This document shows positions 1 through 64,000 of a stretch of DNA of 64,000 nt, piece after piece. The position numbers and the translations under genes are program-made. Each line of letters starts with the position of its first letter. Positions within the stretch are counted from its first letter, which is position 1. The notes beneath the pieces are model-generated. The model worked only from the letters and a program-made list of their open reading frames with translations, did no database searches and was not told the origin of the DNA. The stretch comes from Halothermothrix sp. (GTDB lineage Bacteria; Bacillota; Halanaerobiia; DY22613). Where the stretch lies: the NCBI GenBank assembly GCA_016841825.1, contig JAENYK010000010.1, forward strand, positions 1 to 64,000, written 5' to 3'.

Positions 1-904
1 GCATTCCAGCCTCAATCATTCGCACGGCAATATTACGTTTACCTTCTACTATTCCCTCTTTCACCCCTTTTAACATCCCTTCTTTTCTACCTTCCATTAT
101 TCCTTCCATTATTCCTTCCCGCTTACCATCAGTAACTCCTCTGGCATACCCCTCTTTCTGCCCTTTTAACTGATAGGAAGTAACAAAACCCATTATCTTT
201 TCACTCTCCTTTCGACCAAACTCATCCTGCAATCGCTGATCAATAATCAGCTCTTCTTCTTCAGTAAGTGTCATTCCCGAATCAAAATAAGCCATAATCA
301 ATTCAACCTTCTCGGCTGGTAGACTAAGCCTGGCGATAATTCTGAGGTGAGCCAATTTGACTTCTATCCGCTCCGGAGAACTATACTTCATTCGACTCAG
401 CATAGCAGCGGCGATCGGATTTACACAATCTCGATAAGATTTCCAATCCTGCTTCTTCAACTGAACCTTCAAAAACCTGAACCTTAAGGTCTTCAGAAAA
501 GGAAATTCCATACTGTATTCATCCGTCTCCTCAACTTTCACACCAGATGAAAAGACTACTACAGAGAGAATCTTCATGATCGGATACTTCTCGTGCAGCC
601 GAATAAAGTAACTGAACATCTGACGATTATAATCCTTAACCCGCTGTTCCTGCCCTTCAATATGTAAGATAACCTCTCTCTTCTCACCCCGCATTCGCAG
701 TCGATAGACAAGATCGGCAATTCTGGTGCTTAGATCACCCATAATCCGTAATTCACAGTTTTCTTCTTTAATACTATCCTGCTCAATAAGCAGTGCTGCA
801 TCTGTAAAATACAACTCCATAAACTCTAACAAAAAAGCACCAATCAACTGTTTGAACATCCTGTCATAATCTGTATAAGAATCTGCTGAACTATTATTCA
901 CCAT
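1..904 (-). CDS. Rpn-family PD-(D/E)XK nuclease/putative transposase, 3' end beyond window
   Basis: This is a partial gene; about 301 codons are visible and the frame stays open to the window edge. I read ATG at 902-904, preceded on the minus strand by a GGGGGTG ribosome-binding site. The N-terminal part contains DLVYRLRMRGEKREVILHIE followed by GQ, which resembles the D...E-x-Q core of Rpn recombination-promoting nucleases (Transposase_31/DUF4351-like). The visible C-terminal part is a run of EG/KEG repeats (for example EGIMEGIMEGRKEG) typical of these proteins. A possible TTGACA -35 lies at 950-955, and a palindrome CCTTATT-AG-AATAAGG at 917-932 lies next to the ribosome-binding site and could be an operator or hairpin. 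The family is usually multi-copy and is linked to RecA-independent recombination. Assignment is by motif only. Confidence 0.7.
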   Translation of the reverse strand, partial: MVNNSSADSYTDYDRMFKQLIGAFLLEFMELYFTDAALLIEQDSIKEENCELRIMGDLSTRIADLVYRLRMRGEKREVILHIEGQEQRVKDYNRQMFSYFIRLHEKYPIMKILSVVVFSSGVKVEETDEYSMEFPFLKTLRFRFLKVQLKKQDWKSYRDCVNPIAAAMLSRMKYSSPERIEVKLAHLRIIARLSLPAEKVELIMAYFDSGMTLTEEEELIIDQRLQDEFGRKESEKIMGFVTSYQLKGQKEGYARGVTDGKREGIMEGIMEGRKEGMLKGVKEGIVEGKRNIAVRMIEAGM

Positions 905-1371
905 CTACTTGCACCCCCTTATTAGAATAAGGTGGTTGGTTAGCTGAGTTGTCAAATTGAGATAAAAGGGCTGTAAAAGTAATAAGGAGTTCCGGGAAGG
1001 TTAATTTTGGCAAGATAGGCAATTACAATCGGGGTATCTAGTTATGGTGAACAGTGCGGAGGTCAAGATTTATCCTGACTGTCAATCTATAACTATACTA
1101 TCATTAAAGTATTCAATTTGCAAGAGTTATTTATCAAAATTTCATAAAATTTAATATTTTGTCATAGGACAACATTAATAACTCAAACTATTACTATATT
1201 AATCAGATAAATTACTAAAATCACAATAAATTCTTCATAAACGATCTGTTTGTTAAAGATTATTCTGAAAAATATTTTCAATTTTGGCTCAGAAATTTGT
1301 CTTTCTCTTTAAATGATTTATACTTTCAATAAATAGTTATCCACATCCTACGAAAAACATAATTTCCAGAG
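905..1371. other. Gene-free AT-rich interval
   Basis: This 467-bp interval lies between the Rpn-type gene and the divIVA terminator. I find no convincing ORF with a ribosome-binding site and no RNA gene. The part next to 905 should carry the promoter of the Rpn-type gene. Confidence 0.5.
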
Positions 1372-1400
1372 AAAGAAAAACCTGTCCCGCGGGACAGGTT
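1372..1400 (-). terminator. Rho-independent terminator after divIVA
   Basis: A perfect 22-bp palindrome (AACCTGTCCCG/CGGGACAGGTT) at 1379-1400 is followed on the minus strand by a T-rich run, six bases after the divIVA stop. It ends the ylm/divIVA transcription unit. Confidence 0.85.
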
Positions 1401-1406
1401 CTCGTT

Positions 1407-1979
1407 CTATATCTCATTACTTTCCTCAGTCTCTTTAGTGGCCATCCAGTTATCAACGTCATCTTCCATAGGTTCTTCTGCACTAAAGGCCAGCTCTTTT
1501 TCAAGAATCTCCATTCCCTGGGGCTTATCAATCTTGTTCTCGTTTAACATCTGTTGATGAGAATCCAATAGGGCTTTGAATCTCAGGCGGAAGAATTGCT
1601 CATATTCTTCAATCTGTCGATACTGCTTCATCCGTTCTTTGACCTTCTCTTTTGCCTCGGTTGTCATCTCTCTGGCCCGGGTTTTAGCATTTTCAATAAT
1701 CATTTGAGCTTCTCGCTCTGCTTGATTTTTCCGCTCTTTTACAGTCTCCTGAGCTACTACCATTGTCTCCTTTAAAGTACCTTCCATCTGCTGATATCTG
1801 CTTAAATCCAATTTAAATCTTTCATTCTCATCCTTAAGTTGGTTTAGCTCTTTTAAGATTCTCTCATAAGCTGCGGCTACATGATCTAAAAATTCGTCAA
1901 CCTCTTTTCCATCATAACCGATCAGAGAAAATTTCTTAGAGAACTCTTTATTATATATATCCAATGGTGTAATCTTCAT
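1407..1979 (-). CDS. divIVA: Cell-division/polarity protein DivIVA
   Basis: This 190-residue coiled-coil protein binds negatively curved membrane at division sites and poles and organises the septum and, in spore formers, chromosome anchoring. The N-terminus MKITPLDIYNKEF followed by GYDGKEVDEFLDHV is the classic DivIVA lipid-binding domain. The rest is a long heptad-rich segment (about residues 35-150) and an acidic tail. It is the last gene of the ylm block, directly after ylmH as in Bacillus and Clostridia, and is followed by a strong terminator. Confidence 0.95.
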   Translation of the reverse strand: MKITPLDIYNKEFSKKFSLIGYDGKEVDEFLDHVAAAYERILKELNQLKDENERFKLDLSRYQQMEGTLKETMVVAQETVKERKNQAEREAQMIIENAKTRAREMTTEAKEKVKERMKQYRQIEEYEQFFRLRFKALLDSHQQMLNENKIDKPQGMEILEKELAFSAEEPMEDDVDNWMATKETEESNEI

Positions 1980-1994
1980 TAACTCTGCCTCCTT

Positions 1995-2786
1995 TTAAAG
2001 ATATCGATTTAATGTAAGCTTAATCCTACCCTTGCGGGTTTCTCCTGCGACAACTTTGATCTCCACTCTACCTCGACCTCTAATAGAGATTATATCTCCG
2101 GGATCGATGGTATGAGCTGGGTTTGTAACAGTTTCAAAATTAACCTTAACTTTCTCTGTCTTAATATCCTTAGCCATCTTAGTCCGCGAATTAGAAAAAC
2201 CAGCACTGGCTATCGAATCCAGTCTAAGTGAGGCAACGGTTGTATTGATCTCTTTAACTCTCTCTTCAGGGATCGCCAATTGTTCTTCACTAATCTCTGT
2301 TACTGTGACCGGAACCTGATGTACCTTTTCTAAATTAAAGAGAATAGTTTCTTTAATCTCTAAAGCAGCAATCAGGTGACTACCACCATCTGGCTTTACC
2401 AGAATATCTCCGACCATCTCTCGCTTCAAACCTAATCCCAGAATACTTCCTAAATAATCCCGATGTGAAACCTGTTGAAAATCGAAATTGCCACTAATCT
2501 CCAGATAACATAAAGGAATCTCAACCATCTCCCACATCATATATTCAGGAATCATCACAATCCGCCGTCTTTCCGCCCTGTCAAATCCCCCCATAAAACG
2601 ATATTTGATCTCATGAATCCGTCTGATAATTCCTTCAACTACATCTTGTTGGTGGGGATCTAAAAAACTAGTACAGGCCATATCCTGACCTTTCAATACA
2701 CTTTCCACTTTATCTAACGCCTGCGCAACAACCATCTGATCTTCCTCTGAAGTCAGGTGAGTCATTATCTTTTCTCGATTTAACAT
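1995..2786 (-). CDS. ylmH: S4-domain RNA-binding protein YlmH
   Basis: YlmH is a ribosome-associated S4-domain protein of the divIVA neighbourhood, implicated in division and in rescue of stalled ribosomes. I start at the ATG at 2784-2786 (MLNREKIMTHL), preceded by a purine-rich AAGGGAAG; longer readings run into yggT. The C-terminal S4 domain is visible in RLDSIASAGFSNSRTKMAKDI, followed by NPAHTIDPGDIISIRGRGRV. Length is about 263 residues, as usual. It lies between yggT and divIVA, 15 bp from divIVA. Confidence 0.9.
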   Translation of the reverse strand: MLNREKIMTHLTSEEDQMVVAQALDKVESVLKGQDMACTSFLDPHQQDVVEGIIRRIHEIKYRFMGGFDRAERRRIVMIPEYMMWEMVEIPLCYLEISGNFDFQQVSHRDYLGSILGLGLKREMVGDILVKPDGGSHLIAALEIKETILFNLEKVHQVPVTVTEISEEQLAIPEERVKEINTTVASLRLDSIASAGFSNSRTKMAKDIKTEKVKVNFETVTNPAHTIDPGDIISIRGRGRVEIKVVAGETRKGRIKLTLNRYL

Positions 2787-2805
2787 CTTACAACTTCCCT
2801 TCATT

Positions 2806-3090
2806 CTAAATAAAAATTCGTAAAATAGATAGGATAATTCTCTCCACAAAAGGTAGTAGTATTATAACAATAAATGGAGAAAAATCAATCCTCATCTGAG
2901 AAGAACTAAACTGATAAATAACATTTCTGACTGGAGCTAACACAGGTTCAGTCACATCATATAATAGACGTAACGCTTTAATAATCCGTTTGTCTCTTAC
3001 ATTGGGACGAACCCAGGAGACTATTACCCTGACAATAATTAAAAAATAAAAGATTTGAAAAATCGAATGTACTAACCAGATAAGGAACAT
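2806..3090 (-). CDS. yggT: YggT/YlmG-family membrane protein
   Basis: This is a small two-helix membrane protein (94 residues) of the YggT family, whose exact role is unclear but which is linked to division-site and osmotic functions. I start at the ATG at 3088-3090 because an excellent GAGGAGG ribosome-binding site lies just upstream; a longer in-frame ATG at 3132 lies in the intergenic repeat and lacks one. Visible are helix 1 (residues 1-22), the conserved VIVSWVRPN, the LYDVTEPVLAPVRNVI segment and a C-terminal helix. It is the ylmG position of the ylm operon. Repeat copy 1 begins 33 bp upstream. Confidence 0.88.
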   Translation of the reverse strand: MFLIWLVHSIFQIFYFLIIVRVIVSWVRPNVRDKRIIKALRLLYDVTEPVLAPVRNVIYQFSSSQMRIDFSPFIVIILLPFVERIILSILRIFI

Positions 3091-3122
3091 CTCTAGTAAC
3101 CTCCTCTTATAATATTTATTAT

Positions 3123-3268
3123 TTAACGACATTTCAGAAGGAAAGTCTCCCTGTCTCTATGGTTGGAAGTAAATATAACTGAATAGTATTTACTTCAGTG
3201 GAGGTACAAATTCCTTTCTAAAGTCATTAAACTTAAGACACTAACAGCTTGCTATTAATGCGATTTTG
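3123..3268 (+). repeat. Structured intergenic repeat, copy 1
   Basis: One of five related elements of about 135-151 bp in this window. It starts TTAACGACATTTCAGAAGGA, has a matching inverted arm (here degenerate, TTTCTAAAGTCATTAAA) and then a small hairpin (AACAGCTTGCTATT) before GCGATTTTG. It lies between yggS and yggT, oriented opposite to their transcription. Confidence 0.85.
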
Positions 3269-3289
3269 ACCTGTCCTTTTATGCTATTT

Positions 3290-3985
3290 TCAGTAATTAC
3301 GTGAACCAAAAATAGCTGATCCTACTCTGACCATTGTTGCCCCCTCTTCAATTGCTATCTCAAAATCATTGGTCATCCCCATAGATAATTCTGTCATCTC
3401 TACTCCGGGGATAGTTGTCTGAATCTCCATTGAAAGTTCCTTTAACTTCCTAAAATATGGTCTCACTTCTTCAGGGTCATCAACTTCAGGTACAATAGTC
3501 ATTAAACCTTTGACTTTAACTCGATCAAAAACAAATATCCTCCGTATTAATTCTACAGTTGTCCGTGCAGGAACACCGAATTTGGCATCATCATTTGCTA
3601 CGTTGACTTGAATTAATATATCCATCTCCCGTTCTTCAGTCTCACACCGCTTTTGAATCTCTTCCGCTAAACGAAAACTATCCACAGAATGAATCAGTTT
3701 TAGATTGGGCATGCGAACAACATACTTAACCTTATTCCTTTGCAGATGACCAATCAGATGCCAATTTACCTCCGCACCTGAAAGAACAGACTGTTTCTCC
3801 AAAAGTTCCTGAACTCTATTCTCACCAAAGTCTGTAATTCCTGCAGTCATCAACATCTGTATCTCTTCTAGAGGATGAAACTTACTGACAGGAATCAGTT
3901 GGACTTCATCAGGATCACGCCTGGCTCTGGCAGCGGCTTCACCAACTCTCTTCTGAACATCTATCAATCTTTCCAATAGATTCAA
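3290..3985 (-). CDS. yggS: Pyridoxal-phosphate homeostasis protein YggS/YlmE
   Basis: A PLP-binding TIM-barrel protein, homologous to the alanine-racemase N-terminal domain, that keeps free PLP and amino-acid pools in balance. Visible are the PLP-lysine motif [37 protein letters not shown] and [16 protein letters not shown] with the terminal [13 protein letters not shown]. No ATG start fits: TTG codons at 3989-3991 and 3983-3985 follow GGAGGTAG. I prefer the second because of spacing (about 231 residues). It occupies the usual ylmE place. Confidence 0.92.
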
Positions 3986-4002
3986 AATCAACTACCTCCT
4001 AT

Positions 4003-4959
4003 TTATTTTGCTTCTTTTAAGAATTTTGTCAGGTCTTTCTGTGGATTAGCCAATATTTCCATTCCCCGATCCAATTCAGAAGCTATAACAACATACTCCA
4101 GATTGCCGCCTTTTAATTCAACAGGAGCGAAATGGATACTATTATTATAAAACCAATACACACCATATTCATCATCTTTTCTGACGATTGCCGTTCGCGG
4201 AACATAGACACCAGTTTCAGCATCACTTAAAACAGTCGCATCTACCCAACGTTTGTCAATTAACTCGTTCGGAAAACGCTCCAGTTCAATCACAAAAAGA
4301 TTTTGATGATCATCAATCTTTCTAACCCAGCCAATAATAGTCAATCCGTCAAAGGTAACCCAGACCTTAGTACCAATACTATACCGAAAAACCTGATCCG
4401 CGGGAGCTTCAATCAGAAAATACACCTTCGTATTATCAACAATTTTGTATAAAGGTCTACCAGCATTAATCCTCTCACCATCAGTTAACTGAATAGATTT
4501 ACCTTTAAAAGTTTGATAGTTCTGGTTAAGATCCCAAATTATATCTGGGCGCAAATTATTCTCTAATCCATCTACCCGAAAGCTAACAACTCCGGGCTCA
4601 TTAGAATAAAAGGTCTTTTTTCCCCTGGAACCTTCGAATTCCAAAATTGGTACACCTGCAGCTACCCGTTCTTTATCAGCCACCAAAAAAGTTACTTGCC
4701 CAGAATAAGGTGCATAAATTACCTCCTCATTCCTGACAATTATTCCTCGACCAGGAAATTCATCAGCAAGACGACCATACTGAGTCACAAAAACTTCAGT
4801 TTTTCCCCCTGTCTGGATACTGACCAGAATAATGCAGATAAGAAAGATGGCAGTCAACCAATATAGATAAGATCTTTTAAAAATTTTTCGTCGATTACCC
4901 CTGTTAGATTTTGGGTATGGCTCTGTTCTGGATACGAATTGTTTAAAATCTCTTACCAT
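4003..4959 (-). CDS. HlyD-like membrane-anchored adaptor in the ylm operon
   Basis: A 318-residue protein with a basic N-terminal tail, one transmembrane helix (about residues 34-53) and a beta-rich exported part. The segment GRGIIVRNEEVIYAPYSGQV is a typical barrel-sandwich (biotinyl-lipoyl-like) hybrid motif of HlyD-type adaptors, and PRTAIVRKDDEYGVYW resembles their beta-barrel domain. No cognate ABC or MFS exporter is nearby. The start ATG at 4957-4959 has GGGAGGCC upstream. It sits between pgeF and yggS, close to where sepF (ylmF) is expected but absent. The function is not known; a role in envelope or division is suggested only by position. Confidence 0.7.
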   Translation of the reverse strand: MVRDFKQFVSRTEPYPKSNRGNRRKIFKRSYLYWLTAIFLICIILVSIQTGGKTEVFVTQYGRLADEFPGRGIIVRNEEVIYAPYSGQVTFLVADKERVAAGVPILEFEGSRGKKTFYSNEPGVVSFRVDGLENNLRPDIIWDLNQNYQTFKGKSIQLTDGERINAGRPLYKIVDNTKVYFLIEAPADQVFRYSIGTKVWVTFDGLTIIGWVRKIDDHQNLFVIELERFPNELIDKRWVDATVLSDAETGVYVPRTAIVRKDDEYGVYWFYNNSIHFAPVELKGGNLEYVVIASELDRGMEILANPQKDLTKFLKEAK

Positions 4960-5071
4960 TTTAAAGGCCTCCCATAAAAATAATGCTTTCAAATTATTAT
5001 TCCTCTTATCTTACGATCTTACCTGCAAAATTTACTGAAAAATCCTGCAGTTATCCAGGATTTTTTGTCTG

Positions 5072-5214
5072 TAACGACATTTTCGAAGAAAAGTCTCCCA
5101 GCCTCTATAGGAGAGTATAAATAACTAAATAGGATTACTTCAGTTGAGGTATAAATCCCCTTTTGAAACCGTTAAACTTAAGAATTACAGCTTGTTGTTA
5201 ATGCGACTTTAACT
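5072..5214 (+). repeat. Structured intergenic repeat, copy 2
   Basis: Second copy of the five-member family, between pgeF and the HlyD-like gene. It begins TAACGACATTTTCGAAG, has the internal AAATAACTAAATAG block and TTACTTCAGTTGAGGTA, and ends with the small hairpin ATTACAGCTTGTTGTTAAT and GCGACTTTAACTT. Orientation is opposite to the flanking genes. Confidence 0.85.
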
Positions 5215-5242
5215 TAAAACCAGTATCAAATTTGATACTGGT
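5212..5242 (-). terminator. Probable terminator after pgeF
   Basis: A perfect 12-bp-arm palindrome, ACCAGTATCAAA/TTTGATACTGGT at 5219-5242, is followed on the minus strand by TTTTAAG. It abuts repeat copy 2. The T-run is short, so it may only partly terminate. Confidence 0.55.
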
Positions 5243-5264
5243 ATATAGACTAATTCTATATTTT

Positions 5265-6098
5265 TTAGCTAATTTCCTGCTGCTTTTTAGGTTCTAAAGC
5301 AATAATACTGGCCATTCTCCCGGTCTTTCCATCTTCTGCCCGATGAGAGAAAAACAGTTCAGTATTGCATGAAGTACATAATCCGCTTACTTCTATATTT
5401 GCAGGATTTACCCCAGCTTCCAGAAATACCTGATAGTTAGTTTTCCATAGATCTAAATTCCAGCGACCATTTTCTTTCTCTTCAACCAGTTCAAACCAAT
5501 TGACAAACTCCTGTTGTAATGGGGTAATTACATGCCGATCTACCTCATAACAACATGGTCCAATTGAAGGACCAATTCCAATCAGGCAATCCTCTGGTTT
5601 GGTCTGAAATTGTTCTACCATTTTTTCAATAATTCTGGCACCAATTCGCATAATGGTCCCTTTCCAACCACCATGAGCCAACCCAACTACCTGCTGTTCT
5701 GGGTCTAAAATATATAAAGGAACGCAATCTGCGTAATAAGAACTCAAAACAACTCCTGGTTCATCGGTAACAAAACCATCGGTTCCAGAAAAGGCTGTAT
5801 CATAATCAACAGCACCACATCCGCGATCCTGTCCAATAACGACTCGTATTTTATCACTGTGCACCTGTTCTCCCGCAGTCAAATCAGCCAGATCCAGTCC
5901 CAGAGCTTGACAAAATCGACGGCGGTTCTCCACCACTGAACCAGGGTCATCACCCACGTGAAAAGCCAGATTCAAAGTAGCAAAAGGAATGTCACTAACT
6001 CCCCCTATCCTGGTAGAAAAACCATGAATCACCTGCTCATACTGGACAAAATGGTCAAAGATCAGCCACTTAACACCATCTTTTTCAACCAGCTTCAA
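5265..6098 (-). CDS. pgeF: Peptidoglycan-editing/purine nucleosidase family protein PgeF (YlmD/YfiH)
   Basis: A Cu-oxidase_4/DUF152 family protein. Members have been described as purine nucleoside phosphorylase/adenosine deaminase enzymes and as factors preventing misincorporation of L-Ser into peptidoglycan. The metal-site motifs are present: GEQVHSDKI, SSYYADCVPLYI, GLAHGGWKGT and GPSIGPCCYEV, followed by LCTSCNTELFFSHRAEDGKTG. The start is TTG at 6096-6098 with GGAGGAA eight bases upstream. Length (277 residues) is usual. It follows nrdR by 15 bp and occupies the ylmD position. Confidence 0.93.
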   Translation of the reverse strand: MKLVEKDGVKWLIFDHFVQYEQVIHGFSTRIGGVSDIPFATLNLAFHVGDDPGSVVENRRRFCQALGLDLADLTAGEQVHSDKIRVVIGQDRGCGAVDYDTAFSGTDGFVTDEPGVVLSSYYADCVPLYILDPEQQVVGLAHGGWKGTIMRIGARIIEKMVEQFQTKPEDCLIGIGPSIGPCCYEVDRHVITPLQQEFVNWFELVEEKENGRWNLDLWKTNYQVFLEAGVNPANIEVSGLCTSCNTELFFSHRAEDGKTGRMASIIALEPKKQQEIS

Positions 6099-6113
6099 CT
6101 TAGGTTTCCTCCT

Positions 6114-6566
6114 TTATGATCCCAATAATTTCTCTAACTCCTGTTTGAAAATATTAATATCTTTGAATTGACGATAGACAGAGGCGAATCGAACATAAGC
6201 TACTTCATCAATCTCTTTCAAATGATCCATCACCATCTCACCAATTACTTCACTATTAATCTCACTCTCCATTCGGTTTCTAAGTTCCCGTTCAATATCC
6301 TTAACCATATCTTCGAGAATACTTCTCGAGATGGGACGCTTTTCGCAAGACTTAAGAATTCCAGTTAAGAGTTTGTTCCGATCAAAAAACTCCTGCTGTC
6401 CACCTTTTTTGATGATGGTTAGAGGAAGTTCTTCAATCCGTTCATATGTAGTAAAACGTTCCCCACAGTTCAAACATTCACGCCTTCTACGGATCGAGGT
6501 ATTCTCTTCAGTCGAACGGGAATCAACAACTTTACTCTCACTATAATTGCAATAGGGACACTTCAT
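6114..6566 (-). CDS. nrdR: Transcriptional repressor NrdR
   Basis: NrdR represses ribonucleotide reductase genes by sensing ATP/dATP. The N-terminal zinc ribbon (MKCPYC...[12 protein letters not shown]) and the ATP-cone domain ([20 protein letters not shown]) are both complete, and the length of 150 residues is standard. The ribosome-binding site AAAAGGAGG lies upstream of the ATG at 6564-6566. No rnr gene is visible nearby, so its targets lie elsewhere. Confidence 0.97.
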
Positions 6567-6662
6567 CTTTTAAAGGTCCTCCTTTTCTGGTTTACATGTT
6601 TAATTATATCGACTTGTCCCTGAATTTGCAATAGAATCCCTATAATTAGGTCAATTTCTCTC

Positions 6663-6938
6663 TTAAAATTCTTCCTTTTTTCGATGGTGTTCTAATTCCA
6701 AAAACTTATCGATTTTTACCAAAATCACATCTTGACCTATCTTTTGAATCTGACTCCAATCAATGATCAGATCCTGAGTACCACCAAAAAATCCAAATAA
6801 ACCAGCTCGACCCGGAATTACAACTGAGTCAATTCTACCTATTCGCAAATCTAGTTCCACATCTTCTATCATTCCCAATCTTCGTCCATCCACCACATTT
6901 ATTACTTCTTTAGCCCATAATTCTGAGGTTTTTATCAT
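6663..6938 (-). CDS. ymxH: PRC-barrel sporulation protein YlmC/YmxH
   Basis: A 91-residue PRC-barrel protein of the YlmC/YmxH family found in spore formers between sigG and the ylm genes. Visible are GRRLGMIEDVELDLRIGRI and the FGGTQDLIIDWSQIQKIG signature. I choose the ATG at 6936-6938, preceded by GGGGGGAAGAGTG, over the adjacent GTG. The biochemical function is not established. Confidence 0.85.
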   Translation of the reverse strand: MIKTSELWAKEVINVVDGRRLGMIEDVELDLRIGRIDSVVIPGRAGLFGFFGGTQDLIIDWSQIQKIGQDVILVKIDKFLELEHHRKKEEF

Positions 6939-7054
6939 CACTCTTCCCCCCTTTGCGGGAATAAAACTATGCCTTATTTATATTATATGATGTGAATAGA
7001 TTGTATGTGCATCTTTTGAGAAAGATTTTTGAAAAGATATCAATAGCTGATCGT

Positions 7055-7077
7055 AAAAAGACACCCTTGCGGGTGTC
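7055..7077 (-). terminator. Terminator after spoIIR
   Basis: The stem GACACCC-gcaa-GGGTGTC at 7060-7077 is followed on the minus strand by TTTTT. It closes the sigG-spoIIR unit 24 bp beyond the spoIIR stop. Confidence 0.85.
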
Positions 7078-7100
7078 TGCCACTTAGATTATTCCTTAAT

Positions 7101-7781
7101 TTATGGTAATACTACACCATTACTTCCCATTAAAGCTACTCTTAATACATTCAGATAATTTGCCTTAACCCACTGCGGAACATCTTCCAATATTTCCAAA
7201 AATTTTAATCTATATTCAATCTTTAGTTCAGATTCTTCCGGCGAAAAGGCCAGCGCCATATATTGACCTGACTCACTACCTGAAACTTCTTTTTCATTAT
7301 CTAAACAGAGTGGGGGGAAAAGAACACACCACCAATTATTGCCTTCGGCTTCTCCAAGACATACTTTTAGAGCCTGATATTCTCCAGCCGGTAAAGTCAC
7401 ATTTTCGTACGTGCGGGTTGGAAACTTAAATCTACCTAACTCTAATTTTACTGCAATATTTTTTCCCTGAATCCGCAAATAATCTTCAACCTTTTTTTGC
7501 AAAGTGGGTAGATTGGTACTGGTTACCTGAATTGCAGTTTCAACATTGTCAACATTTCGGAAAAATTTACCTGTTTCAATTAGGATTAGATCTCGAACTT
7601 GCCGCTTTAGATATTGATCTTCGGGAGAACTGCTATTTGCCAGAATGTGTAATCGTAACAGATTTTCCGACCGATAGGCTACCTGTTCATCATCTTCCCA
7701 GACCAAAGCCCGTGTCGAGTTAAAGGTCATCCCCAATAGAAATACTAATGTGACTATGATTAAGATATATAATCGCTTCAT
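7101..7781 (-). CDS. spoIIR: Stage II sporulation protein R
   Basis: SpoIIR is the forespore-made signal protein that crosses the septum and activates SpoIIGA to cleave pro-sigma-E. It has an N-terminal signal/anchor helix (residues 3-18), the conserved LLRLHILANSSSPEDQYLKRQVRD block and a VTLPAGEYQALKV...NWWCVLFPPLC block. Length (226 residues) is normal. The gene begins 20 bp after sigG and has its own GGAGGAA ribosome-binding site, so it is probably co-transcribed with sigG from the sigma-F-like promoter. Its targets, SpoIIGA and SigE, are encoded about 4-6 kb away. Confidence 0.93.
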   Translation of the reverse strand: MKRLYILIIVTLVFLLGMTFNSTRALVWEDDEQVAYRSENLLRLHILANSSSPEDQYLKRQVRDLILIETGKFFRNVDNVETAIQVTSTNLPTLQKKVEDYLRIQGKNIAVKLELGRFKFPTRTYENVTLPAGEYQALKVCLGEAEGNNWWCVLFPPLCLDNEKEVSGSESGQYMALAFSPEESELKIEYRLKFLEILEDVPQWVKANYLNVLRVALMGSNGVVLP

Positions 7782-7801
7782 ATAAGATATTTCCTCCTTC
7801 T

Positions 7802-8581
7802 TTAATCCTCCCTAACATAACGTTTTAAATGTCCCAGAGCTGCCTTTTCCAAACGGGAGACCTGGGCTTGAGAGATTCCGATATTTTCAGCCACTTCCAT
7901 CTGTGTCTTACCTTCATAAAATCTAAGAGTTAAGATCAGTTTTTCCCGATCATTTAATTTACGCAAAGCTTCTCGAACAGCAATTCCTTCCAACCAATTT
8001 TCGTCTTCATTTTTATCATCACTAATCTGATCCATCACATAAATTGGATCACCACCATCATGGTAGATCGGTTCAAACAGCGAGATAGGGTCTTGAATAG
8101 CGTCCAATGCATAGACAATCTCTTCTCTGGAAATTCCTAACTCTTTGGCAATCTCACCAATAGTAGGCTCCTTAGCCTTTTTATTGATTAAGGACTCCTT
8201 AATCTGTAAAGCTCTATATGCTGTGTCCCGGAGAGAACGACTTACTCTAATTGGATTGTTATCCCGTAAATAACGACGAATCTCACCAATAATCATTGGT
8301 ACTGCGTAAGTGGAAAATCGGACATTCTGACTGAGATCAAAATTATCTATTGCCTTCATTAAACCGATGCAGCCTACCTGAAATAGATCATCGACATGTT
8401 CTCCTCGATTATTGAATCTTTGAATTACACTTAAGACCAATCGTAAATTCCCGCCAACGATCTTGTTTCTAACTTCCCTTTCTCCTTTCTGCAATCGCTT
8501 GAATAATACTCTCATCTCCTCATTTGATAAGACAGGCAATTCTGATGTGTTGACTCCACAGATTTCTACTTTGTTTGCCAT
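7802..8581 (-). CDS. sigG: Late forespore sigma factor SigG
   Basis: Sigma-G directs late gene expression in the forespore. The N-terminus MANKVEICGVNTSELPVL matches the conserved SigG start, which fixes the ATG at 8579-8581 with GGGAGGGAC upstream. Region 2 (LVLSVIQRFNNRGEHVDDLFQVGCIGLMKAIDNFD), the SigB/F/G-type region 3 and the region 4 helix-turn-helix (GKTQMEVAENIGISQAQVSRLEKAAL) are all present. About 259 residues. Unlike the usual arrangement it is separated from sigE by a blaI-blaR1 pair. Confidence 0.96.
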   Translation of the reverse strand: MANKVEICGVNTSELPVLSNEEMRVLFKRLQKGEREVRNKIVGGNLRLVLSVIQRFNNRGEHVDDLFQVGCIGLMKAIDNFDLSQNVRFSTYAVPMIIGEIRRYLRDNNPIRVSRSLRDTAYRALQIKESLINKKAKEPTIGEIAKELGISREEIVYALDAIQDPISLFEPIYHDGGDPIYVMDQISDDKNEDENWLEGIAVREALRKLNDREKLILTLRFYEGKTQMEVAENIGISQAQVSRLEKAALGHLKRYVRED

Positions 8582-8626
8582 TATACTGTCCCTCCCACTT
8601 ATTGCCATTTTTGCTTTGTCTATTAA

Positions 8627-8656
8627 CAGTATTACCAGCGAAAAAAACCTTTATAC
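8627..8656 (-). promoter_or_regulatory. Sigma-F-type promoter of sigG-spoIIR
   Basis: On the minus strand GTATA (8652-8656), a 15-bp spacer and GGTAATACTG (8627-8636) match the Bacillus sigma-F consensus (GYATA - 15 - GGnnAnAHTR) at every defined position. It lies 45 bp upstream of the sigG start, where a sigma-F promoter is expected. Confidence 0.7.
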
Positions 8657-8742
8657 ATACAATTATTTCATGTTCAATCATAATATACATTTTCACCGTT
8701 TTTTGCGTAAGTTATACCCATTAAGTTAATCTTAGATACAGC

Positions 8743-8800
8743 AAAAGCCATCTTAATCAAATGGCTAAGATCTATCTAACCATTGATAAAGACGGCTTTT
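8743..8800 (-). terminator. Long imperfect hairpin, possible terminator after blaR1
   Basis: The arms AAAAGCCATCTT (8743-8754) and AAGACGGCTTTT (8789-8800) pair with one mismatch and enclose a second imperfect stem. It lies in the 287-bp gap between the blaR1 stop and the sigma-F promoter. On the minus strand the stem ends GGCTTTTGC, so T-tract support is weak. The rest of the gap (8801-8942) shows nothing else. Confidence 0.4.
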
Positions 8801-8942
8801 ATAAAAAATTTTATTCAAAATTTTTATAACTTACTCACAAGACAAATCCAAAATTTATTAGTAATTATTCAATAAAATTTTTAGTTAACGATATCGAAAA
8901 CAACAAAACAGATGCAGCGATTCATTAGCTCCGTCTGCCAAA

Positions 8943-11165
8943 TCAATTCACAGTAATATCAAGCATTTGCATAAGCAGCCAGCAGCCGGGCTGATTTTTC
9001 TTCAGATAAGCATCACCATATTGTTGTTTCAGGTCTATCGCAGACTCCCTGAAAGCTTCATACCAATCTTGACCGGTATTGGCTAATGGTACGATATCCT
9101 CTGCCTTACCGAGAATGTCTCTACAAGCTGATGCCATGATCTGCCCCTCCAATCCGGTCTGTCCTCCCTGTTCAAACAAGGCAAAGCAATAACGCAGCGT
9201 ATGATTTCCGTAATAAATTAATTTCCTGTACTCAGTTTTATGCTCCTGAATATATGCCTGTGGATTTGACATATGTGCAGGAGACGAGGCAATCGTCTCA
9301 ATTAGTCCGCCTATCTCCTCCACAACATCGCACTTATAATATTCAATTGCCCGCTCATAGCATGATTGTATATGTGTTATGATATATTTTTGCGTGTCAA
9401 GTGCATCATTGTAGATGTCGGAAGGGAATTTCTGTTTAATTGAGGAAGTATACTGACTTCCATCCTGCGGCATCCAATATTCCCGTAGTGTATATCCTCC
9501 AAAATCATTCTTCTCAAAAGTGATCGCCACTGGCATATGGCTCCCACCACTTTCTGAAAATCCATTATCTGAATATTTAAATTCCAGATAGAGCACCATA
9601 ACATAGACCGTAACCATGTTGTCATTCTCCACGATTTTGAGAACCGTATGAGCTTCGCTAGCAAGATCACCATTATTGTAGTGCATAGTGTTTGCAGTAT
9701 AAACGGCATTGGTTATATAAACATCAAGGTTAGAACGTTCGGCATTTTCAGTAATATTTATTGGTCTAACCAGACTTTCATCCGTTTCCGTGCTATTCTG
9801 TACTAACTTAACAAGATTTTCATACAGATCATTATCTATGCGGCTGTACCGACCATTCATCCCCATCTGCATAACAGCATTACCATTCAATAAATAGGCA
9901 TAGTAATCGGTGATTGTCCCATCAGAATAGGTTACACGCAATAGATAACATTCATCCAATGTCTGGAGATCAATTCCTGGCCAGGCAGCAGATTTTATCA
10001 TGTAGTTCATAATCACATCTTCCGCAAGTTGTGCATCGTCTCCTGACAACGAGACTATTACACGGATTTCTTCATTCAAAAAATGGATAATTTCATGAGA
10101 TGTAGAATCTTCAGTGGAAGAAAGCCCCTGAGTGCCACCTCCAATTTCATTTTTCTGTGATCCTGTAGGTGTTATGGAATCAGTTCTGACAAACTGCAAC
10201 TCTTCAGGGATAATCTGCTCATCCAGCACAGACACTTCTTGCTTTGGATCTGAAAGCAGTCCAATTCCAAGCACTACAAAGCAAACAATTGTTACAACTA
10301 TTACCCAGAGAGCAGGCGTTTTGTAATCCAATATATTTTTGATCCTCGCCTTTATATGACCTTCCCCAAAAGCAAGGGGACTCCCATTCAAAATTCGCTT
10401 GCCCAGTGCAAAAGATAAAAGTGAAGCGGAATATGCTTTTTTGATATCCTCCCCCATTACCTTAATAACCTTCTCATCACAGGATAGCTCCATATCATTA
10501 CTCATTAGTACAAAAGCAATCCAGACCAGAGGATTAAACCAATGGATACTCAAAACTAAGAAAGCAAATGGCTTTATAATATGGTCAAATCGGTGTATAT
10601 GAGTCTCTTCGTGACAGATAATATAGCGTTTTTCTTCTTTCATCAGTCCGGCAGGAATGTAAATTCTCGGTCTGAAAACTCCAAGCACAAAAGGTGTTCT
10701 CAAATTAGTAGTCTCGTAAATATTACATTCAATGTACTCTGCACTTTGGAGGTGTCTTTTTATAGTTAGAAAACTGACAATACTGTAAATAACCATTGCT
10801 ATAATGCCTAAAATCCAGATATATGAACCTATCTGAATATAGAGAGGTACGGAATTTACACTCGCATCTACCGAAGAAGAAAAGAAGATTCTGGTTACAG
10901 CTGGATTACCAATACTCCCATTATTAATTTGTAAGTTCTGCTGAGAAACAAAATCATGTGAAACAGATGTAATGTTTGCAGGCATAAAACTAAATGTACT
11001 CTCAAAGGCAAATGGGCAAATAAGTCTAAAGGCAACAAATCCCCACAGAAGATAAGAAATAACCTTTGGAGCTCTTTTCAGAGGTAAGCGGAGAAACATT
11101 ATAAAAACGATCAGATAGCTTGCTGTGAGACTCATATTTAACACGGAAAGCAGTATCTTTTCCAA
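8943..11165 (-). CDS. M56-family BlaR1/MecR1-like sensor metalloprotease
   Basis: A 740-residue membrane protein. The N-terminal part has several transmembrane segments and a zinc-protease domain with HEETHIHRFDH (HExxH around residue 187) and NDMELSCDEK (the second metal motif). In BlaR1/MecR1 this domain is switched on by an outside signal and leads to cleavage of the BlaI/MecI repressor. A further helix at about residues 283-303 leads to an exported C-terminal half in which I see no penicillin-binding SxxK/KTG motifs, so the signal may not be a beta-lactam. The start is TTG at 11163-11165 with AGGGAGGG upstream, two bases after the blaI stop. Confidence 0.8.
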   Translation of the reverse strand: MEKILLSVLNMSLTASYLIVFIMFLRLPLKRAPKVISYLLWGFVAFRLICPFAFESTFSFMPANITSVSHDFVSQQNLQINNGSIGNPAVTRIFFSSSVDASVNSVPLYIQIGSYIWILGIIAMVIYSIVSFLTIKRHLQSAEYIECNIYETTNLRTPFVLGVFRPRIYIPAGLMKEEKRYIICHEETHIHRFDHIIKPFAFLVLSIHWFNPLVWIAFVLMSNDMELSCDEKVIKVMGEDIKKAYSASLLSFALGKRILNGSPLAFGEGHIKARIKNILDYKTPALWVIVVTIVCFVVLGIGLLSDPKQEVSVLDEQIIPEELQFVRTDSITPTGSQKNEIGGGTQGLSSTEDSTSHEIIHFLNEEIRVIVSLSGDDAQLAEDVIMNYMIKSAAWPGIDLQTLDECYLLRVTYSDGTITDYYAYLLNGNAVMQMGMNGRYSRIDNDLYENLVKLVQNSTETDESLVRPINITENAERSNLDVYITNAVYTANTMHYNNGDLASEAHTVLKIVENDNMVTVYVMVLYLEFKYSDNGFSESGGSHMPVAITFEKNDFGGYTLREYWMPQDGSQYTSSIKQKFPSDIYNDALDTQKYIITHIQSCYERAIEYYKCDVVEEIGGLIETIASSPAHMSNPQAYIQEHKTEYRKLIYYGNHTLRYCFALFEQGGQTGLEGQIMASACRDILGKAEDIVPLANTGQDWYEAFRESAIDLKQQYGDAYLKKNQPGCWLLMQMLDITVN

Positions 11166-11167
11166 AG

Positions 11168-11530
11168 TTATCCCTCCCTATGCTCATCAATAAGCTTTTT
11201 CAACTCATCAGCCTGCCGTTCGCTAAGCGGTTTTTCTCCAATAAAAGCTGTCAGAAATTTAGGCAGTGATCCTCCAAAAATATCTTCAACAAAATGTCTA
11301 CTTTGTTTTGCATAAAACTCATCCTTCTTTATCCGGGATGAGACAACTGCATTTTCATTTTGAAAAATGCCCTTTTTACACAGTTTTTTTAAAACTGTAT
11401 ATGTTGTTGATTTCTTCCAGTTCATTTCTCTTTCACAGAGCTTTACCAATTCACCAGAGCCAATGGGTTCATATCGCCAGATTAAGTCAGCAAATCTCGC
11501 TTCACTTTGGGGAAGTTGATAATTAGTCAT
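11168..11530 (-). CDS. BlaI/MecI/CopY-family repressor
   Basis: A 120-residue winged-helix repressor. Visible are the start MTNYQLPQSEARFADLIW, the recognition segment NWKKSTTYTVLKKLCKKGI with the typical TTYTVLKKL, and the C-terminal dimer helix. The ATG at 11528-11530 is chosen because GGAGGTAAAG lies upstream and the operator region starts just beyond. It is translationally coupled to the blaR1-like gene. It should bind the GGTCTAT inverted repeats in its own promoter and be inactivated by the partner protease. Confidence 0.88.
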   Translation of the reverse strand: MTNYQLPQSEARFADLIWRYEPIGSGELVKLCEREMNWKKSTTYTVLKKLCKKGIFQNENAVVSSRIKKDEFYAKQSRHFVEDIFGGSLPKFLTAFIGEKPLSERQADELKKLIDEHREG

Positions 11531-11546
11531 CTTCTTTACCTCCTTT

Positions 11547-11605
11547 GGTCTATTGTATATAGACCTTGATATAACAAGTTTACATCTAATAGACCAAAAT
11601 GTCAA
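11547..11605 (-). promoter_or_regulatory. Promoter and predicted BlaI-type operators
   Basis: TTGACA (11600-11605), a 17-bp spacer and TAAACT (11577-11582) form a sigma-A promoter. The spacer holds GGTCTATTAGA (11585-11595), and downstream of the -10 is the perfect dyad GGTCTAT-tgtat-ATAGACC (11547-11565). Two sites sharing GGTCTAT over and after the promoter fit autorepression by the adjacent BlaI-family protein. Confidence 0.75.
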
Positions 11606-11655
11606 CCAATGTTGAAAATAAATAATCAGCAACAATCAACTCTAACAGTTAAGTT

Positions 11656-11699
11656 AAAAAGATGGAATAGCCGCTCTCTGGCGGCTATTCCATCTTTTT
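11656..11699 (-). terminator. Terminator overlapping the end of sigE
   Basis: A 19-bp perfect stem (AAAAAGATGGAATAGCCGC with its complement) and a 6-nt loop. On the minus strand the stem itself contains the last codons and TAG stop of sigE (11685-11687), and it is flanked by A and T runs. Confidence 0.85.
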
Positions 11700-12413
11700 A
11701 ACTTCAAATTTTAACTTTTTAATAATTCGCTTTTCCAATCGGGAAATGTACGACTGAGATATTCCCAACATATCAGCTACTTCTTTTTGAGTCTTGGTAT
11801 CTCCTTTGCTTTTTAAACCAAACCGGAGAATCAAAATCTTCTTCTCTCTCTCAGTTAATCTTTCCATAGCTTCAGCTAAGAGTTCTTTATCAACCTCTTC
11901 TTCAATACACTTATAGATTAGGTCACTCTCTGTCCCCAGGACATCAGACAATTTAAGTTCATTACCATCCCAATCAATGTTCAAAGGTTCATCAAAACTT
12001 ACTTCTGAACGTTTTTTATTATTTCTTCGTAAATACATCAAAATTTCATTTTCAATACACCTGGAAGCATATGTAGCCAGTTTTATATTTTTACTGACGT
12101 CAAATGTATTAACTGCTTTGATCAAACCGATAGTCCCGATAGAGACCAGATCTTCAATATCAATCCCAGTATTTTCAAACTTCCGGGCGATATATACCAC
12201 CAATCGGAGGTTACGTTCAATCAACACACTACGAACTGCTTTATCTCCTGCACCTAACTTTTCCAAAAAATATTTCTCTTCATCTGAGGTTAAGGGTGGT
12301 GGTAATGCTTCACTACTGCCAACATAAAAGATTGGTGATTGATATAAACCTAGATATTGTAAAACCCTGATTTTGAATAATTGTAATCCTAAACATACAT
12401 GCAATAATTTCAC
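11685..12413 (-). CDS. sigE: Early mother-cell sigma factor SigE (pro-sigma-E)
   Basis: Sigma-E drives early mother-cell transcription. The 242-residue product begins with an N-terminal pro-sequence (about residues 1-30, [13 protein letters not shown]...) before [13 protein letters not shown]; the SpoIIGA protease is expected to cut there. Region 2 ([35 protein letters not shown]) and region 4 ([23 protein letters not shown]) are complete. The start is GTG at 12411-12413, preceded by AAGGGGG. It is 41 bp downstream of spoIIGA, its usual operon partner. Confidence 0.96.
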
Positions 12414-12454
12414 ATATAAACCCCCTTATAAAATTTAATCACCCAGAACTACAC

Positions 12455-13387
12455 CTACACAGCCTCCAGTAATTCAGGGTGAAGTAGTGCCTGATAATCA
12501 CCTTCAATATCTAATTCTCCCTGGTGTAATGCCAGAATAACCCTTCCGACCTGGCGCCTCTCATCTCCCAGAATCTCTAGTCCATCAACTTTGCAGCCAA
12601 TCAAAAGATCTCCCTGGTTGCCCAGAGATGAAAAGGGAATAATTAGAAACCGCTTAAACCAACTGGTTTCTAATAAATCTTCTATCATATCAACCACATC
12701 TAAATTTTCTTCAACTAATATCTCCTGTATTTCTTCCGGAAAAAGATTTAATACAACTTTTTGTTCCACTACGATAACAGGTAACCTGGTAAATGGATCG
12801 CGTAATCGATTACCTGTGTCCAATAATCCGGTAACCTGAACTGATTGATCTTCAATCCAGACCACAAATTTGAGGTGATATCTCTCTTTATAAAATCTCT
12901 CTCTAATAAATTTCCAACCATGTCTTCCCAATACTAATGTCATAATCACAGCAGTAAAATACAACCAACCATAAATATCACCTAGCTTTACCCATCCGAA
13001 GATCCAATTGGTTGGTGATGAACCAATTATAAAATATATACTTAACGCAGCGCCTCCGGCTAAAAAAGTGATCAAATAGAAATATCCCAAACTCCTAATA
13101 AATTTTTTTAATTTTAGCTTACCAAAGGCAGTCCAAATCATTAGCACGGCAGTAAATAAATTTAGAAACAGATGGAGTAAAATATACAAAAATCCTGTTA
13201 ATCCTTTAAATATGGGAAAGATCACGATAATGGTATATACTGATCCCAGAAGACCACTGCCCAAAAATGACCAGATTCTTATCTTCAATCCAGTGAATTT
13301 AGCAGTAGCCCACAGCAGTATCAAACTCATCACCAGATCATTCATAAAAAGCACATCCAGGTTGATAATTAATTTTCCTGTACCCAT
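12455..13387 (-). CDS. spoIIGA: Pro-sigma-E processing protease SpoIIGA
   Basis: A membrane-embedded aspartic protease that matures sigma-E after the SpoIIR signal. The N-terminal half has about five transmembrane helices; the C-terminal half carries the catalytic LLDTGNRLRDPFTRLPVIVVE motif (Asp in DTG). Length 310 residues, typical. The ribosome-binding site CAGGAGG precedes the ATG at 13385-13387. Confidence 0.95.
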   Translation of the reverse strand: MGTGKLIINLDVLFMNDLVMSLILLWATAKFTGLKIRIWSFLGSGLLGSVYTIIVIFPIFKGLTGFLYILLHLFLNLFTAVLMIWTAFGKLKLKKFIRSLGYFYLITFLAGGAALSIYFIIGSSPTNWIFGWVKLGDIYGWLYFTAVIMTLVLGRHGWKFIRERFYKERYHLKFVVWIEDQSVQVTGLLDTGNRLRDPFTRLPVIVVEQKVVLNLFPEEIQEILVEENLDVVDMIEDLLETSWFKRFLIIPFSSLGNQGDLLIGCKVDGLEILGDERRQVGRVILALHQGELDIEGDYQALLHPELLEAV

Positions 13388-13529
13388 TTATATTGCCTCC
13401 TGGTTAGTAATCACTCACTTTTCCAATATGGTTAAGATAAATAATTTCCAGAAAAAATACAACTCTACTTCAGACTTTTGCCATCCTTCACCATCGGAAC
13501 TCCTCCAGGAAGATCTCGTGAAAATGTTT

Positions 13530-13559
13530 AGTATATACATATATATGTAAGTTCGTCAA
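13530..13559 (-). promoter_or_regulatory. Sigma-A promoter of spoIIGA-sigE with Spo0A-like box
   Basis: TTGACG (13554-13559), an 18-bp spacer and TATACT (13530-13535) on the minus strand, about 145 bp before spoIIGA. TGACGAA overlapping the -35 (13552-13558) differs by one base from the 0A box TGTCGAA. Spo0A control of this operon is known in Bacillus; here it is inferred. Confidence 0.5.
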
Positions 13560-13658
13560 AAAATATGTCAGCAAAATTACCAGATACCAGATCTCTTTCA
13601 GTCAAAATTCAGCGTAAGCTAAAAGATGACGTCTGAATTTGTCAAATGCCCCAAAAAG

Positions 13659-13697
13659 CAGAAAATCTCGATATAGGGTTTTAGCCCATATCGAGAT
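13659..13697 (-). terminator. Terminator after ftsZ
   Basis: The stem ATCTCGATAT-GGG...CCC-(T)ATATCGAGAT at 13665-13697 is followed on the minus strand by TTTTCTGCTTTTT. It lies 10 bp after the ftsZ stop and closes the dcw cluster. Confidence 0.8.
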
Positions 13698-13707
13698 CTG
13701 CATAAAA

Positions 13708-14763
13708 TTATTTTTTCTTCCGTCGTAAAAAAGCCGGAATCTCTAAATCGTCATCACCAAAGGATCGAACATCGAATTCCTGATCATAGTTCTTCTCTTT
13801 AACATTTGATTTTTGATCAAAACCAGTGGCAATAACTGTAACCTGAACTGTGTCAGTCATGGTCTCATCAATAACAGCTCCCAGAATGATATTCGCATCC
13901 GGGTCTGCTACTTCAGAAATCACTCTAACCGCTTCATTAGCTTCATGAAGTCCCAAATCTAAACCTCCAGTAATATTTAGAAGAACACCTTTAGCACCAT
14001 CAATTGATGCTTCTAATAATGGTGATTCGATAGCCATCTTGGCAGCTTCCACTGCGCGATTCTCTCCACTGGCTATACCGATTCCCATCAATGCAGACCC
14101 TGCATCTGTCATAATAGTCTTCACATCTGCAAAGTCTAAGTTAATCAGACCAGTTTGAGTGATCAAATTAGATATTCCCTGAACACCTTGTCTCAATACA
14201 TCATCAGCTGTTTTGAATGCATCTAATAATGTAGTCTGTTTCTCAACAACTTGTAGTAATCTATCATTAGGGATGATAATCAAAGTATCTAGCTTACTCT
14301 TAAGATTAGCAATCCCCCGTTCAGCCTTCTCCATCCGTTGACGCCCTTCAACTGTAAAGGGTTTTGTTACTACCCCGACGGTCAGAGCACCAGTCTGTTT
14401 AGCTATCTCAGCAACTATAGGAGCAGCTCCTGTCCCGGTACCACCACCCATTCCACAGGTAATAAAGATCATATCTGCACCTTGAACAGACTCCTGAATA
14501 ATATCACGACTCTCTTCAGCCGCTTTCTCTCCAACTTCCGGGTTGGCTCCAGCCCCTAATCCTCTGGTCAGCTTCTCACCAATCTGCAGAGTCTCTTCAG
14601 CTTCAGAGGCTAATAAAGTCTGCTTATCAGTATTTATAGCAATAAATTCAACACCTTCTACTCCTTCAGCAATCATCCGGTTTACGGCATTGTTGCCACC
14701 TCCACCGATTCCGATGACCTTAATCGTCGCGAACTGTTGCATTTTAGCTCCGAATTCAAACAT
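13708..14763 (-). CDS. ftsZ: Cell division GTPase FtsZ
   Basis: The tubulin-like GTPase that forms the division ring. All hallmarks are present: [18 protein letters not shown], the tubulin signature [13 protein letters not shown] (about residue 105), [11 protein letters not shown] and the C-terminal conserved peptide [14 protein letters not shown], which docks FtsA and other partners. 351 residues. It is the last dcw gene, 24 bp after ftsA, and starts at the ATG at 14761-14763 with a GGGGAGGG site. Confidence 0.99.
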
Positions 14764-14787
14764 TATACTTATTCCCTCCCCTACGGC

Positions 14788-16068
14788 CTAAAAGAATTCT
14801 TTAAACCAACCTCGTAAACGTCCAAAGAAGTTATAGATCAGGTTCTCTTCATTATCTACACCTTCTGGCAGATACAAATGGTTTGCTCCATAACGTAATA
14901 AACCTGCTGCTGTAGCAAATGCAGCAGTACTCAAATTATTGGAATCATTTTGAAAACGATACATATTCTCGCCCATAAAATCCATCAAGCCATGAATTCC
15001 CTCTGGAGTACCTAATCTTGTCGGTGTGTTTAATACCTCACTAGCCAGATCCAAATTACCCTCCATTAGAGAAGCTCCACCAGTTAACACAACTCCAGCT
15101 GGTAAAAGTCCATCAAAACCTGATTTAGAGATCTCTTTTTTGACCAGGGAGAAAATCTCATGCATCCGTGGTTCAATAATCTCACACAAATAGTTACGAG
15201 ATATCTCATAACTATTCTTCCCACTTGCGTTAACAACTTCAACCATCTCAGATTCATCAACCAATTCTGCCAGAGCACAACCCTTCTTAATCTTCAACTC
15301 TTCAGCTTTTAAAACAGGGCATCTGAGTCCTACAGCAATGTCATTGGTAACATGATCTCCACCGACTGGCAAAACAGCTGTATAAGCAATATTACCATTC
15401 TGGAAGATAGCTACATCAGTAGTACCTCCACCTATATCAATTAAAACAACTCCTAACTCCCGTTCATCATCACTAAGTACTGCCTCACTGGCAGCCAGGG
15501 GCTCCAAAACCACATTATCTTCAGTAATATGTATTCCGGACTTTTGCACACTTTTCACCAGATTTTGAACAGAAGTAATCAATCCAGTTACAATATGAGT
15601 CTCCACTTCAAGACGTGTTCCAGACATCCCCAGAGGATCTTTAATCCCCCTACACCCGTCAACAATAAATTCCCGGGGCAGAACATGGATCACATGTCGA
15701 TCTTGAGGGATATTAATAAATTGTGCTGCCTCCACAACTCGGATAATGTCACTACCCTTAATCTCTTTTTCAGACCCGGTAACAGCAACTACTCCCCTAC
15801 TATTAACAGAATTAATATGGGATCCAGCTATACCTACAAAAGCTGTATCTATCTGTACACCAGCCATCCTTTCTGCTTTACTGGCTGCTTCCAGAATAGT
15901 TCGTACAGTTTGATCTATGTCGACAACTACCCCTTTGCGCAGACCAAGAGAGGGACTGGTACCAATTCCTATAACCTCAAGAATTCCATCCCGGGATAGT
16001 TCAGCAATTGTAGCACATATTTTAGTTGTTCCAACATCCAGGCCAGCTATAATTCTCTTTTGAGCCAC
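14788..16068 (-). CDS. ftsA: Cell division actin-like protein FtsA
   Basis: FtsA anchors FtsZ filaments to the membrane and recruits later divisome proteins. ATP-site motifs: IIAGLDVGTTKICATIAE, IDIGGGTTDVAIF and GVVLTGGASLMEG. The C-terminus NFFGRLRGWFKEFF is an amphipathic membrane-targeting helix. The start is GTG at 16066-16068 with GGGGAG upstream. As sepF is missing from its usual place, FtsA may be the main FtsZ tether here (inference). Confidence 0.98.
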   Translation of the reverse strand: MAQKRIIAGLDVGTTKICATIAELSRDGILEVIGIGTSPSLGLRKGVVVDIDQTVRTILEAASKAERMAGVQIDTAFVGIAGSHINSVNSRGVVAVTGSEKEIKGSDIIRVVEAAQFINIPQDRHVIHVLPREFIVDGCRGIKDPLGMSGTRLEVETHIVTGLITSVQNLVKSVQKSGIHITEDNVVLEPLAASEAVLSDDERELGVVLIDIGGGTTDVAIFQNGNIAYTAVLPVGGDHVTNDIAVGLRCPVLKAEELKIKKGCALAELVDESEMVEVVNASGKNSYEISRNYLCEIIEPRMHEIFSLVKKEISKSGFDGLLPAGVVLTGGASLMEGNLDLASEVLNTPTRLGTPEGIHGLMDFMGENMYRFQNDSNNLSTAAFATAAGLLRYGANHLYLPEGVDNEENLIYNFFGRLRGWFKEFF

Positions 16069-16199
16069 AGTCTGCTCCCCTTTCTACAAAAGCTTCATAA
16101 AGTTAAATTCAACATCAAACTTTAATCTCCTCTTTTTAAAAAAATTTTCTAAAAACTTTATTCTTACACCCTACATTATATCCATTTTTAGCAACGGTT

Positions 16200-16333
16200 T
16201 TAATGACATTTCCGAAGGAAAGTCTTCTATCCTCTTTAAGTGAAAAAATAATTAAATAGTGTTTCCTTCAATGGAGTACACATCTCCGTTAAGTTTAGGG
16301 TATTAGTAATTTATTGTTAATGCAACTTTAATT
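16200..16333 (+). repeat. Structured intergenic repeat, copy 3 (most degenerate)
   Basis: Third copy, between ftsQ and ftsA and opposite to their direction. It begins TTAATGACATTTCCGAAGGA and retains AATTAAATAGTGTTTCCTTCA and TTATTGTTAATGCAACTTTAATT, but the long inverted arm is largely lost. Its right edge contains the last codon (Asn) and the TAA stop of ftsQ. Confidence 0.8.
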
Positions 16334-17032
16334 AAATAAGCGAATCACCGGATTGTCTTCATAGCGCAAATCTATATATTCTATTTTCTCTAAATTAAAG
16401 TTAGAATCTTCCCAAATTGCTGAGAAAATTTCATATCTCTTTTGTACATTGATAGCTTGTCCGAAATATAAAGTAGTCCCAGTAGTAAATCTAATCTGAA
16501 TATCTTGGGGATCATAACTGATATTAGTAATTTTCGATTGTAACGGGAAGAAAAGAGTCAGTACATTAAAAAATCTAGATAATTCCTCACTGGCATCTAC
16601 CTGACCATTAGTAGAATTTATAATTAGACCATTAATATGAGGTAATTGAGGTAAAGTTTCATCCCCATATACCTTTAATATCTTTCCATCAGCACTAACC
16701 TCGACCCAACGATTATTATTATCTTTAAAAAGCCCAAGGGTAGAGCGTTCATTAACCTGAATAATCAAGGTGTCAGGAAGATTTCTTTCTATCTTTACTC
16801 CTTTAACCCGGGTAAGATTTAATAAATTATCTACCAATTCCCTACCAGGAATCAAAAAAATATTTTGCCCCTCTAAATTGCCTACTACATTAACAATATC
16901 CACAGCATTCAATTGATGAATGCCCAAAATTTTAACTGACTTAACCTCAAAATAAGAGGAGTGTATCGTAACAACAGTTCCAATGACAAGTAAAATTAAA
17001 AAAGACAAAATAACAATCCCTTTCTTCACCAC
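16328..17032 (-). CDS. ftsQ: Cell division protein FtsQ/DivIB
   Basis: A bitopic divisome protein with a short cytoplasmic tail, one transmembrane helix, a POTRA domain (YFEVKSVKILGIHQLNAVDIVNVV) and a beta domain (NLPDTLIIQVNERSTLGLF ... WVEVSADGKILKV). I start at GTG 17030-17032 (VVKKGIVILSF) because AGAGGGG lies six bases before; an ATG at 17050 has no ribosome-binding site. The last codon and stop lie in the edge of repeat copy 3, so the C-terminus may have been shaped by that insertion. About 234 residues. Confidence 0.92.
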   Translation of the reverse strand: MVKKGIVILSFLILLVIGTVVTIHSSYFEVKSVKILGIHQLNAVDIVNVVGNLEGQNIFLIPGRELVDNLLNLTRVKGVKIERNLPDTLIIQVNERSTLGLFKDNNNRWVEVSADGKILKVYGDETLPQLPHINGLIINSTNGQVDASEELSRFFNVLTLFFPLQSKITNISYDPQDIQIRFTTGTTLYFGQAINVQKRYEIFSAIWEDSNFNLEKIEYIDLRYEDNPVIRLFN

Positions 17033-17057
17033 AGCACACCCCTCTCTCATTTATTCT

Positions 17058-18311
17058 TTACTCGACTATCCGATTAATTTGACCTCCTAATCGGGCGATC
17101 TTTTCATCTATCTTCTCATATCCTCTTTCAATGTGTTCACCGCCATGAATAACAGTCTTTCCCTCAGCAATCAGACCTGCCAGAACAAGAGCAGCTCCAG
17201 CTCGTAAATCACTGGCCTCAACAATAGCGCCATATAGTTTTGACATACCATTAATAATGGCAGAATGTCCTTCAATTCGAATCGCTGCGCCCATTCTCAA
17301 TAACTCTTCTGCATGTTTCAGTCGGTTTTCAAAAATAGTCTCAGTAATTATGCTGGTTCCTTCAGCAACAGACATTGCAGTCATAATCTGTGGCTGTAAA
17401 TCAGTAGGGTATCCTGGGTATGGAAGAGTTTTTACCTCCAATGCCTTAAGACGACCATTACCTTTGACATGAATCTGGTCATCGTTGCAGCCTACCTCTA
17501 CTCCAGCTTCTTTTAGTTTGGCAATCAATGGCTCAACATGTTCCGGAATAGTGTTTTCAATAATCACATCACCATTTGTCAAAGCAGTAGCTAACATAAA
17601 AGTACCGGTCTCGATCCGATCAGGTATAACAGTATAATCGATGGTCTGAAGTTTTTCCACACCATCAATTTTGATCATGTCTGTACCTGCACCTCTAATT
17701 CTTGCTCCAATACCATTTAGAAAATTTTGCAGATCTACTATCTCAGGTTCTCTAGCACAATTTCTAATAATGGTAGTCCCTTTTGCTTTAACAGCTCCCA
17801 TCATTAGATTCTCTGTAGCCCCGACACTGGGGAAATCTAAATGAATCTCATTACCTACTAATGATTTTGATTCTCCTAACAAATATCCATGGCCTTCTTG
17901 AAACTCTGTATTCAAACTTTTTAAACCTTTTATATGAAAATTGATCGGTCTTGGTCCAATACTACAGCCGCCAGGTTGTGATATTCTTACTTTGCCAAAT
18001 CGACCTAATAAAGGCCCCATCAAAAAGACCGTAGCTCTCATTTTTCGCATGAGATCATCAGGTACTTCATAGACAGATAAGCCTGTTGTATCTACTTCCA
18101 GGACGGTCCCTGTAAATGTTACTTTAGCGCCTAAATGTTTCAAAACCTCAATCATTACTTCCACATCTTTTAAATGAGGAACATCTCTGATAATATTTTT
18201 TCCCTGAGTAAGGACTGTAGCTGCCAAAATTGGCAACACAGCATTCTTAGCCCCACTGATTCGAACCTTTCCTTTTAGTCTAACACCACCGGTGATTTCA
18301 TACTTTAACAT
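17058..18311 (-). CDS. murA: UDP-N-acetylglucosamine 1-carboxyvinyltransferase MurA
   Basis: Catalyses the first committed step of peptidoglycan synthesis (PEP transfer to UDP-GlcNAc), the target of fosfomycin. The active-site loop PGGCSIGPRPINFH has the catalytic Cys, so normal fosfomycin sensitivity of this enzyme is expected. KNAVLP, DLRAGAALVLAGL and the C-terminal HIERGYEKIDEK motifs are intact. 417 residues. The start ATG at 18309-18311 overlaps the murB-like stop (18305), implying translational coupling. Confidence 0.98.
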   Translation of the reverse strand: MLKYEITGGVRLKGKVRISGAKNAVLPILAATVLTQGKNIIRDVPHLKDVEVMIEVLKHLGAKVTFTGTVLEVDTTGLSVYEVPDDLMRKMRATVFLMGPLLGRFGKVRISQPGGCSIGPRPINFHIKGLKSLNTEFQEGHGYLLGESKSLVGNEIHLDFPSVGATENLMMGAVKAKGTTIIRNCAREPEIVDLQNFLNGIGARIRGAGTDMIKIDGVEKLQTIDYTVIPDRIETGTFMLATALTNGDVIIENTIPEHVEPLIAKLKEAGVEVGCNDDQIHVKGNGRLKALEVKTLPYPGYPTDLQPQIMTAMSVAEGTSIITETIFENRLKHAEELLRMGAAIRIEGHSAIINGMSKLYGAIVEASDLRAGAALVLAGLIAEGKTVIHGGEHIERGYEKIDEKIARLGGQINRIVE

Positions 18312-19216
18312 CCCATCACCTCCCTGGACTTCAATAAAAACAATCCTTCTCGTAAGTTAAAATCTGGTATCACAATCTTTTCCCTAATATCTTTTAAAAG
18401 AGCCAGCACATCATTATATGCGGCCTCTCCTAAATTCGCCACATATCCAGAACCAATCCCCAAAAAGGCGGCCTGACCTCTCCGCAAACCAGAAACTTCA
18501 TGTTTGACAAACACTTCAGTCAAATCCCGTTCAGTTGAAAAAAATACCGGGCCAGCCATCGGAAAATGATTCTGAGTAACAAATCTCCATTCGTCCTGAC
18601 GATTTTGGATCTTATTTATTATCTCTTCCCGCTCACCATGGTTTAAATTAAACACCACTTCGACAATGATCCGTTTAAAATCTTGCGTCTCGTCATTAAA
18701 TAACTGTGAAGGTTCTATCCATCTGGTTATTAAGCCATCGGGCTCCATCACATAAACTTCCTGTATCAGATGATCTAACTCAGGATCTTTACATCGACCC
18801 ATCTTCACAACCCATCCCCCGATAGTCGTTGGAATACCCCACCAGTTCTCCAAACCAGTCAAACTATGAGCAATAGTATGTCGTAAAAGAGCAGTCATAG
18901 TTGCACCTGCTCCTGCATAAACTCTAGTACCCTTAATCTGAATATGATTTAACACATTAGCTAATTTAATAACCCAGCCATCATACCCTGCTGGATGAGA
19001 CAAAACCGATGTTCCATTGCCAATTACCTGATAAGGAATACATCTCTTTCCCACCCAGGTAATAGCAAGACGCAAATCTTCAATTCCCCTTGGAATAAGC
19101 AATACTTTAGCAGGTCCACCAATGCGAAAACCTGTGTGGAATTTTAAAAGTTCATTCTCACGAATCTCTCCCGTAAAATATGACTGTAATTCATCAAGGT
19201 TCACCACAGTGTTCAC
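18305..19216 (-). CDS. MurB-like protein, catalytic residues apparently missing
   Basis: Length (303 residues), position after murC and the FAD-binding fold match UDP-N-acetylenolpyruvoylglucosamine reductase: FHTGFRIGGPAKVLLIP, VIGNGTSVLSHPAGYDGWVI, VYAGAGATMTALLRHT, LTGLENWWGIPTTIGG. However, the usual GIPGTVGGAVxMNAGAYG is altered after GG (WVVKMGRCKDPE), the YRxS motif with the substrate Arg is not seen (FNDETQDFKRIIVEV), and the catalytic Ser of GSxFKNP is replaced (MAGPVFFSTERD). The start is GTG at 19214-19216 after GGAGGTAA. I infer a non-catalytic or altered MurB paralogue; a true murB should lie elsewhere. Confidence 0.75.
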   Translation of the reverse strand: MNTVVNLDELQSYFTGEIRENELLKFHTGFRIGGPAKVLLIPRGIEDLRLAITWVGKRCIPYQVIGNGTSVLSHPAGYDGWVIKLANVLNHIQIKGTRVYAGAGATMTALLRHTIAHSLTGLENWWGIPTTIGGWVVKMGRCKDPELDHLIQEVYVMEPDGLITRWIEPSQLFNDETQDFKRIIVEVVFNLNHGEREEIINKIQNRQDEWRFVTQNHFPMAGPVFFSTERDLTEVFVKHEVSGLRRGQAAFLGIGSGYVANLGEAAYNDVLALLKDIREKIVIPDFNLREGLFLLKSREVMGC

Positions 19217-19303
19217 GTAAAGATTACCTCCTTATTTTATTAGATTCAGAGGTTGAATCTTGCTGGGTTATTTTGTCCATGATTTATTGAAACATTATCT
19301 TTA

Positions 19304-20692
19304 TTAGTGAGGAATCTTTACCTCGGAACTGTTTAAAAGGTCAACCAGTTCTTCCCCAACCCGGTAAACATCTCCCGCTCCCATAGTAATAACCATATCA
19401 CCTGGGCGGACAATCTCTGAAAGATATTCTGCAATTCCATCCAATGTTGGAAAATACGCTACATGACGTCCTTCATATTTCTCCGTCAATAATGCCAGGT
19501 CTTTGCCATCTACTTCGGAAATAGGATTTTCACCTGCACTGTAAATACCTGTTAAGATAACTTCATCAGCATCAGAGAAGGATTTACTAAAATCATTTAA
19601 CAGATGCTGGGTTCGACTATACCGATGAGGTTGGAATACACAGATAACCCGTTCTTTTTTTCGTTGTAAAGCAGCTTTCAAAGTTGCCTTAATCTCAGTT
19701 GGATGGTGTCCATAGTCATCAATAACCAGAATACCACTAATATAACCTTTTTTTTCAAAGCGTCGCTGTACACCTTTAAATTGATTCAGATAAGAAGATG
19801 TCTGTTCAAAAGATAAACCTAAATAATAGCCAACACAAAGTGCGGCTGCACTATTATAAACATTATGCATTCCCGGAACTTCCAGAGTCATCTTTCCCTG
19901 ATATTCTCCTCTATAGTAGATATCCATCTCTGTATAATCTGATAACAATTTAGCATTTTCAATCCGCAATACCGCATCCTGAGAAGTTCCATATGTAATA
20001 AGATTTTCATCCTTCGAATTAACGATCGATCTAATTACCGAATCATCCCAGCAAACAATTTTAACTCCATCAACGGGCACTTTATTCATAAACTCTTTAA
20101 AGGTAGCCCTTAAGTTTTCTTCTGTTCCATAATACTCCATATGATCTGGTTCAATATTGGTAATGATCGAAACTTGCGGCTGGAAATACAAAAAAGAGCC
20201 GTCACTCTCATCAGCTTCGGTGATTAGATATTCACCTTGCCCCAGTTTGGCATTACCGCCAATATCATTCAACTCCCCGCCGATAAGAACGGTCGAATCT
20301 AAACCAGCTTTCTCCGAAATTAAAGAAATCATGGAAGTAGTAGTAGTTTTACCATGAGTTCCTGCAATAGCAATCCCTTTCTTATATTCCATAAGACGTG
20401 CAATCATCTGAGCACGTTTGACAATGGGTATTCCCAACTTTCTCGCTTCAACCAATTCCACATTATTTTGAGGAATGGCTGCGGTTATTACCACTTCATC
20501 TGGATGGTCAAGATTGGCAGCATTGTGGCCGATAAATATCTGGGCACCTTTCTTCTCCAACTCTTTGAGTAATTGGGAATCACGTAAATCGGACCCACTT
20601 ACCTCAAAACCTAGATCTAAATAAAGACTGGCAATCCCACTCATCGAAATACCACCAATACCGATAAAATGTATCTTTCCTCTAGACCCCAT
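19304..20692 (-). CDS. murC: UDP-N-acetylmuramate-L-alanine ligase MurC
   Basis: Adds L-Ala to UDP-MurNAc in the cytoplasm. N-terminal Rossmann motif IHFIGIGGISMSGIA, ATP loop AGTHGKTTTTSMIS, NIEPDHMEYYG and DDYGHHPTEI, RVICVFQPHRYSRT, MGAGDVYRVG are all present. I start at ATG 20690-20692 (MGSRGKIHF) because AAGGAG lies upstream. About 462 residues. The upstream space (20693-21053) should hold murG but contains only a relic. Confidence 0.97.
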   Translation of the reverse strand: MGSRGKIHFIGIGGISMSGIASLYLDLGFEVSGSDLRDSQLLKELEKKGAQIFIGHNAANLDHPDEVVITAAIPQNNVELVEARKLGIPIVKRAQMIARLMEYKKGIAIAGTHGKTTTTSMISLISEKAGLDSTVLIGGELNDIGGNAKLGQGEYLITEADESDGSFLYFQPQVSIITNIEPDHMEYYGTEENLRATFKEFMNKVPVDGVKIVCWDDSVIRSIVNSKDENLITYGTSQDAVLRIENAKLLSDYTEMDIYYRGEYQGKMTLEVPGMHNVYNSAAALCVGYYLGLSFEQTSSYLNQFKGVQRRFEKKGYISGILVIDDYGHHPTEIKATLKAALQRKKERVICVFQPHRYSRTQHLLNDFSKSFSDADEVILTGIYSAGENPISEVDGKDLALLTEKYEGRHVAYFPTLDGIAEYLSEIVRPGDMVITMGAGDVYRVGEELVDLLNSSEVKIPH

Positions 20693-20843
20693 TGACTTCA
20701 CTCCTTTATCTGTCATAACGCAGTACAAGGCTGGCATGGAAATGCTACATATCCCATCATATGCACTTTCCCGCTAAAGTGTGCAAACTTTCCAGCATGT
20801 CCATCCATTATCAAAAAAATAATGACCTATACAAAATAGTACA

Positions 20844-21037
20844 CTATTTATTTAATATCTCCCGTACAGCTTTTATTATACTTTTATCTGATAACCAGTT
20901 GGGAGAACAATATCTTTTGCCAATCCCGTTACAGTACCCAGGTATAAGGTATCTGCCGCCAGAAATTCCTTTTCAACCATTGGCAATCACCAAAGTTGAA
21001 TAGATATGTCTCCCGTTTCTGTTACGATAAGCCTCAT
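20844..21037 (-). pseudogene. murG: murG relic (truncated and frameshifted)
   Basis: After ftsW comes AGGAG and an ATG at 21035-21037 reading MRLIVTETG, which resembles the MurG start (MRxIITGGG). Shifting frame gives GRHIYSTLVIANG, which matches the MurG GGHIYPALAIAxG motif. Shifting back gives EKEFLAADTLYLGTVTGL and then AKDIVLPTGYQIK, matching the next MurG segment (LYVGTxxGLExxIVPxxGY). A last frame gives KAVREILNK and a stop near 20844, plausible as the MurG C-terminus. About 290 middle residues are gone. Position between ftsW and murC is exactly that of murG. An active murG must exist elsewhere. Confidence 0.85.
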
Positions 21038-21053
21038 CCAACTCTCCTGAACA

Positions 21054-22139
21054 TTATAGATCTTTTACATGACGTGAAATATTCAACAATATACCAACTG
21101 CTGCCAGCATAATACATAACGACGATCCACCATAACTAATAAACGGTAAAGTGATACCTGTAACAGGCATCGAACCAGTAACCACAGCTATATTTACCCC
21201 TGCCTGCAGGACGATCATACAGGTCAAACCAACCGCCAGGATAGAACCATATATGTCGTCACACTTTAAAGCTATCTGAAAGCCTCGCCAGGCCAGAGCA
21301 AAAAAGAGCAGTAATACAAAAGCAGTTCCTAAAAGACCTAATTCTTCACCAATAACCGCATAAATAAAATCAGTGTTAGGTTCTGGCAGATAATAAAATT
21401 TCTGATGACTCTGCCCCAATCCTACTCCAAATATTCCACCCGAACCCAGAGCTAGTAGTGATTGAATGATATGATAGCCACTATCTAAAGGGTCTGCCCA
21501 GGGATCTAGAAAAGACAAAATTCTCTCTTTTCGATATGCATATTCGGGTGAAAAGATAAAAACCAATACGGCAGGAATAGATAAGACAACCAGACCAGAA
21601 AGAGTAATTATCGGGACACCAACTGAAAAAAACATCATAAAAACTGTTCCACCCATAGTCACAGCAGTTCCCAGGTCTTCAATTAAGACTAACAGACAGA
21701 CAACACCCGTAATAATCAAAGGCGGAATCAGAGCCCAAAGACTTTTTCTCAGCTTTTCTGCCCGAAGTGCCAAATAATGTGCCATAAAAAGTACCAATGC
21801 AAATTTCGCTATTTCAGAAGGCTGTACCCTGAAACCACCGAACTCTAACCAACGTTTTGAACCCTTTATTGGATCAGCAATAAACAAAACAATTAACAAA
21901 GCTACTACTGAACCAATTAAAAGCCAGCCCGACATTCGACGATAATTGTGATAATCAAAGTTAGTAAAGAATATCATGCCACCAAGTCCGATCACAGACC
22001 AAATTAACTGTCGAATCAAAATATTAAATCCCGCATTCAAAGCACTAGCACTATAAATCATTACAAAACCAATACCCATAAGAATAATGACAATTACAAA
22101 GACCAGGATATCAGGTGAAGACCGCTCAGTTGGTTTCAT
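21054..22139 (-). CDS. ftsW: Lipid II-polymerising glycosyltransferase FtsW (SEDS family)
   Basis: A ten-helix SEDS glycosyltransferase that polymerises lipid II with its partner PBP. Motifs: MGIGFVMIYSASA near the start, KGSKRWLEFGGFRVQPSEIAK, DLGTAVTM, GVGLGQSHQKFYYLPEPNTDFIYAVIGEELG and the C-terminal PFISYGGSS. I choose the ATG at 22137-22139 (MKPTERSSPD) with AAAGGAGGA upstream rather than an earlier in-frame ATG inside murD. About 361 residues; it could equally be called SpoVE. Confidence 0.95.
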   Translation of the reverse strand: MKPTERSSPDILVFVIVIILMGIGFVMIYSASALNAGFNILIRQLIWSVIGLGGMIFFTNFDYHNYRRMSGWLLIGSVVALLIVLFIADPIKGSKRWLEFGGFRVQPSEIAKFALVLFMAHYLALRAEKLRKSLWALIPPLIITGVVCLLVLIEDLGTAVTMGGTVFMMFFSVGVPIITLSGLVVLSIPAVLVFIFSPEYAYRKERILSFLDPWADPLDSGYHIIQSLLALGSGGIFGVGLGQSHQKFYYLPEPNTDFIYAVIGEELGLLGTAFVLLLFFALAWRGFQIALKCDDIYGSILAVGLTCMIVLQAGVNIAVVTGSMPVTGITLPFISYGGSSLCIMLAAVGILLNISRHVKDL

Positions 22140-22158
22140 CCCCTTATCTCCTCCTTTA

Positions 22159-23520
22159 TTATTTAACCAATTTCCGCACATATTCTTTAAATAAGTGCCC
22201 TCTTTGTGCATAACTGTCAAACATATCCCAACTGGCACAGGCGGGAGATAACAGGACAACATCCCCCAGTTCACTAAATTCATAGGCTATTTTAACCGCT
22301 TTTCTGAGGTTATGAGTCAAAATAATCTTTCCGACAAAACCGCATTCCAGGGCTTTATCTCGTAACACTTCTTTAGTGGCACCAATCAAAATTAACACTT
22401 TAACTTTGTTTACTACTAATTGAATAAAATCAGCAAAATCAAGATTACGATTCAATCCCCCCGCAATCAAAATTAACGGCTCATGAAAGGCTTCCAACGC
22501 TTTTATAGCTGCATCAGGGTTAGTCCCTTTAGAATCGTTATAATACTTAACGCCTTTATAAGTTAAGACATATTCTAAAGTATGTTCTTGACCTTTAAAA
22601 CTCCGTAAACCGGATCGAATCTCTTCAGGCTTAATTCCCAACAAAAATGCAACAGCTGATGCTGCCAATGCATTTTCAATATTATGTTGACCACGAATTT
22701 TTAACTCATTAATAGCACCAAACTCTATTGGCCCATCTCCCAGATCACAGACTAACATCTCTCCATCGAGATAACATCCCGGAATCACCCGCTTTCGCCG
22801 ACTGAACCAGATTACCCGAGATGGTGCGTCAGAAGCCAATTGACTGACTATCTTATCATCAGCATTTAAGACAATATAATCTTGAACAGTCTGATTTTTA
22901 AATATATTCTTTTTGGCTTCCAGATATGCTTCCATAGTCTTATGTCGATCCAGGTGGTCGGGAGTAAGATTCAAAAAAAGAGCAATCCTGGGGTGAAATT
23001 CCTCAACTTTTTCCAATTGAAAGGAACTAACCTCGGCAACTACCAAATCTTCAGTTGTAAGCTTTAGAACTTCTCCAATAAGTGGACGCCCAATATTACC
23101 ACCCACAAATACTCTATGGGAATAAGCTTCCAACAATTTGCCAATCAGCAAAGTGGTAGTTGTCTTACCATTAGTTCCCGTAATCGCCACAAAAGGAGCT
23201 TGAGACAGACGATAAGAGAGTTCCACTTCAGCGATCATCGGAATCCCCTGTTCCTGAGCTTTACACAGAATGGGAATGTCTGTAGGAACACCGGGGCTCA
23301 AAACCAGAAAATCCACATTCAGAACCGTGTCGGAATGTCCTCCCAGATCAAAAACTACTCCGGTAAGGCCCGCTAACTGAGCCACTTCAGCACGCAATTT
23401 GTCAGCATTCTTTGCATCACTTACAACCACTGTAGCACCAAGTTTTGTTAAAATCTGTGTACAGGCAATGCCGGTTCTACTCAAACCGATTATTCCAATA
23501 CGTTTCCCCTTCAGTTCCAT
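22159..23520 (-). CDS. murD: UDP-N-acetylmuramoylalanine-D-glutamate ligase MurD
   Basis: Adds D-Glu to UDP-MurNAc-L-Ala. N-terminal RIGIIGLSRTGIA, ATP loop VAITGTNGKTTTTLLIG, GGNIGRPL, NLTPDHLDRHKTME and the C-terminal KGTNPDAAIKAL and LLSPACASWDMFDSYAQRGH motifs are intact. 453 residues. The ATG at 23518-23520 follows GGAGGAAAGG. A 123-bp gap separates it from mraY. Confidence 0.98.
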   Translation of the reverse strand: MELKGKRIGIIGLSRTGIACTQILTKLGATVVVSDAKNADKLRAEVAQLAGLTGVVFDLGGHSDTVLNVDFLVLSPGVPTDIPILCKAQEQGIPMIAEVELSYRLSQAPFVAITGTNGKTTTTLLIGKLLEAYSHRVFVGGNIGRPLIGEVLKLTTEDLVVAEVSSFQLEKVEEFHPRIALFLNLTPDHLDRHKTMEAYLEAKKNIFKNQTVQDYIVLNADDKIVSQLASDAPSRVIWFSRRKRVIPGCYLDGEMLVCDLGDGPIEFGAINELKIRGQHNIENALAASAVAFLLGIKPEEIRSGLRSFKGQEHTLEYVLTYKGVKYYNDSKGTNPDAAIKALEAFHEPLILIAGGLNRNLDFADFIQLVVNKVKVLILIGATKEVLRDKALECGFVGKIILTHNLRKAVKIAYEFSELGDVVLLSPACASWDMFDSYAQRGHLFKEYVRKLVK

Positions 23521-23643
23521 CGATAATCGCCAGTCCTTTCCTCCACAGAGTTCATAGTCAAAGTTAACCCTTTCACTATGTTCAATATAGTAGCCTATTC
23601 AACTATACTGAAAAACTAAAATTGTACCAAAAATTTAGTCATT

Positions 23644-24612
23644 TTACATAAACCCGATATATCCAATCAACCCGACGACAACAAATACAAATGAAAGAAT
23701 CATAAATCTTGCTACAATTTTGGGTTCATCCCACCCACTTAATTCAAAATGATGGTGAATCGGAGCCATCTTAAAGAGCCGTTTACCGTTGGTTATCTTA
23801 AAATAAGCAACCTGCAGCATAACAGCAACAGTTTCAATTACATAAATACCACCGATGATGACCAGAAAAAATTCACTTTTTGCAAAGATCGCCATCCCGG
23901 CAATGGCTCCACCTAAAGCAAATGATCCAGTATCTCCCATAAAGACCTGAGCAGGATGAGAGTTAAACCACGTAAAACCAGCGCAAGCTCCAGTCACAAT
24001 CAAGGCAAAAACCGCCATCTCAACATTACCCTGTAAGATTAAGATTACAGCAAAACCTAATGACACAACCAGAGTCACACCGGCCGCCAGGCCATCAAGT
24101 CCGTCTGTTAAGTTTACTCCATTCACTACACCCAAAATTACCACAAATAAAAAAGGAATCATTAATATTCCCAGATCAATCGTCCTGGCAGTGAAAGGAA
24201 TCAAAACTTTCATCAATTCAGGATCACCAAAAATATATAAGGCCACCAATCCACTGAGAATTAACTGTCCAACAATCTTCTGCCATGCCCTGAGCCCCAA
24301 AGACCGCGATGCAACTATCTTAATCAGATCATCTAAAAGCCCAATTAACCCAAAACCTAAAGTAAGAAAAAGAGACCAGAGTACCTGATCATTACCTTTA
24401 ACCGGAAGAATTATTAAAGATGTAACCAGAATTGCGGTAATTATCATTACCCCTCCCATAGTCGGTGTTCCCTTTTTCGCTAAATGACTCTGTGGACCAA
24501 CCTCGCGAATCTGTTGACCAAATTTCAATCTATATAGTATCTTGATTAAACCCGGACCAATAATTATAGATATTAAAAATGCCAAACCCAGTCCGTATAA
24601 ATATTTTACCAT
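23644..24612 (-). CDS. mraY: Phospho-MurNAc-pentapeptide transferase MraY
   Basis: The integral membrane enzyme that makes lipid I on undecaprenyl phosphate. About ten transmembrane helices; motifs KKGTPTMGG, the aspartate-rich LLDDLIK, NGVNLTDGLDGLA, VFMGDTGSFALGG and MAPIHHHFELSGW (the HHH loop). 322 residues. The GAGGAGG ribosome-binding site is inside the end of murF, seven bases separating the two genes. Confidence 0.98.
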   Translation of the reverse strand: MVKYLYGLGLAFLISIIIGPGLIKILYRLKFGQQIREVGPQSHLAKKGTPTMGGVMIITAILVTSLIILPVKGNDQVLWSLFLTLGFGLIGLLDDLIKIVASRSLGLRAWQKIVGQLILSGLVALYIFGDPELMKVLIPFTARTIDLGILMIPFLFVVILGVVNGVNLTDGLDGLAAGVTLVVSLGFAVILILQGNVEMAVFALIVTGACAGFTWFNSHPAQVFMGDTGSFALGGAIAGMAIFAKSEFFLVIIGGIYVIETVAVMLQVAYFKITNGKRLFKMAPIHHHFELSGWDEPKIVARFMILSFVFVVVGLIGYIGFM

Positions 24613-24618
24613 CTTAAA

Positions 24619-25995
24619 CTACACCTCCTCTAGCAGGTCATTTACAATCTCTTCCATAGCCATTCCCCTGGAACCTTTAACCAAAACAATATCGCCAGGT
24701 TGAGCTATAGTAATTAAGTGTTCACTAATCTCCCGGTTTGTAGAATAAGTAAATATATTCTCAACTTTAAATCCCGAATCCTTTGCACCTCTAGCAACAA
24801 CTTCACGATAGTCACCTTTGATCAGCAAAAGATCAATTCGATTCTGAGCTACCAGGCTACCTAGCTCATAATGAGCTGATCCTGCAAATTCACCCAATTC
24901 TAACATATCTCCCAGGATAGCAATCTTTCTGTCTGTGTATTTAGCTAATACCTGTAAAGCAGCTTTCATCGATGTAGGATTAGCATTATAAGCATCGTTC
25001 AATACAGTAATACCCCGGGATGTCTTAAGAATATTCATCCTCATCTTTGAAGGTGTAAAAGTATCTAAACCTAGCTGAATCTCCCGGTCATCCAATCCCA
25101 GAATTCGTCCAATAGCAATAGCTGCCAGAGCGTTTAAGGCATTATGTTCTCCCGAAATCGGAATGTGGAAGGCTCTCTTTTGACCTTTGATGTCGACAAC
25201 CAGATGTAAACCGACTAAATCAGTATCTTCCTGAATCCTTATCAGACGATAATCTCCAGCGGTTAAACCAAAAAAGACAACATGTTCAACCAATGCAGCC
25301 ATCTCTTTCACCCGTTGATCATCAACATTCAGAACGGCAATCCTCTCTCCAACTAGATTTTCAATTAATTCCTGTTTAGCTTTAGCAACATTCTCAAGAG
25401 TTTTCAAATACTCCATGTGGCTATAACTGACATTGGTAACAACACCGTATTGAGGTTCAGCCAGTTTAGCCAGCAGTTCAATCTCCTTTAAAGCGCTCAT
25501 CCCCATCTCTACAACCAAAACCTGGTGTTGAGGTGTAATCCTGAAAAGGGTTAGGGGAAGTCCGTAATAATTATTTAAGTTTCCTTCTGTCTTTAAAACA
25601 CTATATTTGGAACTCAGAACAGCAGCAATCATATCTTTAGTGGTCGTCTTACCCACACTACCAGTAACTCCCACTACCTTTAAGTCAAATTTTCTCCGAT
25701 AATAATGAGCCAGATTCTGCAAAGCCTGAGTAGTATTCGCCACTTTTATCAGAAACTGACCAGTCTGTAATGAGATATCCTGTTCCCGCTCAACAATCGC
25801 TCCTACTCCTCCATTAGCCAGTGCTCTCTCGACGAAGGTATGACCATCCATCTGTTCACCAATAATCGCAAAGAAGAGTTGACCAGATTCAATTGTCCGA
25901 CTATCAATACTTACACCAATAAATTCTCCGTCTAAACCCGCAACCAATTCTCCATCAACTGCTTTACACAGTTCCTGTGTACTCATCTGAATCAT
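24619..25995 (-). CDS. murF: UDP-MurNAc-tripeptide-D-Ala-D-Ala ligase MurF
   Basis: Adds the D-Ala-D-Ala made by Ddl (58722-59810) to the nucleotide tripeptide. Motifs: SIDSRTIESGQLFFAI, VTGSVGKTTTKDMIA, EMGMSALKEIELLA, NDAYNANPTSMKAAL and LGDMLELGEFA. I prefer the ATG at 25993-25995 because AGGAGGA sits immediately before the ATG at 26001, too close to serve it. About 458 residues. Confidence 0.97.
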   Translation of the reverse strand: MIQMSTQELCKAVDGELVAGLDGEFIGVSIDSRTIESGQLFFAIIGEQMDGHTFVERALANGGVGAIVEREQDISLQTGQFLIKVANTTQALQNLAHYYRRKFDLKVVGVTGSVGKTTTKDMIAAVLSSKYSVLKTEGNLNNYYGLPLTLFRITPQHQVLVVEMGMSALKEIELLAKLAEPQYGVVTNVSYSHMEYLKTLENVAKAKQELIENLVGERIAVLNVDDQRVKEMAALVEHVVFFGLTAGDYRLIRIQEDTDLVGLHLVVDIKGQKRAFHIPISGEHNALNALAAIAIGRILGLDDREIQLGLDTFTPSKMRMNILKTSRGITVLNDAYNANPTSMKAALQVLAKYTDRKIAILGDMLELGEFAGSAHYELGSLVAQNRIDLLLIKGDYREVVARGAKDSGFKVENIFTYSTNREISEHLITIAQPGDIVLVKGSRGMAMEEIVNDLLEEV

Positions 25996-26006
25996 GGACA
26001 TTCCTC

Positions 26007-27473
26007 CTATAAACTCTTAATAGCTTCTCTGGCTACTTCCCGATCATCAAAATCAATCACTTTATCTTTGAATATCTGATATGTCTCATGTCCTTTGCCC
26101 ATAATTAATACCAGATCACCAGATTTAGCTTCCTGAATGGCTTTAAAGATAGCTTCCCTTCGATCAGGAATAATTAAATATTTTTGCAAATTTTTTGATC
26201 CTAAAACTCCTTTTTCCACATCCTCCAATATTTGCACTGGATCTTCGGTTCGAGGATTGTCAGATGTAATAATACACAGATCGGAATATTCTGCACCAAT
26301 CTTCCCCATTATCGGACGTTTGGTCCGATCACGATCGCCCCCGCATCCAAAAACAGCGATTAAACGTCCATGAACAATCTCTTTTGCTGTTCGCAAAACA
26401 TTCTCCATCCCATCGGGAGAATGGGCATAATCGACAATCACACCAAATTCCTGCCCACATTTAACCTGCTCAAATCTCCCGGTAACTCCAGGTAATTTCT
26501 GCAAAGCTGTTTTAATTACCTCCAATGGAATGTCAAAAGCCAAACCTGTACCCATTGCTGCCAGAGAATTATAGATATTGAAATAACCTGTAAAGTTCAG
26601 TTTAATCTCAGTCTCACCAACTGGAGTTGTAACATGATAAGACACTCCATCTATGGCCACTTCAATCTCACTAGCTCTAAGATCTGCATCTTTTTGAATT
26701 CCGTAAGTGATAACCCGACCATTACATTGACTAACCATATACTCACTCGCCGGGTCATCGAGATTAATTATCCCCACTCCATCAGGAGTTAGTTTTTTAA
26801 ACAGCTTTCCTTTAGCAATCTTATAATTTTCAAGAGAATCATGAAAATCCAGATGATCCTGAGTAATGTTAGTGAAAATACCAACTTTATACTGAAAATC
26901 CTCTACTCGTTTTAATTCCAGAGCATGGGAGCTTACCTCCATAACAGTATGAGTAACTCCGATTTCTAACATTTGATGAAAGAGTTCATGAAGATCTGAA
27001 GATTCAGGTGTAGTTCTTTCTGTCGGCAAAAAGTGATCGCCTATCTTATTACGAATCGTACCTACTAAACCAGTAGTAAAGTTCGCCTGTCGTAAAATAG
27101 ATTCTATCATATAAGCTGTGGTAGTCTTACCATTGGTACCGGTTACTCCGATTAAATTCAACCTCTTTTGAGAAAAGCCATAATAAGCTTCGCTCAATTT
27201 CGCCAGAGCCTCTCGACTGTCCTGCACTTTGATATAAACTACCCCTGGTTTCAACTGACAATCTTCCTGAACAATTATCACTGAGGCACCATTTTCTAAG
27301 GCATCATCAATATAATCGTGGCCATTTAACCTAAAACCATGGATACAAACAAAGATATTTCCAGGTTTGATCTGGCGAGAATCATAGGTAATACCTGTCA
27401 CCTTTAGTTCATGTGTGTCTCCCAGGAACTCATAATCAGGCAAATTTTTTAAAAGATTTGTTAATATCTCCAT
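26007..27473 (-). CDS. murE: UDP-MurNAc-tripeptide synthetase MurE (meso-DAP type)
   Basis: Adds the third stem-peptide residue. TYDSRQIKPGNIFVCI, the ATP loop VTGTNGKTTTAYMIE and TNITQDHLDFHDSLE are typical. The C-terminal specificity motif is SDNPRTEDP; DNPR selects meso-diaminopimelate rather than lysine, so the peptidoglycan is probably of DAP type. 488 residues, with GGGAG upstream of the ATG at 27473. Confidence 0.97.
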   Translation of the reverse strand: MEILTNLLKNLPDYEFLGDTHELKVTGITYDSRQIKPGNIFVCIHGFRLNGHDYIDDALENGASVIIVQEDCQLKPGVVYIKVQDSREALAKLSEAYYGFSQKRLNLIGVTGTNGKTTTAYMIESILRQANFTTGLVGTIRNKIGDHFLPTERTTPESSDLHELFHQMLEIGVTHTVMEVSSHALELKRVEDFQYKVGIFTNITQDHLDFHDSLENYKIAKGKLFKKLTPDGVGIINLDDPASEYMVSQCNGRVITYGIQKDADLRASEIEVAIDGVSYHVTTPVGETEIKLNFTGYFNIYNSLAAMGTGLAFDIPLEVIKTALQKLPGVTGRFEQVKCGQEFGVIVDYAHSPDGMENVLRTAKEIVHGRLIAVFGCGGDRDRTKRPIMGKIGAEYSDLCIITSDNPRTEDPVQILEDVEKGVLGSKNLQKYLIIPDRREAIFKAIQEAKSGDLVLIMGKGHETYQIFKDKVIDFDDREVAREAIKSL

Positions 27474-27524
27474 ATTTTTCAGCTCCCAATAACAAATATT
27501 ATACTACCAGCAGGTTATTATTGA

Positions 27525-29609
27525 CTATTGAACAAAAACCTTAACTTCAACTCCAGAATCTACTCTGGTATAAGGTACAGGAATCTGTTCAGTAATAGTC
27601 CCGGTTGCAGAATATTTAATTTTCAACCCTAATTCTGCCAATAATTCTGCAGCTTCTTTGACAGACATTCCTTTCAGGTCAGGTACGCTAACCTGGTAAC
27701 GACTCATCTCTGACAAACCATCCTGAGCAAAGAGGATTACTGTACTCCTCTGTAACATAACACTACCAGGTTTTGGAACCTGATCAACTACCAGTTCACT
27801 ATCTGACCCTTCTACTCTAACATGAAATCCTTTCTGCTCTAATATCTTACGGGCATCTTCAATTGGTTGATTTCGTAAATCCGGGATCTCAACATTCTTT
27901 GGAGCATAAGGTCCTGTAGGCTGATCTACAACCTCATGTTGTGGAGGTATCTTCAAATGATGCAATGCACTTTGAGCAATCTTCTGGAAAATTGGAGCTG
28001 CTGTCTGAGATCCAAAATAGACCCCACTAGTAATATCGTGAATTACAACCAAAATGACCAGTTTAGGATCGTCAACTGGCACCATTCCGACAAAAGATGA
28101 GTCATAAATCTGTGCCCCATATGCCTGAGCTGTTCCGGTTTTTCCACCAATCTCATATCCCTCAACCTGAGCACTTTGACCTGTACCTTCAGCAACAACA
28201 TTCCCCAAAAGTTGACGTCCTAAACTAGCAGTCTCTTTGGAGATTACCTGTCGAATGGGTTCAACCTTAAAATCTTGAACAATATTGTCCTCATTATCTA
28301 CAACCTTCTTTATCAGCTGAGGTCTGAGCAGGAGACCATCATTAGCTACGGCACTTATAGCAGTTATCAATTGTATAGGCGTCACACTGATACTATGACC
28401 AAAAGCGGTAGTTGCCAATTCCACAGGTCCAACATCTTCAACATTATATTTAATCGCACTTGCTTCACCAGGTAAAGTAATCCCGGTTCGATTATCAAAA
28501 CCGAAAGAATCAATATATTTATAAAGAGCTTCTGCCCCCAGACGCTGACCGACTTGCACAAAGCCAGGGTTGCAGGAGTTCTTAACTACTTCAGCAAATG
28601 TTTGGCTTCCATGCCCACCATCTTTCCAGCAGTGAATCGTCTCACCAGCAACAACGATTGAACCTTTACAGAAAAAATGGTCATTAGGAGTAACTACACC
28701 CTCTTCCAATGCCGCTACAGTAGTGATTACTTTAAATGTAGAACCAGGTTCGTATGTATCGGAAATGGCAATATTGCGCCACAACTTTTGTGAATACCGT
28801 TGAAAATTATTGGGATCATAAGCTGGTCGATTCGCCAGAGCCAGAATCTCTCCCGTCTCTGGATTCATCACAATTACTGTTCCACCCCGGGCATCAATTT
28901 TGGTCAAAGCAGATTCCAACTCTCGTTCTACAATATATTGTATCACAGTATCTATTGTCAGGTATACATTATACCCATCTTGTGGCGGATAATACCTTTT
29001 AGTCCCATCTGGCATCTGTTTATTCATTCCATCTTTTTCCACAGCCACTCTTCCGGGGACTCCATGTAGATAGTGCTCAAGTTTATTCTCTATACCATCT
29101 AAACCTTGACTATCCATTCCCGCAAATCCCAATACATGTGCCGCTAATTCTCCTTTGGGATAATACCGTTTACTCTCTTCAACAAAACTGATACCTGGTA
29201 AATCTAATTTCTTTATTCTGGCTGCCTGTTCGTCAGATACCTTACGTTCGACATACACACTGGCAGCAACCTTGGTTAATCTTTTATAAATCTCTTCTTC
29301 AGAACTGTTTAAAACCAAAGATAATTGATATGCTGTCTCCTGTGGATTTTTAATCTCAGCGGGTACTGCTACCACTGTTTCAGCTGTACCGCTAATAGCT
29401 ATTTCTACACCATTAACATCATAGATGTTACCCCGTTTAGGCTCCACCTTCAACTCCCGCAAGCGTTGTTCTAAGGCTTTTTTTTCAAATTCTTGACTAT
29501 TGACCACTTGAACCCAGATTAACCTAACAAACAATCCAAACATAAGAAAAACCACAACAAGGAAAAGAATTACCATTCTTTTCCTTATGTGTAGTTTCGA
29601 GTACTCCAT
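27525..29609 (-). CDS. spoVD: Class B penicillin-binding protein with PASTA domains (FtsI/SpoVD)
   Basis: A transpeptidase that cross-links septal or spore peptidoglycan with FtsW. One N-terminal transmembrane helix (about residues 11-31), the PBP dimer domain (VEPKRGNIYDVNG...), then active-site motifs STFK in EPGSTFKVIT (near residue 290), SCN in KNSCNPGF and KTGT in GGKTGTAQAYG (near residue 490). Two PASTA domains end the protein (VEIPDLRNQPIEDARKIL and VSVPDLKGMSVKEAAELL), as in SpoVD. No separate ftsI is in the cluster, so it may serve both division and sporulation. Start ATG at 29607-29609 after AAGGGGG. Confidence 0.95.
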   Translation of the reverse strand: MEYSKLHIRKRMVILFLVVVFLMFGLFVRLIWVQVVNSQEFEKKALEQRLRELKVEPKRGNIYDVNGVEIAISGTAETVVAVPAEIKNPQETAYQLSLVLNSSEEEIYKRLTKVAASVYVERKVSDEQAARIKKLDLPGISFVEESKRYYPKGELAAHVLGFAGMDSQGLDGIENKLEHYLHGVPGRVAVEKDGMNKQMPDGTKRYYPPQDGYNVYLTIDTVIQYIVERELESALTKIDARGGTVIVMNPETGEILALANRPAYDPNNFQRYSQKLWRNIAISDTYEPGSTFKVITTVAALEEGVVTPNDHFFCKGSIVVAGETIHCWKDGGHGSQTFAEVVKNSCNPGFVQVGQRLGAEALYKYIDSFGFDNRTGITLPGEASAIKYNVEDVGPVELATTAFGHSISVTPIQLITAISAVANDGLLLRPQLIKKVVDNEDNIVQDFKVEPIRQVISKETASLGRQLLGNVVAEGTGQSAQVEGYEIGGKTGTAQAYGAQIYDSSFVGMVPVDDPKLVILVVIHDITSGVYFGSQTAAPIFQKIAQSALHHLKIPPQHEVVDQPTGPYAPKNVEIPDLRNQPIEDARKILEQKGFHVRVEGSDSELVVDQVPKPGSVMLQRSTVILFAQDGLSEMSRYQVSVPDLKGMSVKEAAELLAELGLKIKYSATGTITEQIPVPYTRVDSGVEVKVFVQ

Positions 29610-29644
29610 CACACGAACCCCCTTTTAATATCATTGAGGGCCAT

Positions 29645-29790
29645 TTAACAACATTTCAGGCGGGAAGTCTCCCAGTTTCTATAGACGGGGGATAAATAAC
29701 TACATAGTGTTTACTTCAATTGAGGTACAAATCCCTTCTGAAGTCGTTAAACCGAAACATTAACAGCCTGCTGTTAATGCGACTTTAATT
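29645..29790 (+). repeat. Structured intergenic repeat, copy 4
   Basis: Fourth copy, between ftsL and the PBP gene, opposite to their direction. Left arm TTAACAACATTTCAGGCGGG pairs with TCCCTTCTGAAGTCGTTAA; the small hairpin is perfect (ATTAACAGC-ct-GCTGTTAAT) and is followed by GCGACTTTAATT. This right edge supplies the last Asn codon and TAA stop of ftsL. Confidence 0.88.
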
Positions 29791-30291
29791 ATCTAAAGTT
29801 CCGGCCTCAACAGATGTTAAATTTTTAAACCAATCGGTCACTCCATGAACAATTAGAGCAAAATTTTTGGAATCAGAAGAAGCCATATTTTCTGTTTTGT
29901 CTATATCCTGATTATCTTTGTTTAAGGTAAGATAATACGGGTCAGTCGCCTGAACCATGTCATAACGGGTCCGAGCCTTCTCTTCTATCTCTTTCAAATT
30001 ATTCTTTTGAGCAATCGTCAATCGCAAATTCTGCTTTTTTATCTCTAATTCCTCCAAAGTCTTTTCACAGCTAGCAATCTGATAGTTCAAAGTAGCAATC
30101 TGAACGTATTGGTATACATAGAAAATAATTATAAGACCTACAAAAAATACAAGACAACCAATCCCAATCGCTTTAAAGACAAAAGGGAATGACCTATTCT
30201 TATGTTTCTTTGTACGTAAGCTATTTTCCTGCTTAGTAAATGAGCCATTTGTACTATATTTATAATATGACTGTCTATTTTCTAATACCAA
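29785..30291 (-). CDS. ftsL: Cell division protein FtsL (septum-formation initiator family)
   Basis: A small bitopic divisome protein with a basic cytoplasmic tail, one transmembrane helix (about residues 40-62) and an extracytoplasmic coiled coil (LNYQIASCEKTLEELEIKKQ...). It occupies the ftsL slot between rsmH and the PBP gene and is presumed to pair with FtsQ. I propose TTG at 30289-30291, since GAGGGGGTG ends six bases before it; the alternative GTG at 30300 overlaps that site. Its C-terminal tail ends in Asn-stop inside repeat copy 4. Confidence 0.85.
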   Translation of the reverse strand: MVLENRQSYYKYSTNGSFTKQENSLRTKKHKNRSFPFVFKAIGIGCLVFFVGLIIIFYVYQYVQIATLNYQIASCEKTLEELEIKKQNLRLTIAQKNNLKEIEEKARTRYDMVQATDPYYLTLNKDNQDIDKTENMASSDSKNFALIVHGVTDWFKNLTSVEAGTLDN

Positions 30292-30343
30292 TGTATTCAC
30301 CCCCTCTAATAATTAGAACTTAACTTAAGTCGCTGATCAAATC

Positions 30344-31279
30344 CTAAAGTTTTTCAGCTACCCGCAACAAAGCACTACGTGCCCTGGGATTCTCCTCCAA
30401 TTCCCGTTTATCAGGCGTAATAGGTTTTCGGGTAATTACCTTTAAGATTGGTTTTACATCACAAACGCAGATGGGTAGATCTTTCGGACAGATACAGTCT
30501 CTCTCTTTATTTTTAAAATACTGTTTGACTATCCGATCTTCTAATGAATGGAATGAGATAACACAGATTCGTCCACCAGGTTTTAAAACTTCAACTGCTG
30601 CCTCTAAAGCCTTTTCTAATACACCTAACTCATCATTAACAGCAATCCGTAAAGCCTGGAATGTACGTTTGGCAGGATGGGGACCAGATCTACGGGCACT
30701 GGCAGGAATGGCAGCTTTGATAACCTGAACTAACTCTTCTGTAGTTTCAATAGGTTTAGATTCCCGTTCCCTCACAATAAACTGAGCAATTCTACTGGCC
30801 CACTTCTCTTCACCATAATTTTTGAGTATCCTGGCCAGATCACTTTCTGTCCAAAAATTAACGACATGTCTAGCTGTCATCTTCTGCCTCTGATCCATCC
30901 TCATATCCAATTCTGCATCTGCCTGATAACTAAAACCTCTCTTTTCATCATCAACTTGCTGTGAAGAAAATCCTAGATCTAGCATGATTCCATCTACCTC
31001 TTCAATACCACGATAGTACAAAATTCTTTTTAAATTTTTAAAATTATCTCGAACCAGGGTTACACGATCTATATACGCACTAAGCCTGTCCTCCCCTGCT
31101 TTTATCGCCTGCTTATCCTGATCAATTCCGATAAGCCGACCAGCCGGACCTAGTCTTTTGGCAATCTCAAGTGAATGTCCCGCCCCTCCCAGAGTACAGT
31201 CCACATAAATACCATCAGGATTAATATTCAAGTGATGAATCGTTTCCGCTAATAAAACTGAAATATGTGCATAATCCAT
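30344..31279 (-). CDS. rsmH: 16S rRNA (cytosine1402-N4)-methyltransferase RsmH
   Basis: Methylates C1402 of 16S rRNA. SAM-binding [34 protein letters not shown], the [19 protein letters not shown] segment and [18 protein letters not shown] are all present. I start at the ATG at 31277-31279 ([10 protein letters not shown]) with AGAGGTGA upstream. About 311 residues. It follows mraZ by 15 bp, the conserved head of the dcw cluster. Confidence 0.98.
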
Positions 31280-31294
31280 TATCTTCACCTCTGA

Positions 31295-31726
31295 TTAGAT
31301 ACCTAGTTTTTCCATAGTTTCGGCAATCTCTTCATAAGAATCAGCAGTTTCAGCTAGATAATGATCCCATCTATCTTTACTCCAGAGTTCTATCCGATTT
31401 AAAACGCCGCTGATCACTACATCTTTCTCCAAAGCAGCATATTCACGCAAATTCTGAGGGAGACTTATCCGTCCCGATTTGTCCAATTCACATTCGGTAG
31501 CACCGGAAAAGAAAAAACGGACAAAGGCACGGGCATCTTTACTGGTCATTGGGAGAGACTTTAATTTCTCTTCTAGGATGCACCATTCCTGTTGTGGGTA
31601 TACGAAAAGGCAATTATCCAGGCCCCGGGTTACTACAAAAGGTTCATCAAGTAACTCTCTAAATTTGGCGGGCATAATTAGCCTTCCTTTATCATCCAAC
31701 GAATGTTGATATTCACCCATAAACAT
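31295..31726 (-). CDS. mraZ: Transcriptional regulator MraZ
   Basis: An AbrB-like double SpoVT domain protein that forms ring oligomers and controls the dcw operon. Both half-motifs are visible: [20 protein letters not shown] and [19 protein letters not shown]. 143 residues. It is the first gene of the cluster and has GTGGG-type repeats in front of it. Confidence 0.97.
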
Positions 31727-31744
31727 GGCACATCCACCTCCTAT

Positions 31745-31790
31745 CCACTAATCTCCCACTATCACACCCAAACGCCCCACTTTCCCCCAC
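31745..31790 (-). promoter_or_regulatory. MraZ-binding repeats upstream of mraZ
   Basis: On the minus strand GTGGG/TGGGT motifs recur with a 10-11-bp period (31786-31790, 31776-31780, 31766-31770, 31755-31759, with a weaker GTGG at 31745-31748). Known MraZ operators are TGGGN direct repeats separated by 5 bp, so MraZ autoregulation is likely. The -35/-10 is not clear; TAGAAT or TATAGT beyond 31790 are candidates. Confidence 0.75.
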
Positions 31791-31932
31791 TTAATCACTA
31801 TATTCTATGTAAGTCGTAAATTTCCTTTGTCTTTTTGAAATAAATTACAAAAAAAATTCGGTAATGGGTCACTTTTTTTCTCCCTTTACATATGATAATA
31901 AAGAGAGACCACTCATCAGGGGGGTAGAGCAT

Positions 31933-32073
31933 ATGAAAATCGATTTTTTGTATACCTGGACCAAAAATAAAGATTCCCAGAATGAATACATGAAAAGCTT
32001 TTGTGGTGGTTTTCGATTGCCTAATTTTTGTAAATTCCTTCTGGTTTTTATTCCACGCAGTAGAAAAGCGTAA
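31933..32073 (+). CDS. Possible small protein, unknown
   Basis: A 46-codon plus-strand ORF starting MKIDFLYTWTKNKDSQNEYM, with AGGGGGG eight bases before the ATG. The C-terminal half is hydrophobic and basic (LLVFIPRSRKA). A second ORF overlaps it in another frame to 32197, and a 35-codon GTG ORF with AAGGAG follows at about 32289-32396. I recognise none; the stretch may be one decayed short gene. Confidence 0.3.
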   Translation: MKIDFLYTWTKNKDSQNEYMKSFCGGFRLPNFCKFLLVFIPRSRKA

Positions 32074-32115
32074 TCAGGTGTGGTTTAAAACATGGTCAGG
32101 TAAAAATCCCGAAAA

Positions 32116-32240
32116 TAAAAGAGGGTTGATAGAACTCAAAACACTTCTGGTTGGGTACATAATTTCCATGTTGGCGGAAAAGTTTATTTCTTGCTAAAAA
32201 TGCTAACCAGATAATGTAAAGGTTATCAAACCCTCTTTTA
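32116..32240. repeat. Inverted repeat pair flanking 92 bp
   Basis: TAAAAGAGGGTTGATA at 32116-32131 and TATCAAACCCTCTTTTA at 32224-32240 are complementary apart from one extra base. They lie in the 700-bp gap between mraZ and dinB. They could be the ends of a small mobile element or form a long hairpin. Confidence 0.6.
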
Positions 32241-32426
32241 TAGTGGATTTCTATTCCGGGGATGGACAGGTTAAGGAGAGATGAATCGGTGAATACTGAT
32301 TATATGGAAATAAGGTCAACGTCGATAGATAAGAGATTATTTGAAACACCTGACGTCTTTACCATAACTTCCTCGCGTAAATTAATGGAGAACTAACATT
32401 TTTAATAGGTAATTTTGCTAATATGA

Positions 32427-33701
32427 TTATTTTGTCTGCTCACGATTAGTTTTTTTCGCTTTATCTTTTGTAGTATCTTGCTCTTTCTCTTTTAAATTAA
32501 TTAATCTGGCCCGCATTACTGCATCTTCGCCAAAACGGTCTTTCAAACCATCCATAATGCCCGATAAGCGGTCAGAGTGAAGATCAATCTCTTCCTGAAA
32601 AAGAGAGATCTGTTGAACACTATCATCAGATAAATTGGATACACTTAGACCAATCAAACGAAAAGATTTATTATATAAATCCGTATTTCGTAACAGATCC
32701 AGACCTACTTCATATAAAGTCTGACTGGAATTGGTAGTTTGAGACAAAGTCTTACTTCTGGTTATGGTTTTAAAGTTAGAATATCTGAGCTTAATACTGA
32801 TAGTTCTACCAGAAACATCGGCTTTCCTCAGTCTTCTTCCTACCTGTTCAGCCAATTCCAGGAAAGTGGTCTCTAAAAAATCAATATTATTAGTATCTTC
32901 TTTAAAAGTAACCTCATTACCTATCGACTTCGCCTCCTGATGAGTCTCAACTTTTCGATTATCAATACCATGAGCCAGTCGATGCAGATCTGGACCCATC
33001 TTACCCAAATTACTCTCCAGAATAGCTACATCTAACTTTGCTAACATCCCGATGGTTTTGATTCCTTTAGAAATCAAATACTCTGCCGTCTTCTCACCAA
33101 CTCCCCAGAGTCGAGTGATCGGTAAAGGCCAGAGAATTTCCCGAACTTTATCTCTGGTAATTATTGTAAAACCATCAGGTTTGTTAAGATCCGAAGCCAG
33201 TTTAGCCAGAAACTTGTTGGGAGCTATTCCGACAGATGCTGTCAGATCAAGCTGGCGTTGTATCTCCTCTTTGATCTTAATCCCAATCTCTACTGAATTT
33301 CCAAATAACCGCTCGCAGCCATGCACATCTAAAAATGCTTCGTCCACAGATAATGGTTCAACAACTGGCGTAAAATTACGAAATATCTTCCTGATCTCTT
33401 TGGAAACAGAATTATATTTACGATGATCTCCAGGTAAATAGATACCATGAGGACACCGTCTATAAGCTTCCCGTAAAGGCATGGCTGAATGGACACCATA
33501 TTTGCGTGCTTCATAAGAACAGGTAGAGACCACTCCCCGGGAAGTAGGATCAGATCCTCCAATGATTACTGGTTTCCCCTTTAACTCAGGATTATCCCTC
33601 TGCTCAACTGCAGCAAAAAAAGCGTCCATATCCACATGGATAATGGAACAATCTTCTATCCCCTGTGTACTAAGTAATTCCCTACATCTTGATTCTTCCA
33701 T
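32427..33701 (-). CDS. dinB: DNA polymerase IV (Y family)
   Basis: An error-prone translesion polymerase. Catalytic motifs: IIHVDMDAFFAAVEQRDNPEL and PLSVDEAFLDVHG; helix-hairpin-helix WGVGEKTAEYLISKGI; little-finger domain; a beta-clamp-binding QQISLF near residue 380; a charged tail. I prefer the ATG at 33699-33701 (MEESRCREL), preceded by AGGGTGA, to the ATG at 33716, which has no ribosome-binding site. It appears to be a monocistronic gene downstream of nothing obvious; no LexA box was identified. Confidence 0.95.
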   Translation of the reverse strand: MEESRCRELLSTQGIEDCSIIHVDMDAFFAAVEQRDNPELKGKPVIIGGSDPTSRGVVSTCSYEARKYGVHSAMPLREAYRRCPHGIYLPGDHRKYNSVSKEIRKIFRNFTPVVEPLSVDEAFLDVHGCERLFGNSVEIGIKIKEEIQRQLDLTASVGIAPNKFLAKLASDLNKPDGFTIITRDKVREILWPLPITRLWGVGEKTAEYLISKGIKTIGMLAKLDVAILESNLGKMGPDLHRLAHGIDNRKVETHQEAKSIGNEVTFKEDTNNIDFLETTFLELAEQVGRRLRKADVSGRTISIKLRYSNFKTITRSKTLSQTTNSSQTLYEVGLDLLRNTDLYNKSFRLIGLSVSNLSDDSVQQISLFQEEIDLHSDRLSGIMDGLKDRFGEDAVMRARLINLKEKEQDTTKDKAKKTNREQTK

Positions 33702-33850
33702 AGCCTTCACCCTCATTTATCAGGTCTTACTTTAATTCTAGCACATATGTTCGGCGGGTGCAAGAAAAAATTAACCTCTCGACAGCTTCTTATATTTTCC
33801 AGAAAATTATCCACAAATCTACAAAATATTCCTTTCTAAACCATTGAATA

Positions 33851-33872
33851 AGCCATGTCAAAAGACACGGCT
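33851..33872 (-). terminator. Hairpin after the S8 protease gene
   Basis: AGCCGTGTC-tttt-GACATGGCT (one G-U pair) immediately beyond the stop of the protease gene. The following T-run is poor, so it may be a weak terminator or a 3' end stabiliser. Confidence 0.5.
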
Positions 33873-33877
33873 CACGA

Positions 33878-36800
33878 TTAATATCTAACCAGATCGACAA
33901 ATAAATTACACTTTAAAGACCTGGTCTGACTTCCCTCATATACTTGTACCCGTATATAATAAGTTCCCGGATACAGATAGGTAGCAATTCGGGCATATTG
34001 GTTTAAATCATCGTCATTATAATCGATCTCATTCATTTCCGCATCATACAAATACAGAATAGTATCACAGTCTTCCTGATATTTGGTAGTATAGATGTCA
34101 TAATTACCCTCTTCTAAAAGATCCAGTTCAATCGCCTCAGTCTCCCCATCTGCCTCATCAATCACCATCTCCAAAATATTCTCCCGAACAGATCCTCCGG
34201 CATCGGAAGCAACAGTAAATGTAAAGCTACCATTTAGCGAAGTGCCATCCTGACCAGAAAAGGATGTCGCTCCCGAGTAATCGGAGTATTTTTTGCTGGC
34301 CTGTGCATCATAAATGTTCCAACTGTATTCATGCCCAGGGATTAAATCTTCTCCGGTGTACACCTTGTTAATCTTATTACGAACCATAGATGTCCAGATC
34401 ATTGCAGGATTTGTAATTCCTTCTAAGACAAGAAAAAAGCTCTTTTGATCATGTTCCACAAGATCATGTGACCAGAGAAAACTTGGAGTCACACTATCAT
34501 TTATTCCTCCATTAGTAGGGCTTTCCAGGCTTACATTAAAAACATCTAATGGTTCTGTCCAGATCGAATCGGAGAATTCACCGATGCCAGAACTATTATA
34601 TGCGGCAACTTTATAGTAATAGCGCTGGCCCAATTGTAAGCTACCATCATAGTCAATATAGTTGGGTAAAGATACATCCGCAATCTGATAGTAGGGTCCT
34701 GCAAAAGACGTACTTCTATATATCTTATATCCAGTCGCCTCAAGCCGCACTCCCCATTTCAGGTCTATCAGTATTGTTGCATCATCAGGAGCAGATCTAA
34801 CATCATATTCTTCTCCGGCTATCTCCAGAGTGGACACATCTTTGCTAACTCCCAACCTATAATAAAGATTTTCCATAGTCTGTCTATAGATTCCCAGACT
34901 CTCCCCATAAGTCATCGCCCAACAGTTATTAATCAAAACTTTTGCCGGAACTTGACCAGATTCCTGAGTATTATCTATCACTACTGGAATAGTCCATTGA
35001 GCTACGTTATTGTTGGTATCATAGGCCATTATATCAACATAACTCTGTCCATTACCTTTCTTAGTGGTATTTAAACTAAAATCTAATTGATTTACAGCCA
35101 CTGCCTGATGATCAAAAGTTGTCCCCAGATGTCCAAAGCGTACTTCGATGGTCTGAATATCCAACTCGCCAGTCACTTCAATAGATGTATCGACAGTTCC
35201 TGAAAGAGTATCATTAATACTTATTCCGGTTACTGTAATAGTCGGTGGATTAGCAGCAATTGCCGGGTCCTGAGCAGGTGGTTGAAGAATTGTAATAGAT
35301 TTAATTCGATTTTCTTCAATTACTATACTCTGATATCTGGATGCTCCAAAACCGGCATTTTCTACAAGAACAGTGTACTTATCAGCAGCCAGACTGATGG
35401 TAAAATGCCCATTGTCATCGGTAATCGTATTGAATACAGATCCTGTGGTCTCACTAGTGATAGTCAGGGTTGCACCACTAACTCCAGTTCCACCTCTGGA
35501 ATCAACCACATATCCCTCCAGAGCCGTTGGCAAGAGAGGAGCAATATCGGAAAAATCAACCCGGGTAAGATTACCAACATTAATCACTACATTGGCCTGT
35601 TCAACTATCGTTCCATAAGCATTAACTCTAACCAGATAGGTTCCAGAGTCAATATTGTGCATAATGATCGTTCCGGTTCCATCTGTATGTAGATTTCTAA
35701 TTACATTTTTTTGCTGATCTAAAAGCATTACCTCAGCCCCGGACAAGGGCTCCCCATAATAAGTAACCGAGACTGCAAGACTTCCATATTTGTCTGTAGC
35801 ATCATTGTTCAAAAAACGTACCAGATCGATAATTCCATAACCACTATTCTCATCATAGCCATATGAACCGATATCTAAAGCGGTCTTTTCTAAACGAGAT
35901 TTAATCTGTGAATAATTTAGCTCAGCAGAATGTTCACCCAAAAGCAATGCTATAGCTCCAGTTACATGGGGAGTAGCCATGGAAGTTCCATTATATATAT
36001 CGTAAGACCCCATTTCTACAGGAACCGAAGAATAAATATTCTCCCCGGGTGCTGAGACCGAAATATGTGATCCTTTAGTTGAAAACGAACTAACTTCCTG
36101 GCGACCATTGGTTGCCCCGACCGCAATAACTCCTGTGCATCCACCGGGATAAAGAACCTCGTTTTTCCCTGTATTACCCATAGCTGCCACTACCACCACA
36201 TTATTAACAACCGCCACGTTAATTGCATCTTGCAATGCCTGAGAATAGCCCTTTCCTCCCAGACTCATATTTATAATGTCTGCACCGTTATCTACAGCCC
36301 AGAGAATTCCCCTGGCAACATCATAATCTGTACCACCTTCTGAAGTCAAAACTCTCACAGGTAGAATTGTACTTTTTGGAGCGATTCCCACTATTTTTGC
36401 ACTATTTAGATTGGCAGCCGCGATTCCAGCAACATGAGTACCATGTCCGACATCATCGAAGGCAGCATCAAAACTTATTTCATCAGAAAAAACATTATAA
36501 CCAGGGGAAACTCTTCCGACAAATTCTGGATGAGTATAGTCTACCCCTGTATCGAGGATAGCTATCACTACCCCTTCTCCCTGCTTTGGTGCCAACTCAA
36601 GAGCTTCATCAAGCCCAATACTCATTGGCCCCCACTGCCTGTTATAATATTCCTGATCTTGAATCTGAATCAGTGGTTGGTAAATATAAACAGGTTCTAC
36701 ATATGTAAAATGGGGATTAGCTTTGAAAAATTTGATGGTTTTATTTAGACTACCTTTTATTGATACATCTAGATTCACTTTGTAAACCTGTAACTTATCA

Positions 36801-37030
36801 AGGTAGTCAACTATTTCACCAGAAAAATTATTTAAGACCTTTTTCAACTCTTCAGAATTAGTAGTTTTAATTAAAAGTTGACCGGGAATATGCCTGGCAA
36901 ACATACTATCTTCAGCTGGCTGACCACCAGGTTTTATCTCTTTTTTAAATCCGGAAAACAGACCACATCCTGAAATTAACATGGCAAGAATCACCAAACT
37001 TACTAGCAAAAATATTTTTCGTTTATTCAT
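33878..37030 (-). CDS. Secreted subtilisin-like (S8) lipoprotein protease with accessory domains
   Basis: A 1,050-residue protease. A lipoprotein signal ends LAMLISGC, so it is probably anchored to a membrane by the Cys. An N-terminal prodomain (HIPGQLLIKTTNSEELKKVL) precedes the catalytic triad: Asp in AILDTGVDYTHPE (near residue 157), His in GHGTHVAGIAA (near 200), Ser in NGTSMATPHVTGA (near 353). Then come carboxypeptidase-regulatory-like modules (GSLAVSVTYYGEPLSGAEV; GYVVDSRGGTGVSGATLT), a fibronectin-III-like module (GYKIYRSTSFAGPYYQIA) and a C-terminal PPC-like domain (GTYYIRVQVYE). Start ATG at 37028-37030 after GGAGGTG. It follows the next lipoprotein gene closely and shares domains with it. 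Confidence 0.92.
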   Translation of the reverse strand: MNKRKIFLLVSLVILAMLISGCGLFSGFKKEIKPGGQPAEDSMFARHIPGQLLIKTTNSEELKKVLNNFSGEIVDYLDKLQVYKVNLDVSIKGSLNKTIKFFKANPHFTYVEPVYIYQPLIQIQDQEYYNRQWGPMSIGLDEALELAPKQGEGVVIAILDTGVDYTHPEFVGRVSPGYNVFSDEISFDAAFDDVGHGTHVAGIAAANLNSAKIVGIAPKSTILPVRVLTSEGGTDYDVARGILWAVDNGADIINMSLGGKGYSQALQDAINVAVVNNVVVVAAMGNTGKNEVLYPGGCTGVIAVGATNGRQEVSSFSTKGSHISVSAPGENIYSSVPVEMGSYDIYNGTSMATPHVTGAIALLLGEHSAELNYSQIKSRLEKTALDIGSYGYDENSGYGIIDLVRFLNNDATDKYGSLAVSVTYYGEPLSGAEVMLLDQQKNVIRNLHTDGTGTIIMHNIDSGTYLVRVNAYGTIVEQANVVINVGNLTRVDFSDIAPLLPTALEGYVVDSRGGTGVSGATLTITSETTGSVFNTITDDNGHFTISLAADKYTVLVENAGFGASRYQSIVIEENRIKSITILQPPAQDPAIAANPPTITVTGISINDTLSGTVDTSIEVTGELDIQTIEVRFGHLGTTFDHQAVAVNQLDFSLNTTKKGNGQSYVDIMAYDTNNNVAQWTIPVVIDNTQESGQVPAKVLINNCWAMTYGESLGIYRQTMENLYYRLGVSKDVSTLEIAGEEYDVRSAPDDATILIDLKWGVRLEATGYKIYRSTSFAGPYYQIADVSLPNYIDYDGSLQLGQRYYYKVAAYNSSGIGEFSDSIWTEPLDVFNVSLESPTNGGINDSVTPSFLWSHDLVEHDQKSFFLVLEGITNPAMIWTSMVRNKINKVYTGEDLIPGHEYSWNIYDAQASKKYSDYSGATSFSGQDGTSLNGSFTFTVASDAGGSVRENILEMVIDEADGETEAIELDLLEEGNYDIYTTKYQEDCDTILYLYDAEMNEIDYNDDDLNQYARIATYLYPGTYYIRVQVYEGSQTRSLKCNLFVDLVRY

Positions 37031-37050
37031 TTTGCATCCCACCTCCTTTT

Positions 37051-38730
37051 TTAAAACTCTGTATAGAATCTAAAAGCACCATTCAGTGCTCCTTCAGCCT
37101 GACCACCACTGGCTGAAAGAGCAAAAGCTACTGTACTATACTCTCTATAAGCACTTGCACTGACGATATCCCATTCATATAATTTGTTATTTAATAAAGG
37201 AGTACCGTCATAGAAATATGATGTCTGACTATCGATAGTAAGAACTAAAGAAGGAGATTCATCTGTAATCCCCTGAACCAAAATGTCATATGATTGGCTA
37301 TCACCTACCAGCTGATTGTAACCCCATTCCAGAAGCGGGGTATCAATGGTAACTATCTCTTGATTAGCCGGAGACAGCAGACTTACATTAAAGACATCCA
37401 GAGGAATCGTATATTCTATATCACTCATTGGTCCATCAATATCCTCACTATAGGCTGCAACCCGATAATATACTTCTTGACCTGGCACCAGATCGGATGA
37501 TAGATCGGTGTATGAAGTATTGTCTGTAGATGCAATCAGACGATAATTCCCATCAAGGGACAGACTACGATATAAACGATAACCTTTTGCATTCTCTAAC
37601 GGTGTCCAGACTATCTGGTTAAAGATAGTTCGTTCTTCAGTTGAAGATACACCCATAACTTTTGATAGATCCAGTTCGACCCCTGATGGAAGATAACTTT
37701 GAAGAGAAAGGTTATCATCGAGATTCATTAATTTCAACGACTCTCCAAAAGTCATTGAGAACAACATAAGTATCGCTGGTTTGTCCAATTTCACATTCAG
37801 GGTAGAGTTATCAATATATAATGGAATAAAGCTCTGGGTCATATTATAATTAACATCATACATGGAGATTCGTAAATAATTCCAACCATCTGGCAATTGA
37901 GTGGTATCTAATGTAATATCACAGCGATTTTTTGACAGGAAATAATAATCTGGAGAATAGTTCTGATGACCAACAGTAACCTCAATAGATTTAATTCCCA
38001 GTTCTGATTCTCCCCAAATTTGTAATGGTATTTCTCCCGATAATGGTGTGGTTAATGATGCCTGTGGTAAAGAATTAACATGAATAATTGGAGCTTCTTG
38101 CGGCCAATCTGGGTAAAACTCCTCCCACAAAGGAATATCCATCTCAGGGTCAATCTCCAGACCCAGATATAAATCCTGAATTTTCGATGTAGAACGCCCC
38201 TCCTTAGTGACTTCCAGTTGATACAGACCAGTTCTGACTGCAAGCTGAAAACTTCCATCAGATTCAGTCTGTCCAGTATATTCCTCTTTATCATTGTATA
38301 AGGTGACCTGTGCACCTCCAACACCAATACCACCTCTACTATCGAGGACTACTCCTTCAAAAATAAATGGTTTACTCACAACTGTCACATTCTTTTCCAC
38401 ATGGTGAGTTGCCTGTCCAGTATCCTTAACCTCCAGACTGACTTTATACGTTCCCGGTTGTAGATAAGTATAGGACACTTTGTCTGGAACTCGTTTATCG
38501 GCAGAATAATCAATATCCCAGTTTCCGTCTCCGGATAGATCCCATCTGGTTAAGAGATTATACTGATCTTCTTTGTCCGAACTTAAAGATGCATCAAAAG
38601 TAACAATCGCTCCCACTTCGGGTTTAGTCGGCAAATATTGGAAATTAGCAACAGGTGATTTATTTTTTCCAAAGCAGCCGCTCAAAATAAATATAGATAA
38701 AATAATTAATATGCTGAAAACTCTTTTCAC
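37051..38730 (-). CDS. Lipoprotein with PKD, carboxypeptidase-regulatory and FnIII-like domains
   Basis: A 559-residue predicted lipoprotein (signal ending IFILSGC). In order: a PKD-like domain (VANFQYLPTKPEVGAIVTFDASLSSD), a carboxypeptidase-regulatory-like module (GVVLDSRGGIGVGGAQVTLY), a beta module with MTFGESLKL, a fibronectin-III-like module (GYRLYRSLSLDGNYRLIA) and a final beta domain (PLDVFNVSLLSP...). The last four match, in the same order, modules of the downstream protease, but the catalytic domain is absent. The start is GTG at 38728-38730 with GGGGAG upstream. The function is unknown; it may bind the same substrate or partner as the protease. Confidence 0.75.
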   Translation of the reverse strand: MKRVFSILIILSIFILSGCFGKNKSPVANFQYLPTKPEVGAIVTFDASLSSDKEDQYNLLTRWDLSGDGNWDIDYSADKRVPDKVSYTYLQPGTYKVSLEVKDTGQATHHVEKNVTVVSKPFIFEGVVLDSRGGIGVGGAQVTLYNDKEEYTGQTESDGSFQLAVRTGLYQLEVTKEGRSTSKIQDLYLGLEIDPEMDIPLWEEFYPDWPQEAPIIHVNSLPQASLTTPLSGEIPLQIWGESELGIKSIEVTVGHQNYSPDYYFLSKNRCDITLDTTQLPDGWNYLRISMYDVNYNMTQSFIPLYIDNSTLNVKLDKPAILMLFSMTFGESLKLMNLDDNLSLQSYLPSGVELDLSKVMGVSSTEERTIFNQIVWTPLENAKGYRLYRSLSLDGNYRLIASTDNTSYTDLSSDLVPGQEVYYRVAAYSEDIDGPMSDIEYTIPLDVFNVSLLSPANQEIVTIDTPLLEWGYNQLVGDSQSYDILVQGITDESPSLVLTIDSQTSYFYDGTPLLNNKLYEWDIVSASAYREYSTVAFALSASGGQAEGALNGAFRFYTEF

Positions 38731-39003
38731 TATCCATCTCCCCTTTATTCTAAATATTTATCATCAATAAAATGATTACCTATATAGATTTATTCACACC
38801 TCCTCAATTGTGATATTGGTTTATTAGCAATCTTCAATCACTATTTTGCAGACAAAACCATGGATTATTTTACATTTTTTATAACTATAGATACATTATT
38901 CAACTATTAAATAATGATTTCTAGATGTAAGTCCAATTTCCTCCATATAATTTAGACAATGTTTCCTAGCGTTACAACAAAATATTTGCGACTTTTTAAC
39001 TGA
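38731..39003. other. Intergenic region before the lipoprotein-protease pair
   Basis: About 270 bp without a supported gene. It should contain the promoter of the minus-strand lipoprotein-protease operon, but I could not pick a clear -35/-10 pair. Confidence 0.4.
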
Positions 39004-39033
39004 GAAGGCCTTCTGAATAAACAGAAGGCCTTC
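39004..39033 (-). terminator. Terminator after the giant repeat-protein gene
   Basis: Perfect stem GAAGGCCTTCTG-tttatt-CAGAAGGCCTTC seven bases after the stop of the giant gene. The arms are strong; the following T-run is short. Confidence 0.7.
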
Positions 39034-39040
39034 AATCACA

Positions 39041-42000
39041 CTATTGCGTATTGGATTTGACACCAAAATTAACTTTTTGCACAATTCCGGTTAGACTAAT
39101 CACAACCGGATTTTCAGTAGTTAACTCATATCCTTCAGGTAATGAAGAGACATCTAGTTTGAGTAGTAGGTCTTCTCCTCTACTAAAGTTACTCGCCAAT
39201 TCATCAACAAGATGATAAAGACCTTTGTTGTCAGTTGTGATAATCTGACCAGAAACTGTCAAGATCTTAACCCCTGGCAAGCCATTCTCATCTTCCTGCT
39301 GTATTCCATCACCATTCAGATCATTGAAGACTTTCCCGATAACCAGAGAGCTGGAGAATCTACTGTCAACAATAACCCGAACATCAGCTATCGCTTCATT
39401 TGAGATAACCACATCAGTCAATCCATGAATCGCTGTTACCCGATTCTGATAGATATTACCTTCGACTACTCCTGTTCCGACGACCAGATTATATGTCAAA
39501 GTAGCTGTCTGCCCCGCTTCTAAACTCAGTTCTTCCCAGAGTAGTGTTTCATTTACTACTGGTTCACATGGCTGCCCATCAAGCCTGGCAGTATCTTTAA
39601 CGTATTTGAATCCTGGCGGAATCATATCTTGAATAAAATAGTTACTAATCACAGCAGTAGTCTGATTTTCAATCACAATAGAGTACTGAACAAACTCTCC
39701 GATGGAGACTGTCTGGCGGTTAGCCTTTTTGGTTAACAAAATAGCACCTTCCAGGACTGGATCGATTGGGATATGGTTATTACAAATTTTTAAATTCCCG
39801 GAGCGATGGCTAATTGTTAAGAAATAAGTAGTATCTACATCGGAAGTTGATGGCAAATTATTCTCCACAATCAGATATGAATCTTCAATAACCTGTTCAC
39901 TACCACCATTTATCACCAGTGTCTCTTCTTCCGGTTGAATGATTGTGGACGGGAATTGCGGGCTATAAGTGTTCGGTGGCACTACTCTGAGAGTATAGTT
40001 CCCTTCAGGTGCACCATCCAGAATATCCACCCGATAATGTCCAGCAGTTCCTGTAATTTGACCTTGCTGACCTGGCAGGAGATCCCTTTCAGCATCAAAA
40101 CCTGCTGGCCCAGTAATCCAAACCTCTGCTCCAGAAACGGGCTGTCGGGTTACTGCATCATAGACTATTCCTGTCGGTTCATAAGGATAATTCTGCCTGG
40201 TATCTAAAGTTCCCGATAACAGAGTCAAACCCTGAACAATTCCACTGGCAACCTGGGTAGTTGAATTCCGATAATATAATTTATAACCATTTCCGGGTAA
40301 TAAACCTCTGAATCTGTATAAACCTGCAGAGTTTGTCATAGTTGATGCAATTAGATTATTGCCCTGATAAATCTCAACAATCCAATTTGCACATAACTGT
40401 TCATTAGCAGCTAATTGATTATCGTGATCATCATCTAGCCAGACAGTTCCTAAAATATTAGTAGTTCCCGGATTACTGCCTATCTGAATTCTGGTAGGAT
40501 CATCATCATCCAGATAGATATCTATATTGTTGGCGTCTATACCTGCAAAAAGTTCCTGATTATTTAAAACAAATTCACTTACTTGATTGTCTATTCCATC
40601 ATCCAGGTCTGAGTCGCTGACCCCAGTAAGGCCTTCTCCACTTTGATAAACTACCTGAAGATCAATAGTTCTTCCAGAATCCTCACTAACTGCAGCCCGG
40701 AAGCGAATATTTATGGTTTGACCAGCGTTAAGTACACCCAGGTTAAGCCCTTCTTCAAGCTGGCTTCCTCCTGCAAGTGTATCCGCTACCGTAATTCCAC
40801 GAACCATAGTTGAATCTGCCATATAAGTTAACTGGGTCGGTAAAGCAGTTTTTACGACCACATCTGTTGCTTCCAAAGAACCAATATTGCGAACCTGAAT
40901 ACTGTATTCCAATAAATCACCGACTTTAATATTATCACCATTCAGATCACTGACCTGCATAATCGCCCGTAATACAGGGACTAAACCGGCAGCAATCTCG
41001 GTGGGCTGATCACCATTCGAATCATCACCATCTGCATCTGTCTTCTCATCTGGCAGCTCTTCACAGGAAACAACTCCCTGACTGATGATTATCTGTTCAT
41101 CAGGCACAAAATCTACCAAAACTTTATAGGTAATCTCAAAACTAACAGCCGGATTTAGATTGCCCAGGGCAATACGTACATCTCGTCCATCAACAACACC
41201 TTCTGGATCACGACTGACTGTCTGGGTCTTGAAGCTATTTGTAGACATTCTATTATCACCACTTATTTGCAGAGTGCCTGCAATATAAGTTGTCTCCTCA
41301 GGAATAGTATCAGCCAGTCCAACCTGTGTAGCCTGAGCATTACCCAGATTTGTCACAGTTATCTTGTAGGTAAGCACATCTCCTGCTTCCAGTTCACCAC
41401 CATTGTCATCGGTAACAATCTTTTGTGCATCCAGAATAGGAAGATCTCCTAAAGCACTATAGGTTGGATCATCAGCTAGCACAGTGTCTGGATCATCACT
41501 CAAAATCTGAATAATTTCTGTATCTACACCTTCTGTACCCTCACCATAAGCAGTTAAAAATGCCTGGCTGGTAATAATCGTTCCACTTACTACCTCTGGA
41601 TTAACCTGTACTGTAAACTGCACTTCTATCTCCTGGTTGACATTAATTCTTCCCAATTGAACTCTATCAGCCAATGGGAATTCTCCGTTCCTATCTTCCA
41701 GAATCTGTCCATCAACCAGCGTAGAACCTGTTACATATGTGGTATTCGCTGGTATCTGATCCTGCAGTACAGCCTGAACAGCATTCTCATTACCTGTATT
41801 ACCGATCCGCATATTGTATGTTATTAGAGTTCCCGTAGAGAGCTCACTCTCAGAGAAGCTATCTCTTTTTGACATAGACAGAACAGGAGAAGATGCAATA
41901 GTCAAACCAGCTGATCCCAACTGGATTTGATCAATCAAAGATGGAACATTCAACTCTGATTGATTATGAATGATAGTTCCGTCAACCAATACAGACTTAA

Positions 42001-45000
42001 GAGTAGCATCCCAGTTGATTGTAACTTGACCACTCTCTGCAGGTAATGAGATTTGAGTAATTGTAAATGTTCCGGTATCATTCACACCTGCAGTAGGTTC
42101 TTCAATACTAATTACTCCCGAACTGGTAGTCAGATTAGTCAGGCTTCCTGCTGCAAATTCCGCAGCCAGATCAATTTTCAGAGTCAGATTATCTGCAGCA
42201 ATATTTCCCGTGTTATTAATCTGTATCGAATAATGCACCATTTCCCCCGGTCTGGCTAATACCCGATCTGGCAGTATATTTGCCGTGATTATAGGAGACT
42301 GAATTTTCACATCTACTTCTGAGGTCTGTTCATCTCCCAATTGATCATAAACCCGTACATCATCTGTCACTCCTCCGTCAATGTTCCGACTGTAGTATTT
42401 TGTAACCATTCCTGTATTAGTTAAGGTAAGATTAGTATAGTTCTGCCTATTTAAATCAGCCTGATAATTCAGAGTGAGTGTTTCACCAGGATCAATATAT
42501 CCAGCAGCTGATTTTAGAGTAATCACCCATTCTCCGGTCTCCTGATTATAGCTTAAATCATAGTCATCAGGTGCAAGTTCAAATAGTTCTCTGGCCGGTT
42601 GTCCGATCCAAAAACCAGTTATTCTCGGTTCTAGCTCTCTCATCTCTGGCGGTAAGATATCCTTAATTACCGGCTGCCAGGCTGTGCTCTGACCATTGTT
42701 AACAATAGACAGAGTAAAGTTAGCTGAGGCATTATGACTAACCCATTCCGGACCACTCTTATCAATAACCAATTCTGGCTCAACAACTGTCACTGGAGTA
42801 GATTCAGTATCTCCGACAGAGAAATCATCATTCCCATCTTGAACTAACTCATAAGTATATTCACCGTGCAGTACAAATTCTGTACCAGATCGGTTAAATT
42901 CCTGATTCTTAATTCTCACATGAAGTTCCACAACAGCTTGTCTGTTCGTGGGGATTAGATCAATTCCTTGCAAAATTAAATCATCATCTACCAGATTATA
43001 TCTGAGATCACCTGAAGCCTGATTATCAATTGCATAATTAACTCCCAGCAACTCTATATTATCTGGTAATGTAAACTCAACCTCCAAATCGTATAAATCA
43101 GTATCGATTAACTGACTATCTCCCGGAATCCTCACTGTATAGACCAATTCCTCTCCAATAGTTCCCGAAAGAGGATTACCTATCGTCATAAACCCAGGAG
43201 TTGAGATGGAATTATGAGTTATCGACTGATTGAGAGTCGAACCATATTGAGCCATATCAGCCAATGTTGACTCAGGTGGAAGATTATCATCATCTAAAGA
43301 ATTATAACTCTCCACTCTGCCAACAGTTGTCAGAATATCTCCCGGAGTAAGAGAACTATCTGCTCTAATAGTATAAATTATCTCCATAATCTCACCTGGG
43401 GAGATCGTATAGGTATCAGCCTGATCATCATTGAAGTCCCAGAGAATTCGCCCATCAATATCAAAATTAGCATTAGTCTCCGGGTATTTTATAGCTCTAT
43501 CCAGACCATTAATTTTGATACTTTCAACAAATATGCCTGTTTGACCTCGCTGTCTAAGTCCTTCCGGTATAATATTTAGAACTTGCAGATCATATGCTGG
43601 AGCAGTTCCAACATTAGTGATAGTCAAAGCATAAGTGATTAGCTGATCTGCCATAATATTACTACCATTTATCGGATTGGCGGTCAGTATTGCCTCTAAT
43701 TCAGGTTGGATAATCGCCAATTCTGTTCCGGTTAATGTGGATTCAGGCATTGTTGTCTTCCCAGTATAGCTAAGATTTGCCTCAACCTCGACCAATTGAA
43801 CAGCCGAATCATCCGGCAGATTGTCATTCACCTGCACCTGGTAGCTTATTACCAGATCATCAACCTCATGGTTATCTGCAGTGTTTACAACATCCCCTAA
43901 GTCCCAGATCAGATCGGCTGAGCCTGCATTTGGCGTATTGAGTAAAGTAATCGGTGAATAACTAAATACTCCAGCTTCTGTAAATGGTGGTTCTGTATCA
44001 CCATTGATACTAACTGTTTTCACAAATTCCATACCAACAGGCAAATGTGAAGACAATATTAATTCCTGAGACGTACCTTCCTGTAGGTGAACTGTCATTG
44101 TTAATGTTACCAGGTCACCTATCCGCAAATCATTTGTTCCCGGATTAAAGGTATCAGTATCTCTGACCAGGCTTATACTATTAGCATCTCGAGTTTGAAC
44201 AGTGGTGATAGCCGCTGCTGTATAGTCATTCACACCACCTACTCCATCACTACCATCACGCTCACCGATGATCTGACCAGCCCGACTGGTCCAGTCTACG
44301 CTAACAGTATTGATAAGTGATTGATTTATAGTTGTCTGATCCATTACCTCAACCTGGTAAATATAAGTAAGCTGATCAGCCATTGGCAAATTGATATAAA
44401 TTGGAGTTAGACTATCCCGACCCCAACTAATAGTTTGCGGGGAACCTGTTTCGCCAGTTCCGACCACCTCTGGAACGAGCTGAGTTGTCATCCCCTCATA
44501 AATCTGGGCCAGACTTCCAGCGACATATTTTAAGCCTGAATTTAAGTTATCTATCAGGTTTAGATCATATGCTGTTGAAACATTGCCAGTGCCATTTGTT
44601 AACGTCACCTTGTATTCTATTATGTCACCCGCGTCCGGTGCTGTAATCTGTTCAAAATTCTGATCACCTTTGGTCACGTTTCGCGCCTCTTGAGCTATCA
44701 CTAACTGAGGTTCAATCACTGTCAAAGAGTCTGATATCTCAGTACCTCCGATAAAGTCATCGATCCCGCCATCTATCAGTTCATAGGTATAGTTGGTAGT
44801 TATTTCAAATTGTGTTCCCTGAGTATTAAATGCATCGTTTTTGATGTTCACTTTTAAATCTATCACTGCCTGAGTACCAATAGAGACAGTCTCTATCCCA
44901 GTCAATTTGAGAGTATCTCCACTCAAATCGCTTAATAAATTACCTGCAGCCTGGTTAGTAGCAGCAAAGTCAGCTTCTATAAATTCAACATTGTCAGGTA

Positions 45001-48000
45001 AGGTGACCTCAACTTCCAGATCATAAAGGGTCTCCTCAGAATTACTATCACCCGGGATCTGGAGCTGATAGAGAATCTCCTCACCAATAGTTCCCGTAAT
45101 CGGATTAGTGATCCCCGGAATACCGGGAGTTGAAATAGTATTATGATCTACAGCTGCATCCGGTGTACTGTATTGCCTTCTAATACTACTGCCGGGAGAT
45201 AGGTCATCATCCAGTGAGTAATACGCTTCAACCGACACTGAATTACTGAGCACTAACCCTTCTCTTAGATCACTATCCGCCCTGGCTGTAAAGACAAGAA
45301 TCAACTCTTCGGTAGGCAAAATAGTATAGGTATCTGCTGTCGCTCCATCATCCAGATTCCACAAAATCCTACCATCATCTGTAAAGTTAATATTCGATTC
45401 AGGATCTTTAGCCGGTTTGGTTACTCCTGCTATGGTTATACTCTTAACAGTTATTCCTATAAGCCCCTTTTCGCGTAAGCCCACGGGTAAGGTATCAACT
45501 ATCAACAGATCATATGCAGGTGCGTTTCCGGTATTAGTTACTGTTACTGTATACTCAATTAATTGATTAGCCATAATATTGCTATCACCAGATGGTTCCG
45601 CAGCCAGATTGATATTCAGATCAGGTTGGTTAACCTCAAGAGTTGTAATAATTTCTGTATTTTCTGGCAAGGTTGCTTTTCCAGTATAGGCAATATTGGA
45701 ACTGACGTTTAGATCCTGATTTACCACCGCTGGGTCTAGAGCTTCGTTCACCACTCCCCGATAAATTATGATCAATTCATTATTTGTTTCATCATTATCA
45801 CCTGAATTGGTTATATCTCCAAAAGTCCAGGTCAGAATCTGTTCATCTGCGGAAGGTGTTATGGCAAAATCCACTATTCCATATGTGAATACTCCTCCTT
45901 GCGAATAGGGAGCCTCCAGATCGCCATTGATACTGATTATATCCACAAATTCCAAACCTTCCGGAAGAACTGAGTTCACAACTAAATCACCTGTTGTACC
46001 TTCCTGAAGATTGACTTTTAATTCAAATGTCACCAAATCACCAATCCGTAAATCATTCACTCCAGAATTAAAAGTATCAGTAATCTCGACACTAAGAGTA
46101 TTATCATCTGGTATTTGAACCATTGTAGAATCAGTATCCCGATAATCATTCAGGCCTCCAGATCCATCACTACCATCTCTTTCTCCTGCTACAATTCCAT
46201 CTGCACTGGTCCAATCCAGAACAATAGAATTCGTTAGATTCTCTAGCACAGATACACTATCCAATACCTTGACTTTGTAGGTATAGACAATCGTCTGATT
46301 TTCAGGGAGGTCAATATCCCTTTGATTTGGATCAGCCTCTCTGCCCCAGTGAATAATCTGAGCAGAATCTATACCCGTACCAGTAACTTTTGGTGTAATC
46401 GCTATTTGACTTCCTGAATAGTTCTCTTCCATACTTCCGGCTAGATAACCCAGACCTTTGTTTAGGGTATCCACTATATTCAGATCATAAGCAGAAGAAA
46501 TATTGATTCCGGTATTATTGATAGTCACCCGATATTCCAGAACATCTCCAGCATCTGGACTGGTCAGAGTTGTAAAATCATCGGGATCTCCTTCAGTCTG
46601 ATTGCGAACTTCCTGCAGGATAGTTAGTTCAGGTTCAGTAATTATCAAATCGGTATTAAGCACATCTCCTGTACCAAAATCATCATTATCGCTTTCCGTT
46701 AACTCATAACTATAAGATCCTGACAGTGGTAGTTGAACTCCGGCAGTATTCTCCTGGCAGTTGACAATCTTAACTGTTATGTCTACAATTCCTCGACAGT
46801 TAGCGGGTATCGACTCAATTCCAGTTAAGGTTAACTGAGAATCATCAAGATCTGAAGTCAAACTACCTGTCGCCTGATTCTCAGAACCAAATTGTGCTTT
46901 GACAAACTCCACTCCTGTTGGCAAATCTAAATCTAATTGTAGATCATACAACACAGTGTCAACAGTAGCCCCATCTCCGGGGATCTTTAGTTGATAGACT
47001 ATCTCTTCACCAATAAAACCTGTCCCCGATAAATCAATACTCAACGCTTCGGGAGTAGAGATTGTATGATGATTTACACTGGAGGTCACTGTTTGTGCAT
47101 ACTGCTGCCTATCTTCCTGCATCACCTCAGAAGGCAAGTCCTGATCATCCAGAGAATAATAAGCAGTAACCTGAGCAGTACTACTCACTGTATCGCCTTC
47201 TGCCAGATCTCCATCACTACGAAGAGTGTAGATGATAATCAGACTTTCACTTGCCGGAATATGATAATCATCTATATTCAGATCACTCAGATCCCAGATT
47301 AATTGCCCATCAGTTAAATAATTCGGATTATCATCGGGATCTTTGATTACTTTGTCTATCCCCCCTATAGTGCAGCTTAGCACTGTAATTCCGTCTACTT
47401 CACCCTGGCGCAAACCGGATGGAATAGTATTTAATATCTGCAGGTCATAGGCTGACCCCTGACCAGTATTAGTAACCGTAATAGTATACTTCAGCTTCTG
47501 ATTGGCCATAATATTAGTCCCATCTGCAGGACTAGATGTAATATTTACATTTAATTGAGGTTGTCTGACTTCAACTTGGGTGTTAACCTTAGTTACCTCT
47601 GGAAGCGTCGTTTTATCAGTATAATCAAGGTTCGCGCTAACATCCAGAAGTTGGGCAGCAGGCGTAACAGCTAACTCTTTTACCACTTGAGCACGATAAA
47701 CAATCTCCAGAGAATCATTCACCAGATTATCACCAGAATTAACCAGATCACCAAAGCTCCAATATAAATTCTGATCACCTGCAGCAGGTATATGATCGTC
47801 TTGAATCTCATCATAACTAAATCCATTAGCCGATTCATACGGCGATGATGAATCACCGTTAATACTCACAGTGTTTACAAATTCTAGACCTTCTGGCAGA
47901 GTTGAAATTACTGTCAAATCTTTAGTAGTACCTTCCTGCAAATCTAAATTCAACCTGAAGGTGACTATATCCCCGATTCTTAGATCATTTGTACCGGGAT

Positions 48001-51000
48001 TGAATGTATCTGTACTTCGTGTAATATTTAGCAGATTCGAGTCTGCCGAGTTAACAATTGTAACAACTGATTCCAGATAGTCATTTAACCCACCTGTTCC
48101 TTCGCTACCATCTCTTTCTCCAACTATCTCTCCATCCAGACTGGTCCAATCTAACTCCAGAGAATTAGCGAGTTGCTGATTGGCAGCTATCTGATCCAGT
48201 ACACGTACTTTGTAAGTATAAATAATCGTCTCTCCCGCAGCAAGATCAACATCTCTGGTCGGCACCTGTTCTCTGCCCCAGACTAACATTTGAGGAGAAC
48301 CACTATCTCCAGTACCACTAACCTGGGGATCAAGCTCCACAGTTCCCAGATGTTCCTCCTGCATACTGTCAGTGATATAGCATAATCCCTCACTCAGATT
48401 AGCTACCTGATTAAGATCAAAAGCCGTGGATGAATTAACTGTTCCATTGGTGATAACTAACCTATACTGAAGAATATCTCCGGCATCTGGGTTGCTGCAA
48501 CTTGAATAATCATCTGGATCACCTTTGGTCTCATTTCTGACCTTTTGCACCACTGAGATCTCAGGTTCCTGAATAGTGAACTCCACATCGTCAGAACTAA
48601 CCGTCTGCAAATTATCAGCATAATCTACGTAATTGACCTCAGCCTGGCTAGATCTCTCCTCTCCTGACTGATTCACTCCCAGATTGGCAATCTTAACTGT
48701 ATAGTCAATTATAATCTGATCGGGTTCAAATCCATCATCGGGATTGATGATTCTACCAAATTCCCAGATAATCTGTCCCGTCTGACCAACCAGTGGTTCC
48801 TGAGCCAGTGGTGAATAACTAATATTCACTCCCTTAGTAATATCATAACTGACAAGTTCAACTCCTGAAGGCAGCGTATCCTTAATTAATACGTTATCGG
48901 TAGTTCCTTCATTCACACCCAGGACTATACGGTAAACAAAAGTTTCTCCAATTGTATAACCTGATGTTGGAAGAGTATGAATAGCCTTATTCAAATCGGT
49001 AGCATCATTGATAGTAACAGAAGCGACCAAATTATCAGTATATGATCTTTCATATAAATTCACCCCATCAATACTCTCCCACTCCAGGTCAGTCTGAAAA
49101 TCTATCTCCTGTCCTGGTTCTACCTCTGTAGTCAATTCAGCTTCTATATTAAGCACCAGTCGCTGATCATTATCGAGGTCAACATTCCCCGTCTCTCCCC
49201 AACTGATATGCTGGTCATCAGTCTGAACTTCTTCTCCCAGGGTACCTTCGATAATCTCAAAATCACGTAAACGCATCATAGTTGGTAAAGTCTCGCTCAC
49301 TACTAGATCATAAGCAGCAGAATTACTCTCTCCAGTATGTTCTATAGTTAATTGATAGGTTACAAGACTGCCAGCCTGATATGAGCCAGTCGAAGTGATA
49401 TCTTTGCTAATAACCAGAGTAGGTTCAATTACTGTTAAGTTATCTGTTACTGCAGAATTATCGGTTCTGGTCAACTCATCATCATTGATTGAGTTAAAGT
49501 TGAAGATCATACCAGTGGTAAGGGTAGCCCCTCTCACTATCTCGGGAATATCTTCCCTCACAGTCGAACTAAACTCCAGTTGATAGATTATATCTGACCC
49601 GGTATTATTGGAAATATCAACATTATCTCCGGTGAACCAGGTCAAAACCTGACCTGTGCCTATATCCCCTGATACATCCGGTACGGGCGATCCCAGATCT
49701 GGCCCTCCTGTACCTGTATTTGGACCACTGGAAGTACCCACATTAAATTCTAATCCTGGTGGTAAAGTATTCTCAAGATTGATGTCATAGATACTGGTTC
49801 CATCCGGTACAGTAAAACGTAATCTATAAGCCACAGTATCTCCGGGTCTAATCTGACCATCAATTGGGGTTACCCGATAAATACTATATTGAGCATCAGT
49901 AGTATTAAAAGTTACCGTCTGATTTGCGGAAGCCGGATATTTGACAACACCAGTTGTCCCCATCGGTTGACTATAGTATTCTAATACTCTGGCTTTATGC
50001 AGCAGAGCAACACCTGCACTAATATCACTATTAACCTCAGTTTTATAAGTGATAGTATGGTATTCATCCTTTTTAAGAATACCGCAAGAAGTATTCTCAA
50101 AAATGATATTCAATTCTCCACTGACATTATCATAATTTATCGCATAATCTGTATCTTGAACCAATACAAGATCATTTCCTTCTGTATCATGCTTACTCAC
50201 GCTTAGTGTAGAGCCGGGATCAAATGATCTCGTCCCAAATGGCAAAGTATCATAAACCCTGGTCTGGTAACCAGGACTATCACCTGTATTAGTAATGATT
50301 AGAGTATGAGTAATCTCCTGATCTGCTGTCACATTACTACCACTGTCAGGAGTACAGGTTCGGGAAGTGATAGAAATAGATGGCTCATAGAAAACAATAT
50401 CTTCAGTATCCTCCAATTTATCTGGAATAATCATATGATCAAAACTGTACACTGTACCAACATTTATTTCAAAAGATGCAGTAGCTTCATTAGAGAGCAT
50501 GGAACCATTAGTCAGAGCACCTTCTTTGATAATTCTGGCTCTATAAGTTATCATTGGAGAATTAGGTCCAACAAAATCATCAATCGTCCAGCACAGATTC
50601 TTCCCGCCATGTGCTGAACTAACTCCTCCCGGAACAGTTTCATCATAAAATTCCAATCCCTCTGGTAATATATCTCTAATGGTGATATTTTGATACGGAT
50701 CTTCACCCTGAAAATTAGGATTTATTGTAAATGTCACAATCTCCCCAGCTGAATCAGCCAATTGGTCGTCTGGATTCCCAGTATCCTGGTCTACAGTTTT
50801 CTGGAAACTAAAAACTGCTACCAGAGTATTGATAGAATCTGAACAGACCTGTGAAGCATGTCCCCATTCTATAGCAGTAATTTCTTTCAAATGACTACCT
50901 GCTGAACTTATGGTAGCCTGCAGATTAAAACTAAGAGTCGCACCTGGATTGATAGTCCGATTGTTCCATTGCAAAACATTTCCTGTCGTTTCATCTGGCG

Positions 51001-54000
51001 ATGAACCTGGCAAAATATTAGAATAAGCATCTCCTAAAGTATCGGTAATCTCCACATTGGTCGCCGGAGCATTACCGGTATTGCGAACTGTGATAGTCCA
51101 GTTCACTACTTCTGCATTGTTGGCAACCTGCAGCCCTTCGGAGATATTCACCACCAGATTAGCTTTTTTGGGTGTAAATGAACCAATATCATTAACAGTC
51201 GGCCGCACAATTCCCGATGAATTCTCATAAGTAATATCCAATTCAGGTTCAAACACAGAACTATCACTAGCTCCAGAATCAAAATCTTGAATATCAAAGT
51301 CTATGGTGTGAACACCTGCAAAAATCGGTCCTGCCCATCTCCAGGTCAAAGTAGTCTGACCTGCTATTGGCTCAATCGACGGCGCGACCGTATTTAAACC
51401 CCCCGAATAGGTTAATCCCGGTGAATCAGCTACAGCAAAACGGGAAAGCAGATTATATTGAACTTCCATATTATATATCGGTGCCCCGGTAGTAGTAAAA
51501 GTCAATACTACATGACCGTCTTTCGTCGTAAAATCGGTAATATTTTGTTCAACAGTAGCTATTTCCGGCTGTGTAATCAGATTGGCACTATCACTGTTGT
51601 CACCGGGACTAGTTAGTGTCGAAGTCTGGCTTCCCCAACTAACACTGGCAGTATAATTATCTGGGTCAGTACAGGGACCATCAAACTTACCAATTACATA
51701 ATACTCAACTGTCTGACCAACCTCTATATTACCAATATTCCAGGAAGGATTATCACCAATAGGTGCTGGTGTTATGGAGACGAAGCTCATATTAGTAGGC
51801 AAACTATTAGTTAAAGTCATATTCTTAGCAATCGCAGTCCCGGTATTGCTAATCCTTACTCTCCATCTAACCTGTTCATTTAAAGATGCAGTAACATCTT
51901 TCGAGTATTCCATATCTGTTTCCAGGTTCATCCCACTCACGTTCACAGTGATATACGGTAATTTACGCGGCACTGAATACTGAGCACCAATAGTAGAACC
52001 GGAGCGACTTACTCCCCCCGTATCCCACGGCATCTGCCAGGTTACAGTAGGAGTCACCACATTTTCTGTAGTGAATGCCTCAGTAGTCATCACCCCGTAT
52101 TCAATCAGGCAGACATCCAATGGAATCAGCAGTTCCAGGTCAGCAAAACTCTCAAATGACCAGATTAGTGATGTTCCGCTAATCACTGGATCTGAAACAG
52201 CTAGACCATTAATCTTTGTACTTCCCGGGGTGTATTCAAAACCTGTGCCTAATTCTTGTGTAATGATCAAATTATAGTTATCAGTCTTGCCATTGTTCTC
52301 TACCCGTATCTTCAAGACTCCAGTATCTTCAAGACTGATAGCTGGTACCTCATCATTTTTTACAAATATAGAAGATGTTGGTTTTCTAAATTTGGGAAAA
52401 TCAGTACCACTATTTCCTGACACAATCTGAATTGGATAGTAATTGTCAGAAATATCCTTCCAACCATAACTGGTCTCGGCTGTACTCGCCTGATCAAAAT
52501 CTGCAGAACTACCACTGGTTGCAGCATTGACAACTATTTTTCTGGTCTGACCCGGGGGAATATCACCCAGATCCCAACGTATAGTCTGATATCCCGGAGA
52601 ATCAGTGATTACTAGATTAGCCGGATTATCATCAACAGTCGAATCGGAATAGGTCAAAACTTCCAATAATTCTTCAGTCAAATAGGTATTATATGCGGTT
52701 CCCATCCCCATATTGACAACTTCGTAAACCCAACTCAGATTATCTGATGTCAGATCAACCAGAACTGGACTGACCAAAACATCCAGTGCAGCTTCCAATA
52801 AATATTCCACACTGGTTGATTCTATTCCGGTGTAATGTGCACCCAGATCATCATCATATTCAAGCTTACCGGTTATCTGTGTATGATCAGATCCAGTTTT
52901 GACAGCATCAAAAGTAATCGTACCAATACTATCTGTCTGGCTGAGATTAAACGGATTATTAAAGGTTAAGATGATCTCAGCTTGCCCATCACCATCACTA
53001 TCATTTAGATTTACCGAGGGTACCTGACCATTGAATCCTGTGTATTCCAGATTACCCCGATAAGCAAAATTATCGTTCAAATCTACAGTCAAAACAACAT
53101 TATTATCGTTCCAGGGTGTAAGTTTGTCCACATTGAGATTAATCTCCAATAATTCACCCTTGCTAATCTGTTTACGGTTAAAATCAATATCTACATCCAT
53201 GCGAGCTCTGGAAATTGGCACAAAAACTCCCTGATAGAAATGATGCTGATTATCTATCACTTCTCCACCAATGGCATTGGAGATAATCAGGTCTGATTTA
53301 CTGACAAAATCTTTCCAATATTGAGAAGTAGCTGGCAAACTGTCATCAGTCAAACTAAGCTTATATCTTAAATATAAGATCTTTCCGGCAACACTATTAT
53401 TCCCATAAATCCCCTGGAGAAAATCTAATTGAAAGGTTAAGGGAGAGATGGAGATTATAGAATCTGCGGGTATATCAGTCCATTCCCCGCCACCAACCCG
53501 ATACTGGGCTGTATCAGTCAGATAAACCTGCTCATTATCCAGATTATCGGTATAGGTTGAATCAGTCCAGTTTCCGGAAGACAGAGGATCAAATTCATAA
53601 TGTAATTCGTATGATACCTCATCTTTATCATCTTTACCACAAACGTCAAACCTTCCCTCGTCGGTAGGGTTAACAATATTTTTGCTTTCATAGAGAAATC
53701 TGGTCTCTTCTTCTCTACTCTGCAAATAAAAATATGTATTAGCTGTGCTTTTTACATCACAACCGGATATACTTATTCCGACAAGAGAAGCTGTATCAGT
53801 AATTAACTGACCTGCCAGAGTTGGGTCGTCAGTAGCAGTAGTGCGAATGGTTATAGTCTGTCCATTATAGGCTTCAGCAGGAGTCATACTCCAGGAGATA
53901 GTTTTACTGTTGTCTACTTCATCAATAATTACCACATCACCCGTAGTAACCGTTACATCTTCTGGGTCAAAAATGAACTCTTCAGGCATATTGTTTGTAA

Positions 54001-55531
54001 ACACCACATTATCTTCCCGCCATTTACTCAAATTATCAATTTTAGCAGAGAAAATAAAGTCCACCGACTCATTTAAGAATATTCGCTGATTATCGCCATC
54101 ACTGGATTGTGTACACATAATAGTTCTGCCAATTGTGATATCTGGAATATTTATCACTGAATACATTGATTCAACCAGTGGAGACATAAAAGTTTTCTCA
54201 ATGTCATTCTGATATTCAGGTATCAGGGTTAATTCAAACTCAGCTGTATTATCATCAATAAATTTGCCTGGATAATCAGGATCATTAACACCCTGGTACT
54301 TGTGTAGGTGGCAGCAGTGATCAGCACCTTCAGGAACCAGATTAGGTGTCAAAGCAAAAGTAAGGTTAACACTCTCGGTCTCTGCAATAGTTCCATCATT
54401 CGCCTGATACATAAAAGTTCCGGTATCAGGTTCAAAACTCCATCCTGGAATAACATTGGAGACTGTGAAATAATCCCTATCTATATCTGTATCCAATTTA
54501 AAATTACGGGCAGTACCGTATCTAGTGCTATTATTGGTTATCTGAATCTCCATTGTATCAGATTCTGCCCCATAATCTAATACTGGAGTTTTATTCACAA
54601 CAATATCAATCTGCGGTTGACTGATAGCAAGGAAAAAATCCTCCAGATCAGAATAGCTCTCACCAGTAGTCGTATTATCATAAGCACAGGTTAATTCAAA
54701 ATTCTCATAATCCTGTACATCCAGAGTAAATTGGAAGTTCAAAAACTCTCCGGGTGCCAATTGGCTCAAAAGTACTGTATAACAGTCGGATTCAAACTGA
54801 GGAACCACATTACCAATCCCTCCAACCAGAGTCGAAGTGGCAAAACCATCTCCCCAATCGATTATTAGATATTGATCCTCATCGAAATAATAATGACCTT
54901 GCCCGTTATTGGTAATCCGTGCCTCTAAAGTAATGGTCTCTCCCCGATGAACAGTTAATGGTACATGCGAAATTGGGATTAATTCTGCTTCTAATTCTCC
55001 TGCCAGAACATCAATCGTCTCTTCATCAAAATACTCGTAATTATCCCCCAGAGAATTGCTGGTCTGAACAGTAGTTTTGACAATGTTTAATAACCCACCC
55101 TCCAAAAAAGCATCAGTGGTCAGTTTATAACTCAAATTCACCTTCTCCCCAGCCTCCAGGTCTAATTCTGGATCGAAAGTGATGATTATCTTATCATCAA
55201 TAACGTCTACCAGTATAGGTATAGTTATTTCATCCATAGTCACCGTCATACTATCTACAAGATAGGCAAAATGCTGATTAGCAAAGCCTGTCTGGGTATC
55301 AATAATCTCGATGATTACCTGAATGTCCTTTGCCTGATAAATGCTCATATTCTCTATCTCGACAGAAAATGTTTGTCCAACGCTGTCATTAACATATGCA
55401 ATAAGGTCATCAGGTTGAATAACACTTAAGGTAGGTTCTTCTTCTGCTGCCAGTATAAGTGCTGACGAAAAAAAGATAATGAGCAAAATCAGAAGAAAAC
55501 TACTTAGTTTTTGCTTTAGGTTAGCTCCCAT
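39041..55531 (-). CDS. Giant secreted DUF11/SdrD-type repeat protein (5,496 residues)
   Basis: One uninterrupted frame of 16.5 kb. A signal peptide (LLILLIIFFSSALILAAEE) is followed by dozens of immunoglobulin-like DUF11 modules with recurring motifs such as YTVTVTNTGNAPAYDL, DTLPxGL, INPLSGTIGEE and VLTYKITVTNLGNAQAT. Residues about 2320-4250 are three tandem super-repeats of 641-644 residues. Near residues 5020-5090 and 5400-5490 are SdrD-B-like domains (GTVWLDDDHDNQLAANEQ; GKVFNDLNGDGIQQEDENG), and the end is ENPVVISLTGIVQKVNFGVK. There is no LPXTG, SLH or transmembrane anchor. Start ATG at 55529-55531 follows AAAGGAGGA. The barrel gene 35 bp upstream is in the same operon and may hold or export it. 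The role is probably cell surface or adhesion (inference). Confidence 0.9.
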   Translation of the reverse strand: MGANLKQKLSSFLLILLIIFFSSALILAAEEEPTLSVIQPDDLIAYVNDSVGQTFSVEIENMSIYQAKDIQVIIEIIDTQTGFANQHFAYLVDSMTVTMDEITIPILVDVIDDKIIITFDPELDLEAGEKVNLSYKLTTDAFLEGGLLNIVKTTVQTSNSLGDNYEYFDEETIDVLAGELEAELIPISHVPLTVHRGETITLEARITNNGQGHYYFDEDQYLIIDWGDGFATSTLVGGIGNVVPQFESDCYTVLLSQLAPGEFLNFQFTLDVQDYENFELTCAYDNTTTGESYSDLEDFFLAISQPQIDIVVNKTPVLDYGAESDTMEIQITNNSTRYGTARNFKLDTDIDRDYFTVSNVIPGWSFEPDTGTFMYQANDGTIAETESVNLTFALTPNLVPEGADHCCHLHKYQGVNDPDYPGKFIDDNTAEFELTLIPEYQNDIEKTFMSPLVESMYSVINIPDITIGRTIMCTQSSDGDNQRIFLNESVDFIFSAKIDNLSKWREDNVVFTNNMPEEFIFDPEDVTVTTGDVVIIDEVDNSKTISWSMTPAEAYNGQTITIRTTATDDPTLAGQLITDTASLVGISISGCDVKSTANTYFYLQSREEETRFLYESKNIVNPTDEGRFDVCGKDDKDEVSYELHYEFDPLSSGNWTDSTYTDNLDNEQVYLTDTAQYRVGGGEWTDIPADSIISISPLTFQLDFLQGIYGNNSVAGKILYLRYKLSLTDDSLPATSQYWKDFVSKSDLIISNAIGGEVIDNQHHFYQGVFVPISRARMDVDIDFNRKQISKGELLEINLNVDKLTPWNDNNVVLTVDLNDNFAYRGNLEYTGFNGQVPSVNLNDSDGDGQAEIILTFNNPFNLSQTDSIGTITFDAVKTGSDHTQITGKLEYDDDLGAHYTGIESTSVEYLLEAALDVLVSPVLVDLTSDNLSWVYEVVNMGMGTAYNTYLTEELLEVLTYSDSTVDDNPANLVITDSPGYQTIRWDLGDIPPGQTRKIVVNAATSGSSADFDQASTAETSYGWKDISDNYYPIQIVSGNSGTDFPKFRKPTSSIFVKNDEVPAISLEDTGVLKIRVENNGKTDNYNLIITQELGTGFEYTPGSTKINGLAVSDPVISGTSLIWSFESFADLELLIPLDVCLIEYGVMTTEAFTTENVVTPTVTWQMPWDTGGVSRSGSTIGAQYSVPRKLPYITVNVSGMNLETDMEYSKDVTASLNEQVRWRVRISNTGTAIAKNMTLTNSLPTNMSFVSITPAPIGDNPSWNIGNIEVGQTVEYYVIGKFDGPCTDPDNYTASVSWGSQTSTLTSPGDNSDSANLITQPEIATVEQNITDFTTKDGHVVLTFTTTGAPIYNMEVQYNLLSRFAVADSPGLTYSGGLNTVAPSIEPIAGQTTLTWRWAGPIFAGVHTIDFDIQDFDSGASDSSVFEPELDITYENSSGIVRPTVNDIGSFTPKKANLVVNISEGLQVANNAEVVNWTITVRNTGNAPATNVEITDTLGDAYSNILPGSSPDETTGNVLQWNNRTINPGATLSFNLQATISSAGSHLKEITAIEWGHASQVCSDSINTLVAVFSFQKTVDQDTGNPDDQLADSAGEIVTFTINPNFQGEDPYQNITIRDILPEGLEFYDETVPGGVSSAHGGKNLCWTIDDFVGPNSPMITYRARIIKEGALTNGSMLSNEATASFEINVGTVYSFDHMIIPDKLEDTEDIVFYEPSISITSRTCTPDSGSNVTADQEITHTLIITNTGDSPGYQTRVYDTLPFGTRSFDPGSTLSVSKHDTEGNDLVLVQDTDYAINYDNVSGELNIIFENTSCGILKKDEYHTITYKTEVNSDISAGVALLHKARVLEYYSQPMGTTGVVKYPASANQTVTFNTTDAQYSIYRVTPIDGQIRPGDTVAYRLRFTVPDGTSIYDINLENTLPPGLEFNVGTSSGPNTGTGGPDLGSPVPDVSGDIGTGQVLTWFTGDNVDISNNTGSDIIYQLEFSSTVREDIPEIVRGATLTTGMIFNFNSINDDELTRTDNSAVTDNLTVIEPTLVISKDITSTGSYQAGSLVTYQLTIEHTGESNSAAYDLVVSETLPTMMRLRDFEIIEGTLGEEVQTDDQHISWGETGNVDLDNDQRLVLNIEAELTTEVEPGQEIDFQTDLEWESIDGVNLYERSYTDNLVASVTINDATDLNKAIHTLPTSGYTIGETFVYRIVLGVNEGTTDNVLIKDTLPSGVELVSYDITKGVNISYSPLAQEPLVGQTGQIIWEFGRIINPDDGFEPDQIIIDYTVKIANLGVNQSGEERSSQAEVNYVDYADNLQTVSSDDVEFTIQEPEISVVQKVRNETKGDPDDYSSCSNPDAGDILQYRLVITNGTVNSSTAFDLNQVANLSEGLCYITDSMQEEHLGTVELDPQVSGTGDSGSPQMLVWGREQVPTRDVDLAAGETIIYTYKVRVLDQIAANQQLANSLELDWTSLDGEIVGERDGSEGTGGLNDYLESVVTIVNSADSNLLNITRSTDTFNPGTNDLRIGDIVTFRLNLDLQEGTTKDLTVISTLPEGLEFVNTVSINGDSSSPYESANGFSYDEIQDDHIPAAGDQNLYWSFGDLVNSGDNLVNDSLEIVYRAQVVKELAVTPAAQLLDVSANLDYTDKTTLPEVTKVNTQVEVRQPQLNVNITSSPADGTNIMANQKLKYTITVTNTGQGSAYDLQILNTIPSGLRQGEVDGITVLSCTIGGIDKVIKDPDDNPNYLTDGQLIWDLSDLNIDDYHIPASESLIIIYTLRSDGDLAEGDTVSSTAQVTAYYSLDDQDLPSEVMQEDRQQYAQTVTSSVNHHTISTPEALSIDLSGTGFIGEEIVYQLKIPGDGATVDTVLYDLQLDLDLPTGVEFVKAQFGSENQATGSLTSDLDDSQLTLTGIESIPANCRGIVDITVKIVNCQENTAGVQLPLSGSYSYELTESDNDDFGTGDVLNTDLIITEPELTILQEVRNQTEGDPDDFTTLTSPDAGDVLEYRVTINNTGINISSAYDLNIVDTLNKGLGYLAGSMEENYSGSQIAITPKVTGTGIDSAQIIHWGREADPNQRDIDLPENQTIVYTYKVKVLDSVSVLENLTNSIVLDWTSADGIVAGERDGSDGSGGLNDYRDTDSTMVQIPDDNTLSVEITDTFNSGVNDLRIGDLVTFELKVNLQEGTTGDLVVNSVLPEGLEFVDIISINGDLEAPYSQGGVFTYGIVDFAITPSADEQILTWTFGDITNSGDNDETNNELIIIYRGVVNEALDPAVVNQDLNVSSNIAYTGKATLPENTEIITTLEVNQPDLNINLAAEPSGDSNIMANQLIEYTVTVTNTGNAPAYDLLIVDTLPVGLREKGLIGITVKSITIAGVTKPAKDPESNINFTDDGRILWNLDDGATADTYTILPTEELILVFTARADSDLREGLVLSNSVSVEAYYSLDDDLSPGSSIRRQYSTPDAAVDHNTISTPGIPGITNPITGTIGEEILYQLQIPGDSNSEETLYDLEVEVTLPDNVEFIEADFAATNQAAGNLLSDLSGDTLKLTGIETVSIGTQAVIDLKVNIKNDAFNTQGTQFEITTNYTYELIDGGIDDFIGGTEISDSLTVIEPQLVIAQEARNVTKGDQNFEQITAPDAGDIIEYKVTLTNGTGNVSTAYDLNLIDNLNSGLKYVAGSLAQIYEGMTTQLVPEVVGTGETGSPQTISWGRDSLTPIYINLPMADQLTYIYQVEVMDQTTINQSLINTVSVDWTSRAGQIIGERDGSDGVGGVNDYTAAAITTVQTRDANSISLVRDTDTFNPGTNDLRIGDLVTLTMTVHLQEGTSQELILSSHLPVGMEFVKTVSINGDTEPPFTEAGVFSYSPITLLNTPNAGSADLIWDLGDVVNTADNHEVDDLVISYQVQVNDNLPDDSAVQLVEVEANLSYTGKTTMPESTLTGTELAIIQPELEAILTANPINGSNIMADQLITYALTITNVGTAPAYDLQVLNIIPEGLRQRGQTGIFVESIKINGLDRAIKYPETNANFDIDGRILWDFNDDQADTYTISPGEIMEIIYTIRADSSLTPGDILTTVGRVESYNSLDDDNLPPESTLADMAQYGSTLNQSITHNSISTPGFMTIGNPLSGTIGEELVYTVRIPGDSQLIDTDLYDLEVEFTLPDNIELLGVNYAIDNQASGDLRYNLVDDDLILQGIDLIPTNRQAVVELHVRIKNQEFNRSGTEFVLHGEYTYELVQDGNDDFSVGDTESTPVTVVEPELVIDKSGPEWVSHNASANFTLSIVNNGQSTAWQPVIKDILPPEMRELEPRITGFWIGQPARELFELAPDDYDLSYNQETGEWVITLKSAAGYIDPGETLTLNYQADLNRQNYTNLTLTNTGMVTKYYSRNIDGGVTDDVRVYDQLGDEQTSEVDVKIQSPIITANILPDRVLARPGEMVHYSIQINNTGNIAADNLTLKIDLAAEFAAGSLTNLTTSSGVISIEEPTAGVNDTGTFTITQISLPAESGQVTINWDATLKSVLVDGTIIHNQSELNVPSLIDQIQLGSAGLTIASSPVLSMSKRDSFSESELSTGTLITYNMRIGNTGNENAVQAVLQDQIPANTTYVTGSTLVDGQILEDRNGEFPLADRVQLGRINVNQEIEVQFTVQVNPEVVSGTIITSQAFLTAYGEGTEGVDTEIIQILSDDPDTVLADDPTYSALGDLPILDAQKIVTDDNGGELEAGDVLTYKITVTNLGNAQATQVGLADTIPEETTYIAGTLQISGDNRMSTNSFKTQTVSRDPEGVVDGRDVRIALGNLNPAVSFEITYKVLVDFVPDEQIIISQGVVSCEELPDEKTDADGDDSNGDQPTEIAAGLVPVLRAIMQVSDLNGDNIKVGDLLEYSIQVRNIGSLEATDVVVKTALPTQLTYMADSTMVRGITVADTLAGGSQLEEGLNLGVLNAGQTINIRFRAAVSEDSGRTIDLQVVYQSGEGLTGVSDSDLDDGIDNQVSEFVLNNQELFAGIDANNIDIYLDDDDPTRIQIGSNPGTTNILGTVWLDDDHDNQLAANEQLCANWIVEIYQGNNLIASTMTNSAGLYRFRGLLPGNGYKLYYRNSTTQVASGIVQGLTLLSGTLDTRQNYPYEPTGIVYDAVTRQPVSGAEVWITGPAGFDAERDLLPGQQGQITGTAGHYRVDILDGAPEGNYTLRVVPPNTYSPQFPSTIIQPEEETLVINGGSEQVIEDSYLIVENNLPSTSDVDTTYFLTISHRSGNLKICNNHIPIDPVLEGAILLTKKANRQTVSIGEFVQYSIVIENQTTAVISNYFIQDMIPPGFKYVKDTARLDGQPCEPVVNETLLWEELSLEAGQTATLTYNLVVGTGVVEGNIYQNRVTAIHGLTDVVISNEAIADVRVIVDSRFSSSLVIGKVFNDLNGDGIQQEDENGLPGVKILTVSGQIITTDNKGLYHLVDELASNFSRGEDLLLKLDVSSLPEGYELTTENPVVISLTGIVQKVNFGVKSNTQ
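42782..44713 (-). repeat. Coding super-repeat unit 3 in the giant gene
   Basis: 1,932 bp (644 residues), from EPQLVIAQEARNVTKGD to the next EPELVID. Four sub-domains in fixed order: A (QE-RN...PDAGD...GERDGSDG-GG-NDY), B (DTFNPGTNDLRIGD...INGD), C (SNIMADQLITY...SLDDD...HNSISTPG), D (NPLSGTIGEELVY...DDF-VGD). Confidence 0.85.
44714..46636 (-). repeat. Coding super-repeat unit 2 in the giant gene
   Basis: 1,923 bp (641 residues), beginning EPELTILQEVRNQTEGDPDD, with the same A-B-C-D sub-domain order as units 1 and 3. Sequences are diverged but in register. Confidence 0.85.
46637..48568 (-). repeat. Coding super-repeat unit 1 in the giant gene
   Basis: 1,932 bp (644 residues), beginning EPEISVVQKVRNETKGDPDD, with the same A-B-C-D order. 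It is preceded (48569-49426) by a shorter 286-residue block that looks like an A-B half unit starting EPTLVISKD. Confidence 0.85.
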
Positions 55532-55566
55532 TAGTCCAGTCCTCCTTTGGTCTACAATATTTCAGA

Positions 55567-58341
55567 TTACCATTTTTGCATTACATTCATAAACAAACCC
55601 TGTGATTCATAGTTCAGGTTGGTTAAATCATCATTAAAATCAGTAAAATTATAGCCTATTCCAAGCTGCGTATGGGGTGCAATATCCCAATCCATACCGA
55701 TCAGGTAACCCTGCTTAGAATCCTGAGCTAAAGTATTCCAGAGACGGCGATATTCCCCATAGACACCCCAGCCGGCAAGAATAGCATAATTTAATCGATT
55801 AATCCACAGGTATGTATCACTAGTAATCCACTCCTCTGTATCATCAGACCTCAATGCAGAGCTTTTATAAGCTAACTTCTCACTTAATTGAAGGTTAGCA
55901 ATTAGGTCATAAACTCCTTCCAGAGTAGCAATGGCTGATCTCTCATCGGGAACTGTTCCGGAAATCTGCTCAGCAGGCGACAAATTCTCCAAATAGGTAA
56001 ATTTCCCAAATAAGTTAAGACTATCATCAGTTATCGGTCGATATGCAAAACCTAAATTCCCTTCAATTCCCCGTGCCCATTCATCTGCTAAGCTGGGATC
56101 CATTGTTAGAGAACCATCCAATTCAGTGATCAAAGCCAGTTGGGGATTCAAATCCCAATTAAGACGATTCCTCACAAGATATTGTACAAGATTATCATCC
56201 CCATTGATCAAACTAGCCTGAAGATAACAATGATAATTAAGATCAGCCAGATTAAGAGCAGATTTAATCCCGATACTATCCCGTTCATAGACTCCAATCT
56301 CTTCTATCTCCAGATCTTCAAAAAGCTTTTTGGTTACTTCCTCAATCTTAATAGTCGAATACCTATCATAAGGTCTTTCCTGTTTTTTATCAAAATTACC
56401 ACTGGTATACTCCAATCCTAAAAGCCAATTATCCGTAGGCAGGTACTCTAAACCAATAAGATTAGTTGATACATCCGCATAAGTTCCCCAGGAACTTTGT
56501 CTCTCCAGAAGAAAAGTCAGTTGTTGATTCCATTCAAGGTTATTTCCCGTAAAGAAACGATTTGTAACCCCACCAAAAGCGTCCTTTTCTTTGTGGAACT
56601 CCCCATAAAGATAACCCTGATCAGTATAATAATATTTCAGATTTAAACGGGCAAAATCCCCAAGACTTCCGGCAGAGACATCTGACTTCAGTCGGAGCTG
56701 ATCCAAAATTGCAGCATCCATACCTACGATAACACGATGGTTAACCGGGGTATGCTGATTATTGTTCAGTGTAAACTGTTCGATAAGATAATACTTCTCT
56801 GCTGAACTTTCGGTATAGTCAATCCGTAGTCCAATAATTGTGTCTTCTAGAGGTGCTAAATCCTTCTCCATAATCTTCTGATACCTTAACGAACTGCTTA
56901 AAGACATCTGCGGACTATAATCTCCACTTAAGATAATTGCAGCAAAATTGATATCCTCCCCTCCAGACGCACGTTTGAGAACAATATTATTATTCACTAG
57001 AAAATCCAGAAGATTACCCTGTAACTTGATCTTCGCCAGACCCTGTTCATTTAACGACTGTTGGGTTGAAGAGACAAAACCCTTCTCCTTATATGATAAA
57101 TCACCTGATAAACTTAGGTTTGAAAGATCTGTAACATTAGTGGGTAACTGAAAATTAAAATTAACATCTACAGCATTACTACCCTTCTCTCCCCCAATTA
57201 CCGGTAATGCAATATAACTAAGCCCACCCGAATCAGAATAATTAATCTGATCTGGTTGATTCACAGAATATGCCCACTCTGTCTTAAAATAAACCTGATC
57301 CCCCGGGGGTGCATAAGTCATATCTGCCCCATAGAGGGTATATAGTTCTCCGTTCTGAGTCTTTTCAGAGATAAGATTACCACCCAGATTAAGAAACTCT
57401 TTACAAGAATATGCTCTGAAACCATAAGTAGAGTCTGTTGCAATCTCTTCAGGGATATGCTCATACTCAGCAATCAAAAATATATCATTATCAAGAGTAA
57501 TTGAGTTATTAATAATGTTTGAATTACCCGTTAAATCTTCCAGTGCTCGCAAAAGAATAACTCTTCCCTGAAGATAATCAATGGTGTAATCTCTCCCCAA
57601 CTGTAAAGAGATAGTTTTAATAATTTCTCCAATTGCCCGATCTTGAACTTCGATTTTCAACCTGTCACTACCAGACAAGATATTAGCGTATTTTAGATAG
57701 TAGATCGAACTTCCTGTAGACTTTATCTTATCAATAGAATGAATTGTTCCAGGTATAGACCAAAAATATTTTATACCAGAGTTGTGGTCATTCAAATCCA
57801 ATTTGACACCATACAACTGTCGGTTATAAGCGGTCAAAACAGTAGTATTGAAATCACTCGCATAATCACCCCAGAGAATCTTATAATTATCCCATTCGAC
57901 ACTTAAATATAATTTTCCACTGGTTTTTACATCATTTTGAATAGTGGAGTCATCTCCATATATAGGATAATATTGGTCTGGATTAACAGTTAGATCCTGC
58001 CTCTTTAGAATGGAACGAAACTCAGATAAAGACCCTTCACCGGTATCCAATTGGGCAGTTACTAAATATTTGCCTTTGACTTTCCCTTTGAGATATACAG
58101 CAAATCTGCCCTCGATAAACACTTTGGTAGCAAATTCATCCTCATCTGTAATCGGTTCAATATATCCCTGCAAATGAGTAACTCCAACTGTTAGATCTGT
58201 TAAACCGATTAAATAATAAAGTTCAATCTCATCAAAAAGATCAGTAGATCCATAAATTGTCTGACAATTGATGATAAGAATAACAGATATGATTAAATAA
58301 ATTAGTGGGATATACCTGGGTTTTAAAATTTTTGACGTCAT
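55567..58341 (-). CDS. Predicted outer-membrane beta-barrel partner of the giant repeat protein
   Basis: A 924-residue secreted protein. The signal sequence (about residues 8-32) is followed by a conserved-looking segment: GRFAVYLKGKVKGKYLVTAQ, QYYPIYGDDSTIQND, GKLYLSVEWDNYKILWGDY, YNRQLYGVKL and DYTIDYLQGRVILL. The rest is alternating polar/hydrophobic strands with many aromatic girdle residues, ending YESQGLFMNVMQKW; a final aromatic residue preceded by alternating hydrophobics resembles the beta-signal of outer-membrane proteins. From memory, similar segments occur as the C-terminal part of single large DUF11 proteins in Gram-negatives; here it is a separate gene. I prefer the ATG at 58339-58341, preceded by AGAGGTGA, to the GTG at 58350. 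Confidence 0.7.
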   Translation of the reverse strand: MTSKILKPRYIPLIYLIISVILIINCQTIYGSTDLFDEIELYYLIGLTDLTVGVTHLQGYIEPITDEDEFATKVFIEGRFAVYLKGKVKGKYLVTAQLDTGEGSLSEFRSILKRQDLTVNPDQYYPIYGDDSTIQNDVKTSGKLYLSVEWDNYKILWGDYASDFNTTVLTAYNRQLYGVKLDLNDHNSGIKYFWSIPGTIHSIDKIKSTGSSIYYLKYANILSGSDRLKIEVQDRAIGEIIKTISLQLGRDYTIDYLQGRVILLRALEDLTGNSNIINNSITLDNDIFLIAEYEHIPEEIATDSTYGFRAYSCKEFLNLGGNLISEKTQNGELYTLYGADMTYAPPGDQVYFKTEWAYSVNQPDQINYSDSGGLSYIALPVIGGEKGSNAVDVNFNFQLPTNVTDLSNLSLSGDLSYKEKGFVSSTQQSLNEQGLAKIKLQGNLLDFLVNNNIVLKRASGGEDINFAAIILSGDYSPQMSLSSSLRYQKIMEKDLAPLEDTIIGLRIDYTESSAEKYYLIEQFTLNNNQHTPVNHRVIVGMDAAILDQLRLKSDVSAGSLGDFARLNLKYYYTDQGYLYGEFHKEKDAFGGVTNRFFTGNNLEWNQQLTFLLERQSSWGTYADVSTNLIGLEYLPTDNWLLGLEYTSGNFDKKQERPYDRYSTIKIEEVTKKLFEDLEIEEIGVYERDSIGIKSALNLADLNYHCYLQASLINGDDNLVQYLVRNRLNWDLNPQLALITELDGSLTMDPSLADEWARGIEGNLGFAYRPITDDSLNLFGKFTYLENLSPAEQISGTVPDERSAIATLEGVYDLIANLQLSEKLAYKSSALRSDDTEEWITSDTYLWINRLNYAILAGWGVYGEYRRLWNTLAQDSKQGYLIGMDWDIAPHTQLGIGYNFTDFNDDLTNLNYESQGLFMNVMQKW

Positions 58342-58368
58342 ATCTTTCACCTCTATCTCTAATATCTA

Positions 58369-58413
58369 GGACTTTGAACCAGCAACAGGTGCTAGTATAT
58401 AGTTCCATAGTCC
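58369..58413 (-). promoter_or_regulatory. Structured 5'-leader hairpin before the barrel gene
   Basis: On the minus strand three nested arm pairs line up: GGACT/AGTCC, GAAC/GTTC and AGCA/TGCT, around a CCTGT loop, 28 bp before the start codon. It could be an RNA regulatory element or attenuator; it matches no riboswitch I know. Confidence 0.45.
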
Positions 58414-58518
58414 CATATTAAGACTTCGGTAAAAATATCTATCTTCCTGCCGAATCAATAATTTTTACGAATTATTTATTTTGGATAAACGTTAAATTTT
58501 ACCTCCTAAAGTTATAAT

Positions 58519-58549
58519 TAAAAAAAGAACCACCCTTAGTGAGTGATTC
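58519..58549 (-). terminator. Terminator of ddl
   Basis: GAATCACTC-actaa-GGGTGGTTC (two G-U pairs) followed on the minus strand by TTTTTTTAA. It lies beyond repeat copy 5. Between it and the barrel gene (58414-58518) I see an isolated AGGAGGT at about 58500 with no ORF. Confidence 0.8.
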
Positions 58550-58574
58550 TTATGCCCAAAAATAGTAACTGATC

Positions 58575-58725
58575 AATTAAAGTCGCATTAACAACAAGCT
58601 GTTAACGCTTATGTTTAACGACTTCAGAAGAAGTTTGATACTTCCACTGAAGTAAACACTATTATTTAGTTATTTAAACTCCCATCCGCAGAGACTGGGA
58701 AATGTTCCTTCTGAATTGTCGTTAA
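58575..58725 (-). repeat. Structured intergenic repeat, copy 5 (same direction as the gene)
   Basis: Fifth copy, the only one running in the gene direction. On the minus strand it begins TTAACGACAATTCAGAAGGA, whose complementary arm TTCTTCTGAAGTCGTTAA is well kept, then a small hairpin (GTTAACAGC-tt-GTTGTTAAT) and GCGACTTTAATT. The ddl stop codon TAA lies in its first bases. Confidence 0.88.
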
Positions 58726-59810
58726 AATTTGTTGCGTTTCATATCCTGATAACGCTCTAAAGACAACTGAATTAGTCGATCAACTAATTTCCCATATGAT
58801 AAACCACTATGTTCCCAGAGTTTTGAATACATGCTAATCCTGGTAAATCCGGGAATTGTATTAATTTCATTAACTAATAGACGCTCAGTCTCCCGTTCCA
58901 GAAAAAAGTCCACTCTGGCAAACCCCTGACAGTCGATCGCTTGATAGACCTTAATTGCAAAAGAACGAATCTCTTCCATCTTTTCTTCATCTAAAGGAGC
59001 CGGAATCAACAGTTTGGAATCTTCAGAGATATATTTGGCTTCATAATCATAAAAATCCTTGGCGGGAATGATCTCACCTGCCACAGAAGCCTCAATAATC
59101 TCATTACCCAAAACGCTTACCTCCAACTCCCGACCATTCAAAAACTCTTCCACAATAATCTTTCGATCATGTTCTGCTGCTTTGCGCAAAGCCTCTGGCA
59201 TCTCTTCTCGATTGTGCACTTTGCTAATTCCCACACTGGAACCAAGATTGGCTGGTTTAACAAAACATGGATAATCAAAGACTTGCTCCAATTCTGCAAT
59301 AACTTTTTCTACATCCTGTTCTAAATCATAGCGCTTAATGACCTGATATCTTCCCTGTGGTAATCCTTTTACCTGAAATAAATCTTTCATAATAGCTTTA
59401 TCCATTCCTACTGCTGAGGAGACTACTCCAGCCCCAACATAGGGAACTCCCGCCAATTCTAACATCCCCTGCAATGTTCCATCTTCACCAAAGGGGCCAT
59501 GCAAAGCCGGAAAAACAAGATCAACTTTGAGATCAATGTTCATATCTCCCTTAATCCCTATGATTCTACCATTACCCGGTTCAGGAACAAACACTACCTG
59601 CTCTTTTTCAGTAGTGATTCTCCCATCTTCCATAACTTTTTTGGATATTCTTGGTGATAGCCATTTGCCTTCTCTAGTGATGGCTATGGGATATACTTCA
59701 TATGTATTTTTATCAATTGCCTGATAGACTGAATGACCAGACATAATCGATACCTCATGCTCACTAGAACGCCCTCCAAAAAGGAGCGCAATTTTGAGAT
59801 TGGTTGACAT
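58722..59810 (-). CDS. ddl: D-alanine-D-alanine ligase
   Basis: Makes the D-Ala-D-Ala used by MurF. ATP-grasp motifs: LLFGGRSSEHEVSIMSG, PALHGPFGEDGTLQGMLEL, PCFVKPANLGSSVGISK, ARVDFFLE and LLVNEINTIPGFT. The loop FYDYEAKY has the Tyr typical of D-Ala-D-Ala enzymes rather than D-Ala-D-Lac ones, so intrinsic vancomycin resistance is not suggested. 362 residues, starting ATG 59808-59810 after GGAGGT. Confidence 0.97.
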   Translation of the reverse strand: MSTNLKIALLFGGRSSEHEVSIMSGHSVYQAIDKNTYEVYPIAITREGKWLSPRISKKVMEDGRITTEKEQVVFVPEPGNGRIIGIKGDMNIDLKVDLVFPALHGPFGEDGTLQGMLELAGVPYVGAGVVSSAVGMDKAIMKDLFQVKGLPQGRYQVIKRYDLEQDVEKVIAELEQVFDYPCFVKPANLGSSVGISKVHNREEMPEALRKAAEHDRKIIVEEFLNGRELEVSVLGNEIIEASVAGEIIPAKDFYDYEAKYISEDSKLLIPAPLDEEKMEEIRSFAIKVYQAIDCQGFARVDFFLERETERLLVNEINTIPGFTRISMYSKLWEHSGLSYGKLVDRLIQLSLERYQDMKRNKF

Positions 59811-59894
59811 CCTAATACCTCCTTCAAAAAATTCGCTAAATCCTATATATCTATATTCATTTTCCCCATTTAGTATAAAACTCCTGCATTTTTC

Positions 59895-59951
59895 TTGACA
59901 ATCCCCCGGATTTATGCTAAATTATAATTAGTAATCGTTATTAATACTAAT
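59895..59951 (+). promoter_or_regulatory. Promoter and Fur/PerR-type operator of the Fur-family gene
   Basis: TTGACA (59895-59900), a 17-bp spacer and the extended -10 TGC-TAAATT (59918-59923). Just downstream is ATTAGTA-(11 bp)-TACTAAT (59927-59951), an AT-rich inverted repeat in the place and style of Fur/PerR boxes; autoregulation is likely. Confidence 0.65.
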
Positions 59952-60003
59952 TCTATAATAATCTGGTGACCTCAAAAAAAGTGAGTAGAGAGGAGTTTTT
60001 AGC

Positions 60004-60402
60004 ATGGCGAAAAAACCAGGTACACGGATGACCAAACAGCGTCAAGCCATTTTAGATGTACTGAAAAGTACCACTTCCCACCCTACTGCTGATTGGATTT
60101 ATGAAGAAGTTCGCAAGATTATTCCCAATGTTAGTCTTGGAACTATCTATCGTAATCTAAGCATTTTAAAAGAGATGGGGGAGATTATGGAACTGGATTT
60201 TGGCAGTACTTACAGCCGCTTTGATGGTAATCCAGTAAACCATTATCACTTCTGTTGCACCAAATGTAATCAGGTTATAGACCTGGATATTGATATCTTT
60301 GACACTATTGATCAGGATGTTAGTCAAGCCACTGGACATATCGTAAATCGTCATCGTCTGGAGTTTTACGGTATCTGCAAGGATTGCCAGAAAGATGATT
60401 AA
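60004..60402 (+). CDS. Fur-family metalloregulator, PerR-like
   Basis: A 132-residue winged-helix metal-dependent repressor, on the plus strand and divergent from ddl. DNA-binding helix VSLGTIYRNLSILKEMGEI; regulatory metal ligands of the PerR pattern (His in SHPTADWIY, Asp in SRFDGN, HYH in NHYHFCC, Asp in VIDLD); structural zinc CxxC pairs CTKC and CKDC. The FDGN and IDLD aspartates favour PerR (peroxide sensing) over Fur, but this is motif-based. Start ATG at 60004 after GAGAGGAG. Confidence 0.88.
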   Translation: MAKKPGTRMTKQRQAILDVLKSTTSHPTADWIYEEVRKIIPNVSLGTIYRNLSILKEMGEIMELDFGSTYSRFDGNPVNHYHFCCTKCNQVIDLDIDIFDTIDQDVSQATGHIVNRHRLEFYGICKDCQKDD

Positions 60403-60455
60403 GCCAGTGGATTACATTCAGACATACTATTTCTGATACCAGTAAACTATCATAT

Positions 60456-60480
60456 AAAGCAGATTTATTCTGCTTTTTTT
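60456..60480 (+). terminator. Terminator between the Fur-family and SIR2-like genes
   Basis: AAAGCAGA-tttat-TCTGCTTT followed by TTTT on the plus strand. It serves the Fur-family gene and overlaps the stop codon of the convergent SIR2-like gene. Confidence 0.8.
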
Positions 60481-61442
60481 TGTGGTCGACAACCTGCGAT
60501 CATCTGCGAAAATCTTGCCTGAATCCATTCTTCAACCCCTCCAGCAAAAGATTCAAGTCGCTCTGACATTTGCAGTCCTCTGGCCAATTCATCTACCTCA
60601 GGTGAAATCAGTTCAACAATCAGATTTTGATTTTTTTGCATTCCCCTGACAATTATTTCTGTAAGTTCCTGATCACGCAAACTATAACCAATAATAATTA
60701 GTCGATCCAAAGTTAGCAGTTTCTTTCGAAAAATTTGCAGCAGCTCCTGAAAGGGTTCACGTTTTTCCCGTTTTGGATATACCATCATCGAATTGATCCG
60801 ATCATTGGCCAGATAATTTAAAGTATTATCATAGTTTAAAATAGGTATCTTCACCCTCTCTCCTAACACAGACTGATACCAGACAAAAGATCCGTGTAAT
60901 TTGTATAATCTAATCTGATAGGTTGGATTGCTAAATAACTCTGGCTGCCAATTGACCAAAAATCCATCAGTATAGGTTAAGAAAAATTCCTCACACAGAC
61001 TCTCAACCACCAGATCATAATTGACAGAAAATATATCAAGCTGAGTACCGGTCAGTTTTAGCCAGTGAGCAAAAGGATACAAATAGGCAATCTGGTCTTT
61101 TTGAATCTGACAATGCTGATGCAAATAATGCTTAAGACAGCGGTCGAGACTCTCAGCTCCATTCACCAACTGTGCAAAATCCAACAATTGTTGATCTGAA
61201 GAGCGATTAATCAACCGATTTATCAACTCAACAGGCATGTTTTTCAGGTCGTGACAGACCTGCATCAATAGCTCAAAATCTTCAGTGATTTCCGGAAGCA
61301 ATTCATACAGCTGCAGATATGTAAGTTTATCCTCTCCTTCCAGATTAGTCGGAAAGTTAATTGCCAGATCGTGCATAAGAGGAATACCTGAAGGACGTGA
61401 AAAACCTGCTCCCAACAATAATGCCATATTTAGATTCATCAT
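60465..61442 (-). CDS. SIR2-like NAD-binding-fold protein
   Basis: A 325-residue protein with SIR2-like (SIR2_2) motifs: MALLLGAGFSRPSGIP (Rossmann glycine loop), FSVNYDLVVESL (the conserved NYD), LYKLHGSFVWY (KLHGS with the presumed catalytic His) and LIIIGYSLRDQELTEII. No fused effector domain is seen. Such proteins include NADases of phage defence, but no classical defence partner is nearby. The start is one of three adjacent codons (GTG 61445, ATG 61442, ATG 61439) after AAGGAG. It follows the amidohydrolase gene almost without a gap, so the two are co-transcribed. Confidence 0.8.
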   Translation of the reverse strand: MMNLNMALLLGAGFSRPSGIPLMHDLAINFPTNLEGEDKLTYLQLYELLPEITEDFELLMQVCHDLKNMPVELINRLINRSSDQQLLDFAQLVNGAESLDRCLKHYLHQHCQIQKDQIAYLYPFAHWLKLTGTQLDIFSVNYDLVVESLCEEFFLTYTDGFLVNWQPELFSNPTYQIRLYKLHGSFVWYQSVLGERVKIPILNYDNTLNYLANDRINSMMVYPKREKREPFQELLQIFRKKLLTLDRLIIIGYSLRDQELTEIIVRGMQKNQNLIVELISPEVDELARGLQMSERLESFAGGVEEWIQARFSQMIAGCRPQKKAE

Positions 61443-61451
61443 CACTACTCC

Positions 61452-62633
61452 TTAGTTTATTTGAGTAATCTGTCCTTTGTGCATTGTATACTTTATGCGA
61501 TTATACCATTCTCCAGCAAAAGATACCCCATCAAGAATTGTCAGATTTGCATCTTTCCCCACTGTTATATTACCGCACCGTTCCTCAATTCCCAAAGCTT
61601 TTGCTCCATTGAGAGACGCAGCCTGTAATAATTCTTCGATCTGCATACCATCCGTTAAAAGTGCCCGTAACTCATAACTATATTTGCCATGAGGATTAAA
61701 TGGTGTTCCGGCATCTGTCCCCACGGCTATGGTACAACCATGGTTATAAGCCAGAGCAAAGGAGCTTTTGTGGATCTCTACCATCTTCTCTGCTTTTTTG
61801 ACCATCTCTGCAGGTAATTGATCACCATGTTGGACAATCAATCTCGGTGCAGCCAGAGTTGGGATCAGGATTGATGAATTCTTCTGCATCAATCCCAGGG
61901 TCTTGCTATCAAGACCAATCCCATGCTCAATGGTATCAACGCCTGCTACGAGAGAGTTTAAAATTCCTTCCCTGCCCTCCGTATGAGCAGATACTCTTCG
62001 TTCTGCCTTATGAGCTTCTTCCACTATTGCTCTAATCTCCTCCAGTGTTAATTGAGAAGAACCTGGTTCAACTCCCGCAGTCAAAATTCCACCAGTTGCA
62101 ATCACTTTCAGTAGATCTACTCCCTTTTTTAGTTCTTCGCGGGCAGCTTTGCGGGCCTGGTCAGCCCCATCTATCTCCCGGCTGATCTGATATATGTGTC
62201 CACCTGTCATTGTTATAGCTTTACCTGACGTCAAAATCTCTGGACCCTGGATCATCCTCTGATTAAAAGCTTTTTTTATCTCCAGTACAATATCCCCATC
62301 CCCTCCCAGATCTCTGATTACTGTAACCCCTGCCTGGAGATGCTTCTGTAAATATCTGGATACTATTCTGATTACAGTAAGAATGATTCCTTCCTCCTGC
62401 CATTTCCCTACAGGATCTTTATCTCCAGATAGGGTTAGATGGAGATGGGCATCTATCCAACCTGGTAAGACCAGGCATCCCCGGAGATTAACTACTTCCC
62501 GACCCGCCTGATTCAAATGTACTCCAATATCTACAATTTTCCCATCATCAATCCACAATTGGCGATTATCATAAAATTCTAAACTCTCACTATCGAAATA
62601 TCTGGCACCACAGATAATCAATACTTCACACAT
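61452..62633 (-). CDS. Amidohydrolase-superfamily metallohydrolase
   Basis: A 393-residue binuclear metal hydrolase of the imidazolonepropionase/Xaa-Pro dipeptidase-like group. HxH in GWIDAHLHLT (near residue 61), the metal-bridging Lys in LLKVIATGG (near 176), His in VSAHTEG and TIEHGIG, and Asp in AVGTDAGTPFNPHG (near 306) are all in place, so it should be active. The substrate is unknown (dipeptide or amide). The ATG at 62631-62633 has only a weak purine run before it. Confidence 0.88.
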   Translation of the reverse strand: MCEVLIICGARYFDSESLEFYDNRQLWIDDGKIVDIGVHLNQAGREVVNLRGCLVLPGWIDAHLHLTLSGDKDPVGKWQEEGIILTVIRIVSRYLQKHLQAGVTVIRDLGGDGDIVLEIKKAFNQRMIQGPEILTSGKAITMTGGHIYQISREIDGADQARKAAREELKKGVDLLKVIATGGILTAGVEPGSSQLTLEEIRAIVEEAHKAERRVSAHTEGREGILNSLVAGVDTIEHGIGLDSKTLGLMQKNSSILIPTLAAPRLIVQHGDQLPAEMVKKAEKMVEIHKSSFALAYNHGCTIAVGTDAGTPFNPHGKYSYELRALLTDGMQIEELLQAASLNGAKALGIEERCGNITVGKDANLTILDGVSFAGEWYNRIKYTMHKGQITQIN

Positions 62634-62961
62634 CCTTTTTACTCTTAGTGTGGACTGGGAGAGGGAAATTTATCATAGAAAATTTATCTCTGACAGAAAT
62701 CTAGATAAGTTTTTAGAACAATAGTTTTTAGAATAATCTCCAGACATAATCTTTCATCCCAATCATGGAGATCAACTCTGTGAGTTCCATGATTCTATCA
62801 ATGCAATTAACTAAAACCTCCAATCACTGAATACGATCTTTATTATCCCCTGTGTTCGATTTAAAATCTGCATCGTCGATTCATATGGTAATCCCAATAT
62901 CATCACAGACCTGTCAATCTGTTATATATAATCTGTCTCCCAAATTGCTTCTTTTACTCAT
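62634..62961. other. Gene-free interval with one hairpin
   Basis: No ORF with a ribosome-binding site. AATCATGG...AACT-ctgtg-AGTT-CCATGATT at 62761-62794 forms an interrupted hairpin. The interval should hold the promoter of the amidohydrolase-SIR2 operon, which I could not define. Confidence 0.4.
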
Positions 62962-63002
62962 AAAAAAAATGGCGCCCGATTTAGAATTATTATCTAAGGG
63001 CG
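62962..63002 (-). terminator. Terminator overlapping the end of the CoA-binding gene
   Basis: CGCCC...TTAGA-taataat-TCTAAAT...GGGCG (62973-63002), then on the minus strand CCATTTTTTTT. The stem starts in the last codons of the gene. Confidence 0.8.
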
Positions 63003-63370
63003 ATCATAATACATTCTTCCCGATTTAAATCAATCTTATCTTTGGCCAAATCTTCAACTTCAGGAGTAGATGCTCCGGGTTGACACCAAAATCTGGGAAT
63101 GTTCAAATCAATAGCCTGTTGTAATATTTGCTGTGTTATCTTCGGTGGCACCACAGAGATTACCATATCTAGCTTATCTGGAATATCGTGTAAAGTAGGA
63201 TAAACCTTAATTCCCAAAATCTCATCTGTATCAAGGTTGGGATTCACAGGATATAGGTGATAATCGGTATTATTTTTTAAAAACTTAAAAATAATGTTCC
63301 CATATTTCTCTTCAGTGGTAGTCGCTCCTACCAGGGCAACATTTTGCAGTTGTTTCAGATCAAAATTCAT
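62990..63370 (-). CDS. CoA-binding domain protein (YccU-like)
   Basis: A 126-residue single-domain Rossmann protein of the CoA_binding_2 family. NVALVGATTTEEKYGNIIFKFL, YPVNPNLDTDEILGIKVYPTL and FWCQPGASTPEVEDLA are characteristic, including the Cys near the end (REECIMIALR). These proteins bind CoA, but their cellular role is poorly defined. ATG at 63368-63370 with GGAGGGAGGGG upstream. Confidence 0.88.
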   Translation of the reverse strand: MNFDLKQLQNVALVGATTTEEKYGNIIFKFLKNNTDYHLYPVNPNLDTDEILGIKVYPTLHDIPDKLDMVISVVPPKITQQILQQAIDLNIPRFWCQPGASTPEVEDLAKDKIDLNREECIMIALR

Positions 63371-63661
63371 TAGGTTCCCCTCCCTCCTATTATATATTTA
63401 GGCACATAGCGATTAAAAGAAATGTTATAACTACATTATCGTACCCATCGTCGGTTGGAAATACTATTGTTTCCGGGATAAGGTTTGTCGGGAGTATAGA
63501 TTATATTTTTTCTCTATGTTCAGAAAAAGTGAGTGTTGTTATACTATTCTACTTTTGTTTTCCAATTACCTGTTGATATGTTTCAGAAGAATACCAGGTC
63601 TCACCACAAATCAAATCACCTTCTTTCAATAGTGACCTGGAATCTGCCAGACCAATAATTC
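63371..63661. other. Intergenic region with a possible coding relic
   Basis: No complete gene. A minus-strand frame ending in TAG at 63549-63551 reads LADSRSLLKEGDLICGETWY and continues SSETYQQVIGKQK, which looks protein-like, but it has no good start and runs into the tRNA terminator. It may be the tail of a lost gene. Confidence 0.2.
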
Positions 63662-63689
63662 CAAAAAAAAAGTAGCCAATTCAGCTACT
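63662..63689 (-). terminator. Terminator of the tRNA cluster
   Basis: AGTAGC-tgaattg-GCTACT followed by eight T on the minus strand, 25 bp after the tRNA-Val end. Confidence 0.85.
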
Positions 63690-63713
63690 CTCAAAATGTC
63701 AGTATTAAAATTG

Positions 63714-63789
63714 TGGTGGGCGCAATAGGACTCGAACCTATGACCCTCTGCTTGTAAGGCAGATGCTCTCCCAACTGAGCTATGCGCCC
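63714..63789 (-). tRNA. tRNA-Val (anticodon UAC)
   Basis: 76 nt including encoded CCA. Acceptor GGGCGCA/TGCGCCC, D-loop AGTTGGGA, anticodon loop CTTACAA in a TCTGC/GGCAG stem, T-loop GTTCGAG. Confidence 0.97.
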
Positions 63790-63799
63790 TTAATCTAAA

Positions 63800-63876
<77 letters not shown>

Positions 63877-63914
63877 ATGAAACGATAATACTGCCACTCT
63901 ACGATATGATAGAA

Positions 63915-64000
63915 TGGTGCGAAGAAAGGGACTCGAACCCCCACGAGCGTTATCTGCTCACTAGAACCTGAATCTAGCGCGTCTGCCAATTCCGCCACCT
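63915..64000 (-). tRNA. tRNA-Leu (anticodon CAG), 5' end beyond window
   Basis: 3' CCA, T-arm GGGGGTTCGAGTCCC, long variable arm and CTAGA-TTCAGGT-TCTAG anticodon arm are visible. The first bases of the acceptor lie past 64000. Confidence 0.93.

Follow-up and report, generated by a model that had tools for sequence, protein, structure and literature searches.

A decayed murG in the dcw cluster of Halothermothrix sp. and its probable displacement by a clostridial-type murG

In Halothermothrix sp., a relic of the native murG lies at the canonical position of this gene in the dcw cluster, and the only intact murG of the genome is a distant, clostridial-type homologue on contig C10. Both genes, the subfamily and tree placement of the intact one and the conserved gene backbone around each locus were observed directly. 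MurG carries out an essential step in cell-wall synthesis. Xenologous displacement, in which the dcw murG decayed after the gain of the clostridial-type gene now at C10:100732-101802, is very probably the explanation.

The murG relic between ftsW and murC

The relic lies in a window of 64,000 nucleotides. The features concerned are the following:

21054..22283, minus strand: ftsW, upstream of the relic and intact (75% identity to family relative G001)
21044..21048, minus strand: AGGAG, the ribosome-binding site that once served murG (read directly; similar arrangement before the intact G001 murG)
20844..21037, minus strand: murG pseudogene, the relic (frameshift-aware alignment with shuffles, window scan, search of the own genome, phmmer)
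20882..21037, minus strand: MurG N-terminal remnant of 55 residues, with two indels and an internal TGA (alignment, phmmer)
20844..20891, minus strand: MurG C-terminal remnant, 15 codons and stop, joined to the N-terminal part (alignment, window scan)
20743..20802, minus strand: element in the spacer that separates murG from murC (shared with G001 although murG has decayed; single copy in both genomes)
19304..20737, minus strand: murC, downstream of the relic and intact (73% identity to G001)

By ordinary open reading frame rules, the gap between ftsW and murC consists of 316 non-coding bases on the minus strand. The coordinates given for a decayed murG in the original prediction (20844-21037) are exact: the start codon ATG is found at 21037 and the terminal TAG at 20844-20846. 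The ATG sits 16 bases past the ftsW stop (21054), behind the AGGAG, which had also been recognized as a ribosome-binding site. In G001, an intact murG is present between ftsW and murC, starting at the same place behind AGGAG.

Besides the ribosome-binding site and the start codon, the surviving parts comprise ~53 codons of the N-terminus and, at the other end, the final 12-15 codons with the stop. The three MurG peptides quoted in the original prediction (MRLIVTETG being the first) are all present in different frames, and frame changes are indeed needed, as it stated. The remnant carries two indels and an in-frame TGA. The relic's own frame ends after ~16 codons. The glycine loop GGGTGGH, which is invariant in MurG, is degraded and has lost two codons. 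The coding ability is destroyed by stops, frameshifts and the deletion of most of both domains. Since the window scan recovered nothing of the central part of MurG from the interval, ~300 internal codons were lost in one or more deletion events, in line with the predicted loss of most of the gene. The N-terminal and C-terminal alignments share ~10 bases of overlap, which could point to short repeats as the ends of the deletion.

The interval was analysed by frameshift-aware alignment with the first 60 amino acids of G001 MurG, using 100 shuffles as a control. Residues 1-55 aligned with a score of 96, compared to 21.5 ± 3.1 for the shuffles (maximum 31), and 27 of 53 residues (51%) are identical. 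The runner-up site for the MurG N-terminus in the whole window, on both strands, scored 45. The C-terminal remnant, SDKSIIKAVREILNK-TAG, aligns with the end of G001 MurG, AEERIINIIKEILNK-stop, at a score of 39; shuffles gave 19.7 ± 3.2, none of 200 reaching 39. It is the top C-terminal match within the window (the next scores 35). This retained 3' end was one of two points missing from the original prediction, the other being the identity of the replacement.

On single unshifted frames of the interval, the dcw MurG profile yields only E = 0.12, as might be the case if the peptide matches were accidental and the interval an ordinary spacer. For this reason the relic would escape a plain domain search, and frameshift-aware alignment is needed. 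With an alignment score ~24 standard deviations above the shuffle mean, the best place in the window, the exact position and start-codon spacing, and the 5' and 3' parts in their correct order, the probability of a chance match is negligible.

Once corrected for the shifts, the relic best matches the G001 dcw MurG (2.6e-11, phmmer), followed by the dcw MurGs of the class, with the intact MurG of its own genome far behind (0.28). The MurG similarity postulated for the interval thus holds. The relic therefore represents the ancestral, vertically inherited dcw murG of the canonical TIGR01133/dcw lineage.

The assembly is a draft of 43 contigs with an estimated contamination of 4.7%, and indels together with a large deletion are typical of bad assembly. 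An intact murG could in principle have been collapsed or deleted here by the assembler or by sequencing error. Against this, the surviving codons have drifted to 51% identity, compared to 73-75% for the intact neighbours. Neither this drift nor the loss of the conserved glycine loop would result from a simple assembly deletion, and a second, intact MurG is present, as a real loss demands. The divergence of the remaining codons and the destroyed motif make such an error very unlikely.

The remaining dcw genes are complete (mraZ, rsmH, spoVD/pbp, murE, murF, mraY, murD, ftsW, murC, murB, murA, ftsQ, ftsA and ftsZ) and follow the gene order of G001, with identities of 53-86%. Few bacterial gene clusters are as stable as the dcw cluster, and a complete one including murA has been noted in Halanaerobiales (PMC8871954), with which the gene order found here agrees. 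The MurB encoded at 18305-19216 of the window scores 149 bits against the curated MurB cut-off of 259, though it is collinear with and 65% identical to its G001 counterpart; it appears to belong to a divergent MurB branch.

The spacer (20743-20802) contains two motifs common to the window and G001, GGACATGCyGGAAAnnnTGCACAC and GCATAnGATGnGATAnGTAGCA. The second occurs once in each of these two genomes and is absent from the other 57 class genomes, with up to 2 mismatches allowed. The true start of murC is probably located near 20692, behind AAAGGAG, and the spacer probably belongs to murC expression. Its conservation, and the persistence of the ribosome-binding site and ATG, could suggest that the 194-base remnant has taken on a new role as a small protein, a leader or a regulatory element for murC. 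However, the conserved stretch does not overlap the murG remnant and also occurs in G001, where murG is intact, and the remnant frame stops after ~16 codons. A regulatory RNA was considered as well, but an Rfam search of the interval returned no significant match. There is only a slight chance that the remnant serves such a role.

Other parts of the window also differ from G001. A segment of ~24 kb (33878-58350), located between DNA polymerase IV-like and D-Ala-D-Ala ligase genes, is absent at the matching place. It encodes a giant repeat-rich secreted protein of 5496 amino acids (39041-55531), a subtilase-like protein of 1054 amino acids, a 559-amino-acid lipoprotein and a 927-amino-acid protein without Pfam match. 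At 8943-11635, the window carries genes for a BlaR1-type M56 peptidase (740 amino acids) and a BlaI-type penicillinase repressor (155 amino acids), a pair absent there in G001. It is flanked by genes at 7802-8608 and 11685-12413 that share 91-92% identity with G001 and, by size and place, are probably sigG and sigE.

The intact murG on contig C10

The original prediction reasoned that a replacement must exist elsewhere, and exactly one was found. In the genome (5.08 Mb, 99.7% complete), a single gene with MurG domains is present at C10:100732-101802, and a permissive genome search with G001 MurG gave two matches only, this gene and the relic. The protein is full length, encoded by a frame of 356 amino acids without stops, and both GT28 domains are intact (PF03033, 7e-41; PF04101, 3e-30). 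Its sequence can be aligned with the solved MurG structures 3s2u and 1f0k. Judging from its family, it is presumably a lipid II synthase, transferring GlcNAc onto lipid I.

In the NF009102/PRK12446 model, the C10 MurG scores about 445-447 bits against a curated equivalog cut-off of 339; in TIGR01133 it reaches only 250.4 bits, for a cut-off of 250.25. It is about 55% identical to homologues from Clostridia and 33% identical to the canonical G001 MurG.

The gene lies away from the dcw cluster and occupies a variable stretch flanked by backbone genes that are collinear with G001. The C10 regions 81.2-89.3 kb and 102.8-108.9 kb correspond to G001 835.0-842.6 and 860.0-866.1 kb, and the collinear genes are mostly 52-82% identical. 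The tetranucleotide profiles of 20-kb pieces of C10 correlate with that of the window at 0.93-0.98, compared to 0.58-0.82 for clostridial loci. Collinearity and tetranucleotide profile rule out contamination as the source of this gene. Its GC content (38.9%) is already that of the host (38-39%), so that composition offers no separate evidence of transfer.

Two radical-SAM genes, one SPASM peptide-maturase-like and one B12-binding, adjoin the C10 murG (L003 5679-8208). These neighbours and an HTH gene have no counterpart in 109 related murG loci or in five plasmid loci, and no donor segment could be identified from them. On a Streptomyces plasmid, a murG is likewise accompanied by two radical-SAM genes; this apparent similarity was set aside, as only one pair is alike, and that distantly (21%). 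A Streptomyces plasmid homologue of MurG obtains 255 bits in NF009102, under the cut-off of 339, with 38% identity.

Distribution of the two MurG types and the proposed history

The sample comprised 59 genomes of the class, in which the order is represented by two genomes and the genus by one. The NF009102 cut-off is exceeded in Halothermothrix sp. alone, the other genomes giving at most 217 bits. This supports the view, already expressed in the original prediction, that the loss is unusual in an otherwise intact dcw cluster. Nearly all class murG loci examined (29 and G001) immediately follow ftsW and precede murC or murB. Across the sampled phylum, homologues of the C10 type (about 46-56% identity) occur in a minority of genomes. 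There, the PRK12446 type is the sole MurG reported in the genomes that carry it, with the exception of G268, which has both types. The best 80 named matches to the C10 MurG come mostly from Clostridiaceae and Lachnospiraceae. None of ftsW, murC, murB, murA and murD was found near PRK12446-type loci, neither in 29 loci with 1.5-kb flanks nor in 80 with 5-kb flanks where the contig allowed.

PRK12446-type murG genes are also plasmid-borne in several phyla, with examples in Anoxybacillus, Cytobacillus, Legionella adelaidensis and Aureispira (L170, L171, L172 and L173). On the Anoxybacillus plasmid, murF and genes for a D-Ala-D-Ala ligase and a circular bacteriocin are found nearby.

A tree of 131 proteins separates the clostridial from the dcw type with an SH-aLRT of 100. 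The C10 MurG is placed inside the clostridial group, where its nearest neighbours are weakly resolved (SH-aLRT 84-92). The original prediction had asked whether the intact copy was vertically inherited or acquired; its presence in one of 59 class genomes and its position inside the clostridial group make it look acquired. Alternatively, both types could have been present in the ancestor of the class, this lineage having kept the other copy. Both indeed coexist in some Bacillota, as in G268 with one of each, but the PRK12446 type is missing from all 58 other class genomes, the family relative included. Independent losses would be needed everywhere else, and such an ancient duplication is highly unlikely.

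Under xenologous displacement, the lineage would first have gained an additional gene for lipid II synthase, one of the NF009102/PRK12446 (clostridial) type, presumably from a Clostridia-like donor. Both enzymes would then have coexisted, rendering the native murG redundant and releasing it from selection. Its decay would have proceeded by point changes, small indels and a large internal deletion, both ends staying in place. All lipid II is now presumably made by the acquired enzyme, which would be sufficient for viability. In this order of events, acquisition would have preceded loss; no intermediate with both murG genes was seen in this lineage, for which the closest genome compared is the family relative G001.

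As this type occurs on plasmids and radical-SAM genes, one of a peptide-maturation type, adjoin the C10 murG, the gene might also have entered the lineage as a mobile copy serving as a spare or for self-protection. Linked to an antibiotic and less sensitive, this MurG would have taken over the essential step, after which the native murG died. This version of the events is considered unlikely.

Precedents and significance

A distant MurG homologue has been described in Kitasatospora viridifaciens, where MglA makes lipid II without murG; it also substitutes for murG in Streptomyces coelicolor (PMC8092295). As predicted here for the C10 MurG, a homologue encoded outside the dcw cluster supplies lipid II once the canonical murG is gone. 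In K. viridifaciens, however, murG was removed experimentally and both genes occur together naturally, whereas in Halothermothrix sp. the native murG is naturally dead and only the distant PRK12446-subfamily type remains.

The NF009102/PRK12446 MurG of Clostridiaceae and Lachnospiraceae belongs to the same subfamily (about 55% identity), is likewise encoded outside the dcw cluster and is normally the sole MurG reported. The difference is that the class studied here is otherwise canonical in every sampled genome and that the remains of the native gene can still be read. Xenologous displacement leaving a pseudogene remnant follows the same course, with an acquired homologue taking over and the resident copy decaying. 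What sets the present case apart is that the gene concerned is essential and lies inside one of the most conserved bacterial clusters. Halothermothrix sp. thus offers a new and unusually clear natural case, but not a new kind, because the substitution of MurG by MglA has been demonstrated experimentally (PMC8092295).

The presence of a legible fossil together with an identified replacement is direct evidence that even the MurG step is exchangeable between lineages. For Clostridia and similar lineages, it points to a way in which murG may have come to lie outside the dcw cluster. It also provides a natural test of whether MurG must come from the dcw operon or be recognized by a lineage-specific divisome.

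Follow-up and report, generated by a model that had tools for sequence, protein, structure and literature searches.

A giant DUF11 protein and a predicted very large outer-membrane barrel, encoded side by side in a diderm spore former, belong to an apparently widespread gene pair

How might a bacterium hold at its surface, and perhaps export, a protein of 5,496 residues that carries no recognised anchor of its own? The question is raised by two adjacent genes in the window, the 64,000-nucleotide stretch of Halothermothrix sp. DNA analysed here. A preliminary description had read them as genes 35 bp apart, one for a predicted β-barrel with a signal peptide and one for an anchorless giant ending in an SdrD-B domain followed by VNFGVK, and all of these points stood up to ORF calling, Pfam and AlphaFold2. 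Both frames lie on the minus strand.

55567–58341, minus strand: barrel gene, 924 aa from its ATG, preceded by a Shine-Dalgarno-like GAGGTG; an alternative upstream GTG start at 58350, giving 927 aa, is possible (ORF, Shine-Dalgarno motif, AlphaFold2)
55532–55566, minus strand: 35-bp intergenic gap, holding the Shine-Dalgarno-like AAAGGAGG before the giant
39041–55531, minus strand: giant DUF11 protein, ATG start, 5,496 aa, 598 kDa, pI 4.05
58394–58421, minus strand: promoter-like pair 5' of the barrel gene (consensus scan only)
58525–58551, minus strand: terminator-like stem after ddl (consensus scan only)

The terminator-like stem and promoter-like pair both lie in the ddl–barrel spacer, as would be expected of an operon with the barrel gene first. 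The giant is separated from the next gene by 310 bp, a spacer in which a terminator-like site was sought and none found. GC content, at 0.37–0.41, is close to that of the remainder of the window. ARAGORN places a tRNA-Thr at 56132–56219, inside the barrel gene, with no Rfam support, and we regard it as a probable false positive. Elsewhere in the window (33878–38730), genes for a 1,054-aa subtilase and a 559-aa PKD/CarboxypepD_reg protein are spaced 8 bp apart and show a likeness, below cut-off, to dentilisin PrtP/PrcA; this second pair could process surface proteins, for example the giant.

Each chain starts with a hydrophobic segment predicted to be a signal sequence, its cleavage site placed by eye. 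In the barrel protein we recognise the following features.

58249–58341, minus strand: predicted signal sequence, about aa 1–31 (hydrophobic segment; helix 12–30 in the model)
55573–58227, minus strand: predicted transmembrane barrel, aa 39–923, about 40 strands (AlphaFold2 secondary structure)
57493–57744, minus strand: small inserted domain between strands 7 and 8, aa 200–283, with the motif LxxGxDYxIDYxxGxIxL
55570–55665, minus strand: C-terminal hairpin GIGYNFTDFNDDLTNLNYESQGLFMNVMQKW, highly conserved in alignments, with an aromatic last residue (β-signal)

AlphaFold2, run with 48 sequences, predicts a large barrel (pLDDT 80.2, pTM 0.71) with 41 strands of at least seven residues between aa 39 and 923, outside the inserted domain. 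The 924-residue protein is thus predicted to be an unusually large barrel of about 40 strands, a count read from secondary structure with ring closure not inspected. The top matches in a structure search with this model are outer-membrane barrels, namely LptD, TonB receptors, ushers and SprA. The window barrel has W as its last residue, and an aromatic residue (Y, W or F) closes the chain in 87 of the 93 members compared. No Pfam or NCBIfam family names the protein, generic small-barrel models being the only ones to touch members; PDB sequence searches, with the single sequence or a profile, returned nothing useful, and Pfam finds no Omp85 or POTRA domain in it.

The SprA match raises the idea that the barrel is a true homologue of this T9SS translocon, with the C-terminal domain of the giant as the counterpart of the T9SS C-terminal signal. 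VIA-align pairs 599 residues over the whole model with 8gl8_A (Z 14.3, rmsd 12.0), the most of the rows listed, and hhalign gives Prob 90.7 (E 1.2e-6, 98 columns; reversed control 0.5); in SprA itself, the C-terminal domain of a T9SS substrate sits in the pore (PMC10994853). The sequence match, however, is carried by the inserted domain, whose LxxGxDYxIDYxxGxIxL module recurs in SprA and in a flagellar hook protein encoded by the window genome, and masking this one module drops Prob from 90.7 to 10.9. TIGR04189 does not match the barrel and is listed for none of the aligned barrels, with a 51-position match below cut-off elsewhere in the genome. The C-terminal domain of the giant resembles SdrD B, and no T9SS C-terminal domain is among its structural neighbours listed, an absence that in itself proves nothing. 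Homology to SprA, which the structure comparison and hhalign had first favoured, now appears very unlikely indeed.

The hook-type protein of the window genome (L160:2046–3914) carries the EGVDYTVDYTTGEI hairpin module that is also in SprA (hhalign Prob 96.4), and two Bacteroidota proteins of about 1,191 aa (L155 and L157) have SprA's hairpin module too. The EGVDYTVDYTTGEI module appears to be mobile among extracytoplasmic proteins that are otherwise unrelated.

The giant is built of a long stalk and a distinctive C-terminal end, which we call the dock.

55445–55531, minus strand: predicted signal sequence, about aa 1–29 (hydrophobic N-terminus)
39449–52744, minus strand: array of 27 DUF11-like modules, aa 930–5361 (iterated HMM)
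39935–40174, minus strand: CarboxypepD_reg domain, aa 5120–5199 (Pfam PF13620)
39398–39736, minus strand: last DUF11 domain, aa 5266–5378, conserved with Proteobacterial partners
39044–39433, minus strand: dock region, aa 5367–5496, with an SdrD_B-like core from about aa 5395 (alignment and AlphaFold2)

About 3.5 super-repeats of roughly 640 aa make up the array, complete copies being 40–47% identical in pairwise alignment; the Pfam DUF11 model recognises 19 stretches of the protein, and a crude pattern test places a Lys-Asp-Asn isopeptide triad in 5 of the 27 modules. The predicted signal sequence and tandem DUF11 stalk of the giant are two traits of a DUF11/CLIPPER fibrillar adhesin. Pfam finds no recognised adhesive domain in it, such domains being found in the partners of relatives, and likewise no sortase or other anchor, no TPS (haemagglutination activity) domain and, in either half, no Por_Secre_tail (the T9SS C-terminal domain). 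Nor does PF03797 match a barrel on this chain; the barrel is a separate protein.

The C-terminal end consists of an SdrD_B domain (Pfam PF17210, 4.5e-15) followed by VNFGVKSNTQ, and the dock HMM matches positions 5378–5502 of the stop-to-stop ORF. An AlphaFold2 model of the dock, made with 37 sequences, reaches pLDDT 82, and its core aligns with SdrD B domains at Z 11.5–11.7, the value for 10ps and 8vdk being 11.7, and rmsd 1.8–2.1 Å with 24–27% identity; as modelled, the dock has the CnaB-like SdrD B fold. When 64 partners picked by the dock HMM were compared with the window giant, its C-terminal region (the last ~80–950 residues, usually fewer than 300) was the best match for 63.

Is the adjacency of barrel and giant more than local coincidence? 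A profile scan of GTDB genomes yielded at least 566 confirmed barrel relatives, homologous over their full length, of which the best 80 were retrieved. Those listed are mainly Proteobacteria, mostly Gammaproteobacteria, together with Myxococcota, Nitrospirota, Omnitrophota, Campylobacterota, Balneolota and one other Bacillota MAG (L044). By tblastn, further relatives, mostly full length and 23–31% identical, lie on plasmids of Alpha-, Beta- and Gammaproteobacteria, and a giant gene with a dock adjoins the barrel in all six plasmid loci inspected. Across 98 barrel loci searched with the dock HMM, 65 have the giant before the barrel, 7 have the barrel before the giant, 16 are fused in one ORF and 10 are truncated at a contig end; among the 88 in which the partner end is visible, no barrel lacks a dock. 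Three barrels that had looked partnerless, with long N-termini (L087, L101 and L121), proved to reflect overlapping frames in high-GC sequence, and their dock-bearing giants were located. Co-occurrence gives the same picture: at more than 100 bits, 5 of 121 related genomes have the barrel and 6 the dock, with an overlap of 5 (hypergeometric p 3e-8; 6e-7 without the window genome), and dock scores leave a gap from 125 down to 43 bits. A single barrel and a single dock are present in the window genome, and genome G024 has two of each. Taken together, the dock partner of all 88 informative barrels and the co-occurrence in the 121 genomes mean that the gene pairing is more than chance. In one genome, G051 (L165), a strong dock was found and no barrel detected; that assembly is 75% complete, and sequence is probably missing.

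These data also bear on whether the two genes are unrelated neighbours, the barrel being a nutrient receptor or porin and the giant a periplasmic, S-layer or spore-coat protein. Database records do label relatives of the barrel 'TonB-dependent receptor', and the window genome is that of a spore former. Against this, Pfam finds no TonB plug or receptor domain in the barrel protein, nor is one among the 25 families listed for aligned relatives, and the linkage is constant, with fusion, in several phyla, nearly all of them groups without endospores. We consider such an accidental neighbourhood very unlikely.

The preliminary description had gone further, pointing to single large Gram-negative proteins in which the end of the giant and the beginning of the barrel adjoin, and suggesting that the window holds a split and reordered version. 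Such proteins exist: the 16 fused loci include single ORFs that run from DUF11 through SdrD_B to the barrel (for example L032, L046 and L111). The reversed order stands as well, but splitting is not peculiar to this organism, since 65 of the 98 loci already have separate genes, giant then barrel. The barrel-first loci are the window, G008, the two of G024, two divergent loci with small partners in one genus (dock scores 27–42 bits) and Hydromonas (L113), which lies inside the Proteobacteria in our tree and therefore looks like an independent reversal. The divergent barrels of L022 and L023 are accompanied by a small partner of 459 aa that is weakly dock-like at its C-terminus, possibly a minimal form of the barrel–dock system. 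In G008 a separate ORF of 364 aa sits between barrel and giant (L016:15394–16488), and one of the two giants of G024 is broken into two overlapping frames (L018:7702–13124), by decay or sequencing error. A scan of viral contigs yielded one locus, an IMG/VR 'viral' contig with barrel and dock (L124), which the tree places among Lysobacteraceae and which may be bacterial sequence.

In the tree, a branch with SH-aLRT 82 sets the eight barrels of the window's class, together with L044, apart from the others. Nearest to the window-class barrels are Omnitrophota and a deltaproteobacterium; several branches are long and deeper placements unsure. The window's clade combines reverse gene order with a shorter barrel protein: its barrel proteins have very little ahead of the barrel domain, against ~330 or more extra N-terminal residues in those of Proteobacteria. 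What is distinctive here is the reversed order and the fact that the ~330-residue pre-barrel region and an OmpA-like domain are lost or absent. A literature search, with subscription papers mostly outside its coverage, returned no description of a barrel–dock pair. The pair is apparently a widespread, undescribed system, mostly split in Gram-negatives and present in a reversed, stripped-down form in the window's lineage.

A surface role at an outer membrane had been put forward for what was taken to be a spore former, and would sit badly with a single membrane and no LPS or BAM genes. The 5.08-Mb window genome (G000) instead contains BamA, a second Omp85 protein and LpxC, the two Omp85 proteins being encoded away from the pair. 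An LptD model has no match in this genome, and the same model was positive in just 2 of 14 control genomes. Within the window itself, SpoVD, SigG and SpoIIR score above their cut-offs and SpoIIGA slightly below. The host is a diderm spore former.

Which side of the membrane the two proteins would meet on is suggested by the partners. Their C-terminal domain is constant and their outer parts are variable: DUF11 and Big_13 in G024, LRR/DUF285 and CBM96 in G008, cadherin in G049, CshA_NR2 and GEVED in Acinetobacter silvestris. The placement of OmpA-like domains, absent from the window pair, varies: past the dock in A. silvestris, at the N-terminal end of the barrel protein in Eleftheria, in the stretch linking dock to barrel in the L046 fusion, and on a third gene in Vibrio. 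OmpA-like domains bind peptidoglycan, so their position at this junction suggests that dock and barrel meet on the periplasmic side. In Vibrio campbellii the third gene (L041:14692–15597) lies 10 bp past the barrel and encodes two OmpA domains. Omnitrophota fusions have an extra TPR-like tail after the barrel.

We propose that the two genes encode a fibrillar-adhesin system in which the dock binds the barrel and the DUF11 array exits through it and stays as a surface fibre, a reading to which we give an even chance. Sec would take both proteins out of the cytoplasm, and BAM would insert the 924-residue protein into the outer membrane as a barrel of about 40 strands. The SdrD-B-like dock would approach from the periplasm and bind this barrel, probably within or at its lumen; the array would then pass outwards through it, and the giant would remain attached as a very long surface fibre with a putative role in adhesion. 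On this proposal the adhesin would come with an outer-membrane anchor, and a candidate exit pore, dedicated to it. Besides the constant pairing and the constant C-terminal domain with variable outer parts, two considerations point this way. Twenty-seven Ig-like modules, if extended, would probably not fit in the periplasm, and in the fused chains the passenger precedes the barrel, an order that, as in autotransporters, favours export of each passenger by the barrel it is joined to. Less easily accommodated are the isopeptide triad, which the crude pattern places in a minority of the window modules, and the lack of any adhesive domain recognised by Pfam in the window giant.

Alternatively, the barrel may be a dedicated outer-membrane holder and nothing else, the giant being exported via BAM, TAM or another channel. 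The evidence of pairing and docking fits this equally well, the genome encodes another Omp85 protein besides BamA, and there is a precedent in SprF, which binds the C-terminal region of SprB while SprA performs the export (PMC9143113). A holder of this kind is harder to reconcile with the fused relatives, whose passenger lies ahead of its own barrel in one chain, autotransporter-like, or with a predicted barrel far bigger than an anchor needs; moreover, among the loci examined no other secretion gene is constantly adjacent. We see the anchor-only explanation as possible, if doubtful. Our broadest proposal is offered tentatively: in an undescribed, widespread system that occurs fused, split or order-reversed, also in diderm spore formers, the dedicated exit pore and anchor of a giant adhesin recognised by its dock would be a barrel with about 40 strands, against 36 in SprA, and neither T9SS nor TPS nor type I machinery would be needed.

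Hundreds of genomes encode this pair under other names: the barrel is annotated as 'TonB-dependent receptor', 'OmpA family' or 'hypothetical', the partner as a DUF11 or SdrD B-like protein. Treating the two as one system would offer a testable explanation of how DUF11 adhesins of such size stay attached to Gram-negative surfaces, and perhaps of how they get there, and the barrel would become a contender for the largest membrane barrel made of one chain. The presence of the pair in diderm spore formers, in a gene order of its own, is also relevant to how outer-membrane surface structures evolved in Bacillota.

One partner protein has already supplied a solved structure. The CLIPPER/DUF11 structure 9IFR was obtained from B9T28_05395 of A. 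silvestris ANC 4999 (PMC12617251). This strain is among our loci (L108), and the ORF directly upstream of its barrel, 2,129 aa from the ATG, has K715 and N806 as published (PMC12617251). On this sequence correspondence, the source protein of 9IFR is a partner of the barrel–dock family; a barrel partner of B9T28_05395 is not mentioned in the part of PMC12617251 covered here. Like the window giant, B9T28_05395 has a DUF11 stalk and a dock near its C-terminus; unlike it, it carries adhesive domains of the CshA/GEVED kind and has an OmpA domain at its C-terminus, and its gene precedes that of the barrel.

Type V secretion offers a parallel in layout, with fused forms (passenger, then C-terminal barrel) and split forms (passenger and adjacent barrel gene). 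The differences are that the pair described here has no PF03797 barrel, Omp85/POTRA or TPS domain, and that its constant domain is at the C-terminus of the passenger.

Among known systems, the two halves of our proposal have separate counterparts in Bacteroidota. SprB is a 669-kDa repetitive adhesin whose C-terminal region is bound by SprF, the product of the adjoining gene; SprF is a PorP-like barrel needed for SprB display, and export requires the T9SS, through SprA (PMC9143113). There, as here, a giant repetitive adhesin is encoded beside an outer-membrane barrel, although the barrel predicted here is much larger and of another family, and the modelled dock is SdrD-B-like. SprB–SprF is, by analogy, the closest functional counterpart of the anchor half. 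For the export half, SprA is a 36-strand single-chain barrel that holds the substrate C-terminal domain in its pore (PMC10994853). Homology to it is unsupported once the shared generic module is masked, and the likeness is structural only; in its very large single-chain barrel, predicted here, and its small shared module, SprA nevertheless appears to be the closest analogue of the exit pore that we propose.
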